This document shows positions 1 to 43,765 of a DNA stretch of 43,765 nucleotides, in pieces. The position numbers and the translations under genes are program-made. Each line of letters starts with the position of its first letter. Within the stretch, counting starts at the first letter, position 1. This stretch comes from Betaproteobacteria bacterium (lineage in GTDB: Bacteria; Pseudomonadota; Gammaproteobacteria; Burkholderiales; SG8-39): assembly GCA_005883675.1 (NCBI GenBank), contig VBCM01000095.1, positions 1 through 43,765 on the forward strand, written 5' to 3'. The notes under the pieces were generated by a model that saw only the letters and a program-made list of their open reading frames with translations, searched no databases and was not told the origin of the DNA.

Positions 1-1961
1 TCGAAGAGCGTGCGCGAGAGGCCCTGCACCACGTTGCCTTCGATCGTCTGGCGCAGCGTCAGCGGGTTGATCACCAGTCCGCAGTCGTGGGCCACGGTGA
101 AGCGTTTCGCCCAGATGCGGCCGCTCGCGCGATCAACCTCGACTTCCGCCACGACCGCTACCGCCGTGCCATTGCGGTCGGCGAACGCGATCCCCTTGCC
201 CTTGCCGAGCGATGACCAGCGCGCTTTCTCCGCCGCGGCCTTCACCACTGCTGCGTGGCGCGGATTGGTGAGGTAGCGCAAGCGGAAAGCGACCGGGTCC
301 TCGCCGGCGGCGTGCGCCAGTTCATCGATGAACTGCTCCGAGGCGAAGTGGATGTCCGGCCCGACCGGATCGCGCAGGTGCGAGGTGCGTAGCGGCGAGC
401 AGCCGGCGACGACGAGCGGCGCGATCGTCTCCCACGCGAGGCGCTTGTTCTCGAAGCCGTAGGACTCGCCCGGCGTGCCATAAATCTGGTTCCCCTTCGG
501 CGTCAGCCCGAGTGCCTGGCCAAGCAGGCTGTCCGCGGGATTGGACTCGTTTGTCGCGATCTGCTGGCGCGAGAAGCCTTTGGCGAGGAAGTCGTACGCG
601 ATGACTTTGCCGCTCGCATCGAGCGCCGCCCGCGCGCGGTGCACCGCCGCCGGCGCCTTCGGATCCCACGCCGTGCCGTCGGCGCGCATGCCTTGCACGC
701 GCACGGGCTTGGCCACCGCCCGCGAGAGGAATGCGGCGTCCAACGCGGCGTCGCCCGCATCGTTGCGCCCGTAGGAGCCGGGACCCGGCACCCAGACCGC
801 GCGCACTTTTTCCGGCGGCATGTCGAGCAGCTTCGCCACGCCGTCGCGCGTGTAGTGCGGCTTCTGCGAGCCGGTCCACACCGTGCAGCGATCAGCCTTC
901 ACGTCGGCGAGCGCGCACGCCGGCCCCATGCTGGCATGCGACTGGAACGGCCACTCGTATTCGGCCTCGATGACGCGCACTCCCGATGCCTTGAGCGCTG
1001 CCTCGACATCGCCCTGCTTCACCGGCTCCTCGCGTTTCACTGCTTTCGCGGCGCGAATGTGCTCATGCAGCGCGTCCATCGCCGGAAACGCCTTGGCGTC
1101 GTAGTGCCAGTCGATCTTCAATTGCTGCGCGGCGCGCACCGCATCCCATTCGCGCGGCGCGACGACGGCGACGAAATCCTTCTCACGCACGACGCGGGCG
1201 CCGCGGATGCCCTTGATCGAGCTTTCGTCCACGCCCCGCACGCTGCAGGCGGCGCGCGGCGGCCGGATGACGCGCGCATGCACCATGCCGGGCACGCGCA
1301 CATCGGTGACGTACTCACCGGTGCCGTACAGCTTCCACGCCACATCGCGGCGCGCGAGCGGCTTGCCGACGACCTTGTACTCCGCGGGCGGCTTCGGCTT
1401 CGCCGGCACGCTGATGTCCATCGGGTTGCCGGTCTGCTGGTTCCACTGCACCTGATGATGGAAGTAGCGGCCGCCGACGAGCTCCGCATACGTGGTCTTG
1501 CCGCGCGGCGAGACCACCGTTCCATCCTCGACGCGCAGCTCGGCCGCGGGGGCGCCCAGTCTGTCGGCTGCGCGCTCGACGAGCACGCGCCGCGCTTCGG
1601 CCGCCGCCTTGCGCAGCAGCCGCGCGCCGTTCGAGGTGCCGGTGCTGCCTGAAGCGCCACCCTGGTTGCAGGAGCTCGCGGTATCGCCCATCAGCACCGA
1701 AACCTTGTCGAAGCCGACATCCAGCTCTTCGGCGACGATCTGCGCCACCGCCACGTCGAGCCCCTGCCCCATGTCCATCTTGCCGAAGAAGGCGTTGACG
1801 CGACCATCGGGCAGGACGGCGATCCAGGAATCGAGCTCGTTCGGCACGAGCGCGGGCTTGCCCGCACTCTGGGCGAGCGCGTCGATCGGCGGCAGCGAGA
1901 ACGAAACGACGAGCCCGCCGGAGGCTGCAAAACTCATTTTCAAAAAGTCGCGACGGTCCAT
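1..1961 (-). CDS. Molybdopterin-binding large subunit of a xanthine dehydrogenase-family hydroxylase (IorB-like), 3' end cut by window
   Basis: About 653 codons are visible; the C-terminus lies beyond base 1. The protein opens with a twin-arginine signal (RRDFLK at residues 3-8, then a hydrophobic stretch ending near ALAQS), so it is probably exported folded to the periplasm, as in isoquinoline 1-oxidoreductase-type enzymes. Visible family signatures include GKMDMGQG (about residue 60) and a C-terminal portion reading TIEGNVVQGLSRTL. Members use a Mo-cofactor to hydroxylate N-heterocycles or aldehydes, with electrons leaving through the 2Fe-2S subunit encoded just upstream. The ATG at 1961 is preceded by GGAGG overlapping the stop of that gene, so the two are co-translated. 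It is the last visible gene of the leftward operon. The catalytic Glu region is outside the window. Family call is firm; substrate unknown. Confidence 0.9.
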   Translation of the reverse strand, partial: MDRRDFLKMSFAASGGLVVSFSLPPIDALAQSAGKPALVPNELDSWIAVLPDGRVNAFFGKMDMGQGLDVAVAQIVAEELDVGFDKVSVLMGDTASSCNQGGASGSTGTSNGARLLRKAAAEARRVLVERAADRLGAPAAELRVEDGTVVSPRGKTTYAELVGGRYFHHQVQWNQQTGNPMDISVPAKPKPPAEYKVVGKPLARRDVAWKLYGTGEYVTDVRVPGMVHARVIRPPRAACSVRGVDESSIKGIRGARVVREKDFVAVVAPREWDAVRAAQQLKIDWHYDAKAFPAMDALHEHIRAAKAVKREEPVKQGDVEAALKASGVRVIEAEYEWPFQSHASMGPACALADVKADRCTVWTGSQKPHYTRDGVAKLLDMPPEKVRAVWVPGPGSYGRNDAGDAALDAAFLSRAVAKPVRVQGMRADGTAWDPKAPAAVHRARAALDASGKVIAYDFLAKGFSRQQIATNESNPADSLLGQALGLTPKGNQIYGTPGESYGFENKRLAWETIAPLVVAGCSPLRTSHLRDPVGPDIHFASEQFIDELAHAAGEDPVAFRLRYLTNPRHAAVVKAAAEKARWSSLGKGKGIAFADRNGTAVAVVAEVEVDRASGRIWAKRFTVAHDCGLVINPLTLRQTIEGNVVQGLSRTLF

Positions 1962-1969
1962 GGCGCCTC

Positions 1970-2434
1970 CTATGCGAGCTGGCTCTGGGCGCGCTTGATC
2001 GCGCGCATGATCGCGACGTGCGTGCCGCAGCGGCATTTGAGCCCCGCGAGTGCGTCGCGCAACTCGGCGTCGCTCGCCTTGGGGTTCTTCTTCAGCACCG
2101 CGGCAGCTGTCATCACCCAGCCGTTGATGCAATAGCCGCACTGCGGCACGCCTTCGGCGACATAGGCCGCCTGCAGCGGGTGCGGCTTCTCCGGCGTGCC
2201 CAGGCCGGCGATGGTGGTCACCGTCTTGCCGGCGACCGCCGACATCGGCAGCACGCAGGAGCGCATCGCCTCGCCGTTCACGTGCACAGTGCAGGCGCCG
2301 CACTGCGCGAGCCCGCAGCCGAAATGGGGATTACGCAGCCCGAGGTCGTCGCGCAGCGCGTAGAGGAGCGGCATCTCCGGTTGCGCGTCCACCGACACGC
2401 GCTTGCCGTCCACGGTGAAACGATACGTCGCCAT
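1970..2434 (-). CDS. (2Fe-2S)-binding small subunit of the molybdenum hydroxylase (IorA/CoxS type)
   Basis: A 154-residue protein with the two-domain layout of small subunits of xanthine dehydrogenase-family enzymes. The N-terminal plant-type ferredoxin domain carries CGLAQCGAC (about residues 40-48) and a later single Cys (RSCVLP, about 60). The C-terminal helical domain carries QCGYC (about 98-102) and KCRCGTH (about 133-139), which bind the second 2Fe-2S cluster. It passes electrons from the Mo site to an acceptor; no FAD subunit is seen nearby, which fits the two-subunit Ior type that hands electrons to a cytochrome. It lacks a signal peptide and would travel with the Tat-exported large subunit. 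A strong GAGGAGG lies just upstream of the ATG. It sits 8 bases before the large subunit and 62 bases after the TctC gene. Confidence 0.94.
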   Translation of the reverse strand: MATYRFTVDGKRVSVDAQPEMPLLYALRDDLGLRNPHFGCGLAQCGACTVHVNGEAMRSCVLPMSAVAGKTVTTIAGLGTPEKPHPLQAAYVAEGVPQCGYCINGWVMTAAAVLKKNPKASDAELRDALAGLKCRCGTHVAIMRAIKRAQSQLA

Positions 2435-2496
2435 CCTTCCTCCTCAGGAAATATCGAGCAGGATCTTACCTCTGTCAGGGGCGCCCGTAACCGCGG

Positions 2497-3459
2497 CTAG
2501 CGCACGGTCTTTACGCCCGCCTCCTGCAGGATGGCGCGCATGTGGTCGGTGAATTCGTCGTAGAACTTGGCGAGATCCGCCGCGTTCTGGTAGCCGTCCT
2601 CGAACTGGTTGTCGGCGAGGAATTTGCGCCATGACGCGGTGCGCGTAAGGCGCCGGAACAGGTCCTCCCAATAGGCGACGTTTTCGGCCGGGATTCCCGG
2701 CGGCGCAACGACGCCGCGCACCTGCGGCACCGCCGGCACGTCGAAGCCCGCTTCCTTCAGCGTCGGCACGTCCGGAAATGCCGCCAGGCGCTTTTCGCTT
2801 ACCTGTGCGAGCACGCGCATGTTGCCCGCGCGGATGTGCTCGCCGGCTTCGGCCGCCTCGATCACCATCATGTTGACGTGGCCGCCGAGGAGCGCCGCGA
2901 TGCGCTCGCCGCCGCCGGGAAAGGAAATGAACGCCCAGCGCGAACTGGTCGCTTTCTGCAGGAGCTGCCGCACGACGTTGTCGCGGCTCGTCACGGAGCC
3001 GCCGGACTGCTTGAGCTGGCCGGGGTGCTCCTTCGCCGCAGCGATGAAATCGCCAAGCGCGCGGTAGGGCGAATCGGCCTTCACGGCGATGAGCGCCGGC
3101 TCGAGGACGAGCCGCGCGATAGGCGTCAAGTCGCGCAGCGTCACTCTTGCCTCGGTGCTGGTGAGGGGACTGGTGAGCCATACGCCGGTGAAAAAGCCGA
3201 TGGTGTGCGGCTCGCCCGCGCGCTCGGCGAGATACGCAGCGGCGACGGCGCTGCCGCCCCCCGTCTTGTTCACGACCTGCATTCGCACCGGCAGCAGCCG
3301 CTCTTTCTCGATCATGGTCGCCACCGCGCGCGCGAGCAGGTCGCTGCCGCCGCCGGGTCCCGTGTGCACTACCACCTCGATCGGCCGCGTCGGCTTGAAC
3401 GCATACGCGGGTGCGGCTACGACGGTGAGCGCCGCGAGCGCCATGCAAAGTGTCTTCAT
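2497..3459 (-). CDS. Tripartite tricarboxylate transporter substrate-binding protein (TctC/Bug family)
   Basis: A 320-residue periplasmic binding protein. A Sec signal peptide ends near AYA (residue 20). The body shows Bug-family features: RPIEVVVHTGPGGGSD near the N-terminus, NKTGGG about residue 65, and DVPTLKEAG about residue 230. Bug proteins bind carboxylated or amide ligands and deliver them to the TctA/TctB membrane pair; the ligand cannot be predicted. The frame stays open far upstream through TctA, but the ATG at 3459 is chosen because it begins the signal peptide and overlaps the TctA stop by an ATGA junction. It is complete, although the TctA gene it depends on is damaged. Confidence 0.92.
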   Translation of the reverse strand: MKTLCMALAALTVVAAPAYAFKPTRPIEVVVHTGPGGGSDLLARAVATMIEKERLLPVRMQVVNKTGGGSAVAAAYLAERAGEPHTIGFFTGVWLTSPLTSTEARVTLRDLTPIARLVLEPALIAVKADSPYRALGDFIAAAKEHPGQLKQSGGSVTSRDNVVRQLLQKATSSRWAFISFPGGGERIAALLGGHVNMMVIEAAEAGEHIRAGNMRVLAQVSEKRLAAFPDVPTLKEAGFDVPAVPQVRGVVAPPGIPAENVAYWEDLFRRLTRTASWRKFLADNQFEDGYQNAADLAKFYDEFTDHMRAILQEAGVKTVR

Positions 3460-4914
3460 TTGTTTTCCTCCTCCATTGCCCGCAAGCGCCACGCGTTCAG
3501 CCTCGCGACGAGCGGTATCAGCAGGATGAGCAGCGCGAACGACAGCATCAGCGCCGAGATCGGCCGCGACACGAGGATGCCGAGGCTGCCCTCCGACATC
3601 ATGAGCGACTGGCGCAGCGCGCGCTCCATGGCGCCGCCGAGCACGAGGCCAAGGACGAGCGGCGCGCTCGGATAGTCGAGCTTGCGCATGGCATACCCCA
3701 GCAGCCCGAAGCCCGCGAGCAGCGCCAGATCGAAGGCGCTGCCCGACACGCTGTACACGCCGACGATCGACAGGCCGAAGATCACCGGATAGAGCACGTA
3801 TACCGGCGCGCGCAGCACCTGCGCGAAGAGCGGCACGAGCGGCAAGTTGAGTATCAGCAGCATTACGTTGCCGATGTACATGCTCGCCACCAGGCCCCAG
3901 AACATGTCCGGATGCTCGGAAATGAAGAGCGGCCCCCGGGATGCCGAGCGTGAGGAGAGGCACCAGCGCGCCGCCGGTCTCTGAGTTGTTCGCGCCCTCG
4001 GGCGCCGCCACGCCTTCGATCACGCCGGTGCCGAACTGCTCGCGGCGCCGCGAGAAAGCCTTCTCCACGCCGTACGAAATGAAAGAAGCGATGGTCGAGC
4101 CGGCGCCGGGCAGCACGCCGATGAGAAAGCCGATCACCGAGCCGTTGACAAAGGCGAAGCGGCAATCGCGCATATCGCGCATGGTCGGCAGCAGATTGCG
4201 CAGGCCCTTCGGCACGGGCAGCGCCTGCGGCTCCTCGTGCGCTTCCATGTTGGCGAGCACCTCGCCGAGCGCGAACACGCCGATCGCGACAACCACGAAG
4301 TCGATGCCCGACAAGAGCTCCATGCGTCCGAAGGTGAAGCGCGAGGTGGTGCTGAAGGGATCGGTGCCGATGCCGGCGATCCACAGGCCGACGAGCATCG
4401 CGAGCAGCGCCTTCAGGAGCGAGCGGCCGGCAAGCAGCACCACCATGGCGAGGCCCAGCGCCATGAGCGCGAAGTATTCCGGCGAGCTGAAGGCGAGCGC
4501 GAAGCGCGCGAGCGGCGGGGCGATCAGCATCAGGCCGATGACGCCGACTGTCCCGGCAACGAATGAGGCGATCGCGGCAATGCCGAGGGCGGGCCCGGCG
4601 CGGCCTTTGCGCGCCAACTGGTAGCCGTCGATGCAGGTGACCACAGAGGACGATTCTCCCGGCACATTGAGCAGGATCGAGGTGGTCGAGCCACCGTACT
4701 TTGCGCCGTAGTAGATCCCGGCGAGCATGATGATGGCGCCGGCCGGATTCATGAGCGCCGTGAGCGGCAGCAGCATCGCGATCGTCGCCGGCGGTCCGAG
4801 CCCGGGCATGATGCCGACCACCGTGCCGAGCAGCACGCCGACGAAGCACCACAGGAGGTTCGCCGGGTGCAACGCTACCGCGAATCCCTGCATCAGGCCG
4901 GCGGCGATGTCCAT
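3456..4914 (-). pseudogene. Tripartite tricarboxylate transporter large permease TctA, interrupted by an internal out-of-frame deletion
   Basis: The first frame runs from the ATG at 4914 and gives normal TctA sequence (PGLGPPATIAMLLPLTAL, YYGAKYGGSTTSILLNVPGE, PGAGSTIASFISYGVEKAFS) up to LLTLGIPG. It then degenerates at about 3931-3940. The rest of TctA resumes in another frame as PLFISEHPDMFWGLVASMYIGN and runs to the stop at 3456. From family knowledge, about 18-20 residues of a membrane segment normally lie between these two points, so this is a deletion plus frameshift, not a simple slip. TctA is the main membrane channel of the transporter, so the gene as read would be non-functional. 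Junctions to TctB (TGATG) and TctC (ATGA) are intact, suggesting recent damage or an assembly fault. Confidence 0.85.
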
Positions 4915-5336
4915 CAGGGCAGCGCCACGCCGAGCGCGAGTGGAAACACAACATAGAAGGCGGCCACCAAAGCCACCGCCACCACGACAGCGCGCAGCGC
5001 GCCGCGCCGGTACATGACCGCGACGATGAAGTACGTGAGCGCGGCGAAGCTCACGGCGAAGCCGACCGCCTTGCCGAGCACGAGCGAAATCGCGAGCGCC
5101 GCCCATATCGCCAGCGCGCGGCCGGTGCCGCGCCAATCGATGGCGGGCGCCCTGATGCTAGCAAGCACGAGCGCGAGCGACAGCGCGAGGATCGCGAGGC
5201 CGTACCACAGCGGAAAGAAGCCGGGCCCCGGGCCCTCCGGCGTCAGGTAGTCCCAGCGGCGAGCTTCATTGACGATATAGCCGCCGAGCGCCGCCAGCGC
5301 CAGCCCGGACCAGAAGTCCGGGGAGCGGCGACGCAT
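4914..5336 (-). CDS. Tripartite tricarboxylate transporter small permease TctB
   Basis: A 140-residue membrane protein with about four helices, the usual size and shape of TctB. Visible features are the N-terminal RRRSPDFWSGLALAALGG helix, the conserved GPGPGFFPLWYGLAILALSLAL region (about residues 35-56, first part typical of the family), and two further hydrophobic stretches ending with VVFPLALGVALP. TctB is the small membrane partner of TctA. Its stop and the TctA start share one base (TGATG), and its ATG immediately follows the stop of the VOC gene, so it is translated within the same leftward operon. Identification rests on length, topology, the proline/glycine motif and position between VOC and TctA. 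Confidence 0.88.
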   Translation of the reverse strand: MRRRSPDFWSGLALAALGGYIVNEARRWDYLTPEGPGPGFFPLWYGLAILALSLALVLASIRAPAIDWRGTGRALAIWAALAISLVLGKAVGFAVSFAALTYFIVAVMYRRGALRAVVVAVALVAAFYVVFPLALGVALP

Positions 5337-5789
5337 CTACTTCTTCTTTTTCTTGGCTGCCTTGCGCACCGCTTTGCGCGGGACGGCGCGCTTCGCCGCC
5401 GTGGCCTTCGGCTTCTTGTAGCGGCCCTCGGGCACGATCTCGCAGACGATGCCGCCCGGGGAGCGGAACTTCACCGGCACGACGCCAGGGTCGCTGATGA
5501 TCTCGCAGCCGAGCGCGCGGATGCGCTTCTCGGCGCCGGCGAGGTCCGCGACCTCGACCGCGAAGTGATGGATGCATGGGCCTTCGCCGGCGGCACGCGA
5601 TTCGGCCGACTGCGTGCCGGCGTCGTACTGGATCAGCGCGAGATCGATGGTGCCGTCGCTCAAATGCCGCGACGTATGGTCGCGCACGCGATCGGTGTTC
5701 ATCTCACTGAAGCCGAACACCTCCCGGTAGAACTGCGTGGTGCGCTCGAGGTCCTCGACCTTCAGCGCGAGATGCACGATACGGCTCAT
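5337..5789 (-). CDS. VOC (glyoxalase/dioxygenase-fold) protein with a lysine/alanine-rich tail
   Basis: 150 residues. Paired beta-alpha-beta-beta-beta modules are visible: HLALKVEDLERTTQFYREVFGF near the N-terminus (shown in part by HLALKVEDLE) and HHFAVEVADLAGAEKRI at about residue 80. Likely metal ligands are the His of HLAL, the His of HHFAV and the Glu of CEIVPEG. The family includes lyases, dioxygenases and epimerases, so the reaction is open; position in a catabolic operon suggests a small acid or CoA ester. After the fold the last 30 or so residues are almost only Lys, Ala, Arg and Pro, ending in five lysines, which is unusual for VOC enzymes. The ATG at 5789 overlaps the preceding stop as TGATG and has AGGAGG four bases upstream; a GTG three bases earlier is possible. 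Confidence 0.85.
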   Translation of the reverse strand: MSRIVHLALKVEDLERTTQFYREVFGFSEMNTDRVRDHTSRHLSDGTIDLALIQYDAGTQSAESRAAGEGPCIHHFAVEVADLAGAEKRIRALGCEIISDPGVVPVKFRSPGGIVCEIVPEGRYKKPKATAAKRAVPRKAVRKAAKKKKK

Positions 5790-7150
5790 CACTCCTCCTT
5801 CAGCAAGGTTCTCAATTTTGCAATATTGGCCATCTCATCGAGCGCCCACACCGCGTCGCAGAGGCGGCGCGCTCGCCTGTTTCCGAAGACCGGCGCGATG
5901 AGATCGTAAGCCTTCGCGTCCACTTCCGCGCGTGTCATCGGGTTCTCGGCCGTGCCGCGCACCGCTTTCATATGGTGCCGCAGCGTCGTTCCATTGCGCA
6001 GAACGAGCTCGACGATCCCCTGGCGGCTGGGCATGGCTCTCGTCAGCTCGTCGTCGCCGCGCAGCTCGACGCGCTGGCGCACGGCCCGTACCCGGGGATC
6101 GCGCATGCGCTTCTCATCATGCGCAGCCTTGAAGCTCACCGTGCCATCGATGAGCATCACGGCGCACAGATGCTGCATGCAGATGTCGGGCATTGCGCGG
6201 TTGTCGGTCGTGTTGGCACCTTGATGGGCCACGCGAACGATGATCTGCTCGATATCGTCTGCTGTCACACGATGCTCGCGCATCAGCGCGTCGAGCGCAT
6301 CGAGCGGCGCCTGGATCGGCGAGCCGACCGACCAGCGCTTGATGTTCGTATTCATGATCTCGTAGGTCTCGCCGAGGCCGGCGACGAGGCGCTCGGGCTC
6401 GGGCTTGCGACCGTAGGCGACGAAGAAGCTGCGCTCGCCCGAGAAGGCGTCTTCGACGCCGGTGAAGCCGTGCGCGACCATCGTGGCGGCAGCAACGCCG
6501 TTGCGCGCCGGCAGGCCGCCGAAATCGAACGCTTTCTCGATGTGCTCCTCGTCACGCATCCAGCAGGAAATACCCGATGCCTGCTGCGCGGTATACGAAA
6601 GGCAATGGCGCACCTGCCGTTCATTGAGGCGCGCAAGCGCTCCGGCGGCGGCGGCCGCGCCGAACATCGGGCCGAAGCTGTGCGTCGAGTGCCCGTCCTC
6701 GCGGAACTGGTAGGCGTCGAGCGCCATGGTGAGCCGGCAGCCGATGTCGTAGCCGAGCGCCACCGCACGCAGAAAAGCGTCGCCGCTCGCGCCTTCGCGC
6801 TCCGCCATGGCGAGCGCCGCGGCCACGATGCCGCAACCGGGGTGCGTCAGTGAAGGCGCGTGCGAGTCGTCGGTCTCGTCGGCGTGCGCCAGCATGCCGT
6901 TCGCGAGCGCGGCATTCTCCGCGTTCGTCACGATGCCGGTGGCGGCGACGCCCGCCTCCTTCGCGCCGCCGCGCGTGCGGATGAAGGCGATGGCTTTCTT
7001 GCCCGGTAGCAGACGTGAGCCGGAAACCATCGCCGCGATGGTGTCGAGCACATGGTGCTTGGTCTTCTCCGCGACTGCGGGCGCGAGCCGCTTCTTCGGC
7101 GCCTGCGCGATGTACGCGGCGAGGCGCTGCATGACCGGTGAAACCGTCAC
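5789..7150 (-). CDS. MmgE/PrpD family protein (2-methylcitrate dehydratase-like)
   Basis: 453 residues, near the normal family length. PrpD-fold proteins dehydrate 2-methylcitrate or related hydroxy acids; homologues in catabolic operons act on other substrates, including as itaconate decarboxylases, so the exact reaction is open. Visible family motifs are HADETDDSHAPSLTHPG (about residue 88), HSFGPMFGAAAAAGAL (about 150), FDFGGLPARNGVAAATM (about 200) and NIKRWSVGSP (about 265). The GTG at 7150 overlaps the stop of the upstream SDR as GTGA; the first ATG is six codons later at 7132 and is the alternative. The coding frame remains open further upstream, but that part runs through the SDR gene and has no PrpD similarity. 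Confidence 0.9.
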   Translation of the reverse strand: MTVSPVMQRLAAYIAQAPKKRLAPAVAEKTKHHVLDTIAAMVSGSRLLPGKKAIAFIRTRGGAKEAGVAATGIVTNAENAALANGMLAHADETDDSHAPSLTHPGCGIVAAALAMAEREGASGDAFLRAVALGYDIGCRLTMALDAYQFREDGHSTHSFGPMFGAAAAAGALARLNERQVRHCLSYTAQQASGISCWMRDEEHIEKAFDFGGLPARNGVAAATMVAHGFTGVEDAFSGERSFFVAYGRKPEPERLVAGLGETYEIMNTNIKRWSVGSPIQAPLDALDALMREHRVTADDIEQIIVRVAHQGANTTDNRAMPDICMQHLCAVMLIDGTVSFKAAHDEKRMRDPRVRAVRQRVELRGDDELTRAMPSRQGIVELVLRNGTTLRHHMKAVRGTAENPMTRAEVDAKAYDLIAPVFGNRRARRLCDAVWALDEMANIAKLRTLLKEE

Positions 7151-7923
7151 GGCATGTATCCGCCGCCATTCACGTGGATCGCCTGGCCGGTGATGTAGCG
7201 CGCGTCCGGCCCGCAAAGCATGCGCACCATCGCGGCGATCTCCTCCGGCTCGCCGCGCCGGCCAATCGGCGGCGGCGCGCGCCGGCCCGCGGGCCGCTCG
7301 GGCACGCCGGGAAGGCCGCGCTCGCTTTCGATCGTGCCGGGCACGACGCAATTCACCGTAATGCCGCGCGGCGCCAGATCGAGCGCGAGCGCCTTGGTGA
7401 GGCCGGCGAGGCCCGCCTTTGCCGCGATCACGTGCGCGCGCTCCGTCGCGCCGCGATGGCCGGTGAGCCCGCCGATGTTGACGATGGCCCCGGCACCGGA
7501 TTGCGCGAGATGAGGCAGGCACGCCTGGCTGCAAAGGAACGCCGCGTCCAAGACGCTGGCGATGACCCGGCGCCATTCCTCGAGCGTAATGCGCTCGAAC
7601 GACGTCTCCACGCGCACGGCGGCGTTGTTGACGAGCGCATCGAGGCGTCCGAAATGCTTAACCGTCGCCTCCACCAGTGCGGCGACTTCGCGCGGCGCGG
7701 TGACGTCGGCGATGTGCAGCGCCGCCTTGCCGCCGGCTTCCTCGATCGTGGCGACGGTTTCCTCGGCCTGCGCGCGCGACGTGCGCGCGTTGACCATCAC
7801 GGCCGCACCGCCGGCGGCGAGCGAGCGCGCGATGGCGCGGCCGATGTTGCGAGCGCCGCCGGTGACCAGCGCAACTTTGCCGGCAAGCTCCACGCCGCGG
7901 GTCATGCCAATCGTGCTAGGCAA
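7147..7923 (-). CDS. SDR-family oxidoreductase lacking the canonical catalytic Tyr
   Basis: About 258 residues with a complete Rossmann fold: cofactor loop TGGARNIGRAIA near the N-terminus, NNAAV at about residue 95, the serine-position segment IVNIGGLTGH, and a C-terminal INxGGG-type end (HVNGGGYMP). The YxxxK motif is not normal: the segment reads ERAHVIAAKAG, so the Lys is present but Val occupies the Tyr position, and the usual Ser is replaced in NIGG. Catalysis must differ from classic SDRs, or the protein may act without redox turnover. I chose TTG at 7923 because GGGAGG lies five bases upstream; ATG at 7905 begins closer to the fold but has no ribosome site at normal distance. It lies between DctM and PrpD in the operon. 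Confidence 0.85.
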   Translation of the reverse strand: MPSTIGMTRGVELAGKVALVTGGARNIGRAIARSLAAGGAAVMVNARTSRAQAEETVATIEEAGGKAALHIADVTAPREVAALVEATVKHFGRLDALVNNAAVRVETSFERITLEEWRRVIASVLDAAFLCSQACLPHLAQSGAGAIVNIGGLTGHRGATERAHVIAAKAGLAGLTKALALDLAPRGITVNCVVPGTIESERGLPGVPERPAGRRAPPPIGRRGEPEEIAAMVRMLCGPDARYITGQAIHVNGGGYMP

Positions 7924-7933
7924 TTCCTCCTCC

Positions 7934-9247
7934 CTAATGGCTGATCGCCGGTAGCCAGGTGGCGAGCGGCGGAAAGACGATGATGAGCGCAATCAAGAGC
8001 AGCACGCAGCCGATGAAGGGCATGCCCGCAAGGTAGATGTCGCGCATCGTCGTGCCGGGCGGCGCGACGCCCTTCATGACGAAAAGCAGCAGGCCGAAGG
8101 GCGGCGTGGTGTAGCCGATCTCGAGCGCGAGCAGCATGATGAGCCCGAACCACACCAGATCGAAGCCCAGCGTCTTCGCCAGCGGAAAGAAGATCGGCGC
8201 GGTGAGCAGCATCATCGAGAGCTGGTCCATGAAGCAACCGAGAAAGAAAATGACGCCGATCATGATGAGCAGCATGCCGAGCGGCGAGAACGGGAAGCCG
8301 AGCGCCCAATTCATGAGGCCGCTGGAGGCGCCGGTGAAGGCGAGCACCTGGGCGAAGGTGGCCGAGCCGAAGATGATAAGGAATGCCATGACGGTGACGC
8401 GCAGCGAGCCTTCGAGCGACTTGAGAAACCCCTTCCAGGTCATCTCGCCATAGCAGGCGGCGAGCACGATCACGGAAAGCGCGCCGAGCGCCGCCGCCTC
8501 GGTCGGAGTGCACCAGCCGACGATCATGATGAGCACCGAGAAGACGATGATTGCCACCATCGGGATCACGTCGACGAAGACGAGCCGCCACTTCTCGCGC
8601 CGGCTCACCACGGGCGGCGGCGTCTGCGGTGCCGCCGTCGGGTCGAACACCGTCCAGCCGTAGATCAGGATGCCGTACATCAGCGCGAGCACGAAGCCCG
8701 GCACCACGCCGGCGATGAGGAGATCGCCCACATCGGTGCGCCCGAGCGTGGCGAGCAGCACGGTAAGCGCCGACGGCGGGATGATCACGGCGAGACCGCC
8801 CACGCCCATGATCGGGCCGATCGACAGGTACTTGCTGTAGCCGCGGCGGTACATCTCCGGGACCATCAGCGAGCCGAGCAGCGCGCAGGAGCCCATGCTC
8901 GAGCCCGCCGGGCCGGCGAAGGCGGTGCCGCCGATGAGCGTCACGAACGAGAGCCGCGCCGGCACGTTGCCGAGGAGCTTGTCGGCCGCGTTGAAGCAGC
9001 GCCCGGCGAGCCCGGTGTGAAAGAAAAGCTCGCCCATCAGCAGGAACATCGGGATCGGCACGAGTGCGAAGTTGGTCATCGCGCCGAAGCCGTTGTTGAT
9101 CACCTGCATGATGCCCGCGGCCCCGCCCATGAAAAGCGCCGCGGCGACGATGTTGGTGGCGAAGAACGCGATCGCCACCGGCACGCCGGTCATCATCAGG
9201 CCGACGCCCAGGCCAAAGAGGATCAGCGCCGCCCAGTACCACTGCAC
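7934..9247 (-). CDS. TRAP transporter large permease (DctM family)
   Basis: 437 residues with about a dozen hydrophobic helices, the usual DctM size. Recognisable stretches are the N-terminal GLGVGLMMTGVPVAIAF, VPIPMFLLMGELFFHTGLA, GTAFAGPAGSSMGSCALLG, IIPPSALTVLLA, WCTPTEAAALGAL and the C-terminal EIGYTTPPFGLLLFVMKG (each is a hallmark of DctM). It forms the Na+-driven channel that receives substrate from DctP. The start is a GTG at 9247, three bases after the DctQ stop. Downstream, its TAG is followed directly by the ribosome site for the SDR. The gene looks intact. Confidence 0.94.
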   Translation of the reverse strand: MQWYWAALILFGLGVGLMMTGVPVAIAFFATNIVAAALFMGGAAGIMQVINNGFGAMTNFALVPIPMFLLMGELFFHTGLAGRCFNAADKLLGNVPARLSFVTLIGGTAFAGPAGSSMGSCALLGSLMVPEMYRRGYSKYLSIGPIMGVGGLAVIIPPSALTVLLATLGRTDVGDLLIAGVVPGFVLALMYGILIYGWTVFDPTAAPQTPPPVVSRREKWRLVFVDVIPMVAIIVFSVLIMIVGWCTPTEAAALGALSVIVLAACYGEMTWKGFLKSLEGSLRVTVMAFLIIFGSATFAQVLAFTGASSGLMNWALGFPFSPLGMLLIMIGVIFFLGCFMDQLSMMLLTAPIFFPLAKTLGFDLVWFGLIMLLALEIGYTTPPFGLLLFVMKGVAPPGTTMRDIYLAGMPFIGCVLLLIALIIVFPPLATWLPAISH

Positions 9248-9250
9248 GCG

Positions 9251-9754
9251 CTAGACCTCGGGCGGACCGGCGAGGCTGCCGAGAAAATTCTCCCCGCGGA
9301 TGAGAAAGCGCAGGAACTCGATCGCCATCATGGCGAAGGACAGCGGAATAAAGCCGACCACGATCCAGCGCGGCATGTCGAGCGAGCGCACGTCCTTCTC
9401 GTTGTTGACGAAGTCTTCGAGCGTCACCACGCCGCCGTACCACGCGAGTACGGCGCAGACCGCCACGCACAGCGCGCCGATCGCGAAGCGCAGCCCCGCC
9501 TGCTGCCGGGCCGGCAAGTACATGAAGAGGATCTCGACGAAGATGTGGCCCTTCTCGCGCACCAGCCACGGCGCGCCGAGGCAGGGCACGGCGAGCAGCG
9601 CGTACTCGGTGAACGTGAAGAAGTGCGCCGAGCTCTGGTAGCCGAGGTTGCGCAGCCCGACGTCGATGCAGATCGTGACCATCATCGCCGCCATGAGAAA
9701 GCCGGCGACCCACGCCATGCCGTAGAGCACGGCGTCGTAGGTCTGCTTGATCAC
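9251..9754 (-). CDS. TRAP transporter small permease (DctQ family)
   Basis: 167 residues with four membrane helices, matching DctQ. Typical elements are the first helix WVAGFLMAAMMVTICIDVGL, the loop after it, FTEYALLAVPCLGAPWLVREKGHIFVEI (read in parts: EYALLAVPCLGAPW and REKGHIFVEI) at about residues 55-80, and the final helices with PRWIVVGFIPLSF. DctQ pairs with DctM to form the membrane complex. The frame is open upstream, but the GTG at 9754 is chosen because it overlaps the DctP stop as GTGA and begins just before the first helix. Confidence 0.9.
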   Translation of the reverse strand: MIKQTYDAVLYGMAWVAGFLMAAMMVTICIDVGLRNLGYQSSAHFFTFTEYALLAVPCLGAPWLVREKGHIFVEILFMYLPARQQAGLRFAIGALCVAVCAVLAWYGGVVTLEDFVNNEKDVRSLDMPRWIVVGFIPLSFAMMAIEFLRFLIRGENFLGSLAGPPEV

Positions 9755-10746
9755 TCCGGTGTGAAGAGCTGCACTACTTTGTCGTAGTTCTCCATGCCGG
9801 CCGCCTTCTCCATGCGCTCCTTCATGCGCGCGAGGCTCGCCGCGCGCGCGCCGGCGACGAACTTCTTCGAGGCTTGCGGCGACTGCGAGAGCGTCTTGAT
9901 GCCGCGCTTCTCGAGCTCGGTGCGCTCTTTCTTCCACAGACCCTGGAGCTCGCGCAGGCTCGCCGTCTCGTGCTCGAGGGCGGTGCGCTGCAGGATCTCG
10001 CGCGTCTTGGGCGAGAGCGCGTTCCACTTCTTGAGATTGACGAGGATCATCAGATCGGTCTCGAAGAAGTCCGGCAGGATGCGGTACTTAATGTAGCGGT
10101 CCCAGTTGAGGTCCATCAGGCCGATCTGCGTCCATGCGGTGATGTCAACCGTGCCGCGCTCGAGCGCGGTGTAGAGCTCCGAGGAATTGAGGTTGATGAC
10201 CTGCGCGCCGAGGTAATTGGTCAGAAAGGCGTTGTAGATCGGATTGCCACGCACCTTGAAGCCGCGGATGTCGATCTGGCCGTTGGCGTCGAACTTCGGC
10301 TCCTTCGTCGACCACAGGCAGAAGCGGATGCCGCTATCCACCCAGCCGAGCAGCTTCACGCCCATGCGCTTCTGGTGGATCTGGTCGAGGAGCTCGAGGC
10401 CGCCGTTCTTGCGCGCGGTCGGGCCATCCACCGAGCTCGCGCTCACGGCGTCGCATTCCGGGACCACCGCCGCGTAAAACGCGCAAGGCGTGTACACCAT
10501 GTCCACCACGCCGCTTCGCACCGCGCCCGGCTGCTCCATCATGCCGATCGCTTCCGGCCCACCGCGCACCTGGATGGTGAACACACCCTTGCCGGAATCG
10601 TTCGCCTTCTTCACGAACTCGAGAAAGCTGCGCGAATAGATCAGCGACGCCGGAAACACGTGCGTTGCGCTGATGGTGTCGGCGCCGAGCGCTGCCGCCG
10701 ATGCGACGAGGCCGATCGCGGCCATCATGCAGCGGATGGCTTTCAT
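9751..10746 (-). CDS. TRAP transporter substrate-binding protein (DctP family)
   Basis: 331 residues with a Sec signal peptide ending near ALGA (about residue 22). The mature part shows DctP features: an N-terminal ISATHVFPAS segment, GGPEAIGMMEQPGAVRSGVVDM (seen as GGPEAIGMMEQPGAV) about residue 65, the GFKVRGNPIYNAFLTNYLGA segment containing the conserved ligand-binding Arg about residue 165, and ELYTALERGTVDI about residue 195. It binds a carboxylated substrate in the periplasm. The ATG at 10746 has GGAGGAGG four bases upstream, so it is the first gene of the leftward operon; the frame extends nine codons further but without need. Confidence 0.93.
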   Translation of the reverse strand: MKAIRCMMAAIGLVASAAALGADTISATHVFPASLIYSRSFLEFVKKANDSGKGVFTIQVRGGPEAIGMMEQPGAVRSGVVDMVYTPCAFYAAVVPECDAVSASSVDGPTARKNGGLELLDQIHQKRMGVKLLGWVDSGIRFCLWSTKEPKFDANGQIDIRGFKVRGNPIYNAFLTNYLGAQVINLNSSELYTALERGTVDITAWTQIGLMDLNWDRYIKYRILPDFFETDLMILVNLKKWNALSPKTREILQRTALEHETASLRELQGLWKKERTELEKRGIKTLSQSPQASKKFVAGARAASLARMKERMEKAAGMENYDKVVQLFTPE

Positions 10747-10797
10747 GTTCCTCCTCCGGTTGTCTGCCAAGCGCGCGGCATCTTACCATCTACGCCG
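10747..10797. promoter_or_regulatory. Short divergent spacer between the two catabolic operons
   Basis: This 51-bp spacer separates the start of the leftward TRAP/Tct operon (10746) from the rightward acyl-CoA synthetase operon (10798). It holds the GGAGGAGG ribosome site of DctP. A weak candidate promoter for the rightward genes is TTGTCT at 10760 and TACCAT at 10784 with an 18-bp spacer, which would make that transcript almost leaderless. No clear operator palindrome is visible. The compact arrangement suggests shared control, but the elements could lie inside either flanking gene. Confidence 0.35.
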
Positions 10798-12264
10798 GTG
10801 ACGACGGTCTTCACGGCGTTCGAGCAAACCGCCCGCGCGCACGGCGCGAAGTCCTTCCTGCGGGTTCCGTCCGAGCAGCTCGAGCTGAGCTATGCGCAGG
10901 CGCACGAGCGCATCGCGACCATCGCGGGCATCTACCGCCGGCGCGGCTACCGGCACGGCCATCGCGTGGCGCTCAAGCTGCCGAACTGCGCCGCTTTCCT
11001 GCTGCACTTCCTCGCGCTCAACTCGCTCGGCGTTGCGGTCGTGCCGGTAAATCCCGACTACCGGCGCGCCGAGCTCGACTATGTGCTAGCGCACAGCGAG
11101 GCGGCACTGGTCGTCGACGCGGCGGCGCTCGAGCGCTTCGATCCGCCACGCGCACCGGCGCCGGGCAATGCCGACGAATGCGCGCTGCTCTATACATCCG
11201 GCACAACGGGCAAGCCGAAAGGCTGCCTGCTCAGCAACTCGTACTTTCTCGCCGTGGGCGAGCGCTACGTCAGTGAAGGCGGCCTTTGTACCTTGCGCCA
11301 TGGCGAAGAACGGCTCATCACGCCGCTGCCGCTTTTCCACATGAACGCGCTCGCGGTCTCCACGTTGGCGATGATCCTCAGCGCCGGCTGTGTGGTGCAG
11401 CTCGATCGCTTCCATCCACGCACGTGGTGGCGCCAGGTCGTGGAAAGAGACGCGACCATCGTCCACTATCTGGGCGTGATGCCGGCGATCCTCATGCAGC
11501 TCGCGCCAAGCGGCGATGATCGCGGCCATCGCGTGCGCTTCGGCTACGGTGCCAACGCCAATCCCAAGGACCATGCGCCGTTCGAGGAGCGCTTCGGCTT
11601 TCCACTCATCGAAGCGTGGGCGATGACCGAGACGGGAGGCGGCGCGCTGATCGCCGCGAGCCGCGAGCCGCGCCATGTCGGCACGCGCTGCATCGGCAAG
11701 CCGCCGCCGGGGCTCGATGTTCAGCTCGGCGAGGATTCCGAACTGCTCGTGCGCCAGACGGGCGCCGATCCGCGGCGCGGCTTCTTCTCCGGGTATCTCA
11801 AGGACGCGGCCGCCACAGCGGCCGCATGGCGCGACGGCTGGTTCCACACCGGCGACTGCGTGCGCCGCGGGCCGGACGGCAGTCTGCACTTCGTCGATCG
11901 CCTGAAGAACATCATCCGCCGCGCTGGCGAGAATATCGCGGCGCTGGAGGTTGAAGCCGCGCTCGCCGAGCACCCGGCCATCGCGCAGGTCGCGGTGGTC
12001 GCGGTGCCCGATGCGGTACGCGACGAGGAAGTCATGGCGTGCGTTGTACTCAACCCGGGCACCAGCGCGAGCCGCGACACCGCGCTCTCCGTCCAGGACT
12101 GGTGCTTCGAGCGTCTCGCCTACTTCAAGGCGCCGGGGCATGTTGCTTTCCTGGCCGCGCTGCCGGTCACGTCTACCAATAAGGTGCAGAAGGCAAAGCT
12201 CGCCGACTTCGCGCTCGAGCCGAGCCAGTCGTACGACCTGCGCGAGCGCAAACGACGTAAATGA
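10798..12264 (+). CDS. AMP-forming acyl-CoA synthetase (class I adenylate-forming enzyme)
   Basis: 488 residues. All core motifs are present: the phosphate loop YTSGTTGKPKG (about residue 131), AMTETGG (about 272), WFHTGD (about 348), and the C-terminal lysine motif NKVQKAKL (about 460), which supplies the catalytic Lys for adenylation. The enzyme would activate a carboxylic acid with ATP and CoA at the head of the rightward operon, feeding the thiolase-like protein next to it. GTG at 10798 is the first start that leaves DctP undisturbed; the frame runs on upstream antisense to DctP and is not coding there. The protein ends with a basic tail (RERKRRK). Substrate unknown; spacing to the thiolase-like gene is 7 bases. 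Confidence 0.88.
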   Translation: MTTVFTAFEQTARAHGAKSFLRVPSEQLELSYAQAHERIATIAGIYRRRGYRHGHRVALKLPNCAAFLLHFLALNSLGVAVVPVNPDYRRAELDYVLAHSEAALVVDAAALERFDPPRAPAPGNADECALLYTSGTTGKPKGCLLSNSYFLAVGERYVSEGGLCTLRHGEERLITPLPLFHMNALAVSTLAMILSAGCVVQLDRFHPRTWWRQVVERDATIVHYLGVMPAILMQLAPSGDDRGHRVRFGYGANANPKDHAPFEERFGFPLIEAWAMTETGGGALIAASREPRHVGTRCIGKPPPGLDVQLGEDSELLVRQTGADPRRGFFSGYLKDAAATAAAWRDGWFHTGDCVRRGPDGSLHFVDRLKNIIRRAGENIAALEVEAALAEHPAIAQVAVVAVPDAVRDEEVMACVVLNPGTSASRDTALSVQDWCFERLAYFKAPGHVAFLAALPVTSTNKVQKAKLADFALEPSQSYDLRERKRRK

Positions 12265-12271
12265 GGCCTCA

Positions 12272-13432
12272 ATGAGCCGGCGCGGCTACGAGGGCGTTGC
12301 GGTGGCGGTCCCGGTCACGGTGCCCTACGTGCGCTATTCGATCCGCGCCGCGCACTGGTGGCTCGCGCGGTGCCTCGCCGAGCTGCTCAAGGGCTGCGGC
12401 CTGCGCAAGGAGGACATGGACGGCTTCTCGGTCTCGAGCTTCACGCTCGCGCCGGACACGGCGATCGGCCTCACGCAGCACCTCGGTCTTTCGCCGCGCT
12501 GGCTCGATCACGTGCCGTTCGGCGGCGCGAGCGGCATCGTGCAGCTACGCCGCGCGGCGCGCGCCGTGCAGAGCGGCGATGCGGACGTCATCGCCTGCGT
12601 CGCCGGCGACACCAACCACGTCGACTCGTTTCGCCTGACGCTCGCGAACTTCAGCCAGTTCGCGCGCGATGCGGTCTACCCGTACGGCGCCGGAGGCCCG
12701 AACGCCAGCTTCGCTTTCCTCACCGCCTACTACATGCGCACCTACGGCGTGAAGCGCGAGGACTTCGGCAAGCTCTGCGTCGCACAGCGTGACAATGCGC
12801 TGCGCTTTGCGCATGCGCTCTTCAAGAAACCGCTCACGCTGGAGGAATACCTCGCCGCCCGGCCGATCGCCGAGCCGTTGCATCTCTACGATTGCGTCAT
12901 GCCGTGCGCTGGCGCGGACGGCTTCATCGTGCTCAGCGAAGAGCGCGCGAAGCGGCTCGGCATAGGCTACGCCCGGCTCCTCGGCACCATCGAGCGTCAC
13001 AACGCGTTCGCCACCGATCCGGTGCAGATGCGCGCCGGCTGGGCGCTCGATCGCGCCGATCTCTATGAGCAGGCCGGCACCGGTCCCCAGGACATGGACT
13101 TCGTGCAGACCTACGACGACTATCCGGTGATCAGCGTCATGCAGCTCGAGGATCTCGGCTTTTGCGCCAAGGGCGAAGGACCGGCGTTCATACGCCGTCA
13201 GAGCTTCACCTGGGATGGCTCCTTTCCGCTCAATACGTCCGGCGGCCAGCTCTCCGTCGGCCAGGCCGGTGCCGCAGGCGGTTCGCTCGGCCTTGTCGAA
13301 GCGCTGCGCCAGCTCACACGCGAGGCGCAGGGGCGACAGGTGAAGGATGCGAAACTCGGGCTGGTGAGCGGGTTTGGGATGATCAACTTCGACCGCGGCC
13401 TGGGCTCCGGCGCCGCAATCCTCGGATGCTAG
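12272..13432 (+). CDS. Thiolase-like protein without thiolase Cys/His (possible thiolase-fold aldolase or lyase)
   Basis: 386 residues with the two-lobed thiolase fold. Landmarks are FGGASGIVQL (about residues 83-92, where thiolases have CASG), GDADVIACVAG, YDCVMPCAGADGF (about 210) and the C-terminal NTSGGQLSVGQAGAAGG (about 322-338). The nucleophilic Cys position is Gly85, and the His of the usual GH motif is Gln331, so ordinary thiolysis is unlikely. Proteins of this type paired with a DUF35 protein include Ltp2, the sterol side-chain aldolase, which works with the DUF35 domain of ChsH2. The DUF35 gene starts inside the end of this gene (ATG 13426 before the stop at 13432), supporting a complex. 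Function as aldolase is inference; a thiolase-like carrier or Claisen enzyme remains possible. Confidence 0.85.
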   Translation: MSRRGYEGVAVAVPVTVPYVRYSIRAAHWWLARCLAELLKGCGLRKEDMDGFSVSSFTLAPDTAIGLTQHLGLSPRWLDHVPFGGASGIVQLRRAARAVQSGDADVIACVAGDTNHVDSFRLTLANFSQFARDAVYPYGAGGPNASFAFLTAYYMRTYGVKREDFGKLCVAQRDNALRFAHALFKKPLTLEEYLAARPIAEPLHLYDCVMPCAGADGFIVLSEERAKRLGIGYARLLGTIERHNAFATDPVQMRAGWALDRADLYEQAGTGPQDMDFVQTYDDYPVISVMQLEDLGFCAKGEGPAFIRRQSFTWDGSFPLNTSGGQLSVGQAGAAGGSLGLVEALRQLTREAQGRQVKDAKLGLVSGFGMINFDRGLGSGAAILGC

Positions 13433-14658
13433 AGCTACCGAAGCGCAAGAATCCGGTGCTGCGCACGCGGCTGCCGACGCTGCCGCCGGCGGCGAGGAGC
13501 CGCATTGCCCTGGGCCTCACCGCCGCCGCGGCGCTCGGGCGCTTCGAGCTGCAGCAATGCCGCGATTGCGGCACCGTGCAGTATCCGCCGCGCGAGGCGT
13601 GCCAGGGGTGCCTGTCGATCCGGCTCGAGTGGAAGCCGCAGTCGCCGGAGGCCGAGCTGCTCGCCGCGACTGTCCTGCACCATAGCAACGATCTCTTCTT
13701 CCGCGAGCGATTGCCGTGGCGACTGGGGCTCGTAAGACTCGACTGCGGCCCGACGGTGGTCGCTCATCTGCATGAACGGGTAGCACCGGCGCCAAGCCGC
13801 GTCATCGTGGCCGCGAAGCTCGATCGCGCCGGCCAGGCGGTGCTCGTGGCGCTGCCCGACAAGGAGGCGAACATGGCTGAAGACCGGCAACTGCGTGAGT
13901 TCACCTGCGATCCGAAATTTCGCAAGGTGCTCGTCACCGACGGCAAGACGGCGCTCGGTCAGGCGATCGTGAAAGCGCTGGCCGCCGCTGGCGCCGATCT
14001 CATCTGGGTGGGCTACGCCGAGCCGTGGAAGAAGTTCGCGGGCTTCGACGAGCTAAAACCGCTGCCGCAGGTGACGCTGCTCCCGCTCGATGTCACGGAC
14101 TCGAAGAACGTCCGCGAAGTCGCCGCCGAGATCGGCGGCAAGGTCGACATCCTCGTAAACAACGCCGAATACCATCGCACCTATGGCATCAGCAACCGCC
14201 CGGGCGTAGATACCGCGCGCGCCGAGATGGACGTCAACTACTTTGGCCTCTTGCGCCTCGCGCAGGAGTTCGGTCCCGCCATGCGCTCGCGCGGCGCCGA
14301 CGGGCTGGCGAGCGCGACCGCCTGGGTCAATCTGCTCTCCATATATGCACTCGCCAACTTCCCGCCGCACGGCACGTTTTCAGCATCCAAGGCAGCGGCG
14401 CACTCGCTCGCCCAGTGCTTGCGCGCCGAGCTGCGCCCGGCGGGTGTGCGCGTGATCAACGTCTTTCCCGGGCCGATCGATGACGAATGGAACCAGCTCC
14501 TGCCGCCGCCGAAGATCACGCCCGCAGCGCTGGCGAATGCCGTGGTCAAAGCGCTCCAGGAAGGCGTGGAGGACGGCTATCCCGGGGATGTCGCGCAGGA
14601 ATGGCTGGCGCGTTGGCGCGACAATCCAAAGGCACTGGAAAAGGAACTCTCGACATGA
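13426..14658 (+). CDS. DUF35 zinc-ribbon/OB-fold domain fused to an SDR domain
   Basis: One uninterrupted 410-codon frame. Residues 1-145 are a DUF35 protein: rubredoxin-like zinc ribbon with Cys45, Cys48, Cys59 and Cys62, then an OB-fold. Residues 150-410 are an SDR: degenerate cofactor loop VTDGKTALGQAI, NNAEYHRTYG, Ser305 in LLSIYAL, and FSASKAA where Phe318 replaces the catalytic Tyr four residues before Lys322. DUF35 proteins bind thiolase-fold partners; the partner gene overlaps by 7 bases. At 13861-13875 an AAGGAGG sits five bases before an in-frame ATG (residue 150), so the SDR half could also be made alone. The two halves may once have been separate genes joined by stop-codon loss. 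It may work as a scaffold or as an unusual dehydrogenase on the product of the thiolase-like protein. Confidence 0.85.
   Translation: MLELPKRKNPVLRTRLPTLPPAARSRIALGLTAAAALGRFELQQCRDCGTVQYPPREACQGCLSIRLEWKPQSPEAELLAATVLHHSNDLFFRERLPWRLGLVRLDCGPTVVAHLHERVAPAPSRVIVAAKLDRAGQAVLVALPDKEANMAEDRQLREFTCDPKFRKVLVTDGKTALGQAIVKALAAAGADLIWVGYAEPWKKFAGFDELKPLPQVTLLPLDVTDSKNVREVAAEIGGKVDILVNNAEYHRTYGISNRPGVDTARAEMDVNYFGLLRLAQEFGPAMRSRGADGLASATAWVNLLSIYALANFPPHGTFSASKAAAHSLAQCLRAELRPAGVRVINVFPGPIDDEWNQLLPPPKITPAALANAVVKALQEGVEDGYPGDVAQEWLARWRDNPKALEKELST
13861..13875 (+). promoter_or_regulatory. Internal ribosome binding site and start inside the DUF35-SDR frame
   Basis: AAGGAGG at 13861-13867 is followed after five bases by ATG at 13873, in frame, exactly at the DUF35/SDR boundary (protein begins MAEDRQLREF). 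This is one of the better ribosome sites in the window and suggests that a free SDR of about 261 residues is made besides the fusion. Confidence 0.6.
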
Positions 14659-14671
14659 CGTTTTTGCTTTG

Positions 14672-14772
14672 CCCCCCTGATAAGGGGGGTGGCGCGAAGC
14701 GCCGGGGGGTTTGCGGATGCGAAAATCAATTCCCCGCTCGCCTCCTGCTCGCTTCCCCCCTTGACAGGGGGG
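14672..14772. repeat. Intergenic hairpin repeat (REP/MITE-like), three stems
   Basis: The spacer between the DUF35-SDR gene and the cyclase contains three hairpins. The first is CCCCCC-TGATAA-GGGGGG at 14672-14689. The second is GGCGC-GAA-GCGCC at 14691-14703, followed by a G run. The third is CCCCCC-TTGACA-GGGGGG at 14755-14772. The outer two stems are near copies of each other, bracketing about 50 bases. This layout is typical of dispersed intergenic palindromes in betaproteobacteria. It could also act as a transcription attenuator or mRNA stabiliser between two parts of the operon. Only one copy is in this window, so dispersal is inferred. Confidence 0.65.
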
Positions 14773-14779
14773 CGACCCC

Positions 14780-15562
14780 GTGAGCGTCCTCGCACAACTG
14801 GCCACCGGCCTCGCCGCCGGCAAGATCAGGGTCGTCGATCTCACCGAGACCTTGTCCCCAGAGTTTCCGCATATCTCGCTACCGCCCGAGATGGGCCAGG
14901 CGTGGCCGTTTCGTATCGAGGAGGTGTCGCACTACGACGAGCGCGGCCCGGCCTGGTACTGGAACAACTTCTCCTGCGGCGAGCACACCGGGACGCACTT
15001 CGACGCGCCGATCCACTGGGTGTCGGGCAAGGACCTGCCGCAGAACGCCACCGATAGCATTGCGCCCGAGCGCTTCATCGGCCCGGCATTTGTCATCGAC
15101 TGCAGCAAGCAGGCGGCCGCCGATCCGGATTTCCTGCTGACGAAGCCGTTCCTCCTTGACTGGGAGAAGCGCCATGCCCGCATCGCTGCGCGCTCCTGGG
15201 TGCTGATGCGTACCGACTGGTCGAAGAAAAGCGGCGATGCCGTCGCCTACCAGAACTACGACGAGACCGGGCAGCACACGCCCGGGCCGGATACCGACGC
15301 GGTGCGTTTCCTCGTTGAAGAGCGCGACATCCTCGGCTTCGGCACCGAGTCGATCGGCACCGACGCGGGCCAGGCGTATCACCTGCGGCCGCCCTACCCT
15401 TGCCACTATTACATGCACGGCGCCGGCCGCTACGGGCTCCAGTGCCTGCGCAACCTCGACCAGCTTCCGCCCACCGGCGCGCTCGTCGTGGCCGCGCCGC
15501 TCAAGATCCGCAACGGCAGCGGCAGCCCGCTGCGCGTGCTCGCCCTCGTGGAGTCGCGATGA
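14780..15562 (+). CDS. Cyclase-family metal hydrolase (kynurenine formamidase-like)
   Basis: 260 residues. The family motif HTGTHFDAPIHW (about residues 71-82), with its metal-binding His and Asp residues, is intact; HLRPPYPCHYYMHGAGRYGLQ (HLRPPYPCHYYMHGAG shown) near residue 205 is the conserved C-terminal part. Members hydrolyse formamides, cyclic imides, lactones or related amide bonds in aromatic and heterocycle catabolism. DLTETLSPEFP near the start is the usual N-terminal motif. The GTG at 14780 lies 8 bases after the hairpin repeat and begins the tightly overlapping series that runs to 18058. Its stop overlaps the next gene as ATGA. It is a candidate amide or ring-opening step. Confidence 0.9.
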   Translation: MSVLAQLATGLAAGKIRVVDLTETLSPEFPHISLPPEMGQAWPFRIEEVSHYDERGPAWYWNNFSCGEHTGTHFDAPIHWVSGKDLPQNATDSIAPERFIGPAFVIDCSKQAAADPDFLLTKPFLLDWEKRHARIAARSWVLMRTDWSKKSGDAVAYQNYDETGQHTPGPDTDAVRFLVEERDILGFGTESIGTDAGQAYHLRPPYPCHYYMHGAGRYGLQCLRNLDQLPPTGALVVAAPLKIRNGSGSPLRVLALVESR

Positions 15563-16335
15563 GCAAGTACAAGATCTGGTTCCAGGGCGCCACCGACCGC
15601 GTCCACATGGCGCCTTACATCAGCAAGGTGGAAGCGCACCTGAAGAGCGTCCTCGACCCGGATTTCTCGGCCACGTTCCACACCACCACCCCGCCTGCCA
15701 CCACGACGCATGCGATCACCGAATATCGCATCGGTCGCAACCTGATCAAGCACGCGGTGGAAGCCGAGCGCCAAGGCTACGCGGCGATGGCGATCACGCA
15801 TTTCCAGGACGCCGGCCTGGCGGAAGTGAAATCGGTGGTTGATATCCCGGTGCTCGGCCTCGGCGAAACGACCCTCATGCATGCGTGCACGCTTGGCCGC
15901 AAACTGGGCCTCGTCACCATCAACCCGGTTTTCATACCGTGGCACGAGGACCAAGTGATCCGCTACGGGTTGCAAAGCCGGGTCGTGGGCGTGCGCGCGG
16001 TGCAGGCGACGGTCAAGGACTTCATCGATTCGTTCGCGAGCGATGAGGCGAAGGGCGTGCTCGCGCCGAAATGGGAGCACGAATGCCGCATCCTGCTCGA
16101 CGCCGGCGCCGACGTCATCGTGCCGGCGGGCGGCTTGCCGATGATGCTCTTCGGCGCCCAGCGCGGCGCAAACATCGATGGCGCGCCGATCGTCAACGGC
16201 ATCACGCTGATCGCGAAGACCGCCGAGCTCGCCATCCGGCTGCGCGAGCAGGCGGGCATGTTCACGGTGAGCCGGCGCTCGAACTACGTCAAGCCGCCGG
16301 AGAAAGCGCTACGCGAATTCCTCGAGCAGGGATGA
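15559..16335 (+). CDS. Asp/Glu/hydantoin racemase-superfamily protein lacking both catalytic Cys
   Basis: 258 residues with the two-domain racemase fold. Segments line up with the superfamily: AITHFQDAGLAEVKSVVDIPVLGLGE (AITHFQDAGL at 78-87) and ADVIVPAGGLPMML (about 184-197). In hydantoin, aspartate and glutamate racemases each of these segments carries a Cys acid/base; here the sites read Thr80-His81 and Pro189-Ala190. Only two Cys are present elsewhere (HACTLGR, HECRILL). Maleate isomerase and arylmalonate decarboxylase belong to the same superfamily but also use Cys. The protein therefore probably uses other chemistry, perhaps a His, or binds without turnover. ATGA overlaps join it to the cyclase before it and the aconitase-type subunit after it, so it most likely serves the same pathway. 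Confidence 0.85.
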   Translation: MSKYKIWFQGATDRVHMAPYISKVEAHLKSVLDPDFSATFHTTTPPATTTHAITEYRIGRNLIKHAVEAERQGYAAMAITHFQDAGLAEVKSVVDIPVLGLGETTLMHACTLGRKLGLVTINPVFIPWHEDQVIRYGLQSRVVGVRAVQATVKDFIDSFASDEAKGVLAPKWEHECRILLDAGADVIVPAGGLPMMLFGAQRGANIDGAPIVNGITLIAKTAELAIRLREQAGMFTVSRRSNYVKPPEKALREFLEQG

Positions 16336-17570
16336 AGCAGACGCTTGCCCAGAAGGTAGTTGCACGCGCCGCCGGGCGCAGCACCGTCACGCCGGGCGAA
16401 ATCGTCACCTGCAAGGTCGATCTGGCGATGGTGCACGACTCGAGCGGTCCGCGGCGCCTGAAGCCGATGCTCGAGCGCCTCGGCGCCAAGGTCTGGGATC
16501 CGACGAAGGTGGTCGTCATCACCGATCACTATCTGCCGGAGTACGACGACGAGAGCCGCAAGATCCTGCGCATTGCCCGCGACTGGGTACGCGAAGCGGG
16601 CATCGATAATTTCTACGATGCGCAAGGCATCTGCCACGTGGTGCTGCCCGAGCGCGGGCACCTGCGGCCCGGCATGTTCGCGGTGGGCGGCGACAGCCAT
16701 TCGCCCACCGGCGGCGCCTTTGCCGCCTACATGTTCGGCGTCGGCGCCACCGAGATGCTCGGCGTCATGGTTACGGGCGAGATCTGGCTCAAGGTGCCGC
16801 ATACCATCGCAATCGAGTTCGACGGCGCCTTTGCGCCTGGCGTGTCGGCGAAGGACGTGATGCTCTTCCTCATCGCCCGCTACGGCATGGACGGCGGCCA
16901 ATACCAGGCGGTCGAATATCGCGGCCCGGCGATCCGCAAGCTGCCGATGCAGGAGCGCATGACTTTGTGCAACATGACCGCGGAGCTCGGCGGCCAGACC
17001 GGGCTCATCGCTTCCGACGACGTAACGCGCGACTATCTGCAGCGCGAGGTTGAGATCTGGGATAGCGACGCCGATGCGCCGCTGTTAGCACACCATCGGT
17101 TCCGGGCCGATGAACTGCCGCCGCAGGTGGCCGCGCCGCACAGCCCAGCGAATACGCGACCGGTGAGCGACTTCGACCAGCGCATCGACCTCGCCTACAT
17201 CGGCGCGTGCACCGGCGCGAAGCTCGCCGACCTGCGCATGGCCGCAGCCGTGCTACGCGGGCGCAAAGCGCGCGCGAAGTTGATCGTCGCACCGGCAAGC
17301 CTGCGCGATCAGCAAACCGCCGAGGGCGAGGGCACGCTGCAGGTGCTGCTCGACGCGGGCGCAGAGCTCCTCGCCAATTCCTGTGGCATGTGCGCGGGCT
17401 ATGGGCAGCATCAGCTCGGTGAGAATACGGTGGCGATCTCCACCACCGCCCGCAATTTCAAGGGCCGCATGGGCGCGGCATCGGCGCAGGTGTACCTCGC
17501 CTCGCCCTATACCGTGGCAGCATCCGCGGTCACCGGGCGCATCACCGATCCACGCGGGATGCTGCAATGA
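16332..17570 (+). CDS. Aconitase-family dehydratase, large subunit (LeuC/HacA/DmdA type)
   Basis: 412 residues, the shorter type II length seen in isopropylmalate isomerase-like, homoaconitase-like and dimethylmaleate or maleate hydratase enzymes. The 4Fe-4S ligands are visible as Cys in GACTGAKLADL (about residue 296) and the pair in NSCGMCAGYG (about 352-355). GGDSHSPTGGAF (about 115), GATEMLGVMVTGEIW and NFKGRMGA are further family motifs. The enzyme adds or removes water from a di- or tricarboxylic acid. It is not in a leucine gene cluster; neighbours (cyclase, racemase-like, hydantoinase-like) suggest a catabolic substrate such as a substituted maleate or malate, which is inference. ATGA overlaps on both sides couple it to the racemase-like gene and to its small subunit. 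Confidence 0.93.
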   Translation: MKQTLAQKVVARAAGRSTVTPGEIVTCKVDLAMVHDSSGPRRLKPMLERLGAKVWDPTKVVVITDHYLPEYDDESRKILRIARDWVREAGIDNFYDAQGICHVVLPERGHLRPGMFAVGGDSHSPTGGAFAAYMFGVGATEMLGVMVTGEIWLKVPHTIAIEFDGAFAPGVSAKDVMLFLIARYGMDGGQYQAVEYRGPAIRKLPMQERMTLCNMTAELGGQTGLIASDDVTRDYLQREVEIWDSDADAPLLAHHRFRADELPPQVAAPHSPANTRPVSDFDQRIDLAYIGACTGAKLADLRMAAAVLRGRKARAKLIVAPASLRDQQTAEGEGTLQVLLDAGAELLANSCGMCAGYGQHQLGENTVAISTTARNFKGRMGAASAQVYLASPYTVAASAVTGRITDPRGMLQ

Positions 17571-18058
17571 AGGCCTGGGTGTTCGGCGACAACGTCGACA
17601 CGGACGTGATCGCGCCCGGCCGCTACATGAAGTACGGCATCGACGAGATCGCCCGCCACTGCATGGAGGCGCTGGAGCCGGCCTTCGCCGCGAGCGTGCG
17701 CAAAGGCGATGTCGTCGTCGCCGGCCGCAATTTCGGCGCCGGTTCGTCGCGCGAACAGGCGCCCGAGGCGCTCAAGCACCTCGGCGTCGCCGCGCTCATC
17801 GCCGAATCGTATGCGGGCCTCTTCTACCGCAATGCGATCAATCTCGGCCTGCCGGCGCTCGTCTGCGCGCAGGCGAAGCGCATTCGGGCCGGCGACCACA
17901 TCGCCGTGGACCTCGATGCGGGCCGCATCGACAACCGCACGAGCGGCGAGACGCTTGCCGCGGAACCGGTGCCGGCGTTCCTCCTGCAAATCGTGCGAGA
18001 CGGCGGCCTGCTCGCGCATCTGGAAAAGCGCTTGCGAGGCGAGCGCGCTTCGGCGTAA
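17567..18058 (+). CDS. Aconitase-family dehydratase, small subunit (LeuD type)
   Basis: 163 residues, normal for the small swivelling-domain subunit. It opens with FGDNVDTDVIAPGRYMKYG, matching the family GDxxNTDxIxPGRY motif; RNFGAGSSREQAPEAL (about residues 52-67) contains the Ser-Arg substrate-binding loop, and LFYRNAINLGLP is the later conserved segment. In this family the loop after PGRY helps fix substrate choice; here it reads YMKY, unlike loops I know from leucine or lysine biosynthesis, so the substrate is probably different. It overlaps the large subunit gene by ATGA and is followed after 13 bases by the amidohydrolase. Confidence 0.92.
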   Translation: MKAWVFGDNVDTDVIAPGRYMKYGIDEIARHCMEALEPAFAASVRKGDVVVAGRNFGAGSSREQAPEALKHLGVAALIAESYAGLFYRNAINLGLPALVCAQAKRIRAGDHIAVDLDAGRIDNRTSGETLAAEPVPAFLLQIVRDGGLLAHLEKRLRGERASA

Positions 18059-18071
18059 AACGGCGGCGGCG

Positions 18072-19532
18072 ATGGCGTACGACCTCCTCATCAAGAACGT
18101 GCGCGTCGTGCGCCCCGGCGAGCGCGCGCCGCGCGAGGCCGATATCGCGATCAGCGGCGAGAAGTTCGCGCGCATTGCGCCGAACCTCGGCGCGGACGCG
18201 GCGACTGTTTATGACGGCAAGGGCCGACTCGCTTTTCCCGGCGTGGTCGATGCGCACATGCACACCGGCATCTACGCGCCGCTGGCAGAGGATGCGGTAA
18301 GCGAGAGCCGCGCGGCGGCGCAGGGCGGCGTGACCGCCAGCCTGAACTACTTTCGTACCGGCCAGTACTACCTGAACAAGGGCGGGTCGTACCTCGATTT
18401 CTTTCCGGAGGTGCTGCGGCTTTCGCAAGGACGCTTCCACGTCGACTACGGCTACCACCTCGCGCCGATGGATGCGACGCACATCGGCGAGATTGCGCAG
18501 CTCATCGAGCGCCACGGCGTCGCCTCGTACAAGATCTTCATGTTCTATGGCTCGCACGGGCTGCACGGACGCTCCGACAGCCAGCGCGAGTTCCTGATGA
18601 TCGGGCCGGAAGACCGCTACGACTATGCGCACTTCGAATTCGTCATGCGCGGCGTAGCGGCGGCGCGCGAGCGCTTTCCCGACAAGGCGCAACAAATCTC
18701 GCTGTCGCTCCATTGCGAGACCGCCGAGATCATGACCGCGTACACCAAGATGGTGGAGACGGAAGGCAAACTCCAAGGCCTGGCGGCCTACCACGCAGCG
18801 CGGCCACCGCATTCGGAGGGCCTCGCGGTCTTCATCGCGTCCTATCTCGCGAACGAAGCCGCGCTGCCGACCATCAACCTGCTGCACCTCTCCTCGCGCA
18901 AGGCGCTCGAGGCGGCGCTGCAGATGCAGCAGGTCTTTCCGCACATCGATTTCCGCCGCGAGGTGACGATCGGTCACCTGATGCTCGATGTGAACTCGCG
19001 CGCCGGCGTGCTCGCAAAGGTGAATCCACCGATCCGGCCGCGCGAGGACGTCGAATACCTATGGCAACAGCTCCTCGCGGGCAAAATCGACTGGGTGGTG
19101 AGCGACCACGCCTGCTGCCGCCACGAGACCAAGGCGGCGAAGAACGCGCTGGGCAACGTATGGCTTGCGAAGTCAGGCTTCGGCGGCACGGAGTACCTGC
19201 TGCCGGGGCTCGTCTCCGAAGGGGCAAAGCGCGGCCTTTCCTATAGCCGCATCGCCGAGCTCACCAGCCGCAATCCGGCGCGGCGTTTTGGGCTCAACAG
19301 CAAGGGCGACATCGCCGAAGGCCTGGATGCCGACGTGGTGCTCGTCGACCCGAAGGAGAGCTGGACGATCCGCGCGGCCGATTCGGAATCGACGCAGGGC
19401 TATACGCCGTTCGAAGGCATCGAGCTCGGTGCGCGGGTAAAGGCCACTTTCCTGCGCGGCGCGCTCGTCTGCGAGAACGGCAACGTGCGCAGCGCGCCGC
19501 GTGGCAAATACCTGCACCGGCCTACCGCATGA
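18072..19532 (+). CDS. Hydantoinase/dihydropyrimidinase-type amidohydrolase
   Basis: 486 residues, the normal length for this family. All binuclear metal ligands of cyclic-amidohydrolases can be seen: DAHMHTG (HxH, about residue 61), the Lys of SYKIFMFYG (about 156, normally carboxylated), His of LSLHCET (about 216), His of LLHLSS (about 274) and Asp of VVSDHACC (about 345). The family opens cyclic amides such as hydantoins, dihydropyrimidines, dihydroorotate or allantoin. With a cyclase-type amidase, a racemase-like protein and a molybdenum hydroxylase nearby, cleavage of an N-heterocycle after hydroxylation is a reasonable inference. It ends in an ATGA overlap with the cysteine-synthase-like gene. 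Confidence 0.9.
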   Translation: MAYDLLIKNVRVVRPGERAPREADIAISGEKFARIAPNLGADAATVYDGKGRLAFPGVVDAHMHTGIYAPLAEDAVSESRAAAQGGVTASLNYFRTGQYYLNKGGSYLDFFPEVLRLSQGRFHVDYGYHLAPMDATHIGEIAQLIERHGVASYKIFMFYGSHGLHGRSDSQREFLMIGPEDRYDYAHFEFVMRGVAAARERFPDKAQQISLSLHCETAEIMTAYTKMVETEGKLQGLAAYHAARPPHSEGLAVFIASYLANEAALPTINLLHLSSRKALEAALQMQQVFPHIDFRREVTIGHLMLDVNSRAGVLAKVNPPIRPREDVEYLWQQLLAGKIDWVVSDHACCRHETKAAKNALGNVWLAKSGFGGTEYLLPGLVSEGAKRGLSYSRIAELTSRNPARRFGLNSKGDIAEGLDADVVLVDPKESWTIRAADSESTQGYTPFEGIELGARVKATFLRGALVCENGNVRSAPRGKYLHRPTA

Positions 19533-20512
19533 GGGATGTGCGCGACGGCCTCATCGGCACCATCGGCAACACGCCGCTCATCCGCCTGCGCGGGGCTTCG
19601 GAGCTCACCGGCTGCGACATCCTCGGCAAGGCCGAATTCCTGAATCCGGGCGGCTCGGTCAAGGATCGCGCCGGGCTGTACCTGATTCTCGATGCCGAGC
19701 AGCGCGGCGTACTGAAGCCCGGTGGCCTCATCGTCGAAGGCACCGCCGGCAACACCGGCATCGGGCTCGCGCTCGTCGGTAACGCGCGTGGTTACCGTAC
19801 GCTCATCGTCATCCCGGACACGCAAAGCCAGGAGAAGAAGGACATGCTGCGGCTTTGCGGCGCCGAGCTGCGCGAGGTGCCGGCGGTGCCGTACAAGGAT
19901 CCCAACAACTATGTCCACGTGAGTGAACGGCTGGCAAAGGAGATGGGCGCGTTCTGGGCCAACCAGTGGGACAACATGGCGAACGCCGAAGGCCACTATC
20001 GCAGCACCGGGCCGGAAATCTGGCAGCAGACGGGCGGTCGCGTCGACGGCTTCACCTGCGCCATCGGCACGGGCGGCACGCTCGGCGGCGTGAGTCGCTA
20101 TCTCAAGGAGAAGAACCCGAAGGTGCGCATCGCCGCCGCCGATCCGCTGGGCGCCTCGATGTACAGCTGGTTCAAGCGTGGCGAGCTCAAGGCCGAAGGC
20201 TCATCAATCACCGAAGGCATCGGCCTCGGCCGCGTGACGAAGAACGTCGCCACCGCGATCGTCGATGACGCGTACCAGATTCCAGACAGCGAGGCGCTGC
20301 CGCTCATCTTCGTGCTGGCGAAGCGCGAAGGCCTGATCCTCGGCGGCTCGAGCGGCATCAACGTCGCGGGCGCGATCCGCCTCGCGCGCGATCTCGGTCC
20401 CGGGCACACGGTGGTAACCATCCTCGCCGACTCCGGAACGCGCTACCAGTCGAAGCTCTTCAACCGCGCGTTTCTCGAGCAAAAAGGGCTGCCGGTCCCC
20501 GACTGGCTCTAG
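19529..20512 (+). CDS. PLP-dependent cysteine synthase-family protein
   Basis: 327 residues of fold type II. The PLP lysine is in NPGGSVKDRAG (about residue 47). The substrate loop reads EGTAGNTGIGLA (about 71-82), with Ala where CysK commonly has Ser. The phosphate cup is GTGGTLGGVSRYLKE (about 179), and GGSSGINVAGA and DSGTRYQSK complete the C-terminal lobe. The core reaction of the family is beta-replacement, forming cysteine from an acetylserine, but beta-elimination relatives exist. It overlaps the amidohydrolase gene by ATGA and is the last gene of the rightward series. Placement beside catabolic genes may point to a non-biosynthetic role. It runs towards DUF1330 with 21 bases between their ends. 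Confidence 0.9.
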   Translation: MRDVRDGLIGTIGNTPLIRLRGASELTGCDILGKAEFLNPGGSVKDRAGLYLILDAEQRGVLKPGGLIVEGTAGNTGIGLALVGNARGYRTLIVIPDTQSQEKKDMLRLCGAELREVPAVPYKDPNNYVHVSERLAKEMGAFWANQWDNMANAEGHYRSTGPEIWQQTGGRVDGFTCAIGTGGTLGGVSRYLKEKNPKVRIAAADPLGASMYSWFKRGELKAEGSSITEGIGLGRVTKNVATAIVDDAYQIPDSEALPLIFVLAKREGLILGGSSGINVAGAIRLARDLGPGHTVVTILADSGTRYQSKLFNRAFLEQKGLPVPDWL

Positions 20513-20533
20513 AGATCGGGGATGGAGCCCGAA

Positions 20534-20824
20534 CTACGAAGTGCCTTCCACCACCACCATGTGGAAGTCGCAGGCACCCTGACGATGCTTGCGCGCTTCC
20601 TGATATTCCGGGGAGTTGTAGAACTTCTTCGCGGCTTCGACGTCCGGAAATTCGCTCACCACGATGCGCTCGAACGGGATGTCGCCTTCCAACGTGTGTT
20701 TTTTGCCGCCGCGCACTAGGAACCGGCTGCCGTGCTTGGCGTTGGCGGGCCCGGCGCGCTTGGCGTACTCCTGATACTTCTGCGGGTCCTTGATGTTGAC
20801 CATGGCGATGATATAAGCGGGCAT
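20534..20824 (-). CDS. DUF1330 family small protein
   Basis: 96 residues, matching DUF1330 in length and pattern: MPAYIIAMVNIKDPQKYQEYA at the start (first 16 most typical), a central IVVSEFPDVEAAKKFYNSPEYQEA region read as EFPDVEAAKKFYNSPEYQ, and DFHMVVVEG at the end. This is a small dimeric alpha-beta barrel of the kind found in EthD-like and monooxygenase-like proteins; no reaction is assigned. AAGGAG precedes the ATG with normal spacing. The gene is divergent from the broken SDR with only 26 bases between starts, so their ribosome sites nearly touch. Confidence 0.9.
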   Translation of the reverse strand: MPAYIIAMVNIKDPQKYQEYAKRAGPANAKHGSRFLVRGGKKHTLEGDIPFERIVVSEFPDVEAAKKFYNSPEYQEARKHRQGACDFHMVVVEGTS

Positions 20825-20850
20825 CGAGCTTCTCCTTTAAGGAACGCGCA

Positions 20851-21512
20851 ATGGATCTCGGCTTGAAGGGTAAATCAGTCCTCGTCACCGGTGGGTCGAA
20901 AGGCATTGGCTTGGCGTGCGCAAAGGCGTTTGCGGCGGAAGGCTGCCTGCTGCATCTCGCCGCGCGCGACAAGGACCGGCTTGCGCAAGCCAGCTGGCGC
21001 GCGACTGCGCGGAGGTGGACATCCTGGTGAACAACGCCGGCGACATCCCCGGGGGCACTATCGAGACGCTCGACGAGGCGAAATGGCGCCACGCCTGGGA
21101 GCTCAAGGTCTACGGCTTCATCAACCTCACGCGCGAGCTTTACGCGCGCATGAAAGCGCGCAAGAGCGGCATCATCGTCAACGTCATCGGCATGGCGGGC
21201 GAGACGCATCCATTCGAGTACATCTGCGGTGCGACCGCCAACGCGGGGCTCGCGGCCTTCACTAAGGCGATGGGCAAAGGCTCGCGCGAGCACGGTGTGC
21301 GCGTAGTGGGCGTGCATCCGCCCTCGACGCGCACCGACCGCATCATCACGCTGATGAAGACGGCGGCGAAAGCGAAATGGGGCGACGAGAGCCGCTATGA
21401 GGAGCTGATGGGCAGCGTGATCGAGCCCGAGCAGGTCGGCGACACGGTGTGCTTCCTCGCCTCGCCGCGAGCGGGCCAGCTCTCGGGCGTGGTGCTGAAT
21501 ATGGGCGCTTAA
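20851..21512 (+). pseudogene. SDR-family oxidoreductase, broken by an internal out-of-frame deletion
   Basis: From the ATG at 20851 (AAGGA eight bases upstream) the frame encodes a normal SDR N-terminus: KSVLVTGGSKGIGLACAKAF and LHLAARDKDRLAQA. It then runs into a stop near 21030. In another frame, after about 20985-21000, the protein resumes as QLARDCAEVDILVNNAGDIP and continues to the stop at 21512. Roughly 30-40 residues (the beta3-alphaC region) that normally separate these blocks are absent. The remaining catalytic region reads YICGATANAGL, with neither Tyr nor Lys in the YxxxK positions, as in some divergent SDR clades. Its stop overlaps the convergent LivM stop in a shared TTAA. As read, no working product is expected. 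Confidence 0.83.
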
Positions 21513-22468
21513 AGCGGCTTGCGAATGAGCCGCGCGAGCTCGCCGATGATGCCGCGGCGGAAGGCGAGCACGCAGACGACGAAGATCGCGCCCTGCGCGA
21601 TCGTGACCCAGAAGCCGAGCGTCGCCAGGTAGTTCTCCATCGCCAGCACGACGAGCGCGCCGACCACCGGGCCGTAGATGGTGCCGAGGCCGCCGACGAG
21701 CGTCATCAGCACCACCTCGCCCGACATGCCCCAGTGGACGTTGTTCAGCGCGGCGAGCTGGAACACGAGGGCGTTGGTCGCGCCGGCGAGGCCGGAGAGC
21801 GTGGCGGAGAGGACGTACGCGGCGAGCTTGTAGCGGTCGACGTCGTAGCCGAGCGAGGTCGCCCGCGCCTCGTTCTCGCGGATCGCCTTCAGTACCTGGC
21901 CGAAGGGCGAATGGATGGTGCGGTAGATGAGCAGGAACCCGCCGAGGAAGATCGCGAGCACCGTCGCATACATGGCCCATACGTTCGAGAGATCGATGAG
22001 GCCGAAGAGCTTGCCGCGCGGCACCGCCTGGATGCCGTCCTCGCCGCCGGTGAACGGCGTCTGCAGGTAGAAGAAATAGATCATCTGCGCGAGCGCGAGC
22101 GTGATCATCGCGAAGTAGATGCCCTGGCGCCGGATGGCGAGGAGCCCGGTGACGATACCCAGCACGCCGGCGGCCGCGGTGCCGGCGAGGATCGCAAGCT
22201 CGGGCGTCAGTCCCCAAACCTTCGCCGTATAGGCGCAGACGTAGCCCGCGGTGCCGAGGAACATCGCGTGGCCGAAGGAGAGCAGCCCGACGAAGCCGAT
22301 GAGCAGGTTGAAGGCGCAAGCGAAGAGCGCGAAGCACATCACCTTCATCAGGAACACGGGATACATCGCGAGCGGCCCGAGCACGAAGAACGCGAGCATC
22401 ACGGCAAAGGCGAGGCGCTGCGGGCCGATCTCGGCTCTGCGCTGGGCGGGGAGAACGGCGGCGGCCAT
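21509..22468 (-). CDS. Branched-chain amino acid-type ABC transporter permease (LivM family)
   Basis: 319 residues with about nine hydrophobic helices. Typical LivM sequence is visible: NLLIGFVGLLSFGHAMFLG (about residues 50-68), GIYFAMITLALAQMIYFF (about 115), the cytoplasmic loop GQVLKAIRENEARATSLGYDV (GQVLKAIRENEARA shown, the EAA-like ATPase contact) about 190, and LVGGLGTIYGPVVGA (about 255). It forms the inner-membrane channel with LivH. Its ATG overlaps the LivH stop as TGATG. The longer open frame upstream is not coding for this protein. Substrates of HAAT-family systems include amino acids, amides and aromatic acids; none can be chosen here. Confidence 0.92.
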   Translation of the reverse strand: MAAAVLPAQRRAEIGPQRLAFAVMLAFFVLGPLAMYPVFLMKVMCFALFACAFNLLIGFVGLLSFGHAMFLGTAGYVCAYTAKVWGLTPELAILAGTAAAGVLGIVTGLLAIRRQGIYFAMITLALAQMIYFFYLQTPFTGGEDGIQAVPRGKLFGLIDLSNVWAMYATVLAIFLGGFLLIYRTIHSPFGQVLKAIRENEARATSLGYDVDRYKLAAYVLSATLSGLAGATNALVFQLAALNNVHWGMSGEVVLMTLVGGLGTIYGPVVGALVVLAMENYLATLGFWVTIAQGAIFVVCVLAFRRGIIGELARLIRKPL

Positions 22469-23355
22469 CAGCGCGGCGTGCCGAAGAGGCCGGCGGGCCT
22501 GAACATGAGCACGATGGCCATGATGATGAAGATGACCGTGTTGGATGCTTCCGGATAGAAAACCTTGGTCAGCCCCTCGATGATGCCCAGGCCAAAGCCC
22601 GTGACGATCGAGCCCATGATCGAGCCCATGCCGCCGATCACCACCACGGCGAACACCACGATGATGAGGTCCGCCCCCATCAGCGGATTCACCGAGTAGA
22701 TCGGCGCCGCCATCACGCCGGCGAGCGCGGCGAGGCCCACGCCGAAGCCGTAGGTGAGCGTGATCATGCGCGGTACGTTGATGCCGAAGGCGCGCACCAG
22801 CTCCGGGTTCTCGGTCGCCGCGCGCAGGTAGGAGCCGAGCTTCGTCTTCTCGATCACGAACCAGGTCGAGAGGCACACGGCGAGCGAGAAGACGATCACC
22901 CATGCCCGGTAGTTCGGCAGGAACATGAAGCCGAGGTTCTGGCCGCCCTGCAGCTGCGACGGTATCGAATACGGCAGGCCGGAAGACCCGTATTCGTTCC
23001 TGAAGAGGCCCTGGATGATGAGCGCCAGGCCAAAGGTCAAGAGCAGACCGTAGAGGTGATCGAGCTTGTAGAGCTGCTTGAGCATGGTGCGCTCGATGAT
23101 CACGCCGAACGCGCCGACTGCGATCGGCGCGACCGCGAGCGCCCACCAGTAGCCCATTCCCGCCTTGTTCAGCAGGAACCACGCAACGAAAGCGCCCATC
23201 ATGTACTGGGCGCCGTGCGTGAAGTTGATGATGTTGAGCAGTCCGAAGATCACGGCGAGCCCGAGCGAGAGCAGCGCGTAGAACGAGCCGTTGATGAGCC
23301 CGATCAGGAGCTGGCCGAAGAGCGCCTGCGTCGGGACGCCGAAGATCTCCGTCAT
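22468..23355 (-). CDS. Branched-chain amino acid-type ABC transporter permease (LivH family)
   Basis: 295 residues with about eight hydrophobic helices. It opens LLIGLINGSFYALLSLGLAV and continues with IFGLLNIINFTHGAQYMMGA, both classic LivH signatures; GSYLRAATENPELVRAFGI (about residue 185) is the ATPase-contact loop and VVVIGGMGSIMGSIVTG (about 240) the late helix. It is the second permease of the ABC system. The start lies 7 bases after the binding-protein gene, and the end overlaps LivM. The gene appears whole. Confidence 0.93.
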   Translation of the reverse strand: MTEIFGVPTQALFGQLLIGLINGSFYALLSLGLAVIFGLLNIINFTHGAQYMMGAFVAWFLLNKAGMGYWWALAVAPIAVGAFGVIIERTMLKQLYKLDHLYGLLLTFGLALIIQGLFRNEYGSSGLPYSIPSQLQGGQNLGFMFLPNYRAWVIVFSLAVCLSTWFVIEKTKLGSYLRAATENPELVRAFGINVPRMITLTYGFGVGLAALAGVMAAPIYSVNPLMGADLIIVVFAVVVIGGMGSIMGSIVTGFGLGIIEGLTKVFYPEASNTVIFIIMAIVLMFRPAGLFGTPR

Positions 23356-23362
23356 GCGTCGT

Positions 23363-24505
23363 TTACTTCACTAGCGGGCAGTCGCCCTCTTTCTCGGGCC
23401 GGAACGCCTTGTCCGCAGGGATGGTGGCGAGGATCTTGTAGTAGTCCCACGGTCCCTTGGACTCGGAAGGCTTCTTCACCTCGACCAGATACGCGTCGTG
23501 GATCTTGCGGCCGTCGGCGCGGATGCGGCCCTTGCCGAAGAGCGGGTCGTCGGTCGGCATCTCCTTCATCTTGGCGATGACCTTCGGGGCGTCGTCGCTC
23601 TTCAGCGCCTCGACCGCCTTCAGGTAGTGCAGTACCGCCGAGTAGATGCCGGCCTGCACCATGGTGGGCATGTTGCCCTTGTATTGCGGGGCAAAGCGCT
23701 TGGCGAAGGCGCACGTCGCGTGCACGTCCGTGATGAACACCAGCATGCCGGCGAGGATTTGGCCGCCCTTGACGATACCGAACTCGGCCGCATGCTTGAT
23801 CGAGTTGATGGTGTCGCCGCCGGCGTTGGCAAGGCCGATCACCTGTGCCTTGGACGATTGCGCCTGCAGCAGGAACGAGGAGAAGTCCTGCGCGTTCAAC
23901 GGATGGCGCACCTTACCGAGCACCTTGCCGCCGTTTTTCACCACCACCTCTTCGGTATCGCGCTCGAGCGCATGGCCGAACGCGTAGTCGGCCGTGAGGA
24001 AGAACCAGGTCTTCTTGCCGGTCCCGACGATCGCGCTGCCCGTGCCGTGCGCGAGCATCCAGGTGTCGTAGGTCCAGTGGATGGTGTTGGGCGAGCACGC
24101 CTTGCCGGTGAGGTCCGAGGTCGCCGCGCCGGAGACCAGAAAGGCCTTGTTCTTCTCGCGGGTCACCTGGTTGATGGCGAGCGCCACCGACGAGGTCGGC
24201 ACGTCGACGATGACGTCCACGCCGTCGCGGTCGTACCACTGCCGCGCGATGCTCGAGCCGACCTCGGGCTTGTTCTGGTGGTCGGCGCTGATCACCTCGA
24301 CCTTCATGCCCTTCTTCGCGGCGCCGAAGTCTTCCACCGCCATCCGCGCCGCCACGACCGAGCCCGGTCCGCTGATGTCGGCATAGGCGCCCGACTGGTC
24401 GTTGAGGACACCGATCTTGACGACGCCGTCGGAGATCTGGGCGTGCGCCGGCCCGACGGCCAGCGCGACCGCCGCGAGCAGCGCGAGGACGCGGAGGGTG
24501 ATCAT
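23363..24505 (-). CDS. ABC transporter substrate-binding protein (LivK-like) with an apparent in-frame internal deletion
   Basis: 380 residues. A Sec signal peptide ends at AHA (about residue 22), followed by VVKIGVLNDQSGAYADISGPG, the usual start of LivK-like domains (IGVLNDQSGAYADISGPG). TWFFLTADYAFGHALERD and GNMPTMVQAGIYSAVLHYLKA are further family segments. Between GMLVFITDVHA and FAKRFAPQYKG (about residues 265-275; bases 23708-23722) homologues normally have around 25 more residues with a TAQGL...FYWD stretch; here only TCA joins them. The frame is kept, so a shortened protein is made, but a piece of the ligand-binding lobe is missing. GAAAGGAG precedes the ATG. It lies between the ATPase and permease genes. 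Confidence 0.88.
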   Translation of the reverse strand: MITLRVLALLAAVALAVGPAHAQISDGVVKIGVLNDQSGAYADISGPGSVVAARMAVEDFGAAKKGMKVEVISADHQNKPEVGSSIARQWYDRDGVDVIVDVPTSSVALAINQVTREKNKAFLVSGAATSDLTGKACSPNTIHWTYDTWMLAHGTGSAIVGTGKKTWFFLTADYAFGHALERDTEEVVVKNGGKVLGKVRHPLNAQDFSSFLLQAQSSKAQVIGLANAGGDTINSIKHAAEFGIVKGGQILAGMLVFITDVHATCAFAKRFAPQYKGNMPTMVQAGIYSAVLHYLKAVEALKSDDAPKVIAKMKEMPTDDPLFGKGRIRADGRKIHDAYLVEVKKPSESKGPWDYYKILATIPADKAFRPEKEGDCPLVK

Positions 24506-24541
24506 GCGCGGGCTCCTTTCACGGGTCTGTCCCGACGGGGC

Positions 24542-25134
<593 letters not shown>

Positions 25135-25142
<8 letters not shown>

Positions 25143-25890
25143 GGCCCGCTCCGAGATAGGCTTCCACGACCCGCGAGTCTCTCGACACCGTGGCGTAGTC
25201 GCCCTCGGCCAAGATCTCGCCGCGCTGGAGCACGGTGATGCGGTCCGAGAGCGTGGAGACGACCGACAGGTTGTGCTCGACCATCAGCACCGTGCGATTG
25301 GCCGAGACGCGCTTCACGAGCGCCGTGATGCGCTCGACGTCGCCGTGCGTCATGCCAGCGGTCGGCTCATCGAGCAGCATCATTTCCGGGTCGAGCGCGA
25401 GCGTGGTGGCAATCTCGAGCGCCCGCTTGCGTCCGTACGGCAGCTCCACCGCCACCGTGCCTTCGAACTCGGCAAGGCCGACCGCGTCGATGAGTTGCCG
25501 CGCGGCGTCGTTTAGCTCATCGAGCACGCGCTCCGTGCGCCAGAAGTCGAACGAATGGCCGCGCTTTCGCTGCAGGGCGATGCGCACGTTCTCGAGCACC
25601 GTAAGGTGCGGAAACACCGCCGAGATCTGGAACGAGCGCACGAGGCCCATGCGCGCAATGGTCGAAGGGCTCGCGCCCGTGATCTCGCGCCCCCGGTAGA
25701 AGATTTGTCCCCGGGTGGGGACAAGGAAGTGCGTGAGCAAGTTGAAGCAAGTGGTCTTGCCCGCGCCGTTCGGTCCGATCAGTGCGTGGATGCTGCCGCG
25801 CCGCACCTTTAGCGCGACGTCCTTGACGGCGACGAACCCCTTGAATTCCTTGGTGAGCGCGCGAGTCTCTAGGATGATATCGTCGGCCAA
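25135..25890 (-). CDS. ABC transporter ATPase (LivG family)
   Basis: 251 residues, complete. Walker A is GPNGAGKTT (about residue 38), the LivG-type segment is MGLVRSFQISAVFPHLTVLENV (RSFQISAVFPHLTVLENV shown), the signature region is LPYGRKRALEIATTLAL (about 155, in place of the canonical LSGGQ as usual for LivG), Walker B MMLLDEPTAGM (about 171) and H-loop MVEHNLSVV (about 203). It powers the permease pair. The start is TTG at 25890 with GGGGAGGG four bases upstream; no ATG is available nearby. It follows the enoyl-CoA hydratase gene after 38 bases. Confidence 0.92.
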
Positions 25891-25928
25891 CCAGCCCTCC
25901 CCTGCTGCGCCGCGCCACTATACATGCT

Positions 25929-26720
25929 TCAGTGCTTGGGCGGCGGCCGCTTGCCGAGGAAGGCATCCATGCCCGCTCGCCCTTCGTCGTGCGCAAAGCT
26001 CGCCGAAATAACGCCAGAGGCGAGCTCATAGGCTTTCGCAGCGCCGAGATCGAGCTGCTGGTAGAACGCGCGCTTGCCCGCCGCGGTCTGCACCGGCGGC
26101 TTCTCGGCGATGGCGCGCGCGAGCTTCTCGGTTTCGCGCTCGAGCGCCGCTGGCGCTACCACGCGGTTGACCATTCCCCAGTCGAGCGCGGTGCGCGCAT
26201 CGATCTGCTCGCCGGTGAGCAGCATCTCCAGCGCACGCTTGCGCGAGATGTTCCGGCCCACGGCGACGCCGGGCGTCGAGCAGAAGAAGCCCCAAGTGAC
26301 GCCCGGCGTGGCGAACTTGGCCGTGTCCGCTGCGATGGCGAGATCGCATTGCGCGACCAACTGACAGCCGGCCGCGGCGGCGACGCCTTGCACTCGCGCG
26401 ATCACCGGCTGCGGCAGCGCGGTGATGGTCTGCATCATGCGGCTGCATTTGCCGAAGAGCTCCTCGATCTTCGGCAGCTCCGCGAGCGCGCGGATTTCCT
26501 TGATGTCGTGCCCCGCGCTGAATGCCCGGCCGCTGGCCGCCAGTACGACCACGCGCACACGCTTGTCCTCGGCGATGGCGTCGAAAGCTTCCTGCAGGGC
26601 CTCGAGCATCTCGGTAGTGAGCAGGTTCATCTGTGCCGCCCGATTCATCGTCAGCGTGCAGATGCCGTCGCGATCCTCGCGCAGCAGGATCGACGCTTCG
26701 CTCTTCGGGATGGCGCTCAT
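25929..26720 (-). CDS. Enoyl-CoA hydratase/isomerase-family protein
   Basis: 263 residues of the crotonase fold. The oxyanion-hole segments are GRAFSAGHDIKEI (about residues 65-77) and VQGVAAAAGCQLVAQCDLAIA (QGVAAAAGCQLVAQCDLAI, about 108). Of the two catalytic Glu of classic hydratases, the first position lies in AAAGCQLVAQ and reads without Glu, so hydration is not assured; isomerase, thioesterase or other crotonase chemistry is possible. The C-terminal DEGRAGMDAFLGKRPP is typical. The ATG at 26720 overlaps the synthetase stop as ATGA. It would act on the CoA ester made by that synthetase. Confidence 0.9.
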   Translation of the reverse strand: MSAIPKSEASILLREDRDGICTLTMNRAAQMNLLTTEMLEALQEAFDAIAEDKRVRVVVLAASGRAFSAGHDIKEIRALAELPKIEELFGKCSRMMQTITALPQPVIARVQGVAAAAGCQLVAQCDLAIAADTAKFATPGVTWGFFCSTPGVAVGRNISRKRALEMLLTGEQIDARTALDWGMVNRVVAPAALERETEKLARAIAEKPPVQTAAGKRAFYQQLDLGAAKAYELASGVISASFAHDEGRAGMDAFLGKRPPPKH

Positions 26721-28293
26721 GTATCGATCGCGGTGGTCGATTTCGCGCGCTCGCGCAGCACGAACTTCTGGATCTTGCCGGTCGAGGTCTTCGGCAGCTC
26801 GCCGAATATGATCGCGCGCGGCGCCTTGAACCGCGCCAAGTGCTGGCGACAGAACTCGATCAGCTCGCTTTGGCTCACCTTGGCGCCAACCTTCAGCTCG
26901 ACGAAGGCGCAGGGCGTCTCGCCCCATTTGGCGTCGGGCTTGGCGACCACGGCGGCGGCGAGCACCGCAGGATGGCGGTAAAGCACGTCCTCCACCTCGA
27001 GCGAGGAAATGTTCTCGCCGCCCGAGATGATGATGTCCTTCGAGCGGTCGCGGATCTTGATGTAGCCGTCGGGCTGCATCACGGCGAGATCGCCGGAACG
27101 GAACCAGCCGCCGCGGAAGGCCTCGTCGGTCGCGCTCTTGTTCTTGAGATAACCCTTCATTGTGATGTTGCCGCGGAACATGATCTCGCCCATCGTCTCG
27201 CCGTCTGCGGGCACCGGTCGCATGGTCTCGGGATCCATGACCGTGAGGCCTTCTTCGACGTGGTAGCGCACCCCCTGGCGGCCGTTCAGCCGCACCTGCT
27301 CGCCGAGCGCTAGCTCGGTCCATTCCGGATGCTTGGCGCAGACGCTCGCCGGGCCGTAGACCTCGGTGAGGCCATAGACGTGCGTGATGTCGAAGCCCAT
27401 CTTCGCCATGCCTTCGATCATCGAGGCGGGCGGCGCGGCCGCGGCGACGAGCGCGCTTACCTTGTGCTCGATGCCGCGCTTCAGCTCGTCAGGCGCGTTG
27501 ATCAGCGTCTGGTGCACGATCGGCGCGCCGCAATAGTGCGAGACGCGGTGCTCCTTGATGAGCCGGAAGATCGACGGTGCCTCGACCCGGCGCAGGCAGA
27601 TGTTCGTCCCCGCGTTCGCCGCCATCGTCCAGGGAAAGCACCAGCCGTTGCAGTGGAACATCGGCAGCGTCCAGAGATACACCGAATGGTGCGCCATGCC
27701 CCAGACGAGGATGTTGCCCACACCATTAAGGTAGGCGCCGCGGTGGTGGTACACCACGCCCTTCGGGTTGCCGGTGGTACCGGAGGTGTAGTTGAGCGAG
27801 ATCGCTTCCCATTCGTCGGCAGACGCTTGCCGCCCGGGAACTGGGCGTCCAGTGCATCGACGACGGTGATCTTGTTCTGCAGCAGCTCGAGCGCCGCTGC
27901 GATGGTCGGCGCAAATTCCGGATCGGTAATGAGAAGCCGCGCCTCACCGTGCTCGAGCATGAAGGCAATCGCGTCGGCGTCGAGCCGCGTATTCAAGGTG
28001 GTCAGCACGGCGCCCGCCATGGCGACACCGAAATGGCACTCGTACATCGGCGGCGTGTTGGGCAGCATCGCGGCCACCGTATGGCCGACGCCAATGCCGC
28101 GCTTCGCGAGCGCGGCGGCAAGCCGCCGGCAGCGCGCATAGGTCTCGGCCCAGGTGTAGCGCTCGGCGCCGTGGATGACCGACGGGCGCTGGGGATAAAC
28201 GTATGCGGCGCGCTCGAGGAACGAAAGCGGCGTCAGCGACGCGTAGTTGGCCGCGTTCTTTTCCAGATTGTGATCAAAGATCGACGCGGCCAT
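26717..28293 (-). pseudogene. AMP-forming acyl-CoA synthetase, broken by an internal out-of-frame deletion
   Basis: The frame from ATG 28293 gives a normal N-terminus (NLEKNAANYASLTPLSFLERA, here shortened to NAANYASLTPLSFLERA; MLPNTPPMYECHFGVAMAG) as far as DAQFPGGKRL. At about 27818-27832 the sequence shifts frame; the remainder reads ADEWEAISLNYTSGTTGNPKG and continues through GLTEVYGP, WFRSGD, DRSKDIIISGGENI and the C-terminal KTSTGKIQKF lysine motif to the stop at 26717. About 25 residues are absent between the two blocks by comparison with the family. Otherwise all motifs are intact, so the lesion is either recent or an assembly fault. The family activates short or medium carboxylic acids; it pairs with the enoyl-CoA hydratase gene. 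Confidence 0.86.
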
Positions 28294-28352
28294 GGGCCAA
28301 GTATAGCGGTCCGGCGGTGGACGATTCACACGGCGCGCCGTCGAATAAGGAC

Positions 28353-29087
28353 ATGCGAAAAACGATCCTCGTAGTAGCGGGCATGTTCTCGGTATCGCTC
28401 GCGCTCGTCACCTGGCTCGGCCAGAGCATCGCCGACCCGGCGTGGCTCGCGCTCGGCCTCGCCATCGCCGCGATCTGCATCGCCTCCTACGGCACGCTGA
28501 AGGCAGGACTGCTCGAGTTCTCGCCGGAAGTGCTCGCCGGCGACGTCATCGTGCCGCGCCCCAGCCGCGCTGGCGGCGACGTGAAGCTCTTGCTGCCGCT
28601 GCAGTTCACGAACGCCGGGGGCGGCGACGGCATCGTCGAGTGGGTGGCGCTGCGGCTGACGATCGATGGCGACATTCAGCACTCGGTGCTGCTCTCGCCG
28701 GTAGCGGAAGTCGACATGCAGCGCTTCATCCAGGCGAAGCGGCGCCTCGACGAGGACAACGCGATCGAGCCCTTCACCGCCTTCGCGCTGGAGGCAAAGC
28801 GCTCGCTCGCCAAGTTCGTGCTCTTCGACCTCGCCGAGCGCGGGCGCACCGAGCCGCTACGGCTACGCAACGGGCGCTGGGCGTTCGAGCTCTTCGTCAA
28901 GTCGAGCGCCAACCGCACGCCGAAGCTCGAGCGCAGCTTCGAGCATGTGGTCGAGCGCAAGCACGCCGAGCAGCTCGCCGCCGACCAGCCGGTCTACCTC
29001 ATCAGCTACCAGATCACCCTGCCCAGCGCGCGGCGCGAGCTTGCCGGCGCCGAATGGATGCCGCGCGGCGCGCGCTACTCGGGCTAA
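28353..29087 (+). CDS. Unknown membrane-anchored protein
   Basis: 244 residues, not recognised. Two hydrophobic helices lie at the N-terminus (ILVVAGMFSVSLALVTWLG and WLALGLAIAAICIASYGTL), followed by a soluble region of about 185 residues rich in charged residues and predicted beta structure (LLLPLQFTNAGGGDGIVEW, LRLTIDGD). The pattern of a short hairpin anchor plus a beta-rich domain is seen in many uncharacterised envelope proteins. The ATG at 28353 has AAGGA close upstream; the frame is open further upstream but antisense to the acyl-CoA synthetase. It is transcribed alone, divergent from the synthetase operon (59 bases between starts) and convergent with the DUF4824 gene. Confidence 0.75.
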   Translation: MRKTILVVAGMFSVSLALVTWLGQSIADPAWLALGLAIAAICIASYGTLKAGLLEFSPEVLAGDVIVPRPSRAGGDVKLLLPLQFTNAGGGDGIVEWVALRLTIDGDIQHSVLLSPVAEVDMQRFIQAKRRLDEDNAIEPFTAFALEAKRSLAKFVLFDLAERGRTEPLRLRNGRWAFELFVKSSANRTPKLERSFEHVVERKHAEQLAADQPVYLISYQITLPSARRELAGAEWMPRGARYSG

Positions 29088-29183
29088 GCGGCATGCTCCA
29101 GCGACAAGGCGACACCGCGGAGACGGCCGCGCTCACTTAACAGCCCCTGCCAGCCACGCTGGATGGCGCTTACCGCGGTATTC

Positions 29184-30026
29184 CTACGGCTTGCGCGTCG
29201 CGCCGGTGAGTGAAGGCTCCAGGCGCTTTCCAAACGCGACAGCAGCTTCAAACTTGGGACCGGCTGGAGATTCTGCTGACGGGTAATAACCTCGGCTTGT
29301 AAGTCCCTCGAACACGGGGCGAAATTCCAGCGGGACGTTGACACTGTCGATCGCAAGACCTTCCACTCTTCCCCACTCGCCCTTGCCGTAGCGAGTCGTT
29401 GGCGGATGGACGCGCCCTCTTACGATTGAGTACCGTGTCCGGTCTGGATACTTCGCCCGAAGATTCGCGGCATCCAGTCCGGCATCGATCACGAACAGTC
29501 GGCTGCTCTCTGATTCCTCGTGCCGCAGCCACTTCGCCCGCCATTGTGCCTTGCCCGCCGCTTCTTCATTTTGCGACCGTTGAGCGGTCTCGCGCGTGCG
29601 CTCAAGCACCGCCCGATACGTGGGACCATCAAACTCCAGCGCAAGGAAGACTTCTTTGGCCCCCAGTTTGTCGTAACGCCTCTTCTGTGCCTCGGTCGCC
29701 GTGCTCGACGGTGGCTCAATCCCGAGCTCCTTCAGCTTCGCTCCGTCGAGCCACGTGGCACGACCTCCTACGCTGACAAAGCCGAAGTAATACGCGCGTC
29801 CTTCGCTTTCCTCGTCCCTGACTCGCCAAAGGAGTTTGAGAGACAGCCCGCTATTTTCCTTTTGGAAGGCCCATGGTCGCGGCACGCTCAGCTCGCGTTC
29901 GGTCAACCGCAAACGGCTTTCCGGCTCGCCACTCCGGTTGTAGGCCACTCCTATAAGCACAATCAGATTGACGAGCGCGATAAGCGAAAGGCCAGTCACC
30001 GCAGTCCATTTGGGGGACCACTTCAT
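29184..30026 (-). CDS. DUF4824 family protein
   Basis: 280 residues with one N-terminal membrane helix (LSLIALVNLIVLIGVAYNRSG) and a large periplasmic part. The GVAYNRSGEPES boundary followed by LTERELSVPRPW is the DUF4824 pattern as I know it; no enzymatic motif is evident. The ATG at 30026 overlaps the DUF2157 stop as ATGA, and the two families commonly occur together, which supports both calls. The DNA here is visibly less GC-rich than the flanking genes, with more A/T at third codon positions, so the pair may have been acquired. The longer open frame upstream belongs to the DUF2157 gene region. Confidence 0.78.
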   Translation of the reverse strand: MKWSPKWTAVTGLSLIALVNLIVLIGVAYNRSGEPESRLRLTERELSVPRPWAFQKENSGLSLKLLWRVRDEESEGRAYYFGFVSVGGRATWLDGAKLKELGIEPPSSTATEAQKRRYDKLGAKEVFLALEFDGPTYRAVLERTRETAQRSQNEEAAGKAQWRAKWLRHEESESSRLFVIDAGLDAANLRAKYPDRTRYSIVRGRVHPPTTRYGKGEWGRVEGLAIDSVNVPLEFRPVFEGLTSRGYYPSAESPAGPKFEAAVAFGKRLEPSLTGATRKP

Positions 30027-31078
30027 GCGATGCGCATGCGAAGCCGGCGGAAGATCATGAGGAAGAGCACCGCTGTCATGCCGACCACGAGGAAGAACAA
30101 ATACTTCGGCATGATTTCCCACCACCAGTCGAAGAATTTTGTGTAGAGGAAGATCAGGAAAAACACAACGCCCGTATTAACAACGTGCACCCAACCCTTT
30201 TGGACGCCAAGCCATGCGACGAGCGCGCTCGCCGCGAATCCGAGCACCTGATAAGTGTTCTTCAAAATGTGCTCATCCCAAGGCAAATAGCTCAGGTCTC
30301 CCCAGTTGGCTAGCACGAGCATTGGTAGAAATAACGTCAGCAATGCCATGACTCTGAACGTCGCTGCAAAGCCGCCGAATCGGTGGTGAGGGATGACCTG
30401 TGGAACCAAGAACAGAATCAGCGCCGCCGGGAAAAAGTTCTCTGGTCGTTCCCCGAAGTACAGCCAGTACATACCGCCGACTGTGCCGGTGCGTGAGCCG
30501 ATGAAAGCGATGATGCAAAGCAGCCCGGCGACCAGCAGAAGGCGCAGGTCACACGCGTAGGCCAGCAATAACGCAAGTGCGGCCCATGGTATGAGCGCCT
30601 TATCGGAAGGCGTTACGTCGAAGATCCGCCCGAGCATCGCTATGTTCAGCACGAAGCAGACAAACGCCACCAGTGCGGCAAGCTTGGTGAAGTACCCCGA
30701 GCCTTCGCGGCGCTGGATCAACAGCGTCGCCACAAAGGTGCCAAGAGCCGCCAAGACCAGTATCGCAACCTGAACAGGCGTTGCAAATAGTCCCCAGATC
30801 TGGAAGAAAAGGAAGAAGACGCTCGCTCCGAGCGCGAGTGCGCCGATCAACGATGCGATCCGCATGCCCAACGAAAGCTGCTTCGCCTGGCTGTCGGTAT
30901 CGACATCGAAAACCTGCGCAAACTGTCCGAGTAAATCTCCGTGATAGCGATCGAGGGCACGCGTCTGCTCGTCCGTCAGCAGCAGCACGCCACGGCGATG
31001 CAAGTCCTGCAGCTCTCGCTGGAATGCACGAATCTCGTCGGTACGTCGCTGCGCGTCGGCGCGGGACTCGACTGGCAA
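30023..31078 (-). CDS. DUF2157 domain multi-pass membrane protein
   Basis: 351 residues. An N-terminal soluble part of about 60 residues (RRTDEIRAFQRELQDLHRRG, LLTDEQTRALDRYH) is followed by about nine or ten hydrophobic helices, ending in a basic RRLRMRIA tail. This matches DUF2157-type proteins, which have no assigned function but recur next to DUF4824 or DUF4401 proteins. The start is TTG at 31078 with AGGA six bases upstream; no ATG is available before the first helices. It lies 15 bases downstream of the dnaQ stop on the same strand, yet base composition differs, so it may be an insertion downstream of a conserved block. Confidence 0.78.
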   Translation of the reverse strand: MPVESRADAQRRTDEIRAFQRELQDLHRRGVLLLTDEQTRALDRYHGDLLGQFAQVFDVDTDSQAKQLSLGMRIASLIGALALGASVFFLFFQIWGLFATPVQVAILVLAALGTFVATLLIQRREGSGYFTKLAALVAFVCFVLNIAMLGRIFDVTPSDKALIPWAALALLLAYACDLRLLLVAGLLCIIAFIGSRTGTVGGMYWLYFGERPENFFPAALILFLVPQVIPHHRFGGFAATFRVMALLTLFLPMLVLANWGDLSYLPWDEHILKNTYQVLGFAASALVAWLGVQKGWVHVVNTGVVFFLIFLYTKFFDWWWEIMPKYLFFLVVGMTAVLFLMIFRRLRMRIA

Positions 31079-31093
31079 GCTAGATCCTGGGCC

Positions 31094-31804
31094 TCATATG
31101 GCTGCCAGCTTGCGCCAAAGGCTCGGGGCCTTGCGCTCCTTCTCCATGGCGTCGAGGTACTGCTCGTGGAGCGCCACTTCTTCCGGCAATGCCGGCAGGA
31201 GGATGAGATTGGAGAGGTCCACCTGCATGAGCGCCGCCGCTGCTGCCGCCGCGGCAGGCGTCTCGAGCTCCATGACCAGGCTCTCCTGGCCGCGCGTCAT
31301 GGCGAGGTAGCACTCGGCAAGGAGCCGGGCATCGAGCAGCGCCCCGTGCAGCGTGCGGTGGGCGTTGCCGATGAAATAGCGCTCGCAGAGCGCGTCCAGC
31401 GTGTTCTTCCTGCCCGGATGCAGCTCGCGCGCATGGACGAGCGTGTCGGTCACCTTCGCGACGTGATCCGCCAGCCCCCCGTGGCCGGCGCGACCGAGCT
31501 CGAGGTCGAGGAACTCCACGTCGAACTCGGCGTTGTGGATGATCAGCTCGGCGCCGGCGACGAAGTCCAGGAACTCGCGCGCCACGTCAGCGAACTTGGG
31601 CTTCGCGCGCAGGTCCTCGAGCGTCAGCCCATGCACGCGCGTCGCGCCGAGGTCGACGTCGCGCTCCGGATTCAGATAGCTGTGGAACTGGCGCTCGCTC
31701 AGGCGCCGCGAGAGGATCTCGACACAGCCGATTTCGATGATGCGATCGCCGAGCTTGGCGTTGAGTCCCGTGGTTTCGGTGTCAAGGACGACTTGGCGCG
31801 TCAT
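31094..31804 (-). CDS. dnaQ: DNA polymerase III epsilon subunit (3'-5' proofreading exonuclease)
   Basis: 236 residues with the DEDDh exonuclease domain: [10 protein letters not shown] (ExoI, about residues 5-14), [16 protein letters not shown] (ExoII, about 88) and [15 protein letters not shown] (ExoIII, catalytic His and Asp, about 147). It removes misincorporated bases in the polymerase III core. The C-terminal part ([17 protein letters not shown]) is the region that contacts the alpha subunit. The ATG at 31804 starts directly before the fold, 23 bases inside the end of rnhA; the frame extends 15 codons further upstream but with no conserved sequence. The rnhA-dnaQ pair is standard in betaproteobacteria. 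Confidence 0.96.
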
Positions 31805-32240
31805 TGTTGCTAGGTATCCCCTTATTTGCGAGAGCGTCTGCGCGCTCATTTTCCGGGTGCCCGGCGTGGCCGCGCACCCAGTGCCACTCTACCTGATGTT
31901 TGGCCGCGAGCTGCTCGAGCTCCTGCCAGAGATCGATATTCTTCACCGGCTGCTTGTCCGCCGTGCGCCAGCCGCGGCGCTTCCAGTCGTGGATCCAGGT
32001 CGAGATGCCTTTCTGGACGTAGAGCGAGTCGGTGTACAGGCGCACGCGGCTCGGGCGCTTGAGGGCCTCCAGCGCCCGGATCACCGCCATGAGCTCCATG
32101 CGGTTGTTGGTCGTGTCGGCTTCGCCGCCGTAGATCTCCTTCTCGGCGCCCCTGGCGCGCAGCAGGGCGCCCCAGCCGCCGGGGCCGGGATTGCCGCGGC
32201 AGGCGCCGTCGCTGTAGATCTCCACCACATCGTCAGCCAT
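31782..32240 (-). CDS. rnhA: Ribonuclease HI
   Basis: 152 residues, the normal length. The four acidic active-site residues are visible: Asp of [17 protein letters not shown] (about residue 11), Glu of [10 protein letters not shown] (about 49), Asp of LYTDSLYV (about 70) and Asp of [10 protein letters not shown] (about 134); [16 protein letters not shown] is the usual His-containing handle end. It degrades the RNA of RNA-DNA hybrids. It begins inside the end of the methyltransferase gene (8-base overlap) and its end overlaps dnaQ, so the three are co-transcribed leftwards. Confidence 0.97.
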
Positions 32241-32997
32241 GGTTTTTGTGGGAGCGCTGCGACACCGGCGCGAGCGAGCGGCGCCGCGCGCGCTCCACGC
32301 GCCAGGCGGGGGTGACGAGCCGCATGCCGTGCACGCGCTTCACGGCGCGGATCACGTAGATGCCGCCAAGGATCGGCCACCAGCGCGCGCCCGCCTTTTC
32401 CATGAACGCGAAGCGATCGAGCCACAGCTGCTGGCGGAACGGCGGCGCGTAGCAGCCGAACTGCCCGCCGTTGATCTCGAAGCCGAGCACGCGCAGCCAG
32501 TCGCGCAGGCGCAGGAGGCCGATCATGCGCGCATCCCATGGCACGCCGGCACGGCGCGATGTGAAAAGTTGCCGCAGGCGCCAAAGCGACGCCGTGTTGA
32601 ACCCTGAGATCACGATCTGGCCCTCCGGCATCAGGACGCGCTCGGCTTCGCGTAATACTTCATGCGCATTGGGGTGGAACTCGAGCACGTGCGGCAGCAC
32701 GACGAGATCGACGCTTTGCGAGGCGAGCGGCAATTGCAGCGGATCGGCGGCGATCGCCGCACCTGGCTCCAGCGCGAGCGTGAAGCGGAAGCGGATGCGG
32801 TTCTGTCGCAGGAAATCGACTTCCGGTAGGCCGACCTGTACTGCCCGGAAACCGAACACATCATCGACAGCGCTGTCAAACTGGGCAAGCTCCCAGCCGA
32901 GGACATAGGCCCCTTGGGGTGTGCCGAACCACCCGGAAAGAGACGAGCGCTCGCCGTTATACTTCTGCGCCCCGTTCTGCACGAAGGGTTGTCGCAT
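32233..32997 (-). CDS. Class I SAM-dependent methyltransferase-like protein (rnhA-linked family)
   Basis: About 254 residues. The family normally upstream of rnhA in betaproteobacteria starts [22 protein letters not shown]; here the same is seen about residue 18 on ([16 protein letters not shown]). [27 protein letters not shown] ([17 protein letters not shown]) is the post-I to motif II region, and [15 protein letters not shown] follows. Motif I glycines are weak, so activity is not certain. Start choice is open: ATG 32997 or 33003, or GTG 32982; the first two would overlap the start region of the divergent gloB gene. Target unknown. Confidence 0.86.
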
Positions 32998-33001
32998 CAA
33001 C

Positions 33002-33763
33002 ATGGAAATCGTGCCCGTCAAAGCGTTCAAAGACAACTACGTCTGGACGCTGCGCAACGAGACGCATGCCGCGGTCGTCGACCCCGGCGAGGCGCGGCCG
33101 GTGCTCGACTATCTCGGGCGCGAGAAGCTCAAGCTCGCGGCGATCCTCGCCACGCACCATCATCCGGACCACGTCGGCGGCATCGCGGAGCTCGTGCAGC
33201 ACTACCGCGTTCCGGTATACGGCCCGCGCAACGAGCCGATTCCGACGCTCACGCAGCCGCTCGGTGAAGGCGATCGCATCAGCATCCCCGAGCTTGGGGT
33301 GAGCTTCACGGTGCTCGACATCCCCGGCCACACGCGCGCGCACATTGCCTATTATGGGGCAGGCTCGCTTTTCTGCGGCGACACGCTCTTCGCCTGCGGC
33401 TGCGGGCGGCTCTTCGAAGGCACCGCCGAGCAGATGTACGCCTCGCTTGCCAAGCTCGCTGCGCTGCCAGATGACACGAAGGTCTATTGCGGCCACGAGT
33501 ACACGCTCGCCAACATCGGCTTCGCCAAGGCGGTGGAGCCCGACAACCGCGCGCTCTCGGCGCGCGAGGCGCGCGACCGCAAGCTGCGCGAGGCCGGCAC
33601 GCCGACCGTGCCAAGCACGCTCGCCGACGAGAAGGCGACGAACCCGTTCCTGCGCTGCCGCGAGCCGGCGGTCATCGACTCGGCGAACAAGTATCTCGGC
33701 GCGCGCATCGCCGACCCGGTGCGCGTGTTCGCTGCGATCCGCGACTGGAAGAACCGCTTTTGA
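33002..33763 (+). CDS. gloB: Hydroxyacylglutathione hydrolase (glyoxalase II)
   Basis: 253 residues. The metallo-beta-lactamase motif THHHPDHVGG (about residue 52) supplies the zinc ligands, followed by PGHTRAHIAYY (His about 110), FCGDTLFACGCGRLFEG (Asp about 128) and YCGHEYTLAN (His about 166). The C-terminal glyoxalase II domain (NPFLRCREP, AIRDWKNRF) is complete. It hydrolyses S-lactoylglutathione to lactate and glutathione in methylglyoxal detoxification. Its ATG and the divergent methyltransferase start almost coincide, so the gloB promoter must lie inside that gene. The stop overlaps the mltD start as TTGA. Confidence 0.96.
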   Translation: MEIVPVKAFKDNYVWTLRNETHAAVVDPGEARPVLDYLGREKLKLAAILATHHHPDHVGGIAELVQHYRVPVYGPRNEPIPTLTQPLGEGDRISIPELGVSFTVLDIPGHTRAHIAYYGAGSLFCGDTLFACGCGRLFEGTAEQMYASLAKLAALPDDTKVYCGHEYTLANIGFAKAVEPDNRALSAREARDRKLREAGTPTVPSTLADEKATNPFLRCREPAVIDSANKYLGARIADPVRVFAAIRDWKNRF

Positions 33764-35232
33764 GGCTGCGCGCGCTTCTCGCCGCCGCGGCCGCGGCGCT
33801 CCTGCCGGCGTGTTCCACGCCACCGGCGAGCGAGCTGCCCCCCAGTGCCCAGGAGGAGGGCGCCGCGCCGGCGAGCACGCCGGCGCCACCGGCAGCCACA
33901 CGCGCGCCGGCTGCGCAGGCGCCTGCCAAAGCGGCGAGCGGCACGGCGTTTGAAGGCGCGCACGCTACCGTCACGCCACGCGAGCACATCGCCACCATCG
34001 ACCGCACCACGCCGCCGGAGGACCTCTGGCAGCGCATCCGCCAGGGCTTCGCCATGCCCGACATCGACAATGCGCTGGTGCGCGAGAAGATGGCCTACTA
34101 CGCGGCGCGGCCCGAGTACCTGCAGCGCACCTTCAACCGCAGCCGCATGTACCTCTATCACATCGTCGAGGAGCTCGAGAAGCGCGGCATGCCCACCGAG
34201 ATTGCCCTCCTGCCGATGGTCGAGAGCGCCTTCAATCCGATGGCCTACTCGCGCGCTCACGCCTCCGGCCTGTGGCAGTTCGTCCCCGGCACCGGCAAGC
34301 GCTGGGAGCTGCAGCAGAACTGGTGGTACGACGGCCGGCGCGACATCGTCGATTCGACCAACGCCGCGCTCGACTACCTCCAGTACCTCTATGAGATGTA
34401 CGGCGACTGGCAGCTCGCCCTCGCCTCGTACAACTGGGGCGAGAACGCGGTGGCGCGCGCGGTCGCGAAGAACCGCCGCGCAGCCAAGCCGGCTGACTAT
34501 GCGCATCTCAGCATGCCGCTCGAGACGCGACACTACCTGCCGAAGCTCCAGGCGCTGAAGAACATCATCAGCAACCCCGAGCCGCTCGGCATCGTGCTCG
34601 ACCCGATCCCGAACCAGCCTTACTTCGCGACCTACACGAAGCTGCGCGACATCGACGTGCAGCTCGCGGCGAAGCTCGCCGACATGTCGGTCGATCAGTT
34701 CATCGCGCTGAACCCCGGCTTCAGCCGCCCGCTGATCCGCGCTTCGGTGACGCCTCGCATCGTGCTCCCCGCCGACAAGGTGGACATCTTCCACGAGAAC
34801 CTGCAGAAGCTCGACGAGCAGTCGCTCGTCTCGTGGAAGACCTATTACCCGAAGAAGGGCGAGAGCCTCGAGTCGATCGCCAAGAAGTACAGCATGACGG
34901 TCGCGCACCTGCGCGAAGTGAACGGCATCTCGCCGCGCTCGCGCAGCATGCCGAGCCTGCTCGTCGTGCCGGCGAACGGCCGCGCCGCCGTCGCCATGGC
35001 GAAGCTGCCGATCATGTACGCGCCGCCGATCCCGATCACCTACCGCCGGATCTACCACACGGTGAAGCCGGGCGAGACGCTCGCCTCGATCGCCAAGCGC
35101 TACCGCGTATCGGCGGAAGACATGAAGCGCTGGAACCCTAAGGGCGCGATCGTCGGGCAGCGTGTCACCATGGAAGTGCGCGCCGCGAAAGGCAAGCCGC
35201 GCGCCCAGGCGAAGGGCAAGCGCCGCGCGTAA
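33760..35232 (+). CDS. mltD: Membrane-bound lytic murein transglycosylase D with LysM repeats
   Basis: 490 residues. The N-terminus is a lipoprotein signal (ALLPAC, lipobox Cys about residue 18), then an Ala/Pro-rich linker of about 50 residues. The SLT domain has catalytic Glu155 in PMVESAFNP, with ASGLWQFVPGTGKRW and ALASYNWGENAV as the further family motifs. Two LysM modules close the protein (PKKGESLESIAKKYSM about 367 and VKPGETLASIAKRYRV about 438), preceded by a third LysM-like segment about 300-345; a basic tail ends it. It cleaves peptidoglycan glycan strands. The start is TTG at 33760 in a TTGA overlap with gloB, chosen because the signal begins there and no ATG fits. Confidence 0.93.
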   Translation: MRLRALLAAAAAALLPACSTPPASELPPSAQEEGAAPASTPAPPAATRAPAAQAPAKAASGTAFEGAHATVTPREHIATIDRTTPPEDLWQRIRQGFAMPDIDNALVREKMAYYAARPEYLQRTFNRSRMYLYHIVEELEKRGMPTEIALLPMVESAFNPMAYSRAHASGLWQFVPGTGKRWELQQNWWYDGRRDIVDSTNAALDYLQYLYEMYGDWQLALASYNWGENAVARAVAKNRRAAKPADYAHLSMPLETRHYLPKLQALKNIISNPEPLGIVLDPIPNQPYFATYTKLRDIDVQLAAKLADMSVDQFIALNPGFSRPLIRASVTPRIVLPADKVDIFHENLQKLDEQSLVSWKTYYPKKGESLESIAKKYSMTVAHLREVNGISPRSRSMPSLLVVPANGRAAVAMAKLPIMYAPPIPITYRRIYHTVKPGETLASIAKRYRVSAEDMKRWNPKGAIVGQRVTMEVRAAKGKPRAQAKGKRRA

Positions 35233-35240
35233 TTAGGACA

Positions 35241-35275
35241 GCCGGGCTAGGCAGCGCGTCTGCCCAGGCTATTTC
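35241..35275 (+). terminator. Possible weak terminator after mltD
   Basis: A short stem GGCAG-CGCGT-CTGCC at 35250-35264, with outer AGCC/GGCT pairing, is followed by ATTTCC. The T run is poor, so intrinsic termination is uncertain. Confidence 0.25.
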
Positions 35276-35310
35276 CACTCCCCCGGCCGGTGATTATGGT
35301 TCATGAGGCC

Positions 35311-36192
35311 ATGATCACGTTCGCCGTCCAGAAGCAGGTCGAGGCCTACTGGAACGCGAAGCCCTGCGACTCCGAATTCACCGCGATCCAGGGACTCACG
35401 CCGGAGTTCTTTTCGGCCGTCGAAGCCGAGCGCTACCGGCTGCAGTGGCACATCCCGCGGCTGCTCGATCAGTTCAGCTGGGTGGGCAAGCGCGTGCTCG
35501 AGATCGGCACCGGCGTGGGCACCGATGCGCGAGCGCTCATCCGCCGCGGCGCTTCGTACACCGGCATCAACATCGACGCCGGGTCTACTGCCACGACCTC
35601 GGCGGCGCTCGAGACCTTTGGCCTGTCCGGGCAGGTGCTCCAGGCCGATGCGACCCGCATGCGCTTCCCGGATGCCAGCTTCGACTTCGTCTACAGCTTC
35701 GGCGTGCTGCACCACATTCCCGACGTGCAGGCGGCGATGCGCGAGATCAGGCGCGTGCTCAAGCCAGGCGGCGAAGTGCTCGCCATGGTCTACAACCGCA
35801 GGTCGATTAACTACGCGGTCGAGATAAGGCTCCTGCGCAAGCTCGCCATGCAGCTCCTGCGCTTTCCCGGCTGCGTAGACCTGCTCGCAAGAGTCGGTTT
35901 CCCGCGCGACAAGCTCGAGCGCCATCGCGCGCTCGCGCAAAGCGCCTCCCGGATGAGCGACGAGGAATGGCTCGCCCGCAATACCGACGGACCCGACAAC
36001 CCGTACTCGAACGTGTACGACGAAGAAGAAACAGCGGTGCTCTTTGCCGGCTTCGACGTCATCGGACAGCAAGTGTTCTATTTCAACTATGAGCATTGGG
36101 GCCCGGTGGGGCGTGCCCTGCCGCGCAGCGTGATCGAGGCGCTCGGGCGCCGCTGGGGCTGGCACCGCATCGTCCATGCCCGCAAGCTTTAG
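35311..36192 (+). CDS. Class I SAM-dependent methyltransferase
   Basis: 293 residues. The SAM-binding motif I is VLEIGTGVGTDARAL (about residue 59), the acidic end of beta2 is GINIDAGS, and motif II/III reads FPDASFDFVYSFGVLHHI followed by EIRRVLKPGGEVLAMVYNR (parts: VLHHIPDV, RVLKPGGEVLAM). The N-terminus VQKQVEAYWNAKPCDSEF is typical of methyltransferases acting on small molecules or lipids. The substrate is unknown. Start is uncertain: ATG 35311 is nearest the conserved region, ATG 35296 and GTG 35290 are alternatives, and none has an ideal ribosome site. It stands alone, 78 bases after mltD. Confidence 0.87.
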   Translation: MITFAVQKQVEAYWNAKPCDSEFTAIQGLTPEFFSAVEAERYRLQWHIPRLLDQFSWVGKRVLEIGTGVGTDARALIRRGASYTGINIDAGSTATTSAALETFGLSGQVLQADATRMRFPDASFDFVYSFGVLHHIPDVQAAMREIRRVLKPGGEVLAMVYNRRSINYAVEIRLLRKLAMQLLRFPGCVDLLARVGFPRDKLERHRALAQSASRMSDEEWLARNTDGPDNPYSNVYDEEETAVLFAGFDVIGQQVFYFNYEHWGPVGRALPRSVIEALGRRWGWHRIVHARKL

Positions 36193-36315
36193 CAGCAGCA
36201 CCTCGTTATCAGGCTGTCCCGGTGCGGGTCAAACATCGACAGGCCGGGTCAACGCCCGTCAAGGCACTCGACTTTTTCAGGGCGGCTCAGCCCAGCCGGA
36301 TCTAAGCTCGCATCG

Positions 36316-36465
36316 ATGGAAACCAATAGCGCCCGCTTCGCCATCGATGTCGCTTCAGACGGCACCGCTCGATTTCGTCCCGTCTCGCGATTCGAGCGCC
36401 TCTTGGAAGGCGGCGCAATATTCCTGACCGGGCTGGTTGCCATTCTCCTGGTCATCAGCTTCTGA
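36316..36465 (+). CDS. Small single-helix membrane protein (49 aa)
   Basis: 49 residues, not recognised. A soluble N-terminus is followed by RFRPVSRFERLLEGGAIF and a single hydrophobic helix to the end (LTGLVAILLVISF). The motif PxxRxERLxE followed by the helix recurs in the 37-residue protein at 37185, so the two look related. No good ribosome site is visible before the ATG. It follows a 123-bp stretch after the methyltransferase in which I see nothing. Existence as a gene rests on the recurrence of the motif. Confidence 0.5.
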   Translation: METNSARFAIDVASDGTARFRPVSRFERLLEGGAIFLTGLVAILLVISF

Positions 36466-36494
36466 TCGCAGGCCCGCGCTGATTCTCGGCGTTC

Positions 36495-36716
36495 CTATCC
36501 AGGCTTGGCCTTGTCGGCCCAGTTTGGCTCCAGCTCGTTGAGGATATCGACCAGCCGCAGGAACTTGTACTCCGGCATCTCGGCATGGCCAAAGCGCCAG
36601 GCGCGGATCGTGGTTTCAGGCGCGCCGAGCCGCTTTGAAAGCTCAGCGATGCCGAGGTGTTTCTCTGCGATCTCGAGCCCGCGCATGATGAGTGGACTAG
36701 CGGGCAGCCGATTCAC
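36495..36716 (-). CDS. Small helix-turn-helix DNA-binding protein
   Basis: 73 residues. The segment IAELSKRLGAPETTIRAWRFG (GIAELSKRLGAPETTIRAW) at about residues 22-42 is a helix-turn-helix, followed by PEYKFLRLVDILNEL, a helical region seen in small single-domain regulators. The start is a GTG at 36716 (an internal ATG at 36686 is the alternative). It faces the second small regulator at 36881 across a 164-bp spacer full of inverted repeats, like a two-repressor switch. Target genes unknown. Confidence 0.68.
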   Translation of the reverse strand: MNRLPASPLIMRGLEIAEKHLGIAELSKRLGAPETTIRAWRFGHAEMPEYKFLRLVDILNELEPNWADKAKPG

Positions 36717-36750
36717 AGGCGCGAATCTATCGGAACCCTGACGCGGCGGC

Positions 36751-36769
36751 TGTAGGGGTCCGCCCTACA
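36751..36769. promoter_or_regulatory. Perfect palindrome, candidate operator 1
   Basis: TGTAGGG-GTCCG-CCCTACA: seven-base arms with a five-base spacer, 34 bases upstream of the GTG of the 73-residue regulator. Size and symmetry suit a dimeric HTH protein. Confidence 0.55.
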
Positions 36770-36781
36770 CGCAACCGCGGA

Positions 36782-36797
36782 TGTGCGTTTACGCACA
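36782..36797. promoter_or_regulatory. Perfect palindrome, candidate operator 2
   Basis: TGTGCG-TTTA-CGCACA: six-base arms with a four-base spacer, midway between the two divergent regulators. Its sequence differs from operator 1, so the two sites may serve different proteins. Confidence 0.5.
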
Positions 36798-36856
36798 GCA
36801 CGGGTCGGCCGGAAATCAGAGTTCGTCAGGGTCGGGTTCCAGCGATTTGGTCCCCC

Positions 36857-36862
36857 TAGAAT
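36857..36862 (+). promoter_or_regulatory. Candidate -10 element for the rightward small regulator
   Basis: TAGAAT lies 18 bases before the GTG at 36881, close to the sigma-70 consensus. The -35 position would fall just beside the CGTCAGGGT arm, so binding there could block the promoter. The -35 itself (GGGTTC) is poor. Confidence 0.4.
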
Positions 36863-36880
36863 CGCTCTCGGAAAAACCCG

Positions 36881-37135
36881 GTGAAGATCGACGAATACCT
36901 CGACGCAGCAAAGGCAGTCCTGTCCTGCCGCACGGACTCAGAGCTCGCCTTGCGGCTGCGCGTGCAACAGAGTCGTATCAGTAACTATCGGACCGGCAGA
37001 ACCTTGCCGAACCTCGATATGGCGCGGCTGATCGCGACTGTCCTCAATATACGGTCGGGCGCCGTGGTCAGCGACATTCGCAACGAACGAGCGCTCCGCG
37101 GTGCGGCAGAGCGACGCAAAGCCGTCCTGGCGTGA
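36881..37135 (+). CDS. Small phage-type HTH protein (DUF3693/Cro-like)
   Basis: 84 residues. The N-terminus KIDEYLDAAKAVLSCRTDSELA and the helix-turn-helix LRLRVQQSRISNYRTGRTLP (about residues 24-43) match small Cro-like proteins of the DUF3693 type, found in phages and integrated elements. DMARLIATVLNIRSG completes the fold. The start is a GTG; no strong ribosome site is seen. It is divergent from the HTH gene at 36716, so the two could form a mutual-repression switch. A phage remnant is possible, but no other phage gene is nearby. Confidence 0.72.
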   Translation: MKIDEYLDAAKAVLSCRTDSELALRLRVQQSRISNYRTGRTLPNLDMARLIATVLNIRSGAVVSDIRNERALRGAAERRKAVLA

Positions 37136-37184
37136 AATCAATCATCGCGCGGCGCCCGCAGTGCTTGCTACGCTCGCCTTCGCC

Positions 37185-37298
37185 ATGGCACCCGATCAAA
37201 CGGACGTTCTCCATCCTTTCACACGGCGCGAGCGGCTGTTCGAACTTTTTGCGGTGGTCGTGCTGGTCTACCTGACGATCGCCATCATGGCGACATAG
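37185..37298 (+). CDS. Small single-helix membrane protein (37 aa)
   Basis: 37 residues: a short soluble start, HPFTRRERLFELFA, then one hydrophobic helix to the end (VVVLVYLTIAIMAT). It shares PxxRxERLxE plus helix with the 49-residue protein at 36316, which supports a real small-protein family. The ATG has no clear ribosome site. It lies 49 bases downstream of the Cro-like gene and might be co-transcribed with it. Confidence 0.48.
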   Translation: MAPDQTDVLHPFTRRERLFELFAVVVLVYLTIAIMAT

Positions 37299-37315
37299 GT
37301 CTTAGCCTTATCACC

Positions 37316-37477
37316 GTGAACGCGCGAAGCAAGCCGAACCCGCTTCTCGAGGCAGCTCAAGCGCTCATCTGCGAGCGGCTCATCAAGCATGGCCACATGC
37401 CAGGAACTGATCCGATCTGGCTCGCGCGGCTGCTCGTCTCGAAAATAGTACTGCGCGCCCTGCTCGCTCGCTTGTAA
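37316..37477 (+). CDS. Possible small protein (53 aa), unrecognised
   Basis: A 53-codon frame from GTG 37316 to TAA. It is amphipathic and basic, with LLEAAQALICERLIKHG and a hydrophobic-basic C-terminus (WLARLLVSKIVLRALLARL). It is 17 bases after the 37-residue gene and ends 9 bases before the convergent VOC gene. No known family and no clear ribosome site; it fills the only remaining gap in this segment and may be non-coding. Confidence 0.3.
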   Translation: MNARSKPNPLLEAAQALICERLIKHGHMPGTDPIWLARLLVSKIVLRALLARL

Positions 37478-37486
37478 GACGCACGA

Positions 37487-37981
37487 TTAGCGTTCGTACG
37501 CGCGTTTGAGCGTCGCGATGTCTAGCTTCTTCATCTGCAACAGCGCCGTCATCACCCGGTCGGCGCGCTCGCCGGACTGTTTTATCATCTCCGCGATCAC
37601 ACGCGGCACGACCTGCCACGACATTCCGTAGCGGTCCTTGAGCCAGCCGCATTGCTGCGCCTTCGGGTCCCCACCGACGGTGAGGCGCTCCCAGTAGTAG
37701 TCCACTTCGTCCTGGCTGTCGCAATACACCTGAAGCGAGATCGCTTCGTTGAACCTGAAGAGCGGCCCACCGTTGAGCGCAGTGAACGGCTGGCCCTCGA
37801 GCTCGAAGGCGACCGTCATCACCGAGCCGGCCGGGCGCCGATGGATCTCATAGCCGGCTTCGCCATACCGGCTGATCGCGACGATGCGCGAGTTCTTGAA
37901 AATGCCGGTGTAGTACTTCGCCGCTTCCTCGGCCTGGTGGTCGAACCAGAGGCACGGCGCGATGCGTTGAATGCTTGCCAT
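37487..37981 (-). CDS. VOC-family protein of the PhnB type
   Basis: 164 residues. The start IQRIAPCLWFDHQAEEAAKYYTGIF (PCLWFDHQAEEAAKYYTGIF) and the middle QPFTALNGGPLFRFNEAISLQV (FTALNGGPLFRFNEAISLQV) are signatures of the PhnB-like VOC group, with CGWLKDRYGMSWQVVP and LLQMKKLDIATLKRAYE at the end. These proteins are often annotated as 3-demethylubiquinone methyltransferase-like, but methyltransferase activity is not shown for them. Role unknown. It is 11 bases downstream of the efflux pump gene on the same strand, so it is likely co-transcribed. Confidence 0.92.
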   Translation of the reverse strand: MASIQRIAPCLWFDHQAEEAAKYYTGIFKNSRIVAISRYGEAGYEIHRRPAGSVMTVAFELEGQPFTALNGGPLFRFNEAISLQVYCDSQDEVDYYWERLTVGGDPKAQQCGWLKDRYGMSWQVVPRVIAEMIKQSGERADRVMTALLQMKKLDIATLKRAYER

Positions 37982-37992
37982 TTGATGACCTC

Positions 37993-39462
37993 CTATCCGG
38001 TAGTCGTGCCGCGCTCGGCCAAATCGACATGACGCTCCCACAGCGCCGTGTCCGGCATGCGGCTCGCGACATAGGCGGCAAGCGCGGCCGCGGCAGCGGC
38101 GACGAGGAAGGCGCGGTGAAAGGCGTGGATGATCGCGTCCACGTCCGCGTCTTGGAGAAGCGCGCTGCGGTCGACGCCGGGGATAAGAGCGAAGACGACG
38201 GCGCCGAAGAGCGCGGCGCCGGCGGCGCCGCCGGTGGAGCGTGCAAGGCCGTTCAGCGCGGTCACGACGCCGAGACGCTCGCGGCCCGCGATGGTCTGGA
38301 TCGTCACCTGGATAGTTGGCATGACGCAGCCGAAGCCCAGGCCGCAGAGGAAGCCGAGCGCGATCACGAGCGCCTCGTGCGAGGGCAGCACGCCCAGCAG
38401 GAAGAGCGCGACGGCCGACGCACTCATGCCGACCACCGGGATCCAGCGCGGGCGGCCGGTGCGCCGCAGCGTCTTCGCGGAGATCATCGCGGCGGTCACC
38501 ATGCCGCCCGTGACTGGCAGCAGCAAGAAGCCGGCGTACTGCGCGCTCACGTGATGGCCGAGCTGCAGGTAGATCGGCAGGAAGAAGACCACGGCGAAGA
38601 GGCACGAGGCGAAGAGCAGCACCACGATCGTCGTGATGGCGATGGTGCGCTCGCGCAGGAGGTCGATCGGCAGGAAGGGCGACGGGTGGCGCCGCTCGTG
38701 CCAGAGGAGCGCGCCGAGCGCGACGACGGCAGTGGCGACGAACGCGAGGCTCGTGCCCGATGCCCACGCGAAGCGGTGGCCGACCGAGGTGAACCAGAAG
38801 AGCGCGCTCACCGCACCGATGGCAAAGAGCACGTGGCCCGCCAGATCGGCCTTCGCCTCGGCTCGGGCCTGCGGCACGCCGCGCGGTAATTGCCGGAGGC
38901 GCCACGCCGCGAACGCGGCGAGCGGCAGGTTGGCGAAAAAGAGCCAGCGCCAGCTGGTGTGCGATACCACGATGCCGCCGATCACCGGCCCGCCGATGCT
39001 CGCGGCGGTGAAGACAGTGGCGAAGTAGCCCTGGAAGCGCGCGCGCTCGCGCGGCGGCACGAGCTCGCCGATTAGCGCCTGCGAGAGCACCATCAGGCCG
39101 CCGCCGCCCAGTCCCTGCAGCACGCGCGCGGCGAGGAGCTGCGGCAGCGACTGCGCCGCGCCGCAGGCAGCGGAGCCGAGCGTGAACACGCCGAGCGCCG
39201 CGAGCAGCATTTTGCGCCTGCCGCGCAGGTCGCCGAGGCGCCCGTAAACCGGCACGATGGTCGCGGACGCGAGCAGATAGCCAACGGCGATCCACGACGT
39301 ATCGCGCAGGCCCCCGAGCGTCGCGGCGATCGCCGGCGTCGCCGTGGCGAGCAGCGTCTGGTCCAGCGCCGCCATGAACATCGGCAGGAACACCGCGACG
39401 AAGAGCTGCAGGAACTGCGCGCGCGAGACGGTCTCGGGGCGCGCTTCGGAAATCGTGCTCAA
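37993..39462 (-). CDS. MFS multidrug efflux transporter (DHA2, EmrB/QacA type)
   Basis: 489 residues with about 14 hydrophobic helices. Family motifs: MAALDQTLLATATPAIA in helix 1 (D1 motif), GRLGDLRGRRKMLL (motif A, about residue 74), ARVLQGLGGGGLM (motif B) and GPVIGG (motif C, about 157), which together identify a drug/H+ antiporter of the 14-helix group. It exports hydrophobic compounds with protons. No MarR- or TetR-type regulator is adjacent. It follows the amidohydrolase gene by 9 bases on the same strand. Confidence 0.93.
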   Translation of the reverse strand: MSTISEARPETVSRAQFLQLFVAVFLPMFMAALDQTLLATATPAIAATLGGLRDTSWIAVGYLLASATIVPVYGRLGDLRGRRKMLLAALGVFTLGSAACGAAQSLPQLLAARVLQGLGGGGLMVLSQALIGELVPPRERARFQGYFATVFTAASIGGPVIGGIVVSHTSWRWLFFANLPLAAFAAWRLRQLPRGVPQARAEAKADLAGHVLFAIGAVSALFWFTSVGHRFAWASGTSLAFVATAVVALGALLWHERRHPSPFLPIDLLRERTIAITTIVVLLFASCLFAVVFFLPIYLQLGHHVSAQYAGFLLLPVTGGMVTAAMISAKTLRRTGRPRWIPVVGMSASAVALFLLGVLPSHEALVIALGFLCGLGFGCVMPTIQVTIQTIAGRERLGVVTALNGLARSTGGAAGAALFGAVVFALIPGVDRSALLQDADVDAIIHAFHRAFLVAAAAAALAAYVASRMPDTALWERHVDLAERGTTTG

Positions 39463-39471
39463 AGCGCGATT

Positions 39472-41127
39472 TTAATCGGGCTCGGGCCCTGATTTGCTGC
39501 GCAGGACCTCGCCGGGCCCGCGGTCGAGCGCCGTGTAGCGCACGCCGTCATATACCTGTATGCCGTTCACCCACACACCGTGCATGCCGACTGGGTCGCG
39601 CACCATGCGCGCGCCGCCGCCGGGCAAGTCTTTGACTCTGCGCAGCGCGGACACGCCCACGTTCGCTGGGTCGAAAAGCACCAGATCGGCTTTGTGGCCG
39701 GGGGCGATGAGACCGCGATTCGAGATGCGGTACTTGCGCGCGGGATCGTTCGTCAGGCGCCGCACGCCCTCCTCCAGCGTGAACGTGCCGAGCTCGCGCA
39801 CCCAGTGCGCGAGAAAATGCAGCCCGTAGCCTGCGTCGCAAAAATAGATGAGATGCGCGCCCGCATCGGAGAGCGCGATCACGCCCGCTGGGTGCTTGAG
39901 GAGCGGCGCTACGCCCGCGTCGTCGTTCTGGTAGAGCTTCGCCACGAGCTGCACATCGAGCGGCAAGTCGAAGACGTAGTCGAGCGGATCCTTGGCCGCG
40001 CGCCGCGCGAGGTCGGTGACGGGCACGCCGTCGCGCTCGACCTGCGTCCAGTCGCCGTAGAAGAGGATGCCCTGCTTCGGCTCGCGGAAGTTCCGGCGAA
40101 GCCGCTCGCGGAAGGCCGGCTGGCGATAGATCGCCGCGCGCTCTTCCGGGGCCGCCGCTTTGACCGCGTCGAAGGCGTCGTGCGAGTAGAGGATGTACGG
40201 CTCGCGCAGCGTGAAGTCGAACGAGAGCGGCTGGCAGTTCGCGTGGATGTACACCTCGTGCCCGCGCCCGAGCGCCTGCGCGCAGCGCTCGTACATCTCG
40301 AGCGCCCGCGTGGGCTGCGCCCGGTTGTACATGGTGAGCACGGTCACGATGAAGGCCGGCCGCCCGGTTTCAGCGGCGAGCGCTTCCATGAACTCCGGCG
40401 TCGCGCGCGGCCCGGTCGCCATGACGAAGATGCCGCGCCGCTTCTCGCCGAGCACGCGCGCGAGGCTCTTCAGCTCGTCATCGGTCGCAATGGTCGAGGG
40501 CATGGGGCGCCCGCCCCAGCCGCTGTGATTCGGCGAGAATGAGGAGGCGAAGCCGATCGCGCCGGCCTCCAGCGCCTCCGCCACCAGCCGCCGCATTTCG
40601 CCCAGTTGGCGCTCGCTCGGCGCTTTGCGCTCCGACGCCGCCGCTCCCATCACGGCGCTGCGGATCGTCGAGTGCTGCGCGAGCACGGCGACATTTGCGA
40701 GCGGCCGCTGGCGCTCGAGCATCGCGAGATACTGCGGGAAGGTCTCGAACTCCCAGCGCGTGCCGGCGAGCAGCGCCTCGACGTCCATGCCTTCCACCAC
40801 CGACAGGTTGCGCAGTACCGTCTCGCGCTGCGCCGCCGGGCACGGCGCGATGCCGAAGCCGCAGTTGCCCATCACCGCGCTCGTCACGCCGAGCGCGACG
40901 GAGGGCGAGAGCGTCGGATCCCAGGTGATTTGCGCGTCGTAATGCGTATGGACGTCGACGATGCCGGGCATGAGCGCGAGGCCGCCCGCGTCGACACTGC
41001 GCCGCGCCGGTTCGTCGGTCTCACCGACGCTGACGATCGAGCCCTCGCGTACGCCGACCGGCGCTGTGACGGATTTCGCGCCGCTGCCGTCGTAGACCCG
41101 GGCGCCGCGAAAGAGCACGTCCAACAT
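39472..41127 (-). CDS. N-acyl-D-amino-acid deacylase-family amidohydrolase
   Basis: 551 residues. The metal-binding DVHTHYDAQITWDP (about residue 58) and GNCGFGIAPC (about 91) are hallmarks of the D-aminoacylase branch of the amidohydrolase superfamily; HANCQPLSFDFTL and LSDAGAHLIYFCDAGYG (Asp and His ligands) are seen later, and GLIAPGHKADLVLFDP near the end is the composite beta-domain. Members release D-amino acids from N-acyl forms, but many act on other amide or urea substrates. It is divergent from the small secreted protein (52 bases) and is the first gene of a leftward unit with the efflux pump and VOC protein. Confidence 0.92.
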   Translation of the reverse strand: MLDVLFRGARVYDGSGAKSVTAPVGVREGSIVSVGETDEPARRSVDAGGLALMPGIVDVHTHYDAQITWDPTLSPSVALGVTSAVMGNCGFGIAPCPAAQRETVLRNLSVVEGMDVEALLAGTRWEFETFPQYLAMLERQRPLANVAVLAQHSTIRSAVMGAAASERKAPSERQLGEMRRLVAEALEAGAIGFASSFSPNHSGWGGRPMPSTIATDDELKSLARVLGEKRRGIFVMATGPRATPEFMEALAAETGRPAFIVTVLTMYNRAQPTRALEMYERCAQALGRGHEVYIHANCQPLSFDFTLREPYILYSHDAFDAVKAAAPEERAAIYRQPAFRERLRRNFREPKQGILFYGDWTQVERDGVPVTDLARRAAKDPLDYVFDLPLDVQLVAKLYQNDDAGVAPLLKHPAGVIALSDAGAHLIYFCDAGYGLHFLAHWVRELGTFTLEEGVRRLTNDPARKYRISNRGLIAPGHKADLVLFDPANVGVSALRRVKDLPGGGARMVRDPVGMHGVWVNGIQVYDGVRYTALDRGPGEVLRSKSGPEPD

Positions 41128-41179
41128 GCGCCGAGCCTACGCGATAATGCGAGCGCGCTTCAAGAAAAGGGAGGCGAAC
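41128..41179. promoter_or_regulatory. Divergent spacer between the deacylase and the secreted protein
   Basis: This 52-bp spacer contains GATAAT at 41143-41148, a good -10 on the plus strand, and GGGAGG before the ATG at 41180. No convincing -35 is seen on either strand. Confidence 0.3.
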
Positions 41180-41497
41180 ATGATCCAGCGCATTACCCGC
41201 GGCGCCTGCCTGGCAGCGTGCCTCGCCGCCCCTGCGTTCGCCGGCGACACGCAAACGCGCCCGGTGTGCGCCGAGAAAGGCGCAACCTGCGAGACGCAGC
41301 CGGCGAACATCGAGCGCGAGGCGCAGCATGCGGCCGCAGGTGCGCCGGCACAGGCGGCCACTGAAGCGAGCGCGCAGAGCGACCCCGCACCCAAGCCGCA
41401 GGCCGAGTCCAAGAGTGACTCGAAGGACTTGCTCACGCGGGGCATCGACAAGGTGAAAGGGAAGGCGCTGGAGTGGCGCAACATATTCGCACGGTGA
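41180..41497 (+). CDS. Small exported protein, unknown
   Basis: 105 residues. A Sec signal peptide (RITRGACLAACLAAPAFA) ends at about residue 22. The mature part has two Cys spaced seven apart (PVCAEKGATCE), a long Ala/Gln/Ser/Pro low-complexity stretch, and a basic helical end (GIDKVKGKALEWRNIFAR). No family recognised. GGGAGG precedes the ATG. Its stop overlaps the carboxypeptidase start as GTGA, so the two are coupled; a periplasmic role near peptidoglycan is inference. Confidence 0.75.
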   Translation: MIQRITRGACLAACLAAPAFAGDTQTRPVCAEKGATCETQPANIEREAQHAAAGAPAQAATEASAQSDPAPKPQAESKSDSKDLLTRGIDKVKGKALEWRNIFAR

Positions 41498-42288
41498 TTC
41501 GCATTGCGCGCCTCGCCGCCGCGGCCGTGCTTGCCGCCGCGCCGGTTGCCGCGGCGCGCGCCGCGGAGGACGGCTTTGCGCACATCGCCGATGCTTACGT
41601 CGTGAAGCGCGACGGCCGCGTGCTGTGGGCCGCGGCGGAGAACGCGCGGCATGCGCCCGCGAGCCTCACGAAGATGATGACCGCGCTCCTCGTGCTCGAG
41701 CGCGGCCAGCTCGACGAGCCCGTAGTGGTGAGCCGCGCTGCGGCGCGCGAAGACGGCAGCCGCATCGGCCTTCGCGCCGGCGAGCTGCTGCGCGCGCGCG
41801 ACCTCCTCGCCGCGGCGATCATGCATTCGGCGAACGACGCCTGCCGGGCGCTCGCCGACCATAGCGGCCCGGGGTTCGTAGCGCGCATGAACCAGCGCGC
41901 TTTCACGCTCGGCCTGCGCAACACCCATTTCGTCGACCCCTGCGGGCACGATCGGCCCGGGCAGTACTCGACTGCGGCCGACCTCGCGCGGCTAGCCGAG
42001 CAGGTGCTGCAACACGCCGAATACCGCAGCCTCGCGAGCATCGATGCGACCACCATCCGCACGCTCGACAGCCGGCGGCGCTTTTACCTGCGCAACACCA
42101 ACGCGCTCATCGGCCACTATCCCGGCGCCATCGGCGTCAAGACCGGCACCACCGGCATGGCGGGCTACTGCGTGATCGTGGCCGCCGAGCGCAACGGCTC
42201 GCGCGTGATCGTCGTGCTCCTCAACTCGCCGCGCCGCTGGGCCGTGACGCCCCGGCTTCTCGACACCGCCTTCGCCACGCCGCTCTAG
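41494..42288 (+). CDS. D-alanyl-D-alanine carboxypeptidase (serine-type, S11 family)
   Basis: 264 residues from GTG 41494, or 271 from GTG 41473. A signal peptide ends near ARAA (about residue 24). The penicillin-binding triad is complete: SLTK (ASLTKMM, about 57), SAN (HSANDAC, about 109) and KTG (GVKTGTTG, about 216). The protein is shorter than DacA/DacC, since the C-terminal extension domain and membrane anchor are absent, like other compact periplasmic S11 enzymes. It trims the terminal D-Ala of peptidoglycan stem peptides. The GTG at 41494 overlaps the previous stop, which favours it. An intrinsic terminator covers its stop codon. Confidence 0.9.
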   Translation: MIRIARLAAAAVLAAAPVAAARAAEDGFAHIADAYVVKRDGRVLWAAAENARHAPASLTKMMTALLVLERGQLDEPVVVSRAAAREDGSRIGLRAGELLRARDLLAAAIMHSANDACRALADHSGPGFVARMNQRAFTLGLRNTHFVDPCGHDRPGQYSTAADLARLAEQVLQHAEYRSLASIDATTIRTLDSRRRFYLRNTNALIGHYPGAIGVKTGTTGMAGYCVIVAAERNGSRVIVVLLNSPRRWAVTPRLLDTAFATPL

Positions 42289-42298
42289 GCGGCTTTTT
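42279..42298 (+). terminator. Intrinsic terminator overlapping the carboxypeptidase stop
   Basis: GCCGC-TCTAG-GCGGC at 42279-42293 is followed by TTTTT. The stop codon TAG lies in the loop, so the stem uses the last codons of the gene. Confidence 0.65.
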
Positions 42299-42325
42299 GC
42301 ATTTGAAAGGATACGCGAGTATCCT
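42297..42325 (+). promoter_or_regulatory. Candidate promoter of the Xre/RES toxin-antitoxin operon
   Basis: TTGCAT at 42297-42302 and TATCCT at 42320-42325, 17 bp apart, form a plausible sigma-70 promoter. The -10 lies inside the palindrome, so a bound repressor would occlude it. Transcription would begin almost at the ATG, giving a leaderless mRNA; no ribosome site is seen. Confidence 0.5.
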
Positions 42326-42329
42326 TTCA
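42304..42329. promoter_or_regulatory. Perfect palindromic operator of the toxin-antitoxin operon
   Basis: TGAAAGGATAC-GCGA-GTATCCTTTCA: exact 11-base arms with a four-base spacer, directly before the antitoxin ATG. Xre-RES operons are autoregulated by the antitoxin or its complex, so this is the natural binding site. Confidence 0.75.
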
Positions 42330-42333
42330 TTTG

Positions 42334-42717
42334 ATGAAACCGCCCCGCACCGCTGCCAGGCCCGTACCGGCGCCCGACGCGGTGCTGACCAAGGCGCTCC
42401 TGCGCGCGACCGAGCTCCTCGGGCTCTCCAGCGCCGTACTGGCGCGCGTGCTCGGCGTCAGCGAGGCGAGCGTTTCGCGCCTGACGAGCGGCGCGCGCAC
42501 AGTCGACCCGCAAAGCAAGGAGGGCGAGCTCGCCCTGCTCCTCGTGCGCGTGTACCGTTCTTTGGATGCCCTGGTCGGCACGGACGCGACGCAGCGTCAT
42601 GCCTGGCTGCATGGCCACAATCGGGCGCTGAATGGCCGCCCGCTCGACTTGATCCAGCGCGCCGACGGCCTAGTGAACGTCGTCGCCTATCTCGATGCGA
42701 TGCGCGCGCCGGCGTGA
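42334..42717 (+). CDS. Xre/MbcA/ParS-type antitoxin
   Basis: 127 residues. The N-terminal half carries a helix-turn-helix (SAVLARVLGVSEASVSRLTSG, read as VLARVLGVSEASVSRLTSG, about residues 34-53). The C-terminal half is the toxin-binding MbcA/ParS domain (LLVRVYRSLDALVGTD, HAWLHGHNRALNGRPLDLI, ADGLVNVVAYLDAMRA). It neutralises the RES protein and represses its own operon through the palindrome upstream. ATG 42334 is chosen; a TTG one codon earlier is possible. The stop overlaps the toxin start as GTGA. Confidence 0.92.
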   Translation: MKPPRTAARPVPAPDAVLTKALLRATELLGLSSAVLARVLGVSEASVSRLTSGARTVDPQSKEGELALLLVRVYRSLDALVGTDATQRHAWLHGHNRALNGRPLDLIQRADGLVNVVAYLDAMRAPA

Positions 42718-43418
42718 CGCCTTGGAAGGCGGCGTGGTTTGAGACAGGCGTGCGCGCCAGAAGCGCGGCGCTGTGGCGCGGCGTAGAGGCGCAGCACATC
42801 GTCTCGACCATGCGGCTTGCCGACAATGCAGCCGAGCAGCGCGTGCTCGAAGAACTCCTCGAGACGAGCAAGCCTGCGGTGCCCCCGGACGCGGCGAGCC
42901 AGCACTACCTCCTCTTCACGCCGTTTCGCTATCGGTCGCCCGTTGCCTCGCGCTTTCGCCGCGCGCACGATGCCGGCGTGTGGTACGGCGCTGAAGAGTT
43001 GCGCACCGCCTGCGGCGAGGTGGCGTACTGGAAATGGCGCTTCCTCATGGATAGCGAGCCGCTGCGCGAGTCGGCGCTCCATACGGAACACACGTTCTTT
43101 CAAGCGAAAGTGCGCGGGCGCTGCGCCGATCTTACCCAGCCGCCGTGGAGCGGCGCGACGCGCGCGTGGACGCACAAGAGCGATTTCGCCGCCTGCCAGG
43201 CGCTCGCGGTCGAGGCCCGGTTGCGCGAGCTCGGCTGGATCCGCTACGCGGCGGTGCGCGTGGCGGGTGGCAGTTGCGGCGCGGTTCTCAAACCTCAGGC
43301 TCTCTTGCTCGCCGAGCCCTTCGAACAACAGACCTGGGCCTGCAAGACCACGGCCGCGGGCGCATGGCTGCAACGTGCGGGCGGCCCGCGCTACGACTTC
43401 GCTGCCGCAGATTGGTAG
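42714..43418 (+). CDS. RES-domain toxin
   Basis: 234 residues. RES features: ALWRGVEAQHI near the start, FTPFRYRSPVASRFRRAHDAG (FRYRSPVASRFRRAHDAG, about residue 73), VWYGAEELRTACGEVAYWKW (about 94, with the conserved Tyr/Glu region), and a late Ser in the AGGSCGAVL strand (about 185). RES toxins (MbcT, ParT, Res) degrade or transfer ADP-ribose from NAD+, halting growth unless bound by the Xre partner. The GTG at 42714 lies in a GTGA overlap with the antitoxin stop; the frame is open upstream but inside the antitoxin gene. Complete, convergent with the cytochrome gene. Confidence 0.92.
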   Translation: MTPWKAAWFETGVRARSAALWRGVEAQHIVSTMRLADNAAEQRVLEELLETSKPAVPPDAASQHYLLFTPFRYRSPVASRFRRAHDAGVWYGAEELRTACGEVAYWKWRFLMDSEPLRESALHTEHTFFQAKVRGRCADLTQPPWSGATRAWTHKSDFAACQALAVEARLRELGWIRYAAVRVAGGSCGAVLKPQALLLAEPFEQQTWACKTTAAGAWLQRAGGPRYDFAAADW

Positions 43419-43441
43419 CACAGCCAGATGCGCTTCATCCC

Positions 43442-43765
43442 TCACAGTGCGGAGAGATAGCGCGCGAAGGCGTTGCGTTCGCGCTCGCTCAGCATTTGCA
43501 TGAATTTCGGCATATCTAGGTTGTTGGTTCGCTCCTCGGTGGCAAAGGCGCGCATTGCCGCAATCAGATACTCATAACTGAGCCCGGCCAGCCGCGGTGC
43601 CGGCATGCCACCCTGAAAGTTCGGCTGATGACAGGCCTGACACTGGGCGATGCCTTTCGGCGGCGACGGAGGTTTTGCAGATGCGCGCCGCACCGGCCAC
43701 GGCTTGGCTGCAAAATAGGCGGCGATCTTGCGCAGGTCGCCCTCGCTCAGGTCCTTGGCGAGCGG
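43442..43765 (-). CDS. Cytochrome c, C-terminal part (gene continues past window end)
   Basis: The visible 107 residues run in from beyond base 43765 and contain CQACHQPNF (heme-binding CxxCH, about 44 residues in) and a distal Met ligand candidate in LDMPKFMQMLSE. LAGLSYEYLIAAMRAFATEER (LAGLSYEYLIAAMRAF) is typical of class I c-type cytochromes of the c4/c553 kind, and AKDLSEGDLRKIAAYFAAKPWP at the window edge looks like the end of a preceding heme domain, so the full protein may be di-heme. It would carry electrons in the periplasm. Ends 24 bases from the RES gene, tail to tail. Confidence 0.88.
   Translation of the reverse strand, partial: PLAKDLSEGDLRKIAAYFAAKPWPVRRASAKPPSPPKGIAQCQACHQPNFQGGMPAPRLAGLSYEYLIAAMRAFATEERTNNLDMPKFMQMLSERERNAFARYLSAL

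Follow-up and report, generated by a model that had tools for sequence, protein, structure and literature searches.

DUF35 proteins are established partners of thiolase-fold enzymes. Examples are the bile-acid side-chain aldolase of Comamonas testosteroni, Sal–Shy(DUF35) (PDB 9myr; PMC12329534), and the sterol side-chain aldolase Ltp2–ChsH2(DUF35) (PDB 6ok1); the accessible part of PMC12329534 also lists benzoylsuccinyl-CoA thiolase among DUF35 complexes. A further described system is the auxin-degrading iad locus of Variovorax (PMC12633357, PMC9613470). According to the available portion of the 2025 preprint (PMC12633357), deletion of iadF, iadG, iadH or iadI each leads to a build-up of C10H9NO4 and a decrease in anthranilate, while C8H7NO2 (isatin plus two hydrogens) appears when iadI is mutated and also in a strain carrying iadCDEFGH_JK2. 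The step was read as reductive, and IadG and IadH were assigned as ketothiolase and alcohol dehydrogenase, inferred from annotation. A literature search, mostly outside subscription journals and without supplements, found no paper stating the conversion of dioxindole-3-acetyl-CoA to isatin and acetyl-CoA; in the same mainly open literature, no assayed enzyme for removal of the auxin acetyl side chain on the isatin route was found.

The window, that is, the whole 43,765-nucleotide stretch of DNA analysed, contains a thiolase-like gene followed by a gene for a DUF35–SDR protein, a pair that corresponds by gene order to iadG–iadH. The thiolase-like protein is probably a retro-aldolase that cleaves dioxindole-3-acetyl-CoA to isatin and acetyl-CoA, with the IadH-like protein as its DUF35 partner bearing a degenerate SDR domain. 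The preliminary description of this DNA had spoken of a candidate new complex. This was too strong, since the gene order is that of the published iadG/iadH, although the chemistry assigned there came from annotation. In bacteria that degrade auxin, the corresponding genes carry the labels thiolase and alcohol dehydrogenase, functions that the residues do not support.

Active site and fold of the thiolase-like protein

The thiolase-like gene (12272–13432, forward strand) encodes 386 amino acids and was identified from its open reading frame, Pfam (Thiolase_C_1, in a scan that took in 30 of the 43 genes called in the window), alignment and fold. In its AlphaFold2 model (mean pLDDT 86.7, below 50 only at residues 117–142 and 372–375), the predicted thiolase fold is complete. 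The best PDB match is CtSal (9myr; Z 48.0, rmsd 2.6, 365 residues), and the SCP2-type thiolases 6hsp, 6hrv and 3zbk match with Z 42.8–43.5. The structure alignments took in 59 and 48 of 71 loci, plus the window.

In the alignment, Gly at position 85 (codon 12524–12526, forward strand) takes the place of the nucleophilic Cys seen in the six surveyed Cys thiolases, and Gln at position 331 that of the His in their GHP motif. The main sample comprised the best 80 of at least 463 relatives which, together with the window, gave 81 rows. No homologue with the normal Cys and His emerged from it, the nucleophilic Cys being present in 0/81 rows and Gly85 with Gln331 in 81/81. Because the relatives were found with two peptide patterns, AARA[VI]Q[CAS]GD and GGQLS[VA]GQA, conservation inside those stretches, including that of Gln326 and Gln331 (codons 13247–13264, forward strand), is partly due to selection. 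Gly85 and the clade-specific motif Y281-D282-D283-Y284 (YDDY; codons 13112–13123, forward strand) fall outside both patterns, and YDDY was likewise found in 81/81 rows. Genome draws made without peptide patterns provided 47 loci among the matches listed, including the window and some genomes from earlier draws; one draw gave loci for 30 of its listed matches, and gene neighbourhoods covered about 1.5 kb per side. Gly85 is present in 47/47 of these loci, and YDDY together with Gly85 in the 20 best, the window being one of them.

The model shows the thiolase fold expected of an SCP2-type thiolase, and the nucleophilic Cys, HDCF and GHP are absent, with YDDY and GQA in the place of the two motifs (the surveyed Cys thiolases have HDCF or HDAY, and GHP). 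In the tree, the clade of the thiolase-like protein is sister to Sal (support 94/92) and separate from the Cys thiolases (100/100). CtSal Gly89, Tyr302, Gln347 and Gln352, whose roles follow the accessible text of PMC12329534, are retained as Gly85, Tyr281, Gln326 and Gln331, and Cys304 of the CtSal motif Y302-D-C304-Y305 is replaced by Asp283 (81/81 rows of the main sample). Residues, tree and mapping to Sal together suggest an aldolase or lyase rather than a thiolase, as the preliminary description had proposed; the Gly85, Gln331 and complete fold that it noted were all borne out. Residues, tree and mapping also argue against the ketothiolase role published for IadG.

Gly85 does not set this protein apart, being the rule among aldolases of the Sal/Ltp2 branch, and Gln331 is common to it and Sal. 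Both were rejected as the novel feature, since they are present in known aldolases; the distinctive residue is Asp283, which the preliminary description did not name. A decayed or pseudogenised thiolase was also rejected, given that the active-site positions are kept in all rows of the main sample and dN/dS of the window gene against three relatives is 0.14–0.19. Two observations on the active site count against the retro-aldolase reading. The proposed oxyanion residues of CtSal, Gln161 and Gly391, are absent (Pro143 and Met370), and the CtSal variants C304A, C304S and C304H are inactive according to the portion of PMC12329534 available, in which an Asp variant does not appear, so a carboxylate as the acid is putative.

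The DUF35 protein and its SDR domain

The IadH-like gene (13426–14658, forward strand; 410 amino acids; open reading frame, Pfam) overlaps the thiolase-like gene by 7 nt. As previously described, it joins a DUF35 zinc ribbon and OB fold to an SDR: Pfam places zf-ChsH2 at 33–64, OB_ChsH2_C at 69–119 and adh_short at 167–355. The DUF35 part (13522–13800, forward strand) carries the zinc-ribbon residues C45, C48, C59 and C62, followed by the OB fold. It was compared by sequence, as the fold-search matches of the whole model were all taken up by the SDR domain; the best match is 6ok1_B, ChsH2(DUF35) (E 0.00013), followed by 9myr_B (E 0.0082). A DUF35 gene lies within about 0.35 kb 3' of the thiolase-like gene in 79/80 loci (best 80 of at least 463), the sole exception (L072) being interrupted by a contig end. 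This co-occurrence, which the preliminary description had singled out as a check, supports the proposed DUF35 pairing. The DUF35–SDR fusion occurs in 74/80 of the same loci, so a sequencing error as its origin was rejected.

The SDR domain (13915–14655, forward strand; Pfam, alignment, fold search) was counted in the 74 loci and the window (75 rows), leaving out L054, L101, L113 and L117 (no complete SDR) and L072 and L105 (contig ends). The four zinc-ribbon Cys are present in 75/75 rows. The cofactor motif TGxxxGxG is found in 0/75, the window having TDGKTALG (13936–13959, forward strand). YxxxK is found in 8/75 and absent from 67, one of these being a gap; the window has FSASK, with Phe318 (14377–14379, forward strand) at the catalytic Tyr site. 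L022, outside the 75 rows, also has YxxxK. The closest SDR is PDB 5u4s of Burkholderia cenocepacia, solved with NADP (Z 33.5 over 236 residues, 36%), which in the alignment also lacks Tyr at the catalytic site; it differs in retaining TGADRGLG there and in having a 245-residue chain without DUF35.

The Pfam scan found no MaoC match in the IadH-like protein, which has an SDR instead. The preliminary description had proposed that an active SDR replaces the MaoC hydratase and passes a CoA-linked intermediate to the aldolase. The prevalence of the fusion, the retention of Ser305 in 75/75 rows and a dN/dS of 0.10–0.14 for the domain (three comparisons with the window) are in its favour. This purifying selection implies that the SDR does something and, like the YxxxK kept in 8/75 rows and in L022, weighs against the reading of a degenerate SDR. 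However, the motifs are lost, and DUF35 occurs without SDR in three complete loci (Alcaligenes L101 and L117, Schauerella L054) and with a short SDR remnant in L113, while L026 has a free DUF35 and separate SDR genes. In addition, the passage from ligase to aldolase would need no hydratase or dehydrogenase step in between. An active SDR in this role is consequently very unlikely. The same motif losses also speak against the alcohol dehydrogenase of the preprint, as do the three SDR-less loci, which still contain isatin hydrolase (56–59% identity). The domain is better described as a conserved fold with its cofactor and catalytic motifs mostly lost and, presumably, a structural role.

Gene neighbourhood, proposed reaction and substrate

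An IadF-like acyl-CoA ligase gene (10798–12264) lies directly upstream of the pair and an IadI-like isatin hydrolase gene (14780–15562; PF04199) downstream, both on the forward strand, which reproduces the iad order of ligase, thiolase-like protein, DUF35–SDR and isatin hydrolase. The hydrolase is closely homologous to the solved 5nmp (E 1.7e-115), 5nnb, 5nna and 4j0n; the Roseibium enzyme shares 248/257 residues with isatin hydrolase A (5nnb). In L031, the order is IorA, IorB, reductase, Rieske alpha and beta, ligase, thiolase-like protein, DUF35–SDR, isatin hydrolase and SDR. The block is carried by Achromobacter, Alcaligenes and Bradyrhizobium, genera named in the accessible iad literature (PMC12633357, PMC9613470). 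Isatin hydrolase is present in 68/68 sampled loci with at least 3.5 kb of downstream DNA (among the best 80 of at least 463).

On the reverse strand, a divergent TRAP transporter (7934–10770) consists of DctP (9751–10770 as the longest open reading frame; Pfam) and of DctQ (9251–9754) and DctM (7934–9247), both labelled by position and size. An Asp/Glu/hydantoin-racemase-like gene (15559–16335, forward strand) accompanies the block where it is of the TRAP type, and TRAP homologues adjoin the block in L042, L044 and L032. Also downstream, the window contains aconitase-like, allantoinase-like and cysteine-synthase-like genes.

In the retro-aldolase reading, the upstream ligase would supply dioxindole-3-acetyl-CoA (3-hydroxy-2-oxindole-3-acetyl-CoA). 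The IadG-like protein would form no acyl-enzyme and would instead carry out a retro-aldol cleavage, in which Tyr281 as base takes the proton off the tertiary C3 hydroxyl, the C3–CH2 bond breaks with release of isatin, and the putative acid Asp283, placed by Gln326 and Gln331, protonates the enolate to acetyl-CoA. The DUF35 domain would hold the complex together, in the manner of ChsH2 with Ltp2 and of Shy with Sal, and isatin hydrolase, by consuming isatin, would draw the otherwise unfavourable cleavage forward. Since dioxindole-3-acetyl-CoA has a quaternary beta carbon, no 3-ketoacyl-CoA is possible by general chemistry, so thiolysis is excluded and a ketothiolase would be left without a substrate. 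A retro-aldol cleavage, by contrast, yields isatin directly and is redox-neutral. Reductive side-chain removal by a ketothiolase and an alcohol dehydrogenase draws on the product annotations, the database labels of the pair ('thiolase family protein', 'SDR family oxidoreductase') and the C8H7NO2 reported in the available text of PMC12633357. This compound could also come from the reduction of isatin by other enzymes, and with the residues as they are, the reductive account is very unlikely.

Isatin hydrolase is not universal beside YDDY relatives, which counts against the retro-aldolase reading. None was found in the fetched stretches of L025 and L026. Among five genomes with distant YDDY proteins that were searched, G202 has a 61% homologue 13 kb away and the best in G120 (38%) lies on another contig, while none was found in G214, G1083 (79% complete) and G1101. 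The active site may therefore not be bound to isatin, which bears on a further explanation: the window copy acts on another beta-hydroxyacyl-CoA, the TRAP/racemase-like version serving a non-auxin substrate, or imports dioxindole-3-acetate made elsewhere. An IadD homologue at 44% or more occurs in 48 of the 64 loci for which 6 kb or more of upstream DNA was available (among the best 80 of at least 463), whereas no IadD/IadE (Rieske) homologue was found in the window or its contig, in 19 kb of L032, in 8 kb upstream of L042, in 4.8 kb of L044 or in 1.6 kb of L043, the last being little DNA. No close Rieske oxygenase was found elsewhere in the window's genome, the best reaching 35 and 34%, which makes the window's own substrate less certain. 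In genome G540, a copy with Rieske genes (L033) exists alongside one of the TRAP type (L032). Nevertheless, the adjoining hydrolase is clearly homologous to characterised isatin hydrolases, TRAP genes also lie beside Rieske-bearing copies in Roseibium and Sulfitobacter, and, at 92% completeness of the genome, an oxygenase gene may be absent from the assembly. A different substrate is possible but somewhat unlikely.

If the retro-aldol reaction is correct, the auxin pathway balances in both carbon and redox, the isatin hydrolase beside the pair in all 68 close testable loci is explained, annotations in many genomes are to be corrected, and a third active-site design can be set beside those of the steroid aldolases. 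A more tentative and rather doubtful extension is that the Tyr/Asp pair of YDDY is a third catalytic solution, next to Tyr/Cys in Sal and Tyr/Tyr in Ltp2, and that the pseudo-SDR on DUF35 docks isatin hydrolase or passes on reactive isatin, with immediate hydrolysis driving the uphill retro-aldol step. In that case, the branch that combines YDDY or YDDF with a free-standing DUF35 (L026, L027, L167, L168, L177, L191), which is without a clear isatin hydrolase where searched (G120, G214, G1101), would comprise more retro-aldolases, whatever their substrates.

Comparison with described systems

The fold is common to SCP2-type thiolase and benzoylsuccinyl-CoA thiolase (PDB 6hsj, 7pxp). With IadG/IadH of Variovorax, to which it was matched by gene order, the pair also shares annotations, as far as the accessible text of PMC12633357 and PMC9613470 goes; the iad locus includes the Rieske genes iadDE, which the window copy lacks, and the roles published there conflict with the residues.

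Ltp2–ChsH2 resembles the pair in the Gly at the Cys site, the Tyr of the YD motif, the DUF35 partner and, with the proposed substrate, a ring-borne tertiary beta-hydroxyl. It differs in having Tyr344 where the thiolase-like protein has Gln331 (32% identity over the compared stretch) and in having a MaoC hydratase partner in place of the SDR. Sal–Shy, as described in the available part of PMC12329534, has in common with the pair the fold, the Gly at the Cys site, the catalytic Tyr, both Gln, the sister position in the tree and a DUF35 partner, which for the pair follows from gene context. The differences lie in Cys304 versus Asp283, in Gln161 and Gly391, which are not retained (33% identity over the compared stretch), in a DUF35–MaoC rather than a DUF35–SDR partner, and in the substrate, which for Sal is a steroid with a C5 side chain and here presumably an oxindole. 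The three aldolase motifs are thus YDCY in Sal, YDHF in Ltp2 and YDDY in the putative retro-aldolase of the window.

Fold, active site and family position of the thiolase-like protein

The thiolase-like protein (TL, 386 residues; open reading frame at 12272-13432) and the DUF35-SDR protein (410 residues; open reading frame at 13426-14658) are encoded by genes that overlap by 7 nt. The sole Pfam match of TL is Thiolase_C_1; in the second protein, Pfam matches zinc-ribbon, OB-fold and short-chain dehydrogenase domains. Both AlphaFold2 models are good (pLDDT 86.7 for TL and 89.9 for its partner). The best fold match of the TL model is the bile-acid aldolase Sal (CtSal, 9myr; Z 48.0, rmsd 2.6, 365 residues), followed by SCP2-like thiolases, Ltp2 and their kin (Z 40-45), and then by classical thiolases (about 34). 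For the SDR part of the second protein, the nearest fold is 5u4s (Z 33.5).

In the alignment to CtSal, Gly85, Tyr281, Asp283, Gln326 and Gln331 of TL correspond to Gly89, Tyr302, Cys304, Gln347 and Gln352, respectively. The roles of these residues in CtSal are taken from PMC12329534, where replacement of Cys304 by A, S or H is described as abolishing activity. This mapping leads us to read TL as a predicted Sal arrangement in which the essential cysteine is exchanged for aspartate. The match has its differences: Gln161 and Gly391, to which an oxyanion role is ascribed tentatively in CtSal, are replaced in TL by Pro143 and Met370. Tyr344, the acid of Ltp2, aligns with Gln331.

Among 31 superfamily rows, glycine occupies the nucleophile position in 24, all with YDxx; cysteine is found in six, all with HD[CA][FY] and GHP, and serine in one, with HDAF. 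The YDDY motif (Tyr281 to Tyr284 of TL) occurs in 11 of these rows, namely the window counted twice (P0001 and L129) and nine relatives, and is lacking in the other 20. In a maximum-likelihood tree of 36 rows, the 13 YDDY rows form one group (100/100), which adjoins CtSal and L013 at 94/92, slightly below the tool's star limit. All glycine-type rows are split from the Cys thiolases (100/100), and the serine row groups with the thiolases.

Genome draws made without peptide patterns yielded 47 loci, the window among them. Gly85 was found in 47/47; homologues with the normal cysteine, which would have spoken against the preliminary description, do not occur in this set. YDDY is present in all 20 best loci (at least 397 bits, the window being one of them), YDDF in three at 262-291 bits, and YDCY, YDCF or YDAF in the remaining 24. 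A DUF35 match is present in 43/47 loci. Among the 20 loci with YDDY, 18 have it fused to a homolog of the window's SDR; no such SDR was found in the other 27. L167, L168 and L177, relatives with YDDF, have a DUF35 match with no SDR homolog nearby and represent a probable further aldolase group.

The preliminary description was correct as to Gly85, Gln331 and the DUF35-SDR neighbor, as confirmed by the CtSal alignment and the Pfam domains. Its suggestion of an aldolase is now well supported as a prediction by the Sal top fold, the Sal-like residues and the separation from Cys thiolases in the tree.

Neighboring genes and the proposed cleavage

The expected pairing also holds. In the best 80 of at least 463 relatives from the scan of named genomes, a DUF35 gene lies downstream of TL in 79 loci, at most about 0.34 kb past the match; the one remaining locus is cut there by a contig end. 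In 74 loci, the DUF35 gene also encodes a fused SDR. Among the same best 80 of at least 463, an isatin hydrolase (with an identity of at least 55% and a score of at least 200 bits against the window's copy) is found in 74 loci, starting 2.0-3.5 kb after the TL start in 70 and lying elsewhere in the locus in four, and in 68/68 of the loci with at least 3.5 kb downstream. Of these best 80, 64 extend at least 6 kb upstream and contain an IadF-like ligase (52/64), a Rieske alpha gene (48/64, at least 44% identity) and an IorA-like gene (34/64). The window's PF04199 gene matches 5nmp at E 1.7e-115 and is a predicted isatin hydrolase. In Roseibium aggregatum, the operon order is reductase, Rieske alpha, beta, ligase, thiolase, SDR, cyclase, SDR, and the operon's hydrolase shares 248 of 257 residues with isatin hydrolase A (5nnb).

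Stretches of about 20 kb contain an isatin hydrolase in L024 and L029-L033; none was found in those of L025 and L026. Whole genomes that encode more distant YDDY proteins were searched for isatin hydrolase: G202 has a homolog (61%) at 13 kb from the pair, G120 has one (38%) on a separate contig, and none was found in G214, G1083 (79% complete) or G1101. Consequently, the isatin link holds for the close clade with the window. Other substrates are probable for the distant YDDY proteins, several of which lie beside a free DUF35.

In dioxindole-3-acetyl-CoA, the carbon beta to the thioester is a quaternary ring carbon that bears the hydroxyl. The compound is thus unable to form a 3-ketoacyl-CoA; therefore, thiolysis would lack a substrate. 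A retro-aldol cleavage would instead give isatin and acetyl-CoA in a redox-neutral step, and Ltp2 likewise cleaves at a tertiary hydroxyl borne on a ring. Because isatin is a very electrophilic ketone, the cleavage is expected to be unfavorable unless isatin is removed. Its removal by the hydrolase would make the reaction proceed, which would explain both the adjoining isatin hydrolase gene and the build-up of dioxindole-3-acetate on iadI deletion. According to the preprint PMC12633357, losing any one of iadF, iadG, iadH and iadI leads to accumulation of C10H9NO4 (dioxindole-3-acetate) and a fall in anthranilate; there, the roles of F, G and H are assigned from annotation, as acyl-CoA synthase, ketothiolase and alcohol dehydrogenase. 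The C8H7NO2 that the preprint reports would have to arise from isatin through reduction by other enzymes, which is the weakest point of the retro-aldol reading. In Bradyrhizobium, isatin is named as an auxin-degradation intermediate (PMC6117287). Purified Iad proteins in an auxin-binding test gave no marked thermal shift save IadK2, according to a figure legend in PMC10374108.

The SDR domain of the IadH-like protein

An active SDR that passes a CoA-linked intermediate between active sites, as earlier proposed, is unsupported. In 75 rows (the window and 74 loci from the best 80 of at least 463 relatives), TGxxxGxG occurs in none, the usual form being TDGKxxxG, and the Tyr and Lys of YxxxK occur together in eight, with a gap there in one row; Ser305 and all four DUF35 zinc cysteines are conserved in 75/75. 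Moreover, IadH stops after the DUF35 domain in L054, L101 and L117 (Schauerella, Alcaligenes), and in L113 DUF35 is followed merely by a short SDR remnant. YxxxK is retained in L022, outside the 75-row set. L026 has a free DUF35 followed by two SDR genes. The small neighbor of the more distant YDDY protein in L027 is read as a free DUF35; a tblastn search with the DUF35 of the window as query found no match there at E 0.001. In L010 and L025 (G202), IadH has a much more degraded SDR part, at 33% to that of the window, although the C-terminal tail ...EPKALEREL is retained.

The constraint on the domain speaks against a useless remnant, with dN/dS of 0.10-0.14 between the window and three relatives and 0.04 for an Achromobacter pair. 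It is therefore read as a structural or docking domain.

The window's block and the published iad locus

Where the usual iad locus has Rieske genes, the window instead carries genes for a TRAP transporter, a racemase-like protein and an allantoinase-like protein. No Rieske homolog was found within the window, and its own genome has only distant ones (best 35% and 34%). All three replacing genes occur in L044 (racemase-like 81%, allantoinase-like 79%); TRAP genes are shared with L042, the racemase-like gene with L043, and both with L032. Genome G540 holds two ligase-TL-DUF35-SDR-isatin hydrolase copies, L032 and L033, the latter beside Rieske genes. The window organism may take up an already oxidized auxin derivative, or use a related substrate.

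At 1-2434, a molybdopterin-binding subunit (cut by the window start) and a [2Fe-2S] subunit may form a ring hydroxylase that acts on the same substrate as the block. At 2497-4914, TctA (matched only up to position 313 of 423) and TctC of a tripartite tricarboxylate transporter share a single 805-aa frame, by fusion or frameshift. A 115-base GC-rich repeat at 14665-14779 lies between the DUF35-SDR gene and that for isatin hydrolase. It has 23 matches in its own genome, of which one is the repeat's own copy and a few hit a single place on both strands, and thus resembles an intergenic repeat element of the dispersed kind. Downstream of the block, at 15559-20512, are racemase-like, LeuC/LeuD-like, allantoinase-like and cysteine-synthase-like genes. 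Family matches of the 165-aa SDR at 21015-21512 begin only at about position 72-79; the gene is perhaps truncated, or its start called too late.

Locus L031 has the order IorA, IorB, reductase, Rieske alpha, Rieske beta, ligase, TL, DUF35-SDR, isatin hydrolase, SDR, its reductase and Rieske beta being identified via counterparts in L025 and Roseibium. This equals the iadA-to-iadJ order of the published auxin-degradation locus, as reconstructed from PMC9613470 and PMC12633357. Judged by order, the genes correspond to that locus; what is new is the proposed step assignment, along with an active site of the YDDY type and a partner that carries a pseudo-SDR.
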